Shown in pieces: positions 1 through 64,000 of a stretch of DNA of 64,000 bases. The stretch is taken from positions 29,196,858-29,260,857 of the forward strand of contig OX387190.1 of NCBI GenBank assembly GCA_947561395.2, given 5' to 3'. The notes beneath the pieces are model-generated. The model was not told the origin of the DNA. It saw only the letters and a program-made list of their open reading frames with translations, and did not search any database. The position numbers and the translations under genes are program-made. Positions within the stretch are counted from its first letter, which is position 1. Every line of letters starts with the position of its first letter. This DNA is from Buxus sempervirens. Lineage: Eukaryota > Streptophyta > Magnoliopsida > Buxales > Buxaceae.

Positions 1-3000
1 CCATGTTTAGCAACCTTTTTTCCTTTGTCAGAAAAGACTCGGTGATAAGAGGAAGGTTGAAGCAGATGTAGCCATTCACTAATAAAGAACGAAGAATTAA
101 GCAATAATCTGTTGAATATGATGCTCCAATTTTTTGAGACGTCCTAATAATTCTATAGAAAAAAATTGATAACATAGTAAATGCCTTACTATGTTATATT
201 ATGCTTTTATGAACAATACAGTAAACATCATTGAAGTCAACCATTTGGTTCTTCTGTATGGCATTAAGAACATTTAATCTGATATGCAGGGGGACCAATC
301 TGGGGTCAACATATAGACCACCTCAGCGGGTCCAAATATTAAAGCACTGGTTTGGCACACTCTGAAACCATAAAGATCTTTATTTGACGCAACACAGTAA
401 AAAGTGTCGCAGCAAACCTAGGAATTGGACCTAGCTAAGCCACAAAGCAACAGTACTCTTGCAATTTATATATATTCTCTTACTAAAATATGAAGCTGGT
501 GAATGTGTGGCCCACTAGCTTTTCTATGTTCTAATCTAATTACTTATATGCCATCCATTCCTACTTTTGTTTCCCTTTTTTTAAGTTTTCACACATGGGA
601 TCTCAGAAACTCCCTTCTTCTTCTTTTTTCTCATTTTCTCGACTAGATTCTGTGATGCTTCCAGTTCCCATGGCTCAATTTTCTAGAAGACTCATTTCAT
701 ATTGTTTTGGGATATGAAAAATGAGGGACAGAGTCATTTTGTCCAGCAACTAAAGTGAGAAACAAAAGGGCACAGTTATGTTAATTTCTCATTTCTCTAT
801 GTTTGTCTTTCTGGTCCATTATTTCTTTAGAGCATGAGCTTATACCATATAAAAGTGATTAAATACGTCATAAAACTAGAGTAAGAAGTGCAATATGATA
901 GGCTTTTAACAACTCTAGAAATAATCATCTCCATAAACAGGAGGAGGATGTTATCCTTAAACAGAAAAGGCAGAGCAGGGAAGAATTAAACTTTAAAAAT
1001 AAGTCAAATAAAAATGGAAAAAAAAAGGACAAAAAAGTAGGACATCTGATTAGCGTTCCCTCTTCAAGGCAAAGGTCCTAATCAGATGCAAACTGACTGA
1101 AACTGGGACGGCAAGTGGAAAGATAAGAAGAAGAACCCTTGCAAGAAGCCCAATTTAGATATTAAAAATGGTTATTATGAATTAACAGTTGAAGTACTGA
1201 ATTGGATTTAGAGCATTTTATCACCTGTTTAAAAAGATGAAAGTATGTCCTTATTAAAACACAACCAAAATGCCAACCAGTTGACCCACATCACACTGAA
1301 TCATCTGGTACATAGAAGCTTGCACAGGCCAACTCCTCACATAGAATTGAGAAGGTTTGACACAATCTGATTAGGGGGCAGCATAGTGTTTGGTCAGTTG
1401 GTCCAGTCTGTTAATTCACAACTACTTCCCTTGTGAAGCTCTTATGACGGTCTGCACCTAGAATTACTTTAACTTAAATTGGAAGGGAATAAGGACACAA
1501 ATCAATTATTTATTTATAAAGCACGTTTCCTTGAAAACAATAGCTATTATTCAGCTGATCGGCAAAGTGCATAAATGCTTAATAAAGAAATCTTTAGAAA
1601 CACTATTTAAGGATTCAAATAAGCGTTAAAATAAAAATAATCATAATAAATAAGCATAAAAACCCTATGCCCAAGAAGGATGTACTTCCCTATATAACTC
1701 CATTGATCATCCAATAAGGTTTCGCCTTTTGGAACTGAGTATTAATCTCCCTCCAGTTGCTTCCAATCAAACAGTCTGAATTTTTTATCCAAGAAACCAA
1801 AAACACTGTCCCTTGAGTTTCTGTTTTAAGGAGTTAACACTGTTTTGATGATATCCAAAGAAAATTTAATCTCACCTGTGTTCTGAATTTATCATAGTTT
1901 CCTCTCTCAAGTTTCATTCCCACATATGAGAAGACAACATCCACTCCCGAAAAAGTAAACCACATCACCTCCACAGAAAAGGTTAATTTTTTGTTTGAGG
2001 AATCATACTAAGATTTTAATATGTGCTTCCTATAAAGGTAAACACCAAAAACAACCTATTAGAACTTTTGCTCTAATCTTCCCCATTATATTATTACTTA
2101 ATCACAGTATTTCCTTTTTGATCACAATCCAATTATTATTCCATATAATTTTTTGTAATTTATTTCACTTTTTTTTTTGGTAATTCCTAACTTTGTGGCC
2201 ACAGAACTTTGCTGCTTGTTACTTTGATTGCTCGAGTTCTTTCTTAACATGTAATAGAAAACGATATATTCATAGCCAATGAGAACTTTCAACAAAGTCA
2301 TCATCATTGAATAACTTGATATTGGTAAACCTAATCTCAATTGGTAATCCGAATCAAATCCATATCTATGATCTCATAAAAATTTAATTCTAGATGAAGG
2401 TGCGTAGCCTGAGAACGATAGAACATCAGTTCTTACCAATCATCAATGATATTTTTAGTCTGGATCATTTATTAGCAAATAATTGTATTCACTTATAAAA
2501 TCTGATCATAAAAACTTCCGATTTTGGCCAGTATGTCCTTCTTGAAGATATCTTGGATTGTAACAGGTTTTCAGACTAAGGAGGGTGGTAGGAGTGGTCT
2601 CTATCATAGACCCTTTATTTGCTGTTTTATAGTTTCTTCCTATTGGGTACACAATTTGTGTACTTGTACTTTATGCTGCTTTCATTAATGAATTCTGATT
2701 ACCGATCTATATATATATATTGGTCAGTATGTCCCTTATGCCAACAAATCTTACCACTGATCACAGCAACTTTGACGAAATAATATTGAGTTGACTTAAT
2801 GTTCTATGCAATCTTCAATTATATCATGACAATACACCTGCCTTTCCATGACACTGTCTGCTTCAATGGAGTTTGTCAAGTGTGTTTTTTTTAAAACTTT
2901 TTCCTTAATTTGCCTCGTTACTAAATTGCAGTAAAAGATTAAGATAAAATTGTAACAAAAAAAAAAGGCCAAAAGCAAATGTAATTTCTAGTTCATAAAA

Positions 3001-3277
3001 ATTCTATTGTATGGTGACATGCAACTTTTATGGAATCCTCAAGCATATGATGGTATAGAACACTTATCGAATATTTAAAATTTCTGATATTATCATCATT
3101 AGCAAGTCTTCAAAGGCCCTCTTATTTGATGCCCTTCATAACTAAACAAGCTGTTGGGTTGTGTTTCCAGTTAATCTAGAAAGAAGTGCTTGGACAATGA
3201 GGGAAATTAACTTCACATTCTGGATGGCATATATTAAAAACGATTATGTAAGTCGATGACAACAAAGATTATCTTAC
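1..3277. other. No recognised gene; probable long intron of HISN4
   Basis: AT-rich DNA with short open frames only. The last visible HISN4 exon ends at 3278 with a good donor, so on the minus strand this stretch should be intron 6 or later HISN4 sequence. I looked for HisF motifs (the conserved start of the barrel, the GGGIRD loop and the C-terminal phosphate-binding motifs) on the minus strand and did not find them. No repeat or RNA gene was recognised. Confidence 0.5.
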
Positions 3278-5581
3278 CTCCACTCTTTTCTGGGTGAAAC
3301 TGAACTGCATGGATATTTCCCCTACTAATAGATGCAATGAAATTTTCACTGTAGTTGCACATAGACGAGACCCATTCTTCATTAGCAATTGACTACAAGA
3401 AGACAGAATGAAATTAGATCAAGAGACAAAATCTGCATAGATGGACAGAAAGAAGAGGGAGGGAGGGAGGAAAAGAGGAAGGAGGTTTATGTATGTGTGT
3501 TGTGTGTGGGTGGGTGGGGGGAGTGCGTGTGAAGGGAGGGTTGTGGGTGGTTGGGCATACGGGTATAGCACGATATGAATGAACAAAGTAGACATGTTTG
3601 TCTCCAATATCATCCAAAATCCCTGACTCTTTTGTGATTTGCAAAGCATCCCACCCTATATGGGGTACTCTGAATCCCTTGGATGAGTCAAAACGTCCAA
3701 CTACTCCTGGTATCAGGCCAAGTCCTTTAACTGCAGAACATGTAATACAAAAGTCAATTTACAAGTGATAGAGTCACAAACTTAAAAGCATGTATATGCA
3801 TATTGTTTACCACGCGTATATATTCAGAATTTATTTACAGTTGGAATTCTCTGGTTGAAGAATCACAGTTTCAGAAAAATAGGGATATACAAATGTAGCA
3901 GAAGCATAAGGACAACAAGATATGGAAGACAGTTGATCCCTAAATATCATTATCACTGTCCTAACTTTTCCCCAGTAGAGCTCAGTCGAAATAAGTCGAG
4001 GACCTTGGTGCAACACCACCCAGTTCCTTGGGCTCTCAAATAGTCTTCAGGTTTACCAATTGGTATTTTTGTCCTCCTACTTGTAGTCTTTATGTATTCT
4101 CCTCATCTAAATGGGGCTAGGTCTTCTTTAATTGATGTGAAACAACAACATTTTTACTGATAAGGAAAAAAGAAAAAATGAAAAGCATGGTGCCCACAAA
4201 TCAATATAGTTGTTGTATAATAGCTTCTAAGAGGATAACGAAAAAATCTGCATGCCTTTGTTTCTTATGATCTAAATGTATGGACAGAATGTGTATTTTA
4301 AGGACAAACTATAAGAAAAGTAGAGGCATCAAACATTAACCTGGGCCATTCTCTTCACTGGATTCAAAAAGTAGCTGAAGTCCAAGACAAATGCCTAAAA
4401 AGGGGCGATCATTTTCAATGTAGGAACAGAGTGCTTCAGCCATCCTGCAAAACATATATACAGGATGCTTTCATAACCAGATGCAATTCAGCATTTAATG
4501 ATCACAATAAAAAAATTAAAAAAAAATGATTATGTAAATTATCAATTCATATCATGTGTACAGATTTTTGTCCATCAGCATGGCATGATAATCAATATGA
4601 TTAGTTTGCTCTAAAGGATCCTCGATCAGAATAAATAAATAAAAATAACAAAAACAGAAACGAAATTGCTCTTGTACAAGCTATCATCGCTAAATGAAGC
4701 ATAATTTAGATTTTCTCTACTGCATTTGCAACCATGAAAGAATGGTGAGTCACAATATCATAAATTAAATACTATGAGGTCAAGTAGTAATTACCCATTT
4801 CGAGACAGCACATCCATCGCTGCAGCAAAAGCCCCAACACCAGGAAAAATAAGGCGATTGGCATTAAGAATGTCTTCTGGGGTTTGCACCTAGAAAATAC
4901 TATAGCCGTCATTCGGTAATTGTAAGTGTCTTCTCCTTCCAAATCAATTAAAACAACCTTTCTATGATACCTAAACTAAACAAAGCTGGCACCTTCCAAA
5001 AAAAAAAAATTCAGGAAGCCACTAACAAATACTTGCTCTCAAAAAATATTCATTTTGATCATTCTTACTTTCTTCTTCGTGTTCTTCATTTCTATACCAA
5101 CCCTACTACGCAGTGCGCGAAATGCTATTTCGATTACTCGATATCCATGTGTATTAACCCAATAATTGCATTACGCAGTTTCGCTGCAATTGTACTCATT
5201 GAGACATTCGCAAATGGAATCGATCATTAGAAAAGGAAGCCAAACTCACATCTTTGATCTCGTAACCCAAAAATCGAACCGCATTTCTGACGCTTCGAAC
5301 ATTGCCAGCGCCATAATCCAGTAGAGTGACCACTAAATAAAAACCAAAATACAAACATCTATCGAGTAAAAAACAATGGGATCAGAGGAGAGAAATCGAG
5401 ATAAAGCGAGGGAAAGAGAGTATTTACCAGAATCTCCTCCACCGGCAGCAGCACGAACAGAGAAGGTCGTCGATTTAAAGCTAATATCCTTTCGGGGAAT
5501 GCCACCGTGAGGAGAAAAAGGAGAAGCACGGCGAGATCGGAAGGAGCTTATCTTCGCGGAAGAGTAAAAAGCCGCCTCCAT
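3278..5581 (-). CDS. HISN4: Imidazole glycerol phosphate synthase hisHF, chloroplastic (5' half)
   Basis: Bifunctional histidine-biosynthesis enzyme. The HisH glutaminase supplies ammonia to HisF, which makes imidazole glycerol phosphate and AICAR; in plants both are one plastid protein. Six exons are visible: 5581-5428, 5332-5250, 4889-4795, 4444-4341, 3730-3561 and 3392-3278 (721 nt, 240 codons plus one base). All junctions are GT-AG and the phases agree. The first ~50 residues are Ser/Arg-rich without acids, as in a transit peptide. The HisH domain starts at the [11 protein letters not shown] motif (about residue 53). The glutaminase nucleophile is Cys130 in [10 protein letters not shown], and His235 and Glu237 of the triad lie in VQFHPEKSG. 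Start chosen at the only ATG before the transit peptide. The HisF barrel is absent from the remaining 3.3 kb, so either intron 6 is longer than 3.2 kb or the locus is truncated. Family identity is certain; completeness is not. Confidence 0.93.
3393..3560. repeat. Purine/G-rich low-complexity tract in HISN4 intron 5
   Basis: The plus strand carries GGGAGGGAGGGAGG (3457-3470), then GGGTGGGTGGGGGG (3508-3521) and further GGG runs to about 3555. The gene is on the minus strand, so the G-rich strand is the template. It could form a quadruplex; no function is shown. The intron is flanked by normal splice sites. Confidence 0.7.
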
Positions 5582-5974
5582 TGCGAATGAGTGAGAACTT
5601 TAGAGCAATTTAGGCTCCGTTTGTGTTTTTAACTTTTTAGTGCCATTTTGGCCGCTTCGGTCGCGCTTGATTCTGACAGGTCGCCTGAGAACACGCGCGA
5701 TGCGCGCGTATAATCTCGCAATTGACGTTGGAGCGTGGTTTGGAACCTTTCGAACCATGCAATGTTCATGACCGTCCAATCAGGCGCTTTAAAGGAAAAA
5801 AGTTGATGGGCCGTGCATTGTATTAAATTCAGCGAAACTTTTGTGCCATCAAAATTGTTGGATTCCGCAATTAGGTATATGATCATTGAGCGTCTTGAAT
5901 TGATGGCAATTAAAATTAAATCAAATAATACCTTCGCTGGCTCGTAATAGATGTAATCGACTAAGTACGGCATA
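5582..5974 (-). promoter_or_regulatory. HISN4 5'-flanking region
   Basis: Sequence between the HISN4 ATG and the upstream LINE. It should hold the 5' UTR and proximal promoter. I see no convincing TATA box. A 114-codon minus-strand open frame here resembles no known protein and is probably chance. Confidence 0.4.
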
Positions 5975-5988
5975 AATGAGATGTGAAC

Positions 5989-6777
5989 TTTTTTTTTTTG
6001 ATGGTGAAACGTGAATATATTAAGCAGGACCAGCTACACTTCTTGTTGTCAACCTCCCTCTCGCATCATCGCTCAACAGGGAAGCAATGTAGGGAGGGGG
6101 GCGAACAAACCAAGTACAAGAAAAATAATCCAGCGCGAAGTTGGCAAGCGCATCAGCTGATATGTTTCCTTCGCGATAGGTATGTCTGAACAGCAGAGAT
6201 TAAAATCTATTCCAGAATTATAAACATTGCGAGATGAGCCCTCAAATGCTCCACGGAACATCGTCTGTTGGCTTTGAGAGAAGAGTAATGATATCAAAAG
6301 AATCCCCTTCAATAATGACGTGAGTAAAGTGCATAGCATCCGCCATTCTAAGACTTTGAAGCGCTCCCCAGGCTTCGGCTTGTAAGGCCGATTGACTTCC
6401 CAATTCAATAGCAAAGCCGCCCAAAAATTTCCCTATGTAATCTCTGCATACTCCTCCGATTGCAGCAAGTCCCACCCAACTCCTAGAGGCTCCATCGAAG
6501 TTAAACTTGACGAAAGGAGGGAGAGGAGACTGCCAGCCGATTTGAATGTTATATCTTGATGTGGGGGTATCTGTCTTGACCTTCATTAGGACTTGTGAGT
6601 CCTCCATTCGCATGACCATAAGTCTACAAGCTCTTTCAATACTTGGTTGCTTTCCATCAAAGATTGCTGAGTTCCGCATCTTCCAAATGACGGATATGAA
6701 ATTTGCAATACCTGTGATATATAGCAGATTGTCAATTTCCTTGTGCTGGGCAAGAAAACCACACACTTGAGAAAACC
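5989..6777 (-). mobile_element. 5'-truncated LINE (RNase H end) with target duplication
   Basis: Read on the minus strand, the insert encodes the end of a plant non-LTR reverse-transcriptase polyprotein: a VIWKMRNSAIFDG-type linker, then an RNase H domain with FNFDGASR, GGVCRD, EAWGALQSL and IIEGDS motifs. In-frame stops follow (from 6244-6242), and a further in-frame piece around 6193-6120 contains the REGNISADALA motif, so the copy is dead. It ends in a poly-A tail, seen as a T run at about 5989-5999 on the plus strand. The flanks AATGAGATGTGAAC (5975-5988) and AATGAGGTGTGAAC (6778-6791) match at 13 of 14 bases and are read as the target duplication, which fixes both ends. The insertion lies about 400 bp upstream of the HISN4 start. 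Confidence 0.85.
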
Positions 6778-6791
6778 AATGAGGTGTGAAC

Positions 6792-8090
6792 AATGTTATT
6801 TACGCCTGTGCTATAGAAATTATAAGTCTCTTTTGCTCTATATGAACAAGAATAAGAAGAACATATGTAAAACCTTCTTTGTCCTTAATATAACAGGAAA
6901 TAAACATTGAAGTTTGGGTTAAACAAAGTTAGTGTTCAACTGAAACGAAAACAAGGCATTTCATCAAAGATTTGTCGAAACCCGTTGGAAAAGCTTGTTG
7001 AGATAATAATGTTGGGAAATAATTACGCTCGTAAAAAAGGTACAAATCCCCATAGAAAGTAAGTAACAATTAGAAAATGTTTTACTTGAACGTTTATACA
7101 TGTAATCTTGGCAAATATTCCACTATCACTTTATTGATATTTTTTATTTATTAAAATACGGTAACAAATAGTTTACTTAAGCAGTATAGATAAGAAAAGA
7201 AAAGAACTTTCCATTAAAAATTGTATGTTTAATTTGTTCATAACTTTCTAAAATAACTCCATTTCTACATTAAAGCTTTCCTTGCAAAATAAAATGGAAG
7301 CATTAGAAAGATATGGTAAGTATTCTTTTACTTTCATTCCCACTATTTTCTGGTTAATCGAACCCATTTGGAAGAAAAAAGATGTTGAAGGATATATGGA
7401 TTAGAGCAATAATCTAGAGTGATATAATATAGTCGGGATAGAGACGTCGGCAAAAGATATCTAGCTTTTTTTTTTTTTTTTTTGTGAAAATATCTAGCTT
7501 CAATTTGGTAAGCAGCCGAAGTGCAATTATAAAAAAAATGTGGCATATATTTAAAAAAATATCATAAACGCCCCATTTAAGTTACTAAACAAAAGTCAGC
7601 CCATAACGATGATCCTTACCGCGAGTATTCTAATTGGTTGGTCCGATCTGTCTTTTGAAATCTAATCTGTACCTGAGCTCCGTATTATAAAATTCCCCTT
7701 AATAACTTATTTTACCCAAAAAATACTTTTAATGAGAATTTACCGCGAAAAGTAACCAAAAAAGCGGGCCTCTCCACGTGCAGCCGACTTGACATTTGTG
7801 TGGACAATTTTACCCATCCTACTCTGAACGAAATCGTCTGCAACCCTTCACTGCAACGTAAGCTATTAAGTGACCCACATGAAAATATTTACAGAAAATT
7901 ATGACCGTGAGATGCTCCACACGGCAGCATCTCACAATCATAGCAGTTTGTAGTACAGTAAAGCCTTGCAGAGGTTTGCATCCTATCGTACCCTTCCTCT
8001 CAACTTTGATTGTCGTGTCAACTCTACGTATCAACGGGTAAAGGGCAGGGTGCCCGACTGCCCGCCGCTTTACGGCGATACACTCGAGTC
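6792..8090. other. Intergenic, no gene seen
   Basis: AT-rich spacer between the divergent HISN4 and A20/AN1 genes. It contains an 18-base T run near 7467-7484. The last few hundred bases become more GC-rich and are probably the A20/AN1 promoter. No protein or RNA feature was recognised. Confidence 0.5.
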
Positions 8091-8098
8091 TATAAAAC
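8091..8098 (+). promoter_or_regulatory. TATA box of the A20/AN1 zinc-finger gene
   Basis: TATAAAAC in a GC-richer context, followed within about 30-60 bp by a CT-rich stretch suited to transcription start. It lies at the expected distance upstream of the probable 5'-UTR first exon. Confidence 0.6.
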
Positions 8099-8285
8099 GC
8101 AGTCTCAACTTTAAAGGCAACAGCCTGGTTTTCCTCTCGTCAGTTTCATCATTTGGCGTCTTCGGAGAGAGAGATCTCTCTCTTACGATTTTGGTGTAAT
8201 CGCTACTCTAGATCTTCGAATCAAGATCGTAGAATCGATGATTATCGGGGAAATGGCAAAAAATTCTCAAAAGAATCGCAATCAG

Positions 8286-8874
8286 GTAGATTATTCCTCA
8301 GAGTTGGATCCAGTCGCCGAAGATTCCTCGTGACAAAATCCCAGATTTTATTTTGTTTTTGTTTTTTTTTCCTGTTTTGTCCTTTGAGAGTTATTTAGGG
8401 GTGGTTCCATTAGGGTTTCAAATTCCGGGGCTTTTGACCTTTATCGTGAAACGGGGTAAGTCGAGCTAGGGTTCTGGCTTTAATTTTATTGTTGGACCAG
8501 AGTTTATCGTTTTTTTTTTTTAATGAATTTGTGTGTATCGAAGAATTTGAATTTAAGTTTGAGGTTTGGAGGTTCAATTATGTCGGGGGTTTTGAAATGA
8601 TATGAATCTGAAGGGACGTTACAGTGCTTTGTGACTGGTGTTCTCTTTTTTAGAAATTTTTGTTCTGAATCTGAATTTCGGCTGGCAGGCATCGGAACTC
8701 GTTGAATTGTCTGTTTTGACTTGTTCTTTGTTGGTTTTGTGATGGGTTCTGAGTTGGTCCGGTTAGGGTTTGCAACTTCTTTTAATTGAAGTCTTTGTTT
8801 CTCTGTTACTCGAGATCAGTAGGAGAGAAATCAGAGTTTTTCGTTTCTGAGTTTTTGTTGGTTGGGTCGTCTAG
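8286..8874 (+). other. Probable 5'-UTR intron of the A20/AN1 gene
   Basis: A donor follows the ATCAG ending at 8285 and an acceptor CTAG ends at 8874, 32 bp before the start codon. The stretch is T-rich, as plant introns are. A 5'-UTR intron is common in plant A20/AN1 genes. The exact acceptor is inferred, since other AG sites exist nearby. Confidence 0.5.
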
Positions 8875-8906
8875 GTTTCCATTATTATTATTTATTTTTC
8901 TCTGGA

Positions 8907-9398
8907 ATGGAGCAAGAGTCACAGAAAAGGGAAGTCGAGGACACTGGCTGCCAGACGTCGAACGCTCCTATCCTCTGCGCAAACAACTGCGGATTCTATG
9001 GAACTGCTGCAACCAACAATCTCTGCTCGAAATGCTACAAAGAGTTATTTTCCAAGCCATTCAAGGCTTCCATTGATGAAATGTTTGTAGAGAAAAAGGT
9101 GGATGAACCAGTTACTGAAACAAAGGGCCTGGTCGGCGAGGATGAAGGAGCTAAATCCACTACTAGTGAGGAAGGAACCACTTCTGAAGACCCAGGAAAA
9201 CAAACCCCCAACCGTTGCAGTTTCTGCAGGAAGCGTACTGGATTGACTGGATTCAAGTGCCGATGTGGGCACACATTTTGCTCTCAGCATCGCTACTCCG
9301 ACAAGCACAATTGCTTGTTTGATTACAAAAGTGCAGGGCAGGATGCTATTGCAAAGGCAAATCCAATTGTCAAGGCCGACAAGGTTGATAAGATCTGA
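8907..9398 (+). CDS. A20/AN1 zinc-finger stress-associated protein (SAP)
   Basis: Intronless coding exon of 163 residues, a typical SAP length. The N-terminal A20 finger has Cys24, Cys28, Cys40 and Cys43 (Cx3C-x11-Cx2C). An acidic, Ser/Thr-rich linker (about residues 60-100) follows. The AN1 finger has Cys104, Cys107, Cys118, Cys120, Cys125, His128, His134 and Cys136. In plants such proteins bind ubiquitin or act as E3-like regulators in abiotic-stress responses; that role is family knowledge. The ATG at 8907 is preferred to the in-frame one at 8862 because the family begins MEQES/MAQES-like just before the A20 finger and because 8862 lies in the probable 5'-UTR intron. The gene has its own TATA box and is divergent from HISN4. 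Confidence 0.95.
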   Translation: MEQESQKREVEDTGCQTSNAPILCANNCGFYGTAATNNLCSKCYKELFSKPFKASIDEMFVEKKVDEPVTETKGLVGEDEGAKSTTSEEGTTSEDPGKQTPNRCSFCRKRTGLTGFKCRCGHTFCSQHRYSDKHNCLFDYKSAGQDAIAKANPIVKADKVDKI

Positions 9399-10650
9399 TG
9401 GGGATTGCATGCTGGAGAGTACTGGAGGCGAAGCCAATAGTTGTTTATGGGGTAGCGAGTAGGGGATCTGTTGCTATATGAATTATGATTTAAATTGCTT
9501 ATATGCCTTGAAATCTCGAAATAAGTCTTTTTGTCAATGATCATTTGTGTTTGGTGTGTACAGTTCCGAATTATATATTATCTTATGCTATTGGAATTGA
9601 AACTTCTCGGTTAAGTTTCTGTTTTGATTATCTTTCAATGTCTTAAAAGTTATAGCTTCGTGCATGGTTTATGATCTGGATCTTACAAAGTTAGGTTTGT
9701 CAATACCTTGTGCTTTCTGTTGGTAAGTACTAAGTACTCGCAGGCAATATATTGCCTTGATGGAATTATTTTCATGTTGCTGCATTATAAAATTATATTG
9801 ATGCATATGAACAGACTGAGTCCTTGTGTTTTACTGGAGTCTGCAATGCTTGTTTATTTTCCTATCCTGTTTTTAAAAAAAATTTAAACATGAGTAATGG
9901 CACCAATAAAGGATATAGTGACTACTAAGTGCAGTTATGACTACCACCTAATTGAGCTTTTTTGGGTCCTAATTGTTCTATGTTTCGGAAGTCACTTTGG
10001 GGTTTTTGTCATGAGCATTGAGTATTATTGTGTCCACTCATATTACTTAAGTTTGAGCAGGAATGCAATTGAATGGTTATCAGGTCTAGCACTCATTGAA
10101 ATGCTATCTTCCAACCCATTTCTTGATATGAATTCATGCTTTCTCACACTTTAGCCTGTACTATTGTTTCCGGAGTACTGCTTGAACTCCATTGGAAATG
10201 AAAGAGAACACGGTTCACCTATACTATTTCAGTATATCCTACTCTCAAATCTTTACTGATCAACAGAGCTATACACTGCTAAGAAAAGCAATTCCATTTC
10301 CATAGAGTTTGGAATGCTCCAGATCCTCTGCTCCAAGATGTAACCTGAATCTGATAACCGCCCTTTTTTATGATAGATTCAACGAAGGGAATAAGTGCTT
10401 GTGATGAGAACTTTACTTGGAAGATGTACGTTTATCATGGAGTTTCAACTGCTTATAATACCTATTAAACAATTGCTTGATCTTGAGTGAAGAGATGGAG
10501 GGGTATGCTGATTTGTTCAACAAACAGGTAGTCATGTTTTGGGCCAGAAGGTAAGATCCTCTCTCTGTATTGTGATGGAGGGGTATGCTGACTTGTTTCT
10601 TTTTTTCTACAGTATGCATGTCTCATTGATTCTTGGCTAGGTCTTATAGC
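9399..10650. other. 3' flank of the A20/AN1 gene and intergenic DNA
   Basis: The first 200-300 bp are T-rich with AATAA-like signals and probably hold the 3' UTR. Beyond that no gene is visible. A 20-bp string starting GATGGAGGGGTATGCTGA occurs twice about 80 bp apart near 10,494 and 10,575. Confidence 0.45.
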
Positions 10651-10890
10651 AGTTTCTTCTTCTTCTTTTATTTATTTATTTATTCAAGGGTTATTGGGGA
10701 AGGGGAATGCACACATCCGATCACTTCCCTCCGAGGGAGCGATGTTCTTTGACACATGTGAGCCGTCTATCCGAGGTGGTGGTAGGCTCTCGAGCAGACT
10801 CCCTTTATGTTGCTGAAGGCGGGAGTGAAACCCTAGTCTAGGCTACGACGAGCCAAGACCTTACTGGTAGATGCTAGAGCACGCGTCACC
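10651..10890 (-). mobile_element. SINE-like repeat (tRNA-derived promoter pattern)
   Basis: On the minus strand the block starts at GGTGACGCGTGC (10890 downward). It has an A-box-like segment running into AGTAAGGTCTTGGCTCG and, about 30 bp on, a B-box-like GGTTTCACTCCC. It ends in an AAATA/AAG-rich tail (10651-10690). That order matches plant tRNA-derived SINEs. The boxes are degenerate and the target duplication is short and uncertain (GCAGTT near both ends). It could also be a fragment of another dispersed repeat. Confidence 0.4.
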
Positions 10891-12280
10891 TTAATCTTTG
10901 CAGTTATGTTTCTAGATCATCTCGGCTACTATTTCGGAAGAGACTGTATTGTTGTCGCCTATTGATTAATAGGCTCAATGGAACATTAAGATTTAAGATC
11001 AAATGCCTTTTTCTCCCTTCAGGCAATCTAAACTGGTCGTTATCTCTACCATGAGGTTGTGAACCCTCATCGTCCATTTTCTCTTCACATTTTTTCCATC
11101 TTTTGGGCTCTGCTTGTTTCAATGGAAAACATTTTCCAACATAAAAAGTTTTTTGGGAACAATAAATAAAGAAAACATGATATTTTCTTGCTAAACGTAT
11201 AACTTTACATGTTTAAAGATAGACAAATAGATAAGCATAGCAAATAGATATTCATAAACATATGAAATATACTTTAATTTTATGTTTTAAAAAATGTTAA
11301 TTGAGATGGAAAATAAATATATGTACTTCTATCTGTATTTGTCATTCTGCTTTATAAAAACATTAATTTTTTTTAGTTTTTATATTTTTGGAATAAAAAA
11401 TGCAATGGTACAAGCACACGTGTCAATGAGACTGTAATGAAACAATGCATAAGGCCCCAAACGAAAATGACACCAAAACATGTACGGTTAGTTTTGAATT
11501 AAATATAAATATATATGTGTGTAAGTGTGTTCTATCACAATACTCTCAAGTTTTCTTTTTGCAACAAGGCCATTTTTGCCAAGTTAATAACGATTTGGTC
11601 AATTCAAACCTTCTAAACTACCAATATCCATATACTTTATAAAGGCTATAAGCATCTCGTTTTTGCACCCCCTCTAAAAACCAAAAATGAGAATCCTTAA
11701 AGATAGATCAAACTCCAAGGAGCACAAGTTGACTTTCTACCTGAACTTAATTTGACTACTATAATCTATTCCGATAAATAGGAAATCTCGACATGATTCT
11801 AATGCAATTGAGTTTGCGTAAATCAGAGTCTGGATGAAGAAGATATGAGCAAAATAGTAAAAAGGCAATAAAATGCAGAAAGTGTTCACAAGTTTGAACA
11901 CGTGACAAGTGCGCAGATTGCGTTCACCAAGTGTCAAATCAAATCGAATCGAATCAAATCGGTCAAATCAAGGTAAAATAAAGAATCAAATCTAATTGAT
12001 TTGCAAAGATCTAGCAAAATCGTATACTATATACAGTTATGCCCAAACCATACATAGTATGTGGTTAGGATTGATTCTCTATTGATTGCAGATCTGTCAG
12101 AAGATCTATCATGTACAGTTCTAAGATACGCAAATCTTGCCAGAAATCTATCTGAAAATCGAATCGGATCAAAAAAGATTTTTACAACCGTACTTGAAGT
12201 ACCATTGTATTACAACCATATTTATGCAACTAGAACAATGATGATGTGTAAGGATTGAATATTTATGCAACTAGAACAAC
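10891..12280. other. Intergenic, AT-rich, no gene seen
   Basis: No open frame resembles a known protein. A short AATCGAATC/AAATC simple-sequence stretch lies at about 11,935-11,965. The last 250 bp resemble the LTR-like material that follows but no ends could be drawn. Confidence 0.4.
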
Positions 12281-12289
12281 CATATTTAT

Positions 12290-13635
12290 CCTTTGCGTAG
12301 ATCTACCACGTGGACGAATCTAATCATTGTTGATGAAACATCCAAATCGTATATTATATATGGTTTGGTCAAAACCATATACAATATATGGTTTGGGCTC
12401 TTTTCTATAAATAGGGCATGTCTGGCGACTGGCCCTATGCAGGGGGTTGGTGATCCTTTTAGCCCTTGTGTATCTCTATTATCCCCTGTAACCATCCAAA
12501 ATCCTCTCCAAACATTCCTTAATCCTTTCAAACTCCTTCAAAGCCTTCCTAAACCCCATTAGATTCCTTTTAGCATTGTTCCCAACTAAGAAAAACACTT
12601 TGAAGTTGAAGGGAAAAGCTCCAGTTGTTATTTGTACTTCAAGGGATCTCCAAACACATCTAAGAGGACTTGCAACTATCAGAAGATCATCACATTCACA
12701 ACTATCAGAAGATTGTGTCATCGGTCGTTCGAAAGTAACCTATTTAAGATCATGGCCGGGCGGTTATCTTTTTGGAGCAGAAGACTGAAGATGGCCAATC
12801 GCCATAAAGATCGTGCAAGAGTAGGACGTTGAGCAACCGTCAATGATCGTCTATAAAAGGCACAACTTCGAAGAGCTCGGGGACACAATCCATCCAATCG
12901 CAACTGGTTATAATATTTTTTTGATCATCCGTGATCTTTATCCCCTCTCCTACACTGTAGTCAGAAGGATAAACTAGGACTTCTCTCACTGCTTCTAGTC
13001 GCAGTGACACCTTAGACCCCTCTTTACTCCAATCAATACCAGAATCCTGCCACCAGAGGGTAAGTTGAGGCCGCCCCTAACTTGCAGTTATGTGTCCACA
13101 GAATCCTGAGCAGCCGGTCCCGAGACTCGCTCTGATATAGCCAGGTGACTTGTGTATTTTCCGTTAAATAGCAATCCAAGGTGAACCCCCTGAATTAGCT
13201 TTGCTAGCAGCCGCTCCCTTCCTTCTGCGCTTATACCCATTTACGGCTATAAGACCAGGACAGGCCGGTCCTACAAGCCATGTCAGTTTTCTTTTTACTT
13301 TTTGTTTCTTTTTTGGGGATTATCTGTTGTCACTCTCGGCCGTTGGCCGATTTTATAATAAAGGAGTTTTGTGTGCCATTAGTTGCTTTCGCTTTCAAAC
13401 ACTTACAAGAACCCAAACGAAGACAGAACCCCTAGTCTTCATATTATCGCCAGATCGATTTTATTACAGGTGACTTGCAGTAAGACTGAACCGATCCCGG
13501 TTTAGATTCGGAACAGGTGCCCGGGGTCAGGACCCGACTCGAAATCATTGTATCAAACGATACTGGCACGCCTGCGTAGAGACACATCATCAACACCACC
13601 ACGTGTCCCCATCGGTCCAATTTTGGAGCAACAAT
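12290..13635 (+). mobile_element. Decayed LTR-retrotransposon-like sequence
   Basis: Two TATA-like elements typical of LTRs are present: CTATAAATAGG at about 12,408 and CTATAAAAGGC at about 12,851. After the second comes a long GC-richer leader. Near 13,617 the segment CCAATTTTGGAGCAACAA resembles a degenerate Ty3/gypsy primer-binding region. No gag or pol domain is readable and no paired LTR ends or target duplication were found, so limits are approximate. Confidence 0.3.
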
Positions 13636-13769
13636 AGATAAAGATATAGAAACATTATTTGGATAAGGCTTATGACTATATTTATTTAAAAGTAAAAGCT
13701 ATTATAAATTATTTAATAATATGAAATCAAAATTTTTTTTTTCGGTAGGTGAAATAAGTAGTTGAATAA

Positions 13770-14101
13770 GGGGAAATTGGTTTTCAGTGATACTTTTTCA
13801 AAATAATTTAGAGTCAATCGACCAATTCTTGAAAATTGAGATTTAGTGATATTTTTTACTGTTCATAGAGACTTTATTCCGACAATGCCTTCAAAAGATT
13901 TTGAAAACCTTTTCACTCATTTAAGTACAAGTGAGGTTTGCAAGTCTTTTTGAAGGTATTTTTGGAAGAAATTATCCATTAACAGTAAAATGATATTGAA
14001 TTCAAATTATGTTAAAAAAATCACAAATTACCCATTTTCAAGAATTAGTCTATTGAATCTGAATTATTTTGCAAAAGTATCATTAAAAACCAATTTTACA
14101 A
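13770..14101. mobile_element. Foldback MITE with 8-bp target duplication
   Basis: A 332-bp element whose left arm (13770 to about 13855) is the imperfect inverted complement of its right arm (about 14015-14101). Matching blocks include AAATTGGTTTT, CAAAATAATT and CAATTCTTGAAAAT. It is flanked by TTGAATAA at 13762-13769 and 14102-14109. The 8-bp duplication suggests a hAT-related non-autonomous element; no coding capacity. It lies about 300 bp upstream of the SOL1 start codon. Confidence 0.8.
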
Positions 14102-14109
14102 TTGAATAA

Positions 14110-14396
14110 TTGTTAGGGACATCCAAAGTTTTAAAAATTGTTAAGGGATACTTTTTGGAAAGTTAAATTAATGGGCTTAGCCCTTGATCGCAGCCCAAAG
14201 AAAGCCTCGCTTGTATTCGCACAAAGGTTCCTCCGCGAGGTTTTGGACCGGACGAACCGGGTAGACCCGGTTCCCGCTCTCAAAGGCTATATAGTCCTTA
14301 ACGAAACACGCGAGAAGCGCGTCATACGTGCGATCATATTTCTCTCGTGTTTGTCAACATCTCACCACGCTCTGTACTCTTCTAGTCCATTCTTCA
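14110..14396 (+). promoter_or_regulatory. SOL1 proximal promoter with TATA box
   Basis: The stretch between the MITE and the ATG contains a TATA-like CTATATAG at 14287-14294, about 103 bp upstream of the start codon. It also has TGGGCT and AGCCCA motifs near 14,171-14,200, which resemble site II elements of plant housekeeping promoters. Confidence 0.5.
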
Positions 14397-17300
14397 ATGG
14401 AGTTTTTCTTCTCTTCTTCCCTCTCTCTCCTTGTTTTCGCCTCCTCGTTTCTCTCTTTTTTAGGTCCTGCGATTGCTAGAGGCGGAGAACAAACTTCAAA
14501 TCTTTCAGGTGTTCTTCTGTCCATCTTTGTTATTTTCCCCTTTTCTGGCCTTTTTTCTCGTTATGTTGCTCGTTTTCATGTTAAATTTTTTCTAGATAGG
14601 CTAGATAGCTCTGGTATTTCGGTCGATCTCCTCTTTTCGCAGCTCGCCTCCAACTTTATGATTCGCTTATTTAATTCTGATCTGACTTGGACCCATGGTT
14701 TTGATTATGACTGGAAATTTGACTTCTCTTGATTATTATTATTATTATTTTTTGCATGAATTGTAGATCATAACCGTGGGTTTTTGGCAAGACGCTTAAT
14801 CGAGGAAAACAATTCTCATTCACGGTATTATTTGGGTGACTGTGACTCCTTTTATTTTGATTTTTTTATCTAATTTCTGCAAAATATGGCCTACTTCAGA
14901 AGCGCTGGGATTCTAACACTGTTTTTCAGCATTGATTCTCGAGGATACATAAGCAATTCCGAACTTGAGGAAGCCGTGAAGGAATTTGGTCAAAGATGTA
15001 GTCAAATTTCCAGAATATACAGGTGCTAAAAAATTATATATATATATATATTTTCTTTTAATCATTACAGAGAGGACAAGAGGAGGCCTGTTCTATATAT
15101 CGACATAAAGTGGAAGGATTTATGAAAAATTCACGAAGGGTTAGATTAGTGCCTGTGGTGGACAATTAATGGAAGTCTGCTGACTATGATGTTTACATAG
15201 GTTTTTTTGTTTAACCATGCTGACTTGTGCTTTGTTTCTCTCTTTGTGGGATTTATTTGAATTGATAACCAGTATTGGGGAGAGTGTTAACGGAGTTCCA
15301 CTGGTAATAGTTTTATCAAACCCACAATTGTTCTGCTTTATTTATTTTTAAATTGCAAAGTGACTCATAAATGCCTTTTATGTGCGATTTTTGACTAATG
15401 GCTCTTTTAATTTGTTGCCTGCAGTGGGTAATGGAAATTTCTGACAAGCCCGGGATGGAAGAGGCTGAGCCTGCCTTCAAGGTGATTGTTTAGCCCCTCT
15501 TCTTCTTCTTTTAATTATTGCCTTTATTTAGTTAAGTTGGGTCAGGTTGTAACCTCATTTGGTTTATTTTATCATAATGCTTATAAAGTGCATTTTATTT
15601 AATTTTTGATTTCAAGTTTTTGACTACTCTGCTGCCATACCAGCGACGATGTCAGTCATAATTTTTGGAGGATTTGATGGAGTAGCATCCTTAGAAAAAG
15701 GGTCACTTTATAACAGTGAATTGATTAGACTAATAAACTGATCTAATGGAATTCCGTACTTACCTGATTGCATTTGGTTTTCCTTTTGAGTAGTTTTTTG
15801 GTTCTTTGGAGCCTGGACTCTCTGGAATTCTCTTTTAGCCATCAGGTCCTTTACATTTTAGTTAATTACCTGCTGAAGTTGGAACAGTTTAGTGGAAATC
15901 ATAAACTGGATTCTGATCTTTCTTAATATGGTGTCCTTTCCATGATAAGTATTGACTCTATTTAGATTCCTTGTTCATTTGAGGTGTAAATTCTCTTATG
16001 ATTTCAGCCATGAATTTGAATATACATGGGGATTGTAATGCATGTGAATTACAAATCTCATGATTGTGAATTTGTACGTATTGAAGATCTGTTATTTGGT
16101 TGGTAATAAAGAATTTATTGCTCTATCTTTATTTATTATACAATGCTAACCTACGTTAAATGCAGTAATTAGGCTAACATTATCCTGGTTTCATTCATTA
16201 ATCTAATATAAAATTCTGATGTTATTCATAAAAAATTAACATTGTCCTGGTTTTATCTTAGGTCATACAAATGGGATAGGCTACGAATGATTGTCCACTT
16301 TTACATGCAGGTCGGGTCAGTTTTAGATGAACTTTTGTTATAAACCCACAACCCCAAATCACTATTTGTGTTGGTGTTCAAATTTATCTAAAATCATTAG
16401 CACCCTATATATGGAAAAAGAGTATTAATGGATTGCTTTGGTTGACTTCTCTTGGGTTTAGTCACTACATAATTATCACAAATCCTGTCCAAATAAGAGG
16501 AACCCAACCACAGTAAAAATTAGGGTAGCTATCAAAGTGCCTTAAAAGCACTAATAACTACAATATGTTGGGCCAACCAACTAGTACTATATTAATAAGG
16601 TTTGTAGGTCATATTTGTCCACTCATTTACATAACTTGTTTAAATTCCATAGTCACTATATATTGATATATATTTTCTTTTATTCATTTAATTCAATTGA
16701 TGGTTTCTTTTGGCAAAAAGAAAAACATCTCCCATAAAGCTATGAAGTGGCCAAAATAAAGATTTGAATTAAAAAATTTGAATTTATGAAAGAATAGATC
16801 ACTATAATAATAACATATAAAAATTCTGAATAATGCACTCTAATAATAAAATATTAGAATCTTTTCTTAAAAATAATAAAATGTTAAAATTTTTATAGCC
16901 TTCACTTCCCACTTTGTGAAATAAATTGAAATGGGATCTCTTGCAAGCACACAAGAAAGCAAAAAAAAAAAAAAAAAAACTTATGTTAAATGGGAATTGT
17001 AACATAAGAAGTTTATATTAATTTCATGAATCATACAAATTGAGTGCCTTTTTTTTCCATGTGAATTTCAATTCTTATATTAATTCATCAGCCAAATGCA
17101 ACAATTGAAATTTGCGCTTGCCAATTCGAATTCCTACCTTTGAATTCAAATGATCCAAATATATGCCTAGTGTATATACGACTTTGGTCCTTTCATATTT
17201 AGGCTGTTTTATTTTATATTTTTATCAACTTGTATTCAATATTTAACGCATGCTAATAAGCCTTATGCATCATTCCTTGGTAAATCTCATGCTTTTACTG

Positions 17301-20300
17301 TTTCAAAAACATTTGAGGGTATTCTTCCTTCTATGGAATTAGGGAACTAAAAAGGATTCTAAAGGCAGGCTCAATGACTAGAATGAAGTCATAACAAGGT
17401 AGGTAGCTATCCTGGAAGCAATGAGTGATAGATAAGTCATTGATATAAATATGATCCTAGTGTTTGTTACTATGTTACTTTTTGTTGCGCACTTGATTAT
17501 GCAGCATAAGGCATGGATTTAGTGAAAGCATGGGTTTGTGATGCAGAAATGCTGTATAAATCTAGTCTGAAGATGGGGCTAAGATGCATCTGAAGACTTA
17601 TATCTAAATATCTAACTGCTTCTTTAGATAAACTTGTTTCAGTTTTTTTTCCTCCTAAATTGCACCTTTTTATTGGGAACTTATTCATATTAAAATTTGG
17701 ATTAGCCAGAACTAATTTGATGGATATCACAGTTCATTGGAAATGTTCATGGTGATGAACCTGTTGGTCGGGAGCTACTGTTACGTCTTGCAAATTGGTT
17801 ATGTGATAACCATATGAAGGATCCCTTGGTACTCCTCTTCTCTTTTTGTGGTAAACAAGACCTTGATATTGTACTCCTTTTTTGTGTGGCAATTATGTAT
17901 GGTTTATCCCTTCTTTTGTTGATTTGAATTAACAGAAAATATTTGACGCTTTATTTGTTAATTTTTTATACATGTTTTCATGAATCCTGATTCCGTTTAT
18001 AAGTAATATTTGGTACTCATAGAAAGGATTCCCTATTCATTCTGGTTTTTGTTTCCTGTTTTCATTCGTCTATATTCTTTTGTCCTTGAATAGCCAATTA
18101 TTGGTCTGTTTAATTGAACCTAGATTCATACATGTAACTTTACCTTTTTTTATTTATTTTGATTTTTTGACACTAAAATGACTGTTTTTTAACACTTGTG
18201 ATCCAGAGGCTTCCATAAAAAAGATTATATATTACATATCAGTGCCTTTTATATTCTTTTAACCGTATTTCTGCTCCTACAGGCAACACTGATCATAGAA
18301 ACTCTCCACCTCCATATACTTCCAACAATGAACCCTGATGGGTTTTCACTCAAGAGGCGTGGTAATGCAAACAACATTGACCTAAATCGTGATTTTCCAG
18401 ACCAAGTGAGTTGTCTAAACTCTACTTTCAATTCTGTTACCTGGAAATTCCATGTTTGCTTTTGTATGCATCTGAACATTTTGTGGAAGTTGGGTTTTTC
18501 TTTTTGGTGCATTCCATTTTTGTTTAATATATATTATCTTTTCCAAGAGTAACTTCAATGGAAAATATCGGCTGACATGAAATGCTCATAGTTTTTTTCT
18601 ATGAATGACGACATGGATTCACGACAACCTGAAACAAAAGCAATTATGAGTTGGATTAAAGAGATGCGTTTTACGGCGTCTGCAAGTTTACATGGGGTAA
18701 AATTCTTTTTTATTTTCTTATTACCTTGATCTTTATCTTGCATTACTCACCCCATTTCATGCCACATGAATGTCTAATTGTAGAAACATTTCTTTTTTAC
18801 TTTTCAAGTAAAAGATATTTGGTTGAGATGGTTTCAGCATGTTAATGGAGACCTCCATAGAGCTATGAGAGATGGTTGTTGCAGGATTGTGAAAGTTGTT
18901 GGACCAAAAAGGTTATAGGAAGAGTTGATGGAGTCAGTTGGAAATGACTTTAAGATCGATAAATGGACTGGAGATATTGTTTTTGGCTTTTTGATAGTTT
19001 CTGAGCTCTAAGAGGACATCTATACCGGGAGACGTGTTTAATTTCTCCTTTCTTTTAGGACCAAGTGTCCTAAGAAGACCTTTTGGAGGTTACGCACTTC
19101 GTGTTCACCTTCCTTTGTACTAATCTCATCTTAATAAATTACTTTTTACCTATACAAAAATTTGTTTTTGATAATTTTTTATGGCAGAAGAGACATACAT
19201 TGTATACTTATTTTCACATATTCAGTATCCTTGAAAACTATTGATAATCTGATTTTTCAACGTCATCAACAGAAATGAAAGAAATTATCTTTACCAAAAC
19301 TGATGATCTTTATCCTATAATTCCACTTCTTGCATCGTGTTTCTGATTAGAAAAAAAATAATAAAACAAAATAAATAATGGAGATCCTCAAATTCTGCTG
19401 CTGGGAATCCACCTTACTTTGAATTTAGCGCAAATATTGGTTTCATCATTTGATCTTTTGCAAACAAGAAGTGGAATTATAGGATAATTAAGCCTTCAAT
19501 CTGATTGTTATAGCGTAAAACAAAAGTTAGAGGTTGGGATAGACCAAATTACATGAAGCTTATACCATCCCTAGATTATCGTTCCTAAGGTGTACATGTG
19601 GGTTGAGCAGAGTTCTTCTTTTGTTTTCTTTTTTTCTTTTTTCCTTTTTCCGTTCTTGTAGTTTTTAATGGATCATCATTTTTGAGCATTTGAACCAATA
19701 CACATCCATGTACTTGCTTTAGACGAAGGGGAAATTATGATGCAATGTGAGAGTTCTGAAACTGTGCTAACCAATTCTAGGAGCGTATTTTAACATTTTG
19801 TGTATTCTGTTACACTGTGGGACCTGTGAATTTACGGGCCCATTACTTTGTTTTGTTTCTGGTGTCCATGGTGCTAGCTGTAGAGGCTGTCATTTGCTAT
19901 TCAAATTACAGCTGAAAGCTGAACCTGCAAGTGGTTAAATTTAACCTTCCTCGAAGAGCCTGCCAAACATGCAATGGTTGGCATCATGGGCCACTATCAT
20001 GTAATTATTGCTAGTTTTTATTAGAAAAGTGATAATCCTGTTCATTGTGTTAGGCTGGGCTTTTATGAGACGTTAAATTTGAATCAGAGCCACCAAATTA
20101 TACCTTTTCCAAAACTGATGTGTATTCAAACCTGTCTAATTGGAAAGTCAATTCACAAAATGCTCAGGAAATAATCTATCTTTAGCGGTATTCTAATATC
20201 TGATTAATAAGAAAGTGACTCCTTACTAGTGTATCTTTTTATTGTTTGCAGGGTGCACTTGTCGCAAATTATCCATGGGATGGAAGTGAAGATGCAAGGT

Positions 20301-21172
20301 AATTATAGTCCATTATAACAGATGGCATTGACTAGTGTCTCAAGAGCTTGTTATTTCTTGTTTAGTAGTGTCTTAATGAACTGCTATAAATTTGCATCAG
20401 TCCATCTCAATTGCTATTTCACTGATTAATTGTGTTTGAAGACCTTGCCTGGATTTCTAATAAGGTGTTTATATGGAATGAAGAACCTCTCTCTCCCAAA
20501 ATTGGTGTAGCTTTGTATTTTTACGAGGAGAAAGATTTTACCCACTCTTGTACAGTTTGGAGTTTAGTGTCCTGTCTGGTTGGTCATGATTTGTTAAAAA
20601 AATGATCCAATACCAAATGGTGGGTTTGGTGTTAGTCAGAGTTTGATGGTGATACGGCCAAAGATAATTATGTGCCTTTTTCGATGAGTAGCTGCGCCTT
20701 TCAAAGGAGTGCTAACCCTATCTATCGTGTTTATCACTTAGGAAGCAAGGTAAACAGACATCAAGGAGCTTTGTTACATTAGCTTGGTGCTTAGCATTAA
20801 CATAATCTTACCTAAGTTTCTGGCCAGTAAGTTGAGGTTGGATTCACCTCTGAAATTTTCCACCCTGACAGACCGCTTTCATAATGAGGCCTTTCTTGAT
20901 GGTATGCTTGTGCTGATGGATGCCTGGACTATTATATTAGTTCTACTGTCACAATGGTTCTTTGTAATATAGACATTGAAAAGGTGTACAATCATCTGCA
21001 GTAATATTTTTTTTTGATCAGTAATGAAAACTTGTATCAAAACATAAAGATATGTGAAACTTCTGAGTCATATTACATGGATGTGGTGATGAATGGTTCA
21101 ATGAGTTTGGCTGTACATCAGTTGTGGCCTCTAACCTAATCCACTCTGGGGGTCTGCCTTTTGAGACTGCAT

Positions 21173-21207
<35 letters not shown>

Positions 21208-23664
21208 AAGCAGAGGACCGAAACACCACCTTCTCTCTCATCCATGTGGACATCTCCTTCTTTCTCCAATGGCCTTTTTGGGCCCCACATCAAAATAATT
21301 TATTTAAAATAAATAATTTCTTAAAATTCCCTCCACGTGGACATGGTCTCTTCTCCGATGTTATCTTTGACTAAATTAAAATTATATGATTAATCTTTGT
21401 CTTTTCAGAGTCCTAGAAATCCATAACTATCTTTAACTAAATTAATAATCAAAATAATCAAAGATATACTTCTCTATTTTCCAAAAAATTTGCTGAATTT
21501 GAGATTGCCGATGTCTCTTCGTGGAAAAGATAATTAAAAAATCTCTTATTAAATAGATATTAAAAATTTCTTCTTATTTACGCATTTTCATTTCTATTAA
21601 TCGGAAGATAATATCATAATATCCCAATTTAATTAATACCCGATTAATATAAGGTTAATATATATTTCTAAAAGGAATCTTAATATTATTATTATTAAGA
21701 AAAAAATATCTAATTCCTAAGAGTACCTGGATATAAATCTAATTAATAATATGATTAATTGTTACAGATTTTAGAATCCTAATTAAAGATATATCATACT
21801 TATATATTTTATCCTAATTATTTATATATTTTATTAAATTATTTAATAAAATGTTGTCCCATGCAAACAAGATAAATGTTTCTTAAAATATATTGTTAAA
21901 CAAATACAGGAATGAAATATCCTTGGCATGGAGGAAATAGGATAAAAAAAAACAAGATGAAGATGAATATATAGGAAGAAGATATTTTTAGTATGAAAAA
22001 TAAAAATATATTATAAAATGTAATTATGAATTAAAATAATTAATAAGAGTAAAATACGGAAAAAAATCTAATAAATAAGAGTAATTGAACAAAAAATAAT
22101 TATGAAAATAATCTAATTTATGAGAGTAAAATATGGATTTAAAAATATATTTCAAGATAAAGATAAATATATAGGAACAAGATATATTTAATACGAAAAA
22201 TAAACTTATGTTATGAAATGAAATACCTAATAAGAGTAAAATATGAAAAAAAAAATCTAATTAAAAAGAGTAAATAAACGAAAGATAATTATGAAAATAA
22301 TTAAGCAATTAAATTCTAAATAAGATTATCGTAATTAAACCAATGCAGAAAAATAAAAGCAAAATTTTTTCAAAATGTTCACTATTGTTTTTTAAAAAGT
22401 AATATGGATATGTTATACCAATAGATATAACACCTAGAAGTCTGAAACAAATCCTTAACAAAAGAAAAAAAATTTAAATTTTACAAACAATTTCCTTAAG
22501 CACGTCAATTGGACCTTAACCAATAGTATTATACATAGAAACAACTTAAAATAAGAAAAACACTAAAAATAACAATTGCAAATCATAAAGAATATATAAA
22601 CTTTTCTTAAGTAAATTTAATTTTAAATTTCTTTCACAACATAAATTTTTTTTTTCATATTATAACAATCTATCTCAAGACAGTAACTAATTAAGCTTGA
22701 TAATTTTAATATACTAAATAAAATAATAAAGAAAATTCATATTTCCAAAACAATATATAAAGTATCTAACTTATTATTTTTTTTTTCTAATTTTAAACAC
22801 CCAAAGTATTTATGTTTCAAGAGAGAATTTAATTTTTTCAAGTAGCAACGTCTTTTACAAAGTATTTATGCTTAAAAGGTGAATTGATTACATAAAAGTA
22901 CCGTTGTTCTGAGTTTGTTGAATTAAGGCATGGAAAGGGCTACGCATGCTTTCCGAGTTCCGATTTCTCATTTACCTTTGAGAACAATATGACTTCTACC
23001 TAATCATATTATGACTCAACCATATTTAAATAACATTTTGCTACTTGAACTCAAAATCTACTAGAATTCTCAATCCTCTTTTACTAGAACTCAGACTTTA
23101 CGAAAAAAGAATCTTGGGAATATTCCCTAGAGTAATAATGGTATAACAATGTACTATTATAAAAGTGGTAAATCACAATAATAATAAAGTCCCATGTAAT
23201 CCCTATCTATGTGGCTAAGGAGTCTTCTATGTAACTAAAGTGGCAAGATGTTTAAAAAGTCAATTACTATAAAATATGTTCCCATGATTAGCATTATTCA
23301 CGTGACATTCATTAAAAAAAAAATGAATCCTAACATGAACCAAAATACTTATCTAACTAATATGAATTATTTAAATTATTAATTAATTAACGGAAAGTAG
23401 TGCTATACGTGTGTCGAAGTTCAGAAGCTGGAAAATGAAAATAATACCATGAAATTTTATTAGTGAAGGAAACTAATAGCAATTAGTTGTAACTTAATCA
23501 AAGGAGCATGGATAACAATCTTTGGGATAAGCAATTCATTAATAAACCATATGGCTATGCGAGGAGACCAATTGTGACACAAACACGGATCTTGAAGGTT
23601 CGCTTTATGTAATAGTATAGATAGGTTTATATATATCAATAATCTTTGATACACATAAAAAGAA

Positions 23665-23696
<32 letters not shown>

Positions 23697-23701
23697 CAAA
23701 G

Positions 23702-23759
<58 letters not shown>

Positions 23760-26700
23760 TATTGCAGAACATATTTCCATCTATCTATTATGTAGGAGAC
23801 AAAATTAAATGAAATATATCTAATAGGGAAAAAAATATAGGAAACATACGCAAAGAAAATATAAGAAACATAGGAAAAAAAACATGTTACCCTGCTTAGC
23901 ATAAACATATATTGTGAAACATATGAAGCATATGTTAGTATTATGTTTAAAAAATATGTTAATTAGCATAGAAAACATAGACAAAAAATATAAGAAACAT
24001 AGTTTTAAATATATAAAGACGTAGGAACGCAAGATACATTAAATAGAAAACATGGTTTTTACATAAAAATATTAAAAAACGTACTGCTATATTTAGTCCT
24101 AATAAAAATTATTTTTACTTTATCTAATAAATATGTTATTTAAAAATTTATGTTCCCGTGCTTAGTACAGGTAAAACAACTAGTTTATTTTGAGTTACAA
24201 AACTCATAATGCTTGATTCTGAATATTTATCTAAAATTGGTGTTTCTTATGTTTTTTTTTTCATTTTATTACTTTGATGTGTATCAATTTCAGGAAGCAG
24301 TACTATGCATGTCCTGACGACAAGACATTCCAGTTCATGGCGAGTGTGTACAGTCGGTCTCACCATAACATGTCTCTGAGCAAGGAATTTCATGGAGGGA
24401 TTACAAATGGTGCATCTTGGTATTGTGATGAAAATCTGCTATGAATTTCATCAAAGCACATTCAATTGTTTGGAAATGCTCAAAGATTCATTGTCTTTGT
24501 CGTTGCAAAATTTTTATATAAGTTGTATGCCTTTCTTTTCTCATCCTTTCTTATCGAAAAAGTCCAAAAATGATTCAGACTTATTGCAGGTATCCTATAT
24601 ATGGTGGTATGCAAGATTGGAATTATATATATGGAGGATGTTTTGAGTTGACCTTGGAGATTAGTGATGTCAAGTGGCCTAGTGCAGAAGAGGTTAGATA
24701 TCAGTTAAGTTGCTTCTGTCTTACTGATATTTTTTGGGTTCGAAACATGCCAAGCTATTTAGGGTGCATTCTTTGTTTACATCTAACAGATAATTCCATA
24801 GAAACTGAATACTGCAGGAACAGATAATAAGAATGATATGTCTGGAAAAAATTGAATACCTTTTCAAATCTATTGGATGAGGTTGATTTTCAATTACTTC
24901 TCCATTCCTTAATCTTCCAGTTCTGATTACTCAGATGTTTTTGACCCATTTATTTTACTTTTTAAGGATTAAAGACATAGGTCTGAAGCATAAGATCTCT
25001 TTGAATTAATATTTGTACGAACATGGAACAAGTAGTCTATATTAAATCATTGTAAACTTGGGTTTCTTTATTTCCTGGGATTCTAAGTTAATATTATTGC
25101 TGTGGTTTCTATTGAAATCTTAATATCAGTCTGCTGATATGTTTAAGATGCTTTTGACACCAATGTTAAGGTCCATGTGTTGCACGGGAGACTTTAGTAC
25201 AAATTTCTTTGGAATAAAACATGGCTCGTGTAGTCAATACGGCTGACTGACTCCAAAGAAGATGGAAGACAAAAACTTTATCCCCTCATGTGTGTTGTAT
25301 GTGCTTGGAATCTGGGGAGAGTATAGATTATATTTTCGTGCAGTGTCAGTTCGTTAGTGCTATATGGATGCGGTTGTTACAAATGATTGGAGTTTCTTGG
25401 GTTCTTCCAAACAATCTTATAGATTTGTTTGCTCAATGGAGAGTCAGAGAGCTAGGGAAGAGGGGTATAATCATCTACACGACCATTTTCCATGCTGTTG
25501 TTTGGCATATTTGGCTAGAGCGTATTAGTCGGATATTCCAGGACTCGAATTCGTCTGTGGCGCAGGTGTTTGACTCTATTTTAGTGGTTGCAGCTTCATG
25601 GATGACGGTTCTACCAGAATTTCGGGGCACTGAGGTTGTGAATATCATGCGTGAGTGGGATAGGTGGTGTTTTTATTCCTCCCTCTTTGGGGATGGAGGG
25701 AAGTGAGGGAGGTGTCAGGTGAGTTTATGGAGGAGGTTCTATTTTACAGGGTTCTCTGAATTTTGAATATTGGAGTTGAATGACTTATTCAGCTTCGATT
25801 CCCTCTCTTGTGTTGTTCTAGTTGGTCATGGGAACTATGGGATGGGAGAAGAGAGCTGCAGATTGTATTTCATGTAGTGGTGTAGTTTTTGGTGATGAAT
25901 TGTTCATGTGTTGGGCAGTATTTTTAGGGTTTGCAGTATATTCTATCTTTTTGTATATATATATAATACAATAATTACTCATAAAAAAAAATGGCTCGTG
26001 GATTAGAAAATTTTTTAGTCAAAACTATACTTTTCCTTGTAATTTTTATTTTTATTTTTATATTGTTATGCACCTAGATTTTGTTTTCTTTGTTGATAGC
26101 CTGACTACAGATCTAAAAACTAGCTTAGTATTAATCTTTTGCCAGTTCTGATCTACCTAGCTTTTTTTTAAATAAAATTTTGTCACGAATTTCCATTTTT
26201 AGTTTGTTTAGACTTTAGGAGTTGTGAATTGAACATGCATATTTTAAGGTTTTCTTCAATGTTGCATCTTGTTTGATGAGTTAGTATCTACAATCATATT
26301 GCTTTATTTTGTCTTGTTAGAAACTGGTGTTTCTAGGATTGGCATATTTATTTTGTTTGATAAATTTTCCTTCTCAATCTGTATCATATCATTTTTTTTT
26401 TAATTTCCATGTTTCCTTAACATGCAGCTTCCTGCTCTTTGGGAGTTCAATAGATTGAGTATGTTAAATCTTGTTGCAAGCCTTGTGAAGGTAAGCTGTA
26501 GTGTGCAGCATTCTGCGTCGCATATATAACTTAGGTTTTTTATCACCATTTTTGTATCCTTTTCCAGTTCATTATTCAATTATCATGAGATTGGTAATGT
26601 TAACATTGTTTTGCTAGAACAAAGTCGAATGCTTTCACTTTTGGTTACTTTTTCTGAATCTGCTTTGGTGTATTTTTATCACTGAAGAACTATTATATAT

Positions 26701-29700
26701 GCTGTTTGATTTGATGATTTGGGGGATCTTTATGATGAATATGTTGGATGTGCATGGGGATGGGAGGGTGTCCATCTTTCTTTTATTGAATCATGCAGTT
26801 TGTAACTAGTGACAACATACTCAAGGTAAAGCCTAGTCGTAAATATTATTATTTGTATCTTTTAGGAGGAATTTACCATGGGATGTTACTGTTCCATCTT
26901 ATGTTGAAAGCTATCTTGGAATGGAAATGCATTATGGAAGTTGAGAATAATTTATAGTAAGTGCAAAAGAAATGTAGAGAGAGATCTAGTCACTCCTTCA
27001 GCCTGCATAATATCATGATTTCCCAAGGACTAGAAGAGAAAAGCCCATTTCCTTTCGATAATGTTTCGTCGATTTTCCTACCTATATTATTTTAGCCCTT
27101 TCCATTTACTTACATATGAAACCAATTTAGCTTGGATGGTGAAGTGATAGGTCCCCAGTGCACATAAAAGCAGAGGAGAAAAAAAAATGAGAAAAGTAGA
27201 AAAAGCATATCATCTCTATGCAACAACCTTTTTGAATGTTTTCTGAAGTGTCAAATTTCCTGAAGTTGAAAATAGAAGTATAAGGCTGTGAAATGCAGAA
27301 AAAAAGGGATGGAGTCTTTTTGGAGAAGCTAATTGTGTAGATTATATTAATACATATAGATACAAGTATAACAGTACAGTTTTGTACCTCAAGATATCCA
27401 GAAAGTTACAAGTAATATTAACGGGAGTGGTCTGGTATGTTTGAGCGTCCAGTGTGTTCTTAGTTTTTTCAGTCCGGTGTGGCTGGGTTGTCCAGCTCTA
27501 CCCTTTCTTGTGGGGTTTCCAAGCATGATGTACATACTCACTCAAATTACTGTTTTTGAATCCTTTCATTTCAAAATTAACAGGGCTGTTTGTAATCATA
27601 TTACTGAATGATCTGGTGCTTTCTCAGTGGAGCCTGTGTTAGAAGATGAAGCAGTTGACTGATTTTCCCAGAAAATTCTTTTGACATGGAAACGTGATCA
27701 GAATGGGTTCTCAGTTTGCTAATGAATAGCAAGTGAGCATTTGTTCTTTTGAAAGAATCCAATGGTAAAGGGGAGAGTGTTGGAAACTCAACGCATTTCC
27801 TCATTCGGGTAGGAGATTGACAATTTTCTTGCCCATATAGAAGGAACTGAATAGATGGGAGTATATTCTCTGCATTATAGTTCTTTCCATCATGTCTATT
27901 GGGTGCACCATTTAGCTTGAAATCTTTGTATTCTTTTTGGTTCTCGGAGAACAACACGATATGTTTGACGCCCTTTGATGAGGAGGCTGATGTTGCTGTT
28001 ATCCTGGTTCATTACCCTGATAATTTTAGGTGGAGTCTCCCAATTTTTTGTATGTTGGAGAGCCCAGTCCATTCTCGGGAGGTGATTGAGCTTGATATTG
28101 GGAACACGCCTGTAATTGCCCGTCCTCTGTGTCAGCAGTGTTCTTTACCCCTCTGGAATCGTTTGTTAATATGCTTTCAGAGAGAAAAAGTTTGAAAATA
28201 GGGAGACTTAATCTTGCCATTCTCCTTGCCACACAGAAAAGGTGGCTGAGAGAAGGCAACCACCAAGGAATCTGGGTGGTTGTCCAATGTTGACCGCTTC
28301 ATCTTTGGGTGGAGTCAAACCTTGATTGCTATTGGAGAGGGATGTGGAGGCTTAGTGGAGATTGGATGCTTTTCTCTGAAGATTCTCTTATTGTATGTTT
28401 TGAGATCAGTGTGAAGGAAAGATACTCCTGCTATATCTCTAGATGTTTGGGGGTGAGAGATGGTGAAGAGTTTGTTCGAGTTATTGATTGAGATTGCACA
28501 TGGGATGATGAAGGCCTTTCATGTATCTGTGCTTTGGACTAAGGAGGTTGAAGATGATGGGTTGGCACCCTCCCTGCCGCATGGTAGTTTTAGAGTTGTT
28601 GTTGTGGCATGTAAGGCAAGGAAGGCTCAAGGGGTTTGTGTGGTAGAATTTTCAAATCCAACCTATTGCATGCATCCTTTACCTGTGCATACTGGTGAAA
28701 ACGAGGCGTACTTTTCTGAAAAGTGCCAGACCTATAAAAATTGAGTGTGGGATCATATGGCGGCTATGGCTGTCATATCCTAGGTGATATGGGTCTGTTG
28801 GAAAGATCCAATATCCATACTCTACCATACAACCCATGTAACCATACCCATAGTTATATGTATATGATCCCGTGTTTGTGTACAATAACTTCCAGTCTTA
28901 TAGGGGTGGATAGGACCCTCCAATGCTAATAGATCCTCCACAATGTTTATGTGATGATGTGGCTGAAGAACTATGCTGTCTATGGTCCACATCCATCATT
29001 CCAAGGCTATGTGACATCTATCATCCATGATCAAAATCCATCTTTGAGGCTATATGACGTATTATATTTAGCCAGTCCAAGGAACAAACATGAGAAGGAG
29101 CAAGGAATCCCTACAGCTTTTGTCTGGACTGTGCTTTTGTACAAGGTAAATACGACAGATGTGCTTCAATGGAAAAGGAAGTAGATGACTTTGTCTCCTA
29201 GTATGTGATTTTTATGTAGAAGGAGCGAGGAATCCCTAAAATACCTATTCATAAATTGTGCCTTCTTTAGACAGATATGGGACAGCATGTTGGGCAGATC
29301 AGTTACCTTGGGTGTTGCCTTCCTCAATCCTAGACCTCTTCCATGGCACTTCTTGGGCCTGGGTCAAAGGGGTAGAGCACTTTACTGGGTGGTGTTTCAG
29401 GCTATATTGTGGTTTATTTGGAGAGTGTAATTGGAGGATCTTTGAGGATATAGCTGCATCTGTTGAGGTGGGATTGGAGTCCATCAGGGCAGCCACGGTT
29501 TCCTGGATTTCTGGCTTGGAGAGCTTTTAAGGTATCACAAGGTCTGATATCTTGAGGGATTTAAGTCATATCATACTCCTCCCCCAGTCATAAAGAAAGT
29601 AGAGATATGGAGACCCCCAGTGATCGGATTCTGAAGCTTAATGTGGGATGGTTGTTCTGTGGTCAACTGGAGAACATCAGGTATTGGTGGGATCCTGAGG

Positions 29701-30229
29701 GATCACTCGAGAAAGATTGTTTTGCTTTGTAGCGGTCAGATAGAGGAGGAAGATGCTTTTAGAGTAGAGACCCTTGCAATTATCATGGGACTTAATCTTT
29801 TGCAAGGATACAAGGTTATTGCCAGTTTATAGTCGGGGGAGATTCTGCTATGGTTTTTTGCTGGATGAAAATGGAGATTCAAGGTCCTTCGAAGTTGCAA
29901 TATTTGATTCAACAAGCACGGTCCTTAGTTACCATGTTGAATGACTTGTTGAAGTATGTACTCAGATTGGGCAATGAGATAGCGGATTCCTTTGCCAAGG
30001 CAAGAGCTAGTAAATTTGACCATTTTGTAGGTTTGCATGTTGGTGATGTAGTGGGAGTAGGGTAGCTTTTATCTATTACCAATATGACATGGTATATGGG
30101 TTGGATGTGGTGGTGTAGAGAAGCCACCGAAGTTTCTTCCCTATATGGTATATACCCACCCTTCTTCCAACCTTAGTGACCCACGTCTTTTAACATTTTC
30201 CCTCTATATTGCTTAATAATTGATCCTTC

Positions 30230-30278
<49 letters not shown>

Positions 30279-33200
30279 TTCTCTCTCTAGTACCCGCAGA
30301 TATGAGCTATTCATTGAGTCTAGCAGCGTTGAAACCAGTGATGGTGTAATGCTTAATGCACGGATCTCCTAACCTAGAGATGAGGTGAAGGGCTATCTTG
30401 TTGTTGTTTTGGAACACCCCTCCTCGGTCTTGTGTGGGTGTCAAGGCCTGTTGAAGGGAATTGCAGTTGGGTTAGCAAAGAGAGGTTGCAAAGCTGTGAC
30501 CTTTGGCATGAGAGGTGTTGGTAGCCTAGCAGAAAGCATTCCCTGGTTTTTCTGAAGTAGGTGATGTTGTTGCCGTCTGCAATTGGGTCTGTCAAAATTT
30601 GTCTACTGATGGGATTCTGTTGCTGGGGTCTACTGCGGGTATTTCCTTCAAAAGGACTTACGTTCTTAGATTGCTTGTTTTAAAGGACTTGGATGACTAT
30701 TCTTGAGTTTTATGAAATTGGTATTTTATCTTTTTACAGAATTTGTTAGCGCCTTTGAAGTAATTTCTTGTTGGATTTGGGACTGGAGAATCTACTTGAC
30801 TTATTCTTTAGGATTTCGTATTCCTTGACTCTTGTGATGCATTTTCAGTTTTGTTAAATGGGTATTTCTTTAATTATGCTTCTGGCATTGTAAATCGACA
30901 TTATTTGTGTTAGCTCTATTGTTGGCTTTGTAAGATTCATTAGGTAGTTGGGGTTTTATTTTGGTGATGAGATTAGAATTCGGGTGCTGGATTTTTCAAA
31001 ACATAAATATATTTCCCATTTTTTTGGGTAAAGAAAGTCACAAGTTGATGAAGGGAAATGAAATTCAGTTCTTTTTTCCCTTCCAACTCTAAACTTCAGA
31101 ACAATTTTTTAATTGTAATGTCAAGTATTGGAAATATCCTTGAGAACATTGAAGATAACCCGAGAACTTTGTGATGGCATGGAGCCCAAACTGGTAATCA
31201 TAGCTCAGTGATTATGCACACACACTTGCATACACATATTCTGTCACTTTATATTGTCATCATAAGCCAGTTCCCACCAAAGTGGGTTGGAAACACGAAT
31301 CTTGTCTCTCCATCTCGCTCTATCAAAAATCACACCTTAAGTTAAGCTACATATTTGTAAGTTAACTTTCATTTTATTTTAACAATTGCAATGCTTCTGG
31401 TCTTTAGGTTAAGTTATATCTGCCTTTTTATGACAACAATTTTATGTTACCTCTGAAATGTGTGATAATAATTTCTTAGACAGGAGTACATGGGCGGATA
31501 TTATCATCAGATGGTGGAAAACTTTTTCCTGCCTCTATCATCATCAAGGGAATAAACTACACAGTATGTTTGCTAACCATGTCAATATATTCATGCTTGT
31601 CCTAGAAGTTTTTGCTTCTCTTGTGATTATTTTATATATGGAAATCACCTTTTTAGCTTGTTACTTTCCAAGTGGTGTTGGTTGTTGAATATGTGTTACT
31701 TGATTCCTGGCCATGTAAACATGTTAGACTATCATTCAGAAGTTAGCACGATAAAATGTTGGTAGACCATTTATTTTATGAACTTTTTATGAACTGGTCA
31801 CATAGTTTCAGTCACCATATATTGATCATTGTGGCACGTGAGATTTTGTTATTGCAGCCATCCAGTGGTAGCAATAATTGCTTTTGTGTGCACCATGCAA
31901 TGCCACATGCTGGTGCTATCAAGAAACTTTAACCATATCATGACTGGCTGACGGATAGTTCTTTGCAGAATTGTTTATCTTTAAACTTTGTATTGACAGG
32001 TAAAAGCTGGTAGAGAATATGCAGATTACCATCGTATGCTTGCACCGGGCGAGAGCTATGAAGGTACTTGCTACCATTAACAATTCGCAACCTCATTATT
32101 TCACAACATAATTCTTTTTACTGTTTCGCGATATCATGACTTAATCTGAAGGTAACTGGAATTTTGTTTTACTGCTGGTTAGCGTTTTTTTGTTTTTTGA
32201 GGTTGCACTGTAAGCATCAAAATTCTTGGTAGCTACATAAATTCATCCAGTGTCCTGGGATTTCTGGTCCTTGAGCATATCTCAACAGTTTGTTGGTAGT
32301 AAATGGATCGGTACTGACGATAAGAGGAAGAATGTTACATGCATAACTGATCCATTGTAAATTGCAGAATGTGGTCTTTTATTTCTAGATGCAGTATGAT
32401 ACATGAATATCTCTTGCCAGAATCTTGCAAGCTTATAACTATTCAGTAGATGAGTAACCAGTATTAGAAAGATAATGTCATCTGATTTTCAACTTTGGAG
32501 CAAGTTGATCATTTTCTGGTACATTCAAAGTTTATATTTTTGAGAAAATTGGATTGATCTTCCTGTGAAGTATTAAAAACTGCATGACTTATTCTTCACC
32601 AGTTTGATGGGCTACATTACAAAATCATATGAGATTCCTCCTCCAGCTATTCATTTAAAAGTATACCCTGAACAGAAGGAAAAGGAACAGAGGACATTAT
32701 ATTTTAGGAATCATAGGCTTTTTTTAGTTAGTATTGCCTGTCAGCTGTCATCCATTCAAGAGGTAAAAAGAGAAAAATAAAAAATAAAAAATTGTAAGGC
32801 CAGATCTTTTATGTCTGGGTCACATATATGGTTTCCATGTTATAGCATGGACAAGATTTTATTTTATTTCTTGGTTGTTGGGGAATGAAGATTCTCATGT
32901 TAAAAGGATTAACAAAGTTTATGGGAACTGATTAGCCTACCAGGGCTTGAGACTGCTATTAACAGACTGATGGATTTATATATTACATATAAAGCTATGT
33001 TGCAGAAAGTGAAGGATATATGATTAAATTTAAGTGACTGCTAGAAGACTGTCTCTGCTTGATTTGACAGTTTGGACAACATAAAATATTCGACGTGAGA
33101 TAGAAGCTTAAACAAGAATCAACTGAAATGGTTTAGCACCTTTAATGAATGATGGGACATTGTAGTGAGAATGATTTTATACAAGTTGAAATTCATCAAG

Positions 33201-36200
33201 GAGCAAGAGCAATGCCTAAGATATATTCAGAAAAAAATAAAAAGAGAGCAAGGCATAAGATGAGGTGTACACTTTTTGGTAAGGGACATCACATGATACA
33301 ATATGGTGGAAGACATGATTTTTTATCAGATAGAATGGTGGAACAGAATTCTGGCTGCTGACTCTACATAATTGGAAGAGGCATTGTTGACTGGTTGTGT
33401 TGGTGTTGATTTTACATTGGCTTGGACAGGGAACATTTGTGTGTTTGAGAGGCAAATTGGCTCTTTATTCTTCTTATTTCTTTTCATTTTTCTATGATTT
33501 TTATTTTTTTTTCCTGGTGAGAGTTAAAGTTTTTAGGTTCATAGCCTGCGTATTGAGTTCAATATGTTGTTTCTTTAAAATTTTAGAAGTTCCTTCACTT
33601 TGTCATACGTGTGAGTCAATCCCCACTCCGTGTTCTGCTGTCCATTTTTCCCTTGTTACGCAAAATTCCTTCATTCTGCAAAATCTTACTATTCTTTCGC
33701 ATAACAGACATAAGCAATCAAGGAAGTGACTGTTGTTGTTTACTTTGTTTTGGGAGTAATAGACCCTTACCCAGTTTTTAGATCTGAAAAATGAGTTTCT
33801 AGATCAGTGTTGACTTGCTCTGGAAAGTTGCATAAAACCAAGGTATTAATTAAATATTGCTATTGCTAGATATATCACCCCCGAGGGAAAGGGGAGATAT
33901 CTCTTGATGTATCAAGGGAAATTTCAATATCGTCTAAAAAGTTATTCACATATATAATTTATCTTACATAATTTGTCACGAAAATGTCTAATTAGACATA
34001 AATTGGAAGTTCTACACTTAAAACATTGCAATAAAATTCAATGCAAATATTTAACAACATAAATCCAAACCATGCAGCTCAAGGCCACCTGATTCCTCTA
34101 AGGCTCAAATTTTTTGACACTTTTTCTGCAAAAATTTATTTATTATTTATATATCAAAAATCTGAAACCATTGAAAATCGTTTTTGTTTGAAAAAATCTT
34201 AAAAATGTATAGTTTTCACAAAATATTTATGATAAACAAGAATTACTTTTTCTGACTAATTCAAAGTATAATCTTATATATTGTAATTATTAGACTTATA
34301 AGTTATAAATGTACATGAAATGTATTGCTTCCTTCACATATAAAAATTAAACTACTCCATCACATACATATAATGCATTTCCTAACAATTTAATGGAAAA
34401 TAAATTAAAGAAAACACCAAAAAAAAAAAGAAAGGAAAAAGAAAAAAAAGCGGAAACATGTATTCACTTGCTTTCTTTTTATGACTGCATCAAATTTCAT
34501 TAAATCTTTGTCGAAAAGGCTTTCTGATTCAGGATTTCACAAATATGCAAAAAAAGTTATTAAAGAATAAAACTCCAATTGTTTAGTAGTGTGTTAAGAT
34601 CTTAAGCATTTATGGTGGATTGAAACATGGGAAATTTCCCTTATTCAACCTCTCATAATGACCTATTCATGTTATCAAAAGGGATATATCGCCAATGTCG
34701 CAATATATGACTTGATATTACGATATATTGCCTAATAAATTGTAAAATTAAAATTACATCTTGGATTTATATCACCTCCTAGATGAAGGGGATATATTAT
34801 ATCGCTCAATGTATCAAGTGATATATCTATATTTAAAACCATGCACAAAACCAAGTTGAATACAATGTGTATAATAATGGCAGACGTATTATTAAATAAA
34901 GTGGCATGTGCTATACGAGCAGCTTCTAGGGATGCTATAATTTGGTGAAAACTGGCAAGTTGTACATAACAAGTGGTCTAGAAGACAGGGTAATTATGTA
35001 ATTCAAATACATGGAAGAGCCTTTTTCCAGGATTAGACTCTTTAGTCACATAAACTCTTTTTCACTGGAAATTGGGAATGGATTCTTTTAATATGGCTGT
35101 TTGCGCTTGGAGTTTTAAAAAAATGTATCGTAATGAGCATGTAAATGGATGCTACCAGTCTCAAGTCCATCTGTTGTTTTCAGAAATCAGCATTTTTCCA
35201 TGTAACCTGATTGCATGTGGACATTGCTAATTTATGCTTCGCTTGTTCAGTGAGCACTTTGCACAAGCTCACACAGCTTGCTAGTTTCAACTTTGGAGTA
35301 GCCCTCATGGTTTGTTCCCTGAGAACATTTTCTCAACCACTCAGTATCATGGTTTCAAGCAGCAACCAATATGTATTAGCATCAGCTTAGAATGATCCAA
35401 TTCTAACCCTTGATACCATGGCTTCTTATGAAACTATTATATTGGCAATTTGGCATGGTATCATCATTGGATGATATGTAATGATATAGACCAATACGTA
35501 TTGTTTGGCCCTTCAGCAAAAAATGGTCAAACTTGAGATGCTATTTTTGGTATTCTCAACCTTATTTCTGCGCCCCCCGCCCCGCCCCGCCGCCCCCACC
35601 ACCCCCCCCACCCACCCCCCCACCCCAACCCAAAAAAAAAATCATCTCTTGTAAGCTTTATTTGCAATTTCCACAATGCGAATCAAAGCTTACACGACAC
35701 AGATGTGACAAAACCAAACAAAGAACTTACATTACACATCTGACATTTCAATTGATTATTTGATTAACTTTGCTATACTTATAATTTTCTAATAATATTT
35801 TGGAAATAGTAGGTTTACAATGTAATTATATTAATTTCTCAATTTATTTATCTATTTATGTAAATTTTTTTTTTTATTTTGAAATTTTCTTCTGTAAATC
35901 AGGTCAAGAACCCAATATCAGCCATTACTATTGGTACGGCTGAGTCAAATCATATTGGCCTCAAAGCGATTCCCAGGCCAATACTGAATTTTACTCTTTA
36001 TGGCTGTCATATTTTTAGTGCTTGATCTATGCAAGTCTCCATCCACTTATTATTCCTTAGGAACTATTCAATTCTCCATCCTCTTAGTTCGTCTTGTTTA
36101 TGAATGTGTACCCAGACTAGTATTTATAAACATGCACTTATTTTCTGGATTCATTTGTTTGCTTGCATTAGGTAATAATTCTATGGTTCCTTGATATAAT

Positions 36201-36552
36201 TCTAATCTAAATCTAAAAACTGTGGCTTGTAGTTATGGTTACCATGCCTGGTTACAAATCTAAGAGAACACATATCTTGCTGGAAGATGAAGCCATGAGT
36301 GTGGATTTCATTCTTGATCCAGAAAAGGAGTACTCAGGCAAGCTGAAGCAACTACAAAGTGGCTGTGATTGCAGATGTGACTATAAATATAAGCTTGAAC
36401 TGCTAGAATTTCTGGAAGGGACACATTGGGAAATTTCTCTCGTTGTGGCTTTTATTTTGGCACTCCTGTGCTTCTTATTGCGAAGGAGAGTGAGATTGAA
36501 CCTTCCAAAACATAAATCTGTAGTGGGGCAAAAAAGGCCAGTGGTAGTGTAA
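14397..36552 (+). CDS. SOL1: SOL1-like zinc carboxypeptidase (M14, carboxypeptidase D type)
   Basis: Membrane-anchored carboxypeptidase; Arabidopsis SOL1 trims a C-terminal Arg from CLE19 precursors in the endosomal system. Fifteen exons: 14397-14508, 14767-14824, 14930-15022, 15273-15303, 15425-15481, 17733-17828, 18283-18405, 18592-18696, 20252-20298, 24294-24419, 24590-24692, 26428-26490, 31480-31563, 32000-32063, 36233-36552. They sum to 1482 nt (493 residues plus stop), with GT-AG ends and consistent phases. A signal peptide is at residues 1-28. Zinc ligands are His123 and Glu126 (GNVHGDEPVGRE) and His224 (LHGGALV); the catalytic Glu is probably Glu306 in FELTLEISD. A transthyretin-like domain follows, then one membrane helix (about 455-472) and a basic tail. 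Length matches the Arabidopsis protein, so the gene looks intact. Oddity: 22 kb long, because introns 5, 9, 11, 12 and 14 are large and carry transposons. Confidence 0.96.
15482..17732 (+). other. SOL1 intron 5
   Basis: A 2.25-kb AT-rich intron. It has an 18-base A run near 16,962-16,979. No insertion with clear ends and no coding fragment was recognised. Confidence 0.6.
21174..24183 (+). mobile_element. Non-autonomous Helitron-like element in SOL1 intron 9
   Basis: The block begins with TC followed by a TA repeat (21174-21202) and AAGCAGAGGACC, an arrangement seen at plant Helitron 5' ends. It ends with CTAG (24180-24183) followed by T. About 10 bp before that lies a weak hairpin, CCCGTGC-TTA-GTACAGG (24154-24170). 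The host bases at the junctions are A and T, as expected for Helitron insertion, and there is no target duplication. The interior is about 3 kb, very AT-rich, with no Rep/helicase coding. SOL1 splice sites on both sides remain intact. The ends are by pattern only; a composite of other AT-rich repeats is the alternative. Confidence 0.5.
23669..23757. repeat. Compound TG/TA microsatellite
   Basis: A (TA)n-(TG)n tract is followed after AAAGAAAA by a roughly 50-base pure TA run, inside the Helitron-like element in SOL1 intron 9. It produces spurious Tyr-Ile and His-Thr open frames. Confidence 0.95.
25231..25990 (+). mobile_element. 5'-truncated LINE in SOL1 intron 11, with target duplication
   Basis: A 760-bp insertion flanked by perfect ATGGCTCGTG repeats (25221-25230 and 25991-26000) and ending in an A-rich tail (about 25,982-25,990). 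Its open frame (25290-25706, 138 codons) is the zinc-binding end of a plant LINE reverse transcriptase. It starts with a Cys-x2-Cys motif and HxxxC-like spacing, followed by the usual VVWHIWLERISRIF segment. No RNase H domain follows. It is in the same orientation as SOL1 and lies wholly in the intron, so it need not disturb the mRNA. Confidence 0.88.
27540..28740 (+). other. Coding-like but broken sequence in SOL1 intron 12
   Basis: Three plus-strand open frames of 60-98 codons (27899-28195, 28309-28491, 28460-28744) have a GC content and codon texture unlike the surrounding intron. They are rich in Trp and hydrophobic residues (for example CYWRGMWRLSGDW). They resemble the decayed first protein of a retroelement, but I do not recognise the family. 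They may belong to the LINE remnant that follows. Confidence 0.3.
29258..30065 (+). mobile_element. Decayed LINE fragment (RT zinc-binding plus RNase H) in SOL1 intron 12
   Basis: Three short frames form a frameshifted LINE tail. 29258-29530 has the PSSILDLFHG...W and NWRIFED-AASVE pattern of the RT zinc-binding region. 29641-29832 has the GIGGILRDHSRKIV motif of RNase H, and 29850-30065 has the closing GNEIADSFAKA motif. Several frame breaks make it inactive. No clear poly-A tail or target duplication was found. It is plus strand and a second LINE-derived piece within SOL1. Confidence 0.75.
30231..30290. repeat. CT microsatellite in SOL1 intron 12
   Basis: An almost pure (CT)n run of about 45 bases (to 30,276), followed after TATTT by a short CT block. 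Confidence 0.95.
33867..34826. repeat. Diverged direct repeats with GATATATC core in SOL1 intron 14
   Basis: Blocks at about 33,871-33,925 and 34,769-34,825 share ATATCACC..., AAGGGGATAT and TGATGTATCAAG/CAATGTATCAAG in the same order and orientation, about 900 bp apart. A third region near 34,680-34,730 repeats the GATATATCG theme. They may be the ends of an old AT-rich transposable element; no coding sequence lies between them. Confidence 0.45.
35570..35632. repeat. Poly-C / quadruplex-prone tract in SOL1 intron 14
   Basis: About 60 bases made almost only of C with single G, A or CA interruptions, followed by an A run. The complementary strand has more than eight G runs of at least three separated by one or two bases, a strong quadruplex pattern. 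The 76-codon proline-rich frame through it is an artefact of composition. Confidence 0.9.
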
Positions 36553-37688
36553 AGCTATCAGTGGTAAATTGAAGGGCTAACTTGTACATTATTCATTTAT
36601 ATTTCCAGTGAAAGTTCATTATACACATGCCCTTTTGTCCGGTAAACTTTCTTATGTATCTCAAAGGCAACCAAAACCCTCACAAAAATACTAATAGGGG
36701 ACAAACCAAATATCCAGAAAAGAAAGCCAAATAGTAAACAGAAAAAGAGAGAGGGGGAGGGAGCGAGTGAGGCTGTTTATATTCTTCGGAGAGTAGTGTT
36801 CCTTTAAGGACCTAGTCTCATTAGCTGCTAGAGCTGGACAATAAGCACAGAATTTGTCATAGAAATGATCATTATTAACTATTTCTTCTGGCACTAGATC
36901 TGAGACAACTAAAGTCTCTGATGCTACCAAGATGGTTTGAAGATGATTTCTTCAGGAATATTAGACATACTTCTGGTGCTTCACCAATTTCTCAAATCAC
37001 TTTCTTCGATGTTTCATTTAGTTGACAATGTTACTTATTTGATACCACTGGTTATTCTTTGCGATCATCTTTTAATGACCATCCCATGCACAACTCCTTG
37101 GGTGAAGTGGTATAAAGACTGAAGGGAAGAATGCACATGCCATTTTAGAAGTGGGAAAAGGTATGTTCACTCTCTAAAATTTACATGCTCGATGCAAAAT
37201 AAATTTTGTAGAAACCTCCCCTAAACAAGATGCTTTTATTTTTTCTGTGCGCTATATAAATATGGTTCACCTGCTTGTTTATTTGGGATGTACCCTTGCT
37301 TGGTCACTTTATTTTCTTCAATCTGAAGTATAACTTGCCAACAACCCAAACCATATAAGAAGATTCAGCCATGGCTTGCTGAACTAGAACCATAAGGTAA
37401 TGTGCATGTTTTAATTCATGAGCTCTTGGTTATATCAGAAGACTAATAAAATTTTTATGATTTCTTTAGGCAACTGAAACTTGGTTGATTGGTGCCCTCA
37501 ACATGTGCATATTTTCTGCAATTTAGTATACTAATTTGCCTTGACACTCCAGATTTGGTAAATGAATTCTAAAATTCAAATCATTAATAGACATGATTAT
37601 TCTTCTAGAAAATGATTGTGTACTGCAATTTTTTTGTTTATTACGTTAGTGTGTAATAAACTCGTGATCAACTGGAGATTGATCATAG
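36553..37688. other. Shared 3' region between convergent SOL1 and TAR genes
   Basis: 1.1 kb between two stop codons facing each other. It should hold both 3' UTRs. T-rich and A-rich stretches suit polyadenylation but no single signal stands out. The open frames here match nothing known. Confidence 0.5.
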
Positions 37689-40600
37689 TCATATATATAT
37701 TTTTTCACCATCTTCCTCAGAAATCAGGGCGTCTATCCGGCGGAGCAATAAATCAAAATTATCTTGATTCTTGATTAGGCTGAGACGCACATAACGTTCT
37801 CCAGCATAGAAGCGGCTACCTGTACGCCCAATGATGCCTGAGGCTTTGAGGACTGCCGTGCAATCTTGGTCCTCCTCCCTTTCACACTTTAACCATGCAT
37901 AAGCTGCCATGAAAAGTTTTCATGTGCTATAACCTTGTTAGTAATGAATTTAGTTAATGTCTTCTTGCTCAAAGAAAGCCTTTGAGATGAATTGTTTTGG
38001 GTCTCAAGCAAAATGTACCTGGAGAAGGTCCTTGGATCTTTTGAAAGTAGTTGCAGTAATGCTGTGGGAGTTCCTGGATGGAGAGATATTTTGAGACTGC
38101 AAAGCTCTTGCTTAATTTCTCCCATCGATTCCTCATCGTTTGGTACCCAAATTCAAATATGTCCCTTCCTCCTCTCTTAAGAATTACTTTAAGAAGCTTG
38201 AGAGCTCTTAACTGCGTCTCATGGGGAACAATGAGTATGTTCATCTTGATATATTTTGACATTATTTGATAAATGCTTTCGTCCCTTATCAGTGCCCACC
38301 TGTGGAATGCTAATAGTGTCATGAATCATTCTATTAGTTTTTAGTAACATTAGGAAGCAATGATGGAAGCAGCAGCAGTGATAGTCATGTTAATAGAATC
38401 TTCCTGTCTTACTCTCCAATCTCAGTTTCTTCCATTCTCAAATTGATTGAAATGCTATTCTCTGAACATAGGAGTTTATAACATGGGTTTCATGAACTTG
38501 GGACTTGGGTTGAGGCATTGGCTACAGATTTTGTATGGTGTCAGACTGTCAGTAACTTGTGACTTTTTGCCTTAGGATACAGGGACTGGGTTCAGAATTC
38601 TGATCTTTCACTCATGGTTACATTGAGGCATGTTCATTAGTAGTAGAAAAAGGATGGTTTTCAAATCAAAAAACTAAACTATATATACACTGTTATTTAT
38701 ATATGATCTAGATAACGTACACCTATAATGGAGGTAGTTATAAGCTTGAAACATGATAAGATTTAACATACACCTACTGAGTACTCCCACCCTATGTCAT
38801 GACACAGGGAATGATATGAAGGATCCGGGGCACCTCCAGAATGATAGCAAAACTTATGGTTTTGGTAACTGCTATTATAATGCTAACTGGGTTGTAAGTA
38901 ATAATGTGTTTTTGGCCCTATGTTACACTTACATCATATATAAACCCCAAATAACAATCCTGAATCCTGATTAGATAGTGTGAAAGCCATCATAGCAATA
39001 GAACTATTTGTCTACTAAAATGTACAGCACATTATAAGATCAATAGCAGAAACAGAATAATATAGGTAAGATGTGGAAAATACCCGAGTCTGCTGCCTGC
39101 ATGACCAGTAATCTTAGACAATGTGAATATCATAATGTCTTCATCTGCAGGAGCTTGAATTGCTGTAAAATGAGGCCAGTAATAGGCATAATCGTAGATC
39201 GTGTTCACGTTAGGGCCTTTAAGAACTGCCTTCTTGAGTTGACCATCAGGATTGTTCGGTGAATTTACAAATTCAATGAAGTTCGTGGAGGAATCTGTTT
39301 TATTCTTCCACAAAGATGTATCTCCTTGAAACTCAAAATCTACAGATCTGAAGAAATCTGTTTGTAATTGATAAACCTGTCAACAGATACAAACAAAGAA
39401 TCTGTAAATGCTGAGGCAATGACAATTATACTGACATTTGATTATTGATTCTGTTGGTGTGAGAGTGACATCCGTAACCGGATAGTTCAAAACAGGAAGC
39501 CGATCTTTTTTTTGTGGACAGTCTAGTCTCCGGAGTCAGGGGCTACTCTTCGCAATGAATGCAACTGGTATGTATGATAATTAAACTTTGCTTGATGTGC
39601 AGTTCATTTTATTAACCATGCATCAATGATGAACCAAATAAATAGTAGTACTCAAAAGTTTTCAGGACAAACCGGGTAAAAAGGGATTGATGCCACAACT
39701 TTTGTAGGTGAGGATGCATTTTTTATTGAAAGGGCATGAACTGCTGCATTAAGAAGTTGTGTGGAGCCAACGCCAAAGAGAATGAACCTGCCCTCTGTGA
39801 CTGCATTTCCAACGGTTGCATGCAGCATGCGTATGTGCCTAACAATCTCTTCTGAGATGACATCACCATTAAATGTATAACTCATTCTATGCCACCCTGA
39901 TACAACAACTGCGCTATCCTTTGCATTTTGCATCCAAAATGGCTCCAAGAACAACGGATCCCCACTGCAAAAGGTTAGTTACCAAAAAAAAAAAAAAAAA
40001 GACAATTACAAATTCTTCTATAAATGTCAAAATAATTACAAATTTTTACCCAATCATGTATTTAATATTGGACTTCTATTTATCATGTGATGTATATTTT
40101 TATATCAATAGATATTTTGTAATGCTACCAGTGGTAGAAACCTTGGGGCAGGTGGTGGCCAGTGGCGGAACCACCTTATGTTAATTAAAATTTTTTTTTT
40201 CTATATGTTATAATTGAAATTTATATTTTGCCCCCTCTGAAATTTTTAGTTTGCCCCCCTAATTCATTAAAATTTATATATTTCATGAGAAGTGTTAGTT
40301 GAAATTTCTATTTTGCCTCTAAAGATTTGGAGTCCTGGTTGGTGGTGGCCATGGAACCTTTTAATTATTTATTTTTAAATTTTATATAACCACTGGTTAT
40401 TATTATTATTCTTATTTATTTAAAAAAAAAAAAACTTCCTTTGGACACTACCCCTATGTTCTATTGCCATGTTTATACAATATATAATTGTAATTAAAAT
40501 CAGACTAAATATATCTTCCAATAAACTTCGTGAGAAATGACCTTTTTTCTGTGACATGGAGTTGTGACATGATAGATCCAAACTTCTACCTGATAAGGGA

Positions 40601-41955
40601 CTTTTTGGATGGACAACCTTTAATAATAAGCCCATAAAATTACTTTTCTTATGTTTATCAGAAACCTTTCTCATAATAGAAAACATATCTCATGCTATGG
40701 ACTTAAAACTTTGATATGATATGGGATATACGGTGAATTTTGTTGGAGAAATGTATTTTTCATAAAATTTCAATAAAACAAATAAAGAAAAGAATTAAGA
40801 GGTTGACACCAATCCACTTCGAGATAAGAGGCGGCATACTTATTTTTAAAAAATGTAGTGAAGTATTGGGAGTACCCACGGCCATTGTCAACGATAATGG
40901 TTAGAATATTAAATAATGCTCTATGGCGTATGTGATGATGTCAAGTACTCTGCATCCCTATAGGATGGTGACCTTTTTAACATATTTTCTCTTCTTAGCC
41001 AGAAAATTACAACCTTGAAATTTTAGGTTGGTAGAAAACTGGAAGATTCCGGAAAGGAATCTTTTGGAGAAGAATGGAGACAAAACCATCAATTTTTCTT
41101 TTTCTTATTTTTTTCTCCAATAAAAAAGTTGAGGAAAAGAAAGCATTTATTTCAAATCTTGAAGGTTTCCGAGATGAGTAGGAAACATCCATTTCAATAC
41201 ATGGTCAAAGATCCCTATTGCTTAATTAGGGTTCTTAAGCTGTATGGTGCAATCAGAATAATACCAGAAAACCCAACTGAATCAGGAATTCAGTAATTCA
41301 TCAGGTTTGAGACATGGCTCTTTTCTAGCACATGAAGCAATGACCAGACCAATCCAGACAGCTTCCTAACAAGTGATTTCGTGGTTAATATACATGGATA
41401 ATTTTCCACCCCACTAAATCCTTTTCATTAAACTTTAATAGATTTTGTTAATCCTTTGATAGTTTTCAACTTCTAAATGGGAAATGTTTTAGATTTTCAG
41501 TTACAGGAGAGATTCTTCTTCCATGTTGCAAAGGTCTGTTGAGTTGGAACTCAGTGAGATTTGGATCAAACAGGAGTAGAGATGATAAGAGGGATTCTTA
41601 AAAGATTTCAAGTGTTCAGTGCCTGAAAAGTCTATGTAGAAAGCAAGCATGTAAAAGATGCAAATGGTTTTTCTTACCTATCAACATCTGCAGGACACCC
41701 AGGAAGGAATTCAGAGCAATCAGGGCCTGAGTAACAGGAGTGGCACTCACACACAGGTCTCCCTTCCACCAACAAACCATCCAAGTAAGCATGGCCATGA
41801 CCAGAGCATGAAATAGCTGCAACCCTCTCAGCTTCAACTGCAGCCTCTCTACTCCAGCTGAGCTCCCACTGGCGATGGAGGATCACACTGAGCAACAACA
41901 TATTAAACATGATAGACACAGATACAACATACCTTAATCCATGGATCTTAGCCAT
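37689..41955 (-). CDS. TAR/alliinase-family PLP aminotransferase with EGF-like domain
   Basis: Five exons (41955-41678, 39964-39673, 39376-39084, 38299-38019, 37903-37689) give 1359 nt, 452 residues plus stop, with consistent phases and GT-AG sites. Residues 6-26 form a hydrophobic signal/anchor. An EGF-alliinase domain follows with Cys50, 69, 71, 74, 80 and 87. The fold-type I aminotransferase domain starts at about residue 95 (GDPLFLEPFW). NSPNNPDG (228-235) and YDYAYYWPHFT (251-261) are co-factor and substrate motifs, and Lys278 in TLSKITGHAGSRLGW is the Schiff-base lysine. Members include Arabidopsis TAR proteins (tryptophan to indole-3-pyruvate, auxin synthesis) and alliinases (C-S lyases). 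The EGF-like domain points to the TAR3/TAR4 type, whose substrate is less certain. The gene looks intact. A 5.8-kb palindromic insertion sits 89 bp upstream of the ATG. Confidence 0.93.
40140..40345. repeat. Transposon-like dispersed repeat fragment in TAR intron 1
   Basis: Contains CAGTGGCGGAACCACC followed by two TTTTGCCCCC-type segments and AAATTTCTATTTTGCC, a texture common in degraded plant transposon ends. TAR intron 1 (39965-41677) otherwise holds only AT-rich DNA. Family not determined. Confidence 0.35.
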
Positions 41956-42006
41956 GGCTTCCTTGAGCTCTAGAGTGTCTCTCTCTCTGAGAATCTTTTA
42001 CCTTCT

Positions 42007-42018
42007 TATATATATATA
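42007..42018 (-). promoter_or_regulatory. TATA-like box of the TAR gene
   Basis: On the minus strand, TATATATATATA lies about 52 bp upstream of the TAR ATG, followed by a GAGAGAGAGAC stretch suited to transcription start. The 5' UTR would be only 20-25 bases. The large palindromic element begins 26 bp further upstream. Confidence 0.55.
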
Positions 42019-42743
42019 GAATCTCTGCAAGGGGTCATATTTTCAGTCGATTTCCTCTACGAGGAAATCCTCTTTCGATTCGTCTTCGGAGCGCCGGGTG
42101 ACGACACGCGTCCCACCCGGTCCCACTCCTCATCAGCTCAGAGGAAATTGGCTGGCTCCGGTTTTTGAGCCAGCCAATTAAACATAAGTTAATTAAACAC
42201 AACGTTCTCGTTGTGTTCATGCTTAGCTTCTAAAGTCAAACGATCTTGGCCATCCGATCTGCGTACTTTCCATCAACTTACAATCCTTGTGTTCATGGGC
42301 TCCCATGTTGGCTCCTACTTTATAGATTTCACTTTTATAGACGTGTAGGAAAGAGGTGTTTCAAGCTGTTTAATCACTTAGAATTGTATATATATATATT
42401 TTGGTTGACTAAGGCTTTGAGAAGAAGCCTTGTCTCATGCTGAGCTTGAGCTTAATAATTAATTAAACTTGCAAGTGGAGTCTCATTTTTCATTTTTTTT
42501 TAAAAACTCATTTCCTTATCCTGATTGTTCGGAATTTGAGGGGACTGGACTTGGTTATTTTATTCTAGATAATATTTACAATTGCACATTTTTGTAGTAA
42601 AAAAATAATGCCAATTGTTTTTTTTATAAAAAACATTATCATTAACAAGTTTTTTTTTATTTCCTTTTAATTAAGTTCATATATGCAATTATTTTAATCA
42701 AATTTGTAAATTTATAATTGCCCCAGTTAAATAAGCACAAAAA

Positions 42744-43352
42744 GGGGTTGTGAGGACTTGTAACAGGGGTTGTGAGGGACTTGTAACAGGGGTTGTGAGG
42801 ACTTGTAACTTGGGTTGTGTGGACTTGTAACTGGGGTTGTGAGGACTTGTAACAGGGGTTGTGAGGACTTGTAACAGGCTTGTGAGGACTTGTAACTGGG
42901 CTTGTGAGGACTTGTAACAGGGGTTGTGAGGACTTGTAACAGTGGTTGTGAGGACTTGTAACCTGGCTTGTGAGGACTTGTAACAGGGGTTGTGAGGACT
43001 TGTAACTTGGGTTGTGTGGACTTGTAACTGGGGTTGTGAGGACTTGTAACAGTGGTTGTGAGGACTTGTAACTGGGCTTGTGAGGACTTGTAACAGGGGT
43101 TGTGAGGACTTGTAACTTGGCTTGTGAGGACTTGTAACAGTGGTTGTGAGGACTTGTAACTTGGCTTGTGAGGACTTGTAACAGGGGTTGTGAGGACTTG
43201 TAACTTGGGTTGTGTGGACTTGTAACTAGGGTTGTGAGGACTTGTAACAGGGGTTGTGAGGCCTTGTAACAGGCTTGTGAGGACTTGTAACAGGGGTTGT
43301 GAGGACTTGTAACAGGGGTTGTGAGGACTTGTAACAAGGGTTGTGAGGACTT
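42744..43352 (+). repeat. 22-bp minisatellite array, arm 1
   Basis: About 28 tandem units of GGACTTGTAACAGGGGTTGT plus GA. The variable part takes a few forms: ACAGGGG, ACTGGGG, ACTTGGG followed by TTGTGTGG, ACAGTGG, ACTTGGC, ACTGGGC, and a 21-bp ACAGGC form. Runs on the GT-rich strand. Confidence 0.95.
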
Positions 43353-43369
43353 ATACATCTATTGCATTG

Positions 43370-44113
43370 TTACAAGTCCTCACAACCACTGTTACAAGTC
43401 CTCACACCCCCAGTTACAAGTCCACACAACCCAAGTTACAAGTCCTCACAACCACTGTTACAAGTCCTCACAACCCCAGTTACAAGTCCACACAACCCAA
43501 GTTACAAGTCCTCACAACCCCTGTTACAAGTCCTCACAAGCCCAGTTACAAGTCCTCACAAGCCTGTTACAAGTCCTCACAACCCCAGTTACAAGTCCTC
43601 ACAACCCCTGTTACAAGTCCTCACGAGCCAAGTTACAAGTCCTCACAACCACTGTTACAAGTCCTCACAAACCCAGTTACAAGTCCTCACAAGCCCAGTT
43701 ACAAGTCCTCACAAGCCTGTTACAAGTCCTCACAACCACTGTTACAAGTCCTCACAACCCCAGTTACAAGTCCACACAACCCAAGTTACAAGTCCTCACA
43801 ACCCCTGTTACAAGTCCTCACAAGCCAAGTTACAAGTCCTCACAACCACTGTTACAAGTCCTCACAACCCCTGTTACAAGTCCTCACAAGCTCAGTTACA
43901 AGTCCTCACAAGCCTGTTACAAGTCCTCACAACCACTGTTACAAGTCCACACAACCCAAGTTACAAGTCCTCACAACCTCTGTTACAAGTCCTCACAAGC
44001 CAAGTTACAAGTCCTCACAACCACTGTTACAAGTCCTCACAACCCCAGTTACAAGTCCTCACAACCCCTGTTACAAGTCCCTCACAACCCCTGTTACAAG
44101 TCCTCACAACCCC
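43370..44113 (-). repeat. 22-bp minisatellite array, arm 2
   Basis: About 34 units, the same family as arm 1 but read on the complementary strand (GTTACAAGTCCTCACAACCC). It is longer than arm 1 by roughly six units, so the two arms have expanded or contracted independently. Confidence 0.95.
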
Positions 44114-44828
44114 TTTTTGTGCTTATTTAACTGGGGCAATTATAAATTTACAAAGTTGATTAAAATAATTGCATATATGAACTTAATTAAAAGGAAATAA
44201 AAAAAAAAAACTTGTTAATGATAATGTTTTTTATAAAAAAAACAATTGGCATTATTTTTTTACTACAAAAATGTGCAATTATAAATATTATCTAGAATAA
44301 AATAACCAAGTCCAGTCCCCTCAAATTCCGAACAATCAGGATAAGGAAATGAGTTTAAAAAAAAAAAAATGAAAAATGAGACTCCACTTGCAAGTTTAAT
44401 TAATTATTAAGCTCAAGCTCAGCATGAGACAAGGCTTCTTCTCAAAGCCTTAGTCAACCAAAATATAGATATATATATATATATACAATTCTAAGTGATT
44501 AAACAGCTTGAAACACCTCTTTCCTACACGTCTATAAAAGTGAAATCTATAGAGTAGGAGCCAACATGGGAGCCCATGAACACAAGGATTGTAAGTTGAT
44601 GGAAAGTACGCAGATCGGATGGCCAAGATCGTTTGACTTTAGAACCTAAGCATGAACACAACGAGAACGTTGTGTTTAATTAACTTATGTTTAATTGGCT
44701 GGCTCAAAAACCGGAGCCAGCCAATTTCCTCTGAGCTGATGAGGAGTGGGACCGGGTGGGACGCGTGTCGTCACCCGGCGCTCCCAAGACGAATCGAAAG
44801 AGGATTTCCTCGTAGAGGAAATCGACTG

Positions 44829-44849
44829 TTTAACAAGCATCCCATTGGA
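44829..44849. other. 21-bp spacer between the two foldback units
   Basis: The spacer between GACTG (ending 44828) and CAGTC (starting 44850) starts TTTAACAAG and ends CCCATTGGA. It is not palindromic and shows no direct repeat with either outer flank. It therefore does not look like two ordinary target duplications, and its origin is unknown. Confidence 0.85.
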
Positions 44850-45568
44850 CAGTCGATTTCCTCTACGAGGAAATCCTCTTTCGATTCGTCTTGGGAGCGC
44901 CGGGTGACGACACGCGTCCCACCCGGTCCCACTCCTCATCAGCTCAGAGGAAATTGGCTGGCTCCGGTTTTTGAGCCAGCCAATTAAACATAAGTTAATT
45001 AAACACAACGTTCTCGTTGTGTTCATGCTTAGGTTCTAAAGTCAAACGATCTTGGCCATCCGATCTGCGTACTTTCCATCAACTTACAATCCTTGTGTTT
45101 ATGGGCTCCCATGTTGGCTCCTACTTTATAGATTTCACTTTTATAGACGTGTAGGAAAGAGGTGTTTCAAGCTGTTTAATCACTTAGAATTGTATATATA
45201 TATATATATATATATCTATATTTTGGTTGACTAAGGCTTTGAGAAGAAGCCTTGTCTCATGCTGAGCTTGAGCTTAATAATTAATTAAACTTGCAAGTGG
45301 AGTCTCATTTTTCATTTTTTTTTTTTAAAACTCATTTCCTTATCCTGATTGTTCGGAATTTGAGGGGACTGGACTTGGGTATTTTATTCTAGATAATATT
45401 TATAATTGCACATTTTTGTAGTAAAAAAATAATGCCAATTGTTTTTTTTATAAAAAACATTATCATTAACAAGTTTTTTTTTTATTTCCTTTTAATTAAG
45501 TTCATATATGCAATTATTTTAATCAACTTTGTAAATTTATAATTGCCCCAGTTAAATAAGCACAAAAA

Positions 45569-46358
45569 GGGGTTGTGAGGACTTGTAACAGGGGTTGTGA
45601 GGGACTTGTAACAGGGGTTGTGAGGACTTGTAACTGGGGTTGTGAGGACTTCTAACTTGGGTTGTGTGGACTTGTAACTGGGTTTGTGAGGACTTGTAAC
45701 AGGGGTTGTGAGGACTTGTAACTTGGCTTGTGAGGACTTGTAACAGTGGTTGTGAGGACTTGTAACTTGGCTTGTGAGGACTTGTAACAGGGGTTGTGAG
45801 GACTTGTAACTTGGGTTGTGTGGACTTGTAACAGTGGTTGTGAGGACTTGTAACAGGGGTTGTGAGGACTTGTAACAGGCTTGTGAGGACTTGTAACAGG
45901 GGTTGTGAGGACTTGTAACAGGGGTTGTGAGGACTTGTAACAGTGGTTGTGAGGACTTGTAACTTGGCTTGTGAGGACTTGTAACAGGGGTTGTGAGGAC
46001 TTGTAACTTGGGTTGTGTGGACTTGTAACTGGGGTTGTGAGGACTTGTAACAGTGGTTGTGAGGACTTGTAACAGGCTTGTGAGGACTTGTAACTGGGCT
46101 TGTGAGGACTTGTAACTGGGGTTGTGAGGACTTGTAACAGTGGTTGTGAGGACTTGTAACAGGGGTTGTGAGGACTTGTAACTGGGCTTGTGAGGACTTG
46201 TAACAGGGGTTGTGAGGACTTGTAACTTGTTTTGTGTGGACTTGTAACTGGGGTTGTGAGGACTTGTAACAGTGGTTGTGAGGACTTGTAACTTGGGTTG
46301 TGTTGACTTGTAACTGGGGTTGTGAGGACTTGTAACAGTGGTTGTGAGGACTTGTAAC
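45569..46358 (+). repeat. 22-bp minisatellite array, arm 3
   Basis: About 36 units in the GT-rich orientation, with the same variant set as arm 1. It includes rarer forms such as a TTGTTTTGTGTGG unit near 46,230 and a GACTTCTAAC unit near 45,650. Confidence 0.95.
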
Positions 46359-46374
46359 AATGCAATAGATGTAT

Positions 46375-47092
46375 AAGTCCTCACAACCCTTGTTACAAGT
46401 CCTCACAACCCCTGTTACAAGTCCTCACAACCCCTGTTACAAGTCCTCACAAGCCTGTTACAAGGCCTCACAACCCCTGTTACAAGTCCTCACAACCCTA
46501 GTTACAAGTCCACACAACCCAAGTTACAAGTCCTCACAACCCCTGTTACAAGTCCTCACAAGCCAAGTTACAAGTCCTCACAACCACTGTTACAAGTCCT
46601 CACAAGCCAAGTTACAAGTCCTCACAACCCCTGTTACAAGTCCTCACAAACCCAGTTACAAGTCCTCACAATCCCTGTTACAAGTCCTCACAACCACTGT
46701 TACAAGTCCTCACAACCCCAGTTACAAGTCCACACAACCCAAGTTACAAGTCCTCACAACCCCTGTTACACGTCCTCACAAGCCAGGTTACAAGTCCTCA
46801 CAACCACTGTTACAAGTCCTCACAACCCCTGTTACAAGTTCTCACAAGCCCAGTTACAAGTCCTCACAAGCCTGTTACAAGTCCTCACAACCCCTGTTAC
46901 AAGTCCTCACAAGCCCAGTTACAAGTCCTCACAAGCCTGTTACAAGTCCTCACAACCCCTGTTACAAGTCCTCACAACCCCAGTTACAAGTCCACACAAC
47001 CCAAGTTAGAAGTCCTCACAACCCCTGTTACAAGTCCTCACAACCCCTGTTACAAGTCCCTCACAACCCCTGTTACAAGTCCTCACAACCCC
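46375..47092 (-). repeat. 22-bp minisatellite array, arm 4
   Basis: About 33 units in the complementary orientation, ending in the same CCCCTTTTTGTGC junction as arm 2. Single-base variants (for example TTACACGTCC near 46,770) are scattered through it. Confidence 0.95.
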
Positions 47093-47440
47093 TTTTTGTG
47101 CTTATTTAACTGGGGCAATTATAAATTTACAAAGTTGATTAAAATAATTGCATATATGAACTTAATTAAAAGGAAAAAAAAAAAACTTGTTAATGATAAT
47201 GTTTTTTATAAAAAAAACAATTGGCATTATTTTTTTACTACAAAAATGTGCAATTATAAATATTATCTAGAATAAAATAACCAAGTCCAGTCCCCTCAAA
47301 TTCCGAACAATCAGGATAAGGAAATGGGTTTTTAAAAAAAAAATGAAAAATGAGACTCCACTTGCAAGTTTAATTAATTATTAAGCTCAAGCTCAGCATG
47401 AGACAAGGCTTCTTCTCAAAGCCTTAGTCAACCAAAATAT

Positions 47441-47519
<79 letters not shown>

Positions 47520-47867
47520 TCTAAGTGATTAAACAGCTTGAAACACATCTTTCCTACACGTCTATAAAAGTGAAATCTATAAAGTAGGAGCCAACATGGG
47601 AGCCCATAAACACAAGGATTGTAAGTTGATGGAAAGTACGCAGATCGGATGGCCAAGATCGTTTGACTTTAGAACCTAAGCATGAACACAACGAGAACGT
47701 TGTGTTTAATTAACTTATGTTTAATTGGCTGGCTCAAAAACCGGAGCCAGCCAATTTCCTCTGAGCTGATGAGGAGTGGGACCGGGTGGGACGCGTGTCG
47801 TCACCCGGCGCTCCCAAGACGAATCGAAAGAGGTTTTCCTCGTAGAGGAAATCGACTGTCATATTTT

Positions 47868-49093
47868 ATACTCACCTTGCATTGGAACCTGTTATATGGT
47901 TGTCAGTACGTGTAAGATCTATCAGTAATCTGTGGGCCCTGGCACCCTTAATGGCACAGTTCATCAATCATAAGATAAAAGAAAGAGAGAACAAAAAAGG
48001 CTAAAAAAAACTTGATTGAGAAAGACATTTGATTGATTCTTCTCCAAATATTTTTTATAATAGGGTTGGTCAAGATGAATAATGAAATCAATCTAAAATT
48101 AAGTAAGAAAGTGATAATGCTAACTTGACACAACTAATCTATTGTGGGTCCTAATTAAGTTGGCACATAGTTTTGCAGGTGGTGGACCTATAGCAAATCA
48201 ATGGCTTCCCAATCAAGAACTAGACTTTTTCAGAGTAAACTGATCTGGTTTTGATTTACCTGGAAAACTCAACTTTTATATAGGTTAGACATAAAGCAGG
48301 CAATGAGATCAGCCCAAGCACAACTAAACAATTGTAGATCCTGATTAAGTTTGTGGAAATAGTTTTTTTTAAGTGGTTCTCCATGACAATGAAATGGGTA
48401 CCCAATCAAGAATTAGACTTGTCCAGAATCAAACTAATCTGGTTTTGATTTATTTGGAACAAAACACTTTTCCATGCCTTTACAAAGTCTTTGAATAGTG
48501 AAAAATACAAGCTTAAGTTATTAAAGGAACTTGGTCAATGGGAAAATAGATAGTACGTGATCTACTAGAGGCAGATCTGTAGATAAGGAGGTAAGGCCAT
48601 GTCACCATAATTTTCTCAGCAGTGCCACTTGGCTAGAAAGAGGCATCTTTCCTTAGCTCATCCAATTGTTCAGGTTTATTAGAACATAACATCTGATAAG
48701 TCAGAGTTAATGTGGGACCCTCTTATGAGAAAATAAAACAAGTATCTCTTCTTAGCAGAAAAAAATAATATAATTTTTGGGGGATTGAGGCCTAATTGCC
48801 TAACAACAAAAAAGGTAACTTATGCTATCATGGATCTAGGGAAGATTTCTTATGGATCCATCTTCAATTTTTGAGCTTTAGGGTTTTTCATTGTTTAGCT
48901 GTTGGCCACAAACTATCGATATGTTAGGGCAAATAATTATTTGCCTTTTTTTTTTTTTTTCTCTTTTTTCCAAATTTGTAGTGGACTTTTTGTATTACTT
49001 ATTGTGCTCTCCCTAGAGTGCAAAAAAACAATTTGAATGAAAGCTATAAGTTTCTCCAATTTGGCTTATTGCCATTCTAGATCTATATACTAT
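47868..49093. other. Intergenic with a diverged tandem duplication
   Basis: No gene seen. Two roughly 150-bp segments (about 48,128-48,275 and 48,321-48,465) are diverged direct copies. Both contain CACAACTAA, CCTAATTAAG or CCTGATTAAG, CCCAATCAAGAA and CTGGTTTTGATTTA in order. Before the foldback insertion this DNA adjoined the TAR core promoter. Confidence 0.6.
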
Positions 49094-49098
49094 TATAT

Positions 49099-49611
49099 TG
49101 TTAGAATAAACACATTTTTCTAACTTTGTATATAAGTCGGTTTGTATATGAGTCAGTTTAGTGAGTCAAAAGAAGTTTTGTAAAAGTCAAAAACTAGTGG
49201 CTATCTCAGTTAGGTCGGTTTTGTATGAGTGAGGTTTTGTAAAAAGTCAAAAACTAGTGGCTATCTCAGTTAGGTCAGTTTTGTATGAGTGAGGTTTTGT
49301 AAAAAGTAAAAAATAGTGGCTATCTCACTTAGGTCGGTTTGTATAGGGCGGTTAAGCATGTCTATAAAAAGGCATAGAGAGTTCATTTGTAACAACTAAG
49401 ATATCTAAAGGGTCACATAACCCCTAGATATCAAGTGATAGAGATGCATACTCTATTACCAGTTATGTGAGAGATACGTACTCTCACTTTATGTAAGAGA
49501 GACATGGGCTCTCAACCCCGTTATTGTATCAGAGACACAGGCTCTCAATATTACTATCAATATCAATGTTATCAACACCTCTCTTGTGTTTCATCTTAAA
49601 TATTTCTAACA
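49099..49611 (+). mobile_element. Solo LTR (513 bp) with 5-bp target duplication
   Basis: Starts TGTTAGAATAAACAC and ends TATTTCTAACA, so the ends are short inverted repeats (TGTTAGAA/TTCTAACA). It is flanked by TATAT at 49094-49098 and 49612-49616. It has a TATA box (TCTATAAAAAGG at 49361) near the 3' part, and three diverged tandem copies of a roughly 60-bp unit (about 49,160-49,335) upstream of it, as in LTR U3 regions. No second copy and no internal region are present, so it is a solo LTR; superfamily not determined. Confidence 0.85.
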
Positions 49612-49616
49612 TATAT

Positions 49617-50599
49617 AAAGCCAACACCCTGTTTTCTGTCTAACATTCTATACCGAAAACGCCCTCTAATTTTTTTCAAATTTATTCCATCAACCAAGTT
49701 TGTTAATGCCACACGTGTGCCCAGTCTTTGTTTCTAATTCTTTTGCTACGCGCGTGCACTCCCCTAATAATCCTACTACTTATATAAGTGGATTGGTTTT
49801 TCTTTGGCTGTCCCTAATTAGGGGAATTTTTTTTAAAAAAAAAATTCAATATAAAAGTGGATTGATTGCAAACAAAAGGCAACAAAACGTTCTTTCATTG
49901 AACCCTGTTAATATAGAAGTGAATTAAATATAAAAGTGGATTGATTGCAAATGAAAGGCTTACACGTACTTCCCTAATTAGAGGAATTTCTTTCGTCAAA
50001 CGAACACGCATATCTACCATAGCTTTGTTTTCCATAAAAGCCTTACACCTCCAATTGTCCAAACAAAATGCATATCTTTGATCGTCCCTAATTAGGGGAA
50101 TTTAAAAAAAAAAAGAAAGGGTGGAAACAAAACGTTCTTCAAACCCTTCGCAAGGTTATGCCCAACGCTGAAATGCAACAAAACCCTTTCTTCACAAGCT
50201 CAGTCCATTCTTCTTCATTCATCGTGTCCTTTCTTACCTACTCCGTAACGGTCGAATGGAGAATTCGAACTGTTCAGCTTCTTCAATGTTTACAGTATGT
50301 TATCCTCTCTCTTCCGTTACGAATGAATTGAGTGCAGTCCACCTCGTTCATTCTTCATGGTGTTGTTTTGCGGCGATTTCCACCTGATACGAATGCCTTT
50401 CTTTAGTCTTCACGCCATGTTCGTTCCCATTCTTGGTTCAAGCTTTGCCAGTTGAGGAAATCAACCTCCAAGTAAGGGTTACACTTGCTTCTCCCATTTT
50501 TTCCATCGTAGAACTTATTTTTGATTTTTTCCGTCGGCATAGCTAATTCCAATTGAAGAATTAGCGATTTTTTGTTTTCATGAATCTATTAAATTTTGC
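49617..50599 (+). promoter_or_regulatory. Region upstream of the Reina-like insertion; possible 5' exon of the RPA-like gene
   Basis: The palindromic string CCCTAATTAGGGGAATTT or close variants occurs at about 49,812, 49,971 and 50,087. A 25-bp block starting ATAAAAGTGGATTGATTGCA occurs twice (49,851 and 49,931). From about 50,160 the sequence becomes CT-rich and less AT-rich, like a 5' UTR, with a GTAAGG donor-like site at 50,471. A T-rich intron-like stretch runs into the retrotransposon. Inference: this may be the first non-coding exon of the gene whose coding exons appear after 60,330. Confidence 0.3.
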
Positions 50600-50604
50600 A
50601 ATTG

Positions 50605-50972
50605 TGATAGGGACGTACAAGAATGCATGGCTTATCTTTTACAATCTGTTATGCAACGGCCATGCAAAACCAAGCTACAGTTGTGGTTGTTTGATCTTAT
50701 CTAAAATATCTTTTAGATATGCTTATCTTTTATTTAGTTCTATCCTAGAGGATTAGCCTATCCCTTTTTAGTTGTTTTCTGTTAATAGATCTCCATGATA
50801 GGAGGAGGAGATCATCAATAAGTAGTGGAGTTGTTTTGTAAACTCGTCATGTCTTGAATGAAGTTAGTTCTTGTGGTTAACGTCCAGTAAAACGTTAATG
50901 TTATTGTGGTTAACGACCAGCAATTCGTTTCTTTCCTAGTTTGAATACTCATTTGATAATTGGATCCTAACA
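50605..50972 (+). repeat. 5' LTR of the Reina-like element
   Basis: 368 bp, beginning TGATAGGGACG and ending GGATCCTAACA (TG...CA). It matches the reassembled length of the 3' LTR exactly. Differences seen are G/A in the GTTGTGGTTG segment and C/T in the CATGTCTTGAATG segment. Confidence 0.95.
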
Positions 50973-50974
50973 TT

Positions 50975-50986
50975 TGGTATCAAAGC
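50975..50986 (+). other. Primer-binding site (initiator Met tRNA type)
   Basis: TGGTATCAAAGC, two bases after the 5' LTR. It differs at one base from the TGGTATCAGAGC complementary to plant initiator methionine tRNA, the usual Ty3/gypsy and Copia primer. Confidence 0.85.
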
Positions 50987-50998
50987 CAAATCACGAGA

Positions 50999-53900
50999 AT
51001 GGTGAAACGAACTACACAGGAAGTCACCGGAGTTGAGTTCGACCTTCAAGAACACAAAGATCAAACTGACGCTCGCATCGGAGAACTTCAAGAATCTCTA
51101 AAAGAAATGGCGTCCAAACAAGGTGAGTTCCAGAAAACCATATTGGAGGAAATACGGCAATTGAGTGTAGGATCCAAACGACCAATGCATCAAGAAGGGG
51201 AATCATCCGCTTCAAAGAATAATAATCAAGCATATCCTGCCATGACCGTACGACCACTAAAATTGGATTTCCCTTTATTCAATGGGAGCAATCCATTGGA
51301 TTGGGTTTCTCGAGCAGAGAGGTTTTTTCGCTACCATCGTACACCGGAGGAACAGAAGGTGGAAATAGCGTCATTTCATCTGGAAGGTGACGCAACTCCA
51401 TGGATGGATTGGTTTGAAGCCAAACACATATCCAACAACTGGAATGAATTTCTAGATGCCCTTATGAAACGATTTGGGCCACATGGTCATGAAGATTTCC
51501 ATGGTGCTCTTTCTAAACTTCGGCAAGAGAGCTCCATTGAAGCCTATCAAATCGAGTTCGAAAGACTAGCTAGTCGAGCTCATGACTGGACGGATGAGCA
51601 GCTTAAGGGTTGTTTCATTAGTGGTTTACAGGACGAATTGCGACATGAGGTTCGTTCGTTCAGACCGGATTCTTTATCTTCAGCCATTGCTTTGGCTCGA
51701 ATTCAAGACGAAAAGCTCACAGCCCGTAAATTGGCTTCAAGGTGGTCACTTAACAAGCAAACAACCACTACTCAGACCAAAGTTTTTCCTCCGTTAACTG
51801 GTGGTACAGTGATGAACCCCATTAAGACGCAAGTTTCTCCACCTACTACACTTCCACCAATTCGACGGTTAACTCCAGCGGAGGTTCAAGAAAGGCGACA
51901 AAAGAATCTTTGTTTCACATGTGATGAACCATTCCGACCAGGTCATAGATGCAAAAAACCTCAACTATTGTTTATGGAAGAAGAATGGAGTGCAGAAGAT
52001 GTGATTTCGGAAGAACCCATAAGAAATGAAGTAGAGTCAGAACCGGAGGTTGAACCTACTATATCATTACATGCTCTGACTAGTTCTCTTAGACCAGAAA
52101 CAATGCGCTTGCAAGGATTTATTGGCAAAACTAAGGTGACGATACTAATTGATTCAGGTTCGACTCATAATTTTATTAATCCAACCATTGCCAAACGATC
52201 GGGATGTCGAATTGATTCTAAAGATGTATCAAAGATTTTGGTTGCTGATGGGTCTTTTCTCACAACAAATGGGAGAGCGTTGGAGGTAGACTTAAAACTT
52301 CAGAATTATCAATTTTGCACTGATTATTTATTATTGTCTGTTAGTGGATGTGAAGTTGTATTAGGTGCGCAATGGCTGCAATCCTTGGGTTCCATTTTAT
52401 GGAATTTTAAAGACATGTCAATGTCCTTTACCATTGATGGAAAAGTCCATAACCTTCAAGGAGATACCACACCAACAATGCAACTAGCGGAATGTCGGAT
52501 GATGCAAAAAATGCTTAATCACGAACATATCGGGGCGATTGCTCAGTTGGTCAAAACAACTAATGACCAAAGTGATTTGTCTGTCCCTCTAGAGATACAA
52601 ACAGTGCTTGATATATATCCAGACATTTTCGGCACACCAACAGGGCTGCCCCCAAAGCGTTCACATGATCATCGCATACTTTTGATGCCGGGAAAAGCAC
52701 CAACGAATGTTCGTCCATACCGTTACCCTCATTTTCAAAAGTTCGAAATTGAAAAAATAATTCAAGAGATGCTGCAGACTGGGGTTATACGGCCCAGTAA
52801 AAGTTCATTTTCTTCTCCAGTTATACTTGTCAAGAAGAAAGACGGAAGCTGGTGTATGTGTATTGACTACCGTGCCTTAAATGCAATAACGGTAAAAGAT
52901 CGTTTCCCCATTCCGCTGATCGATGAGTTATTGGACGAACTGCATGGAGCAACAATATTCTCAAAGCTGGATTTACGATCCGGATATCATCAGATCCGGG
53001 TTCATGAAGATGATATTTCCCAAACGGCATTCCGCACTCATGATGGCCATTATGAATTTTTGGTCATGCCATTTGGGCTTTGCAATGCTCCATCTACATT
53101 TCAGTCGCTCATGAATGACATATTTCGGCCATATCTGCGCAGGTTCGTGTTGGTATTTTTTGACGATATTCTTATATATAGTCAGAATCTCACAGTCCAT
53201 TTGCAGCATTTAACCATGGTGTTTGATGTGATACGTATCAACCAACTATTGGTCAAAAGGTCGAAATGCATATTTGGACAAAACTCATTGGAGTACTTAG
53301 GCCATATCATATCGGATCAAGGTGTGCAAGTTGATCCAAACAAAATAGAGGCCATTGCAAGTTGGCCTAAACCGAAGACTCTCAAAGGCTTGCGAGGATT
53401 TCTAGGCCTCGCAGGTTATTACAGGAAGTTCGTCAATAACTTTGGAATCATTTCCAAACCACTTACAGAAATGCTCAAGAAAGATTCCTTCCAATGGACT
53501 GAAGCTTCGGAGAAAGCGTTTGATTTACTAAAAAGTGCTATGTCATCTACACCTATCTTGGCTTTACCGGATTTCTCAAAGCAGTTTACAATTGAATGTG
53601 ATGCATCGGGTTATGGGATTGGTGCTGTTCTGACTCAAGATGGCCGCCCTATTGCATTTCTGAGCAAGGCTTTGTCAGGCCGAAATCTGGCATTATCAGT
53701 TTATGATAAGGAAATGATAGCAGTGATTTTTGCGGTACAAAAATGGAGGCCATACTTGTTGGGCCGTCCATTCAAGATACTCACAGATCATCGGACCTTA
53801 CAGTATTTTTTGACCCAGTGTATCTCCACTCCGAATCAACACAAATGGCTTATTAAATTATTGGGATACGACTACTCAATTGAATATAGGAAAGGAACTC

Positions 53901-55408
53901 AAAATACTGTTGCTGATGCACTATCAAGACGTAAAGAAGATGAAGATGGTTCTTTATTGGCTATTTCTGGACCTATTTTTTCGATCATGGATGATCTCAA
54001 ATCAGCTTGTTATAATGATCCGGATCTTTCTCTTATTATTCGTCAATTGCAAGACAATAATTCTTCCCAATTGGTTTACTCACTTCGTGATGGATTTTTG
54101 TTATACAAAAATCGTTACATGGTTCCTCCTTCCGGCCAATGGCGAACCATATTGTTACAAGAATTTCATGCATCCCCCATCGGTGGACATTCCGGATTTT
54201 TACGCACTTATAAGAGATTAACTTGCAATTTCTTGTGGCCCGGAGTGCGAAAGGAGGTGAAACGTTTTGTAGCAACTTGTGATACTTGTCAACGCCAAAA
54301 TTATGAAGCTATATCTCCACCAGGGTTATTACAACCGATTCCCATTCCTACAGAAGTTTGGCTTGATATTTCAATGGATTTTATCGACGGACTTCCGCCA
54401 TCCGCTTCAAAGAACGCCATTCTTGTTGTGGTAGACAGATTTACTAAGTATGGCCATTTTATTGCTATATCACATCCATACTCGGCTTCACATATTGCTG
54501 AAATATTTATTCGTGAGGTTTTCAAGTTACATGGCATGCCTCGTTCCATCATCAGTGATCGGGACCCAGTTTTCGTTAGCCAATTTTGGGAGGCTTTTTT
54601 CAGCAAACAAGGTACTCAATTATGTCGAAGTTCTGCATATCACCCTCAATCGGATGGTCAGACGGAGGTGTTGAATCGCACTTTGGAACATTATCTACGT
54701 TGTTTTACCGGTGATAAGCCCTCTAGTTGGAGTCGTTGGTTACCATGGGCAGAATGGTGGTATAATACAACGTTTCAGAGTTCCATTAAAATGTCTCCTT
54801 TTGAAGCTTTATACAACCGACCCCCTCCTATTATAGCATCATACCTTCCCGGTTCAACTGCGGTTCACATGGTCGATAATGTCTTACGAGATCGAGATGA
54901 GACTATTCGGTTGCTCAAACAGAACCTCTTTACATCTCAAGCCCGAATGAAATTGTTCGCGGATCGTCATAGGACTGAATGAAGCTTTGAAATCAATGAT
55001 TGGGTGTTCTTACGTCTTCAACCTTACCGGCAACAAACTCTTGCTACTCGTGTGATCCACAAGTTATCTCCACGGTTCTACGGCCCCTTCCAAGTGTTAG
55101 CTAGAGTAGGACCGGTGGCTTATAAGCTGGCATTACCGGACTCATGTAAGATTCATCCAGTCTTTCATGTTTCTCTCTTAAAGAAGAAACTTGGTGAACA
55201 CATACAGGCTTCACCAATTTTACCACCTATAGCTGATTCGGGGAGCACTTCTTGGGTTCCAGATAAAGTGTTAGAGCGTGGAAGTTTTAAAAGAAATAAT
55301 CAAGCTGTTACTCGTTTACTCATTCAATGGGAAGGCCTGCCAACTGAAGATGCAACATGGGAAGATGCCAATGATATTTTCACAAGGTTTCCAGATTTCA
55401 CGGCATGA
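50999..55408 (+). pseudogene. Gag-pol polyprotein of the Reina-like element, one in-frame stop
   Basis: One frame of 1470 codons, broken only by a TGA at 54980-54982. Order of domains: Gag (DWVSRAERFF... at about 51,290), a zinc knuckle (CFTCDEPFRPGHRC, about 51,912), and aspartic protease (LIDSGSTHNF, about 52,145). Reverse transcriptase follows, with LDLRSGYHQIRV and an FFDD active site near 53,157. RNase H (ECDASGYGIGAVL) is at about 53,595. The integrase HHCC zinc region is at 54,165-54,295, with catalytic Asp in MDFIDG (about 54,375) and SDRDPVF (about 54,555) and Glu in GQTEVLNR (about 54,660). The chromodomain (LIQWEGLPTEDATWED, about 55,320) closes the frame. The stop falls between integrase core and chromodomain, so the product would lack the chromatin-targeting part. 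The ATG at 50999 is preferred because the earlier in-frame ATG lies inside the LTR. Confidence 0.95.
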
Positions 55409-55422
55409 GGACATGCCGTTTT

Positions 55423-55436
55423 GAAGAAGGGTGGAA
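55423..55436 (+). other. Polypurine tract
   Basis: GAAGAAGGGTGGAA directly before the 3' LTR, the plus-strand priming site of the element. Confidence 0.85.
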
Positions 55437-58400
55437 TGATAGGGACGTACAAGAATGCATGGCTTATCTTTTACAATCTGTTATGCAACGGCCATGCAAA
55501 ACCAAGCTACAGTTGTAGTTGTTTGATCTTATCTAAAATATCTTTTAGATATGCTTATCTTTTATTTAGTTCTATCCTAGAGGATTAGCCTATCCCTTTT
55601 TAGTTGTTTTCTGTTAATAGATCTCCATGATAGGAGGAGGAGATCATCAATGTAACACTCCGGAATTTTGAGAAACTTAAATTAAGATTAATTAAAATTA
55701 TTAAATAAGAACAATAGAGGATTAAAATTTATTTGGTTTAAATTGGTTCAGTTGGTTATTGGTTTAATGGGTTATTGATTAGTTTAGTGGTTTATTATTT
55801 GGAGTTGGTTCAAGTTTAAGTGAACCGGTTCAATGGACCAATGGTTCATTGGTTCATTGGTTAAAAAAAAAAAAAAACAAAACAAAAGTTATTGACGATT
55901 TATGATTTGGGGGTTTTGTGTTTTGTTCGTTAGGTTTAGAAGGCAACGAATTAAGAGCAAAACCAGGGGAAAAGTAGAAGAAGGGATTGCTGGAGGAAGA
56001 AGAAAGAAAGGGGAAGGGGAAAGAAGAAGGGTTCGTCCACTTTGGGTTTTCGTGAGGAGCAGAAGAAGAGGGGACGAATCGTGAGGAGCAGAAGAAGAGG
56101 GGAAGAAGAAGAGAAGAGGAAGAGAAGGGGACGCTTGTTGGGGGATTAGCCGCAGAAGAGAAGAAGGAGAAAAGAGAAAGAAGAAAGGAGGAAGAAGAAG
56201 AAGAGGAGGAAGAGACGGGTTGGTCGCTGGTCGTTCGTTGAGGGCTGGCAGAATAAGGGAGAGAATGAGGGTTTGGGCGTAGATTTGCTCAATCGCAAGT
56301 AAGTAGCATTTTTCTCGTTCGATCTACTCTTGTTTAATCTTTTTCTTTTATTTCTGTTTGTTAGAGAAATTACTGTTTGGTTCGATTGACTCTTGGTTGG
56401 TTGTTTTTAAACTTGGCAACATGCTTTGATTTCTCTTCTCGTTGCCGTCAACAGATTTTTGATTCGTGTTTGATTTCTTTTGTTCGATTATTGTGTGATC
56501 TTGGGAATTGTTGGAATCAAAATGGAGATGGAACCACACGAAAATTGAAGGTTTTATATTTATTTGGATGGAGTTTTATTGTTGTATTTCCATATTAGAT
56601 TTGCTAATGGATGGTGGGGGTTTCTAAAATTTTAAATAGGATATAGGTTAGAACTGTTGATGCTGTATTTTCAGATTTTGAATCTTGAAAAGCATATACA
56701 ATGATTGAAGTTGCTATTTTTGGTTTTGGAATCGAAGTAAGGTTAGGTTCTGATTGGAGTTGCTTGAAATACTCTGATTGAGTTACCGTTAGGGTAGGAG
56801 TTTGATAGTAAGAATTTATTCTCCAAATTCTGCCTAACTATTAGATACTGATAGTGTAGGAATTGCTGTTAGTTGTTTAATCGGAGTTGCCGTTAGTTGC
56901 TGTTAGCATAGGAATCAAATCTGATGACTTCTGTAAATGGCGGCTGTTAGGTAAATGTCAGTGATTGCATTGTGATGCTTAGATGTTAATGGACGTTTAC
57001 CGGTTGTTTAGAGGTTAATGGACGATAATAGATGTTAATGGATTTCTTGCTTCTGAAGATTTGACAGGGCGATTCAAAAAGAGGTTTGCATGGATTAGGA
57101 GTAGGAAAAGAGGTAGATATGTATTAGGAAATTTCATGTTGAATAGGTACAATTTTGAAGTTTTAAAGCAAACCCATTCTGTTATCTGATTTTAAACTGG
57201 TGTAAGATTTCGGTGGCTTGCGAAGGCTAGAAATCTTCGCGTAAAAATTCATATTAGCATTCTAAAATTTAATTTAGGGTAGTTGTAGTTGAATGGAATT
57301 GGTTTGGGACCAATCAGAACTCATGGTATTGCAAGAAAAATCCGGAAAAATGGATGATTTCCGTTTATTAGAATTCGCGGCTGTTTTAAACCACCTGTAG
57401 TAAAATGGCCGTAAGTTCCTGTAGGAAACTCCGAATGGCGTACCGTTTGTTGCGTTGGAAACTAGAATCATAGGGCTTTCCGATGATGTATAGCACGCAT
57501 ACAAATTCCTTATAGATTATATCAGGTGAAATATTCAATTAACTAGTTAAACTCAGTTCTGCTGAGTAAACAGCAACTGCAAATCAACCATGGATAAATT
57601 GTATTGGTATTATCCGAACATGAAATTGATCTATTTCTAACTTGTGTTCGAAGGTGGTTTATAAAAGGAATTGAGATTGTAATTGGAAATTGAAGAGGTT
57701 TCTTGTTCGTTGAGAAAGGCAATGAGCCTATGGCATCCCGAAAGGCAGAATGGCCTAGGGATTTAAGGGCAAGTGAACAGCGAGGTTCACTTGGATTGAA
57801 TTTTACTTTGGCAGTTGATTTTGTTACAAGTTTTGTTTAGTCAAATATTTGCATGGTTAATTATTATACGAGTCTAGGCCGTATAGAGTTGGTCGTGGAT
57901 CCACAGTCCGTCTAGCTTGTGTGTTAGTGATGACTTGTCGAGTTAACACCCAGGGCCACATGCGCTACCACCGTGTGGGATCGGTGAGGCTCTCTTGTGG
58001 GATGGAGGGCTGCGGCAACCCGTCCGCCGTGTGGGATCGGCGGGGTGTGTGTACGAGTGTGTATGTGTGTATGTGTGTGTGGGTGCGTGTGTGGGTTGTT
58101 TCCTTGCCAGCCCATGCGTGGGTGCTCCACTCCGGGCGAGGACCCTGATCAGGCTCGAACCGTGAGTCGTGAGGTGGCAAACCGGCTGAGGGGTGGTTGT
58201 CTCGATTTATAGAATCACTAATCCATGAGTTTTGTACATATACTTTATGCTGACATTGTAGGTTGGTGTATCCTGATTTTATCTGTTCATTACTAGTATT
58301 GTGTAAATGATAATGAACTGCTTATTCGTATGATTTGGATATAGATTTATCGTATGATATGTTAGCATGTTATTTCATTAGTTTAAAGTTGCATAAACAG

Positions 58401-59095
58401 TTTTATATCATGTATGTGCTACTTACTGGGACATTAGTCTCATCCGTGTTTTGGATTTATCGGTTTTGTTTTAGATTCTGCTCGTGAGCCGCATACTGGG
58501 GCAGAGTATCAAGGGGGATCCGGAGTATCGGCAGAAGGATCACTACCCCGGCTAGATCTATAGAAGGAAAAATATTTATTTTTAGATAGTTGTAAAATTT
58601 GTTTTGAATATTGTATGTTGTAAATGATGAGAGAGAGAGAGAGAGAGTGTGTGAAGCTTAGTAAATCTTATTCATAGATCTATACAGTTGGATGAGTTAG
58701 TTCTTTTGAATGAATATATAAACTGTGTTTATTAGGTGATTGTTTGTGGTTTGAGGGCTTAGCCCATACTCGTATGTACAGGCGTTATATAGCCGTTTTT
58801 CCGAAAAAAATTCTAGGGTGTTAATTTTGTGTCTGGTTAGTTCTTGAGTTAGTTTTTACTACACTTTGGGCCCTAAGCTAGCGCCAAGGAGCCAATATAA
58901 ACCTGATACGGGTGGACCTGGTTCCGGGGTGCTACAATCAATAAGTAGTGGAGTTGTTTTGTAAACTCGTCATGTTTTGAATGAAGTTAGTTCTTGTGGT
59001 TAACGTCCAGTAAAACGTTAATGTTATTGTGGTTAACGACCAGCAATTCGTTTCTTTCCTAGTTTGAATACTCATTTGATAATTGGATCCTAACA
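55437..59095 (+). repeat. 3' LTR of the Reina-like element, split by an insertion
   Basis: 55437-55650 and 58942-59095 are the two parts (214 and 154 bp, together 368). They align to the 5' LTR without gap once the insert and one copy of ATCAA are removed. Confidence 0.95.
55651..58936 (+). mobile_element. 3286-bp solo-LTR-like insertion (Del/Tekay type) nested in the 3' LTR
   Basis: Begins TGTAACACTCCGG and ends CCGGGGTGCTACA, nearly exact inverted ends with TG...CA. It is flanked by ATCAA at 55646-55650 and 58937-58941, a 5-bp duplication as made by LTR integrases. No gag or pol is found. The TGTAACAC start and large size resemble LTRs of the Del/Tekay chromoviruses. It contains an AGAAG-rich stretch (about 55,965-56,215), a TG-rich stretch near 58,045-58,095, and a GA repeat near 58,629. 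A non-autonomous element with unusual structure is the alternative. It inserted after the Reina-like element. Confidence 0.75.
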
Positions 59096-59100
59096 AATTG

Positions 59101-60329
59101 TATGGGGGTCAATACTTTTAAGGATCTGGTTGCAGGTTATAAATTTTGCTTTGGGAACTTTTCATTCTAGGTCTTTGCCAATTTCTCCGGATGCCACGAA
59201 ATTGAATGAATGGTTGAATTGAATGATGCTTTGATGATTAGATGTTTCTTAAGTCCTATTGATGTTAGTGAAATTGAGATATTGGAAGCGTTTTTGAGAA
59301 ATTTTCCTGACTTATGATAGAGATCAAGCATGGACTTTAGGTTCTTTAGATGGAATCGATGATGAAGATATGAGATTTTAAGGTATATGAGACTTTAGGT
59401 TCTTCAAAACTGGTTCGTTTTTTGCCCAAATAAGGACTTTTCTCTAGTTAAAAATTGTATAAAAAGTTATTTATACATTCTGAACTTTTATTACTATGAT
59501 ATATCAAGACGGGTATGCAAAATTTTATGTTTACACCTCCCAAATGAGGTGTTTATTCGAGAAACTCTGTTGCTTGTTTCGGTTTACAAGGCCCTGAAAT
59601 ATCAATTTTGTGTTAAACTTAGCTTTGGAAAATATTCTTTTTATTAATAATTTCGTGAATAAGGGCTGGTTTATCTCAAATGCAGATTTGTGGATTTCCG
59701 TCATATTTATTTAAAGAAAATAAATAAATACTTTGGAAGAGCTTTCAGTCCTCAAGTAACTTGGAAGAAGTAGCAGCTTAACGAAGCGTATGAAGAGTAT
59801 TTTGATAGGCAAACCCAAAAATAAATGATAACACATTAAACAAGCCAAAGCAAAAATAATAAATGCACATAGTAAAGTTGTGTGGAAATTACACAAGAAA
59901 GTAGTCTTTTTTTTTCAATTTCATTTGTTGCAAGTCTCTGTACTTTCGATTGAATATTATGTCTCTTTCATATAAATTATACAACATGGGTTCAATCACT
60001 CATAGCAATTAAAAATAGACTTTATTTCTGATAATTGGCCTCTTTTATTTTGTTAGCAGCTTTGGATATAATACTCTTTCTTCAACCCCAAATAATAATC
60101 AAATATATACATGATTTTCATCTACTTTTAGTGTTCATATCCTTTTGAAGTAATCCCAGTGAACATGCTGAATAGTTGCTTTGAGAAATGCTTAATCAGT
60201 ATTTTCTGTGGTTAAAGTTTTAGTTATATAAAAAAATTGCTATAAGAAATGATAGTTGTTAGTTGAAAAAAAAATCCATAATTGTGACTCAACTATTCTC
60301 TTTTCTATGTAGATTATGAAATTTGAGAT
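59101..60329 (+). other. AT-rich region before the RPA-like gene exons
   Basis: No coding feature recognised. Sequence at 59,096 onward continues the sequence before 50,605, since they were joined before the retrotransposon inserted. It may be the remainder of an intron. Confidence 0.4.
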
Positions 60330-60776
60330 ATGGCAGAACAAGAAAGTGGTGTGCAACCTAACACAGTTGTTATCAGTATTGATGAAGATGATGATGGTAT
60401 TTGTTAGAATTCAAATATTGTTTTATATTTGTTTAATTTATTTGTCTTATGTTAAGTTCTTTTTTTATAGTCCACTAATGTTCATTAATTATAAAATGTT
60501 AATGTTTTGTAACAGATTTTTTGCTTAGTTCATTGGTTTCAAAAAAGAAGAGAAGGACAATGCGAGGTTTGATGTCAAATGGTGTTTGTTCACTTTTGTC
60601 ATGTAACAAATATCTTGCTTAGTGTTTTGCTTTGTATACCTTTAAACTTTATCTATGTTTTTTTATTTATGTAGATGCAATGAAGAATGCATCTAAGAAT
60701 GTTGTAGATGATGATGGTACAAGTAGCCAAGACAAGAATAGCGGACATCTACTGAAAGGCACAGATGTGGAAAAAG
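60330..60776 (+). CDS. 5' coding exons of an unrecognised gene, probably the RPA-like gene
   Basis: Three short exons, 60330-60396, 60516-60566 and 60675-60776, have GT-AG borders and all end in phase 1. They join into 73 codons. The ATG starts MAEQESGVQPNTVV, and the product is acidic (runs of Asp/Glu), then basic (SKKKRRTMR), then polar. The phase agreement of three exons supports a real gene rather than chance. No family recognised. They lie on the same strand 1.5 kb upstream of the RPA70-like exons and may be its N-terminus; missing middle exons could not be placed. Confidence 0.4.
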
Positions 60777-62263
60777 GTAATTACCAATTCGATCTTAGGG
60801 TTTATTTGCCAATTTATTAGTGGTACTATAAGATAATTTGCCAATTTGTTAGTGGTAGTATATATATCCATATTTTATTTGCAAATTTGATTTTAGTGTT
60901 TATTTGTCAATTTCTTACTTGACAATATCGGTTTCGATTTCCTGGGCCCTCTTGTTGTACATATAATGTTCTCTAGATTGAGGTTTAGATTTATTTACGG
61001 AGTTGAAACGGGTATACCAAATAAGCTAAAGGATGGAGTGAAGTTTGGAATAGATGAGTTTGGATTGGACGAGTTTGGGATTTACTAGGTTGGCGCTTGC
61101 TTGAAATTTTAAATTGTTGGCACTTGAATGTAAGAAATTTAGAGTCTAGGGATTGAGGTAGAACAACTCCACCTGATCCAAACTCATCTATTCCTAATTC
61201 TTCTTCATCTCTTTAACTGAAGAGTCACATATAGATGTATTTTTTTAGATTCAGAAACAATTAGAAAAAAAACTTTGCAATCTGATTATAATTCCTTAAG
61301 TAATTATCAAGCTTCTTGCTTATTTTTAATTAGCACGATGTTAATTTCTCCTTTTTAAGCAATATGAAGTTTTTTGGGCAATCTGATAACTTCTCTACCA
61401 GTTAATCTTTCTGTAGTCTGAAGACTCCAAATGTGCACTTATTAATAGGTTTTATTTATTTATTTTTATTTTCATTAATAAGCTTGTTTAATAAGTTTGT
61501 TTTTAATTATTAATTAACAATTTCTCTATTAAGTTCTAATATTTTAATCAAAGATTTCTAGAATAAGTTTTTTTCTCTCTACTAAGTATTTGAATAATAA
61601 GTATTTACGTCTTGTATCTAAAGATTTCTAATAAGTATTCAAAATCTTTAAAATTTTATCTAGAAAGTTAAAATTTCTATTTGAAGAAAAGGTTCTATTG
61701 AGCTTGGATTGCAAGGTCTATCCTTTTGCATTCAATCTTTAGTCTATCTTATATTGTTTTGTTTAGTTTGAAATACAGGCCATAGTTTCATTGGCTGTGA
61801 AGGTTGAGAGCATAGAAAGGATGGTTGAAAGTGGACATGGTCCAAGGTTTGTTTACACTCTTTTAGAATTCAATCCATCTCAAAGCCCTATTTAGTGATG
61901 TTAGTATCCTATGTTCATGTGGCAGTTTGATGTTTGTCTAAGCATTTGTGCTTCATTGACATTACTATGGGCATTTTTGATTTTTTCTTCGGCTTGGTAG
62001 TCTGCCTCGTGTTCGGGTTGATGGTTTTTCTTATATCTTGTCATGTTTGTTGGTTGGTGACTATCTTACGGACAATTAGGTTTGTTGATGGTGTTTCCTA
62101 TTTTAGCTGAAGTTGACCAATTGCGATCATGGTAATGCTTACTTCTTACAATAATGAAATTAAGTAATTGTTTTTTGAGTTTTGTGGAAAAGTTAGTTGC
62201 AAATTAGTTTAACGTTTTAAACACAGTCATTGGTTATCTACATTCATTTTTTTCACAAAGGCA
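60777..62263 (+). other. Gap between the two exon groups
   Basis: AT-rich, with many T-rich stretches. A coding-like segment near 61,780-61,880 (SLAVKVESIERMVESGHG in one frame) may be part of an exon, but I could not fit splice sites to it. No repeat recognised. Confidence 0.35.
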
Positions 62264-63132
62264 ATGGCTAATCAAGTTGTGATTCAAGCTAAACAAGATG
62301 TTCTTTTGAAGGTTGTTAAACTCAAGTATGAGCGTCTAACTATCGGTGAGATTCTAAAATTTGAACCAATTGTGCGTGTAAATTTTTTTACATACGTTAA
62401 TTTGATAATTTATACTTCAGTTTTCATTTTATTAATTTTTAGTGTTGATAACGATGTTAGAACAACACGTTTGAGTGTAAGCAATGGATCGTTTCGGTTA
62501 GCACTCGGCAAGACCCTTGGTACGTTGCATGTTTAGATTGCAATGCAAAATTAGAGCTTATCAATGGTTCATTTATTTGCCAAGCATGCAAGTTACCAAG
62601 AGAGACATACAAGCATAGGTTTATCTTGCTTGACCTTTGTTTATATTGTTGCACTTAGTGTATAAATACTATGTTCTTTTATTTAGTAATGTCTTTAACT
62701 TTTATCAGTGGCAAAATGCAAATTAAAGTTGCCGATAACATTGGGTCACTTTGGGTTACAGTGTTTGATGTGAGGGTTGAAAAGTTGTTTGGTTACAATG
62801 GATTCACTACGAAAATTAAAGGTTTTATATATTTTATATTATTCATAAGTCATGTAACATATGTTGTTGGATTTTGATGCGTTTGTGTATAATTATTTTT
62901 TTTTTATCATTTCCTTCTTTTGATTCAATTTCATATTGGTCTAGGAAATGAACTTTGTTGAATTTTTTCGCGTGATCGAAAAATGTGTTTGGAAGCTTTA
63001 TATAGTTATAATTCGAAAAAGTTTACATTTAGCTAAGAATGGTGAATACAACTACAGTTGTGAAGATTTTGTTGAAATTAGTGTTGATAGTGCAGGGTAT
63101 ATTCCATCTTCAAGCATCAAAGGGAAATATTG
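62264..63132 (+). pseudogene. RPA70 C-terminal (DBD-C) OB-fold-like coding fragment, probable frame break
   Basis: Replication protein A large-subunit-like proteins bind single-stranded DNA; plants have many copies, some linked to Helitrons. Segments: 62264-62377 (YERLTIGEIL), 62461-62618, 62709-62821 and 62945-63132. The second holds the expected zinc ribbon, WYVACLDCNAKLE...FICQACKLPRETYKH (C-x2-C and C-x2-C). The third has the OB-strand motif MQIKVADNIGSLWVTVFD, and the last a VWKLYIVIIRK strand. Junctions 1-2 and 2-3 are in phase. Between the third and fourth the obvious donor and acceptor leave the reading frame out by one, which meets a stop within five codons. It may be a pseudogene, have an unseen splice, or carry a sequence error. 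The N-terminal OB folds were not found. Confidence 0.55.
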
Positions 63133-63780
63133 AAATGGTTAGACTAATCTCTTATACATGTATATATTTTTTTTATTCATAAATAATATATTTATAAAAA
63201 CATCAATAAGATGTAGCCAAAAATGGCTTTTTCGATTTTGTCTAATTAGATAAATTCCTGATATGTTGTTCTTTTATGTTCAATTTGCAGGTCGTGAAAC
63301 TTATTAATTTCCTATTGGGAAGTTTGTGGACAATGAATGATGATTCAAGAATGTTTATATATATCTTGTTTTTGATACAATTACGCACAATGGTAGTTGG
63401 TTTTGGTACATTTAAATTCCTGATTTGTTGTTTTTGGCATGGTTAATGATTTGGTTATTTATTTTTGCTTTTTTCTGTTTGCATTACTGCTTTGGTATTA
63501 TAAATTATAATATAACCTACTCTAAGAACATGCAAATGAATAAGGATCACAATAGTGTCCTTATTTCAGTACTACAATTGTAAGATGATGGATATGAGTT
63601 CCTCATATTTGACTTGGAAGTCTCTTATTCCGTCAAATTTTTGTTATGCATTTTGGCCACAAAGGTATCATTTAATCTTGAAGTTTGCATTACATTTCTT
63701 CAACTATGGTACAAGTTATATGTTTTTTTATCAATTTCATTCTTCTCTCAGGGCTATGGTAGAGGTTACTCCTCATTTTT
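63133..63780. other. 3' flank, no gene seen
   Basis: AT-rich DNA after the RPA-like stop codon. No recognised feature. Confidence 0.45.
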
Positions 63781-63789
63781 GGACTATTC

Positions 63790-63955
63790 CAAGCCCATTT
63801 TTTAGACTGTGGGCCCAACGGGCCCACCAAGGCTTCTTGGGCCCCAGCATGGCCCACATCCTGTCTGGCCCAACCAAGGCCCATTTTGATAAATGGGCTA
63901 AAGGCCACTTGGGTAATTGCTCGTGGGCCAAACCCAAGCCCATTAAGCCCTAAAA
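63790..63955. promoter_or_regulatory. Cluster of GGCCCA/TGGGCC motifs
   Basis: About ten copies of GGCCCA, TGGGCC, AGCCCA or TGGGCT occur on both strands within 165 bp, ending with AAGCCCTAA. These match site II (TCP-binding) elements of plant housekeeping promoters, and the last resembles a telo-box. Such density may equally be an internal repeat of a transposable element. No adjacent gene is visible inside the window. Confidence 0.4.
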
Positions 63956-64000
63956 GTTTTAATCCAGTAACTTTGTAAATATTCAATAAATCCTTGAACC

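Follow-up and report, generated by a model that had tools for sequence, protein, structure and literature searches.

The window, a stretch of 64,000 nucleotides of Buxus sempervirens DNA, contains at positions 42044-47858 two foldback units in opposite orientation with a 21-bp spacer between them. The pair is enclosed by a 9-bp target site duplication and adjoins an alliinase-type gene. The features are listed below by position in the window.

37972..41955, minus strand: alliinase-type gene, exons with PF04863 and PF04864
42035..42043: left 9-bp target site duplication, TCATATTTT, perfect
42044..44828, plus strand: foldback unit 1, 2785 bp
42044..42742, plus strand: arm 1L, non-array part, three hairpins
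42743..43352, plus strand: arm 1L array of 22-bp monomers, 28 units counted
43353..43367: loop of unit 1, between its two arrays
43368..44114, minus strand: arm 1R array of 22-bp monomers, 34 units counted
44115..44828, minus strand: arm 1R, non-array part
44829..44849: spacer, TTTAACAAGCATCCCATTGGA, 21 bp
44850..47858, minus strand: foldback unit 2, 3009 bp, inverted copy of unit 1
44850..45567, plus strand: arm 2L, non-array part, homologue of arm 1R
45568..46359, plus strand: arm 2L array of 22-bp monomers, 36 units counted
46360..46374: loop of unit 2, inverted relative to that of unit 1
46375..47093, minus strand: arm 2R array of 22-bp monomers, 33 units counted
47094..47858, minus strand: arm 2R, non-array part, homologue of arm 1L, with the longest TA tract
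47859..47867: right 9-bp target site duplication, TCATATTTT, perfect

A first-pass annotation of this DNA had described two complete foldbacks lying head to head around a 21-bp non-repeated spacer, and this is borne out by the exact coordinates and by the motif CAGTCGATTTCC at all four ends. The motif occurs exactly four times in the window, once per unit end; with up to two mismatches allowed there are 12 occurrences, against 3.9 expected by chance. The spacer TTTAACAAGCATCCCATTGGA is not repeated in the window, even with up to five substitutions allowed. No further member of the family was found there either, as BLAST of unit 1 against the remainder of the window gave only matches of 15-40 bp, the best of them 33 bp (E 2e-6) and inside a TA tract. 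The exact 24-bp terminal pattern had no matches in viral and prokaryotic contigs, a search with little bearing on a plant element.

Both units have the build of a foldback, in that long inverted repeats form most of the element around a short loop and the arms are multi-domain with tandem repeats (the 22-bp arrays). Two other identities for the element were rejected. No known structured RNA family matched at gathering thresholds across the whole window, and none of the 15 open frames of 90 aa or longer that overlap the element matches a Pfam family at E 0.001, which rules out coding arms. The first ATG of the alliinase-type gene is at 41955, with the element 88 bp upstream of it, and a TATA-like sequence of this gene is found downstream of the foldback pair, a position that leaves an effect on gene expression open to testing.

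Hairpin arms and inverted homology of the units

In each arm, a non-array stretch of 699-765 bp contains three hairpins and is followed by 28-36 monomers of 22 bp. DNA folding covered arm 1L alone of the four and gave -47 kcal/mol for its first 187 nt, compared with a shuffle mean of -19.6 (z -8.7; reached by 0 of 200 shuffles). The two inner hairpins are exact in all four arms and the terminal hairpin in three, that of arm 2R carrying one substitution. The monomer arrays (28, 34, 36 and 33 units in 1L, 1R, 2L and 2R) were absent from the first-pass annotation.

Unit 1 aligns with the reverse complement of unit 2 at 98.1% aligned-base identity with 14 gaps, and with unit 2 as it stands at 97.3% with 18 gaps; each unit is also close to its own reverse complement (97.3% for unit 1, 97.5% for unit 2). 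The loop is found in both units in inverted orientation. The units are inverted copies of each other, loops included, and the self-complementarity described in the first-pass annotation holds at all three levels: the hairpins in the arms, each unit, and the pair. The 98.1% identity given above rules out chance symmetry.

The non-array parts of the arms are nearly equidistant, with 4-8 differences per 698 columns (columns gap-free in all four arms, with length differences in the TA tract and poly-T excluded), so that these parts are by themselves silent on which arms are homologous; the arms are about 99% identical. The order of the monomers separates left from right arms. Arm 1L paired with 2R scored +20 and 1R with 2L +11, values reached by 0 of 1000 permutations, whereas the remaining four arm pairs scored -4.5 to -1.5, which 1 to 8 of 1000 shuffles reached. 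As these remaining pairs also beat most shuffles, all the arrays are related and the distinction between left and right is a matter of degree. By monomer order, in which 1L corresponds to 2R and 1R to 2L, the second unit is a genuine inverted copy of the first, and internal symmetry mistaken for inversion is ruled out.

The arm alignment has 12 variable columns, of which 527 and 528 lie at a homopolymer edge and are possibly alignment noise. From two shared characters, the arms of one unit seem to exchange sequence by gene conversion. Because conversion blurs arm divergence, we claim no age for the element. The order of monomer variants offers a bar code for tracking exchange between foldback arms.

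Target duplication and probable movement of the pair

The 9 bp of TCATATTTT are identical at the two outer ends (9/9), whereas the inner flanks TTTAACAAG and CCCATTGGA share 1 of 9 bases with each other and 2 of 9 each with the outer duplication. The target duplication therefore stands on the outer ends only, as had been noted in the first pass. At the lag of 5824 bp a 9-mer is common to both positions at only 2 of 58,167 positions in the window, and both are overlapping readings of the TCATATTTT duplication, starting at 42034 and 42035. A 10-base match is possible, the G that precedes the left TCATATTTT being the same as the last base of the element, but the symmetric CAG...CTG ends are compatible with a 9-bp duplication only.

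The locus has two transposon copies, and the DNA between them, inside one target duplication, which is the structure of a macrotransposon. At a probability of roughly two in three, and on the evidence of this one locus, we infer that two copies of one non-autonomous foldback were inserted here as a single unit. The absence of TCATATTTT from the start of the spacer indicates that the pair probably formed elsewhere and was inserted here by its outermost ends. At the donor site, a foldback would have lain beside its own inverted copy, the two being separated by 21 bp that came from the host or were filler. A transposase acting in trans, most probably a Mutator-like one, would then have used the two outermost of four equivalent ends; CAGTCGATTTCC is exact at all four, so any pair of ends could serve. 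The whole 5.8 kb would have been carried along and inserted just upstream of the alliinase-type gene, giving a single 9-bp duplication. Movement of the pair as a composite had been proposed in the first pass, and it is still the best reading of the outer-only duplication, the unrelated inner flanks and the non-local spacer, with a single copy as its basis. As for how the pair arose, the spacer can be read as two 9-bp duplications, one per insertion, plus 3 bp; two insertions 12 bp apart are tentatively preferred to an inverted duplication of the unit in the donor locus. The spacer could also be filler DNA from repair at the present site, which would count against composite movement.

It is distinctly unlikely that a single unit was inserted and then doubled on the spot as an inverted copy, through faulty repair or template switching in the wake of transposase cleavage, the junction being 21 bp of filler. 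Such an event would account for the one duplication outside the pair and for the units being inverted homologues without movement of a pair, and composite structures in maize arise, in the account given there, by re-replication and repair after alternative transposition (PMC4270019). It predicts TCATATTTT directly after unit 1, however, where TTTAACAAG is found. With inner flanks matching TCATATTTT at 2 of 9 bases, the duplication would have to be lost exactly at the unit end and non-local filler added, and both inner ends are intact down to the final base.

Palindromes with tandem arrays are difficult to assemble, and two alleles or separate single-unit insertions might have been wrongly joined head to head. 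The sequence makes this very improbable. Unit 1 (2785 bp, 28/34 monomers) and unit 2 (3009 bp, 36/33 monomers) are unequal in size and monomer content and are further set apart by private substitutions and by the length of their TA tracts, so that neither is the mirror image of the other; the join contains a 21-bp sequence that occurs once in the window, and both outer ends reach the same TCATATTTT duplication. Foldback and MULE elements can cluster, and the spacer is long enough for two 9-bp sequences, yet two separate insertions at the present locus whose inner duplications have since been lost or mutated are hardly credible, as unrelated outer flanks would be expected in place of the 9/9 outer and 1/9 inner matches between arms about 99% identical.

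More speculatively, and with rather low probability, the composite may belong to a propagating family, a palindrome of two palindromes present in many copies with the same 21-bp spacer. Its four equivalent ends would let a transposase move either unit or the pair, and gene conversion from arm to arm would keep the ends alike. With the spacer as a tag, a genome search could separate a one-off from a self-propagating composite.

Transposase and related elements

The first-pass annotation had invoked a Mutator-type transposase acting in trans. The 9-bp duplication is compatible with this proposal, as are the length of the arms and the position close to a promoter, but no transposase was found in the window. 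None of the 65 window ORFs of 90 aa or more has a MULE domain, in keeping with a non-autonomous copy; the Pfam scan took stop-to-stop frames of this size. Like MULEs, the element has long terminal inverted repeats, its arms measuring 699-765 bp without the arrays, and a Mutator-like transposase acting in trans probably moved it. A non-MULE enzyme, for example of P or hAT type, seems unlikely as the mover, and would concern the enzyme only, being compatible with composite movement. In its favour, the window lacks a transposase and the CAG...CTG ends are not diagnostic. hAT elements make 8-bp target duplications, which argues against that type here. Foldbacks are a structural class, and Galileo is given a P-type transposase in the part of PMC3169594 that treats it, but the 9-bp duplication, arms far longer than 300 bp and a position at the 5' end of a gene fit MULEs as these are portrayed in PMC9168764 and PMC12312487. 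MULE target duplications are put at about 7-12 bp, 9 bp being usual, in the relevant text of PMC9168764 (9 bp also in PMC3169594), and that at this one locus is 9 bp.

The statement in the first-pass annotation that no named family has this design was too strong, as tandem-repeat foldbacks, MULEs with extra TIRs, head-to-head MULE pairs and macrotransposons have each been described. Foldbacks, multi-TIR MULEs and macrotransposons are already known and the present arrangement is a new variation on them; searches of an open-licence literature collection turned up no case of two whole foldbacks, paired head to head, moving together. Closest in arm structure are Tetris of Drosophila virilis (PMC4079207) and Tm1 of Meloidogyne (PMC3169594), which, as their descriptions go, share long multi-domain arms with internal tandem repeats, are represented by non-autonomous copies and are placed by their authors in the Mutator superfamily. 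The same descriptions give target duplications of 8-10 bp for Tetris and 9 bp for Tm1 (9 bp here) and repeat units of about 220 bp and about 14 bp, respectively (22 bp here); in the portions concerned, a head-to-head pair moved as one was not found. MuTAnT of Medicago (PMC4486113) is likewise a plant foldback-type MULE with palindromic arms, but these are about 144 bp long and it targets TA microsatellites. FARE of Arabidopsis is also of this kind, by description only, in the mentions made of it in PMC4486113 and PMC3169594.

Multi-long-TIR MULEs, including those of tomato, have four or three long TIRs in one element, which is flanked by a duplication although none can be recognised next to the internal TIRs (PMC3310237). 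As in types 1 and 2 of that study, external and internal TIRs are alike here over at least 100 bp and the duplication is on the outside only. In most of those elements (48 of 61 in tomato) tandem TIRs make up the ends. Here no such tandem arrangement occupies both ends; the inner arms are placed back to back in mid-element around the spacer, and whole units with their loops are doubled.

To our knowledge, VANDAL21 is not a foldback. An inverted head-to-head MULE pair with a spacer of about 200 bp is formed by VANDAL21 in Arabidopsis Tsu-0, where alternative transposition was proposed and a circular spacer detected by PCR (PMC12312487). The pair is described as a source of rearrangements, and movement as a unit was not found in the sections of that paper dealing with it. 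In the maize Ac macrotransposons and composite insertions, two linked elements and the DNA between them act as one transposon with a target duplication at the outer ends, and excision and reinsertion were observed, going by the accounts in PMC9910405 and PMC4270019 (reinsertion of Ac macrotransposons in PMC9910405). According to the same accounts, these are hAT elements with 8-bp duplications that enclose kilobases of host DNA, and are not palindromic foldbacks.

Macrotransposition and the resulting rearrangements have been studied mainly for Ac/Ds. In Drosophila, DNA between two FB elements has been moved, a precedent and not evidence for the present case. The locus described here is a natural case of two inverted foldbacks with a 9-bp duplication at the outer ends only, and suggests that such pairs can be moved whole by what is probably a Mutator-like transposase.

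Structure of the double foldback

The first-pass annotation had described the element at 42044-47858 as two foldback units placed head to head around a 21-bp spacer, and this layout was confirmed.

Components of the double foldback
42044-44828, unit 1, 2785 bp
44829-44849, spacer, 21 bp
44850-47858, unit 2, 3009 bp

The unit ends each carry CAGTCGATTTCC, which has four exact matches in the window. The 9-bp sequence TCATATTTT borders the whole pair on the left and on the right. The proposal that only the outer ends bear a target duplication also held, as TTTAACAAG and CCCATTGGA, which flank the inner ends, agree with each other at one of nine bases and, individually, with the outer duplication at two of nine. 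A 9-mer is shared at a lag of 5824 bp at only 2 of 58,167 window positions, both of which are overlapping readings of the TCATATTTT duplication.

The left and right arms of unit 1 (1L, 1R) and unit 2 (2L, 2R) open with non-array sequence of 699-765 bp, whose lengths differ mostly through TA and poly-T tracts. Three strong hairpins occur within the first 187 nt of 1L, a stretch that folds as DNA at -47 kcal/mol (mean of the shuffles, -19.6; z -8.7; 0 of 200 shuffles). All four arms have the inner two hairpins in exact form; the terminal hairpin is exact in three, a single substitution in 2R disrupting the match there. Farther inward, a 22-bp monomer (AGGGGTTGTGAGGACTTGTAAC and its variants) is arrayed in 28 copies in 1L, 34 in 1R, 36 in 2L and 33 in 2R, and a short loop connects the two arrays within each unit. 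A higher-order period of ~197 bp was detected by TRF (43369-44112) in the arrays of 42743-47093, so that blocks of about nine monomers have themselves been duplicated.

Orientation of unit 2 and possible exchange between arms

Unit 1 and unit 2 each almost match their own reverse complement (97.3% and 97.5% of aligned bases, respectively), and therefore symmetry alone cannot decide the orientation of unit 2. Identity peaks when unit 1 is compared with the reverse complement of unit 2 (98.1%, versus 97.3% for the direct comparison), and the order of the monomers gives a clearer answer. Monomer variants were letter-coded and the arm orders aligned, with significance assessed by 1000 permutations. 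The 1L-2R pair scored +20 (permutation mean -7.5) and the 1R-2L pair +11 (mean -8.1), values reached in none of the 1000 permutations in either case; rare variants next to the loop are also common to 1L and 2R. This homology identifies unit 2 as an inverted copy of unit 1, as had been claimed. Scores for the remaining four arm pairs ranged from -4.5 to -1.5 and were likewise above most of their shuffles (reached by 1 to 8 of 1000), as would be expected were all four arrays related.

Alignment of the non-array arm parts gave 698 gap-free columns, 12 of them variable, with pairwise differences at 4-8 sites. Summed differences are 12 for the within-unit pairs (7+5), 12 for the homologous cross-unit pairs (8+4) and 14 for the remaining pairs (7+7), so that in these parts the four arms stand at almost equal distances from one another. 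At column 251 the unit 1 arms both have C and the unit 2 arms both have T; the variant CTTCTAAC occurs in the fourth monomer of each unit 2 arm and is absent throughout unit 1. These two characters suggest gene conversion, with sequence exchanged between the arms within a unit; the outer arm parts would then have been homogenised, with an older left/right difference retained in the arrays.

Origin of the pair

The object is real and well formed and, at this one locus, is best read as a foldback macrotransposon. From its sequence we prefer composite movement: the two-unit pair would already have existed before its arrival here, its outermost ends would have been used in the movement, and insertion of the whole would have produced the single 9-bp duplication. 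The spacer may be read as 9 + 3 + 9: the first nine bases would be the right duplication of one insertion and, after three more, the last nine would be the left duplication belonging to a second insertion 12 bp away. This reading predicts what the donor site should look like and is not a result.

Insertion of a single unit followed by doubling in place has an outside chance of being correct; it predicts TCATATTTT directly after unit 1, where the sequence in fact starts with TTTAACAAG. An assembly artefact is unlikely, given that the units differ in length, in the number of monomers, in the lengths of their TA tracts and by private substitutions. Separate insertion of two units is highly improbable, as each would carry its own duplication and the outer flanks would not match, whereas they do.

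For composite movement, the mover was probably a Mutator-like transposase, judging only by duplication length, arm length and position. No Pfam family was matched by any of the 15 open frames (90 aa or longer) that overlap the element. Across the window, none of the 65 stop-to-stop ORFs of this minimum length showed a MULE or other DNA-transposon transposase family, and the mobile-element domains present are exclusively those of retrotransposons.

No second family member was found elsewhere within the window. Among the titles and abstract openings listed by searches of an open-licence library, none described two complete foldbacks, placed head to head, that had moved together, which is weak evidence of absence. 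The double foldback is a novel arrangement of already known kinds, and its interest would be notably greater if the same double unit and spacer occurred at further loci.

Neighbouring gene and other features

A minus-strand gene has its ATG at 41955, and the pair sits 88 bp upstream of this start codon. The exons of the gene show matches to the alliinase EGF-like (PF04863) and alliinase C-terminal (PF04864) families; genes of this type are tryptophan aminotransferase-related (TAR). The genes present in the window suggest that the DNA comes from a plant. A TATA-like run, TATATATATATAA, is located between the element and the ATG, ~25 bp from the element. VANDAL MULE insertions are reported in PMC12312487 to prefer 5' UTRs.

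Other features of the window
6245-6799 (-), retroelement remnant, RNase H-like match (RVT_3)
8823-9395 (+), A20 and AN1 zinc-finger families in one frame
18202-18549 (+) and 24522-24824 (+), zinc carboxypeptidase (Peptidase_M14) pieces, the second weak and below the Pfam cut-off
25251-25703 (+), retroelement remnant, weak zf-RVT match below the Pfam cut-off
48129-48265 and 48319-48459, direct repeat (76% identity; region 48129-48459) immediately to the right of the insertion
49175-49344, 60-bp tandem repeat
50605-55651, Ty3-type LTR retrotransposon

The 215-bp LTRs of the Ty3-type element (50605-50819 and 55437-55651) are 99.5% identical. A stop-to-stop frame of 1340 codons comprises gag, protease, reverse transcriptase, RNase H and integrase, and the next frame (54983-55405) contains SH3_Tf2-1 and chromo domains. 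The 167 bp at 58937-59103, 3.3 kb past the 3' LTR, are 97.6% identical to 50814-50980, just inside the 5' LTR.
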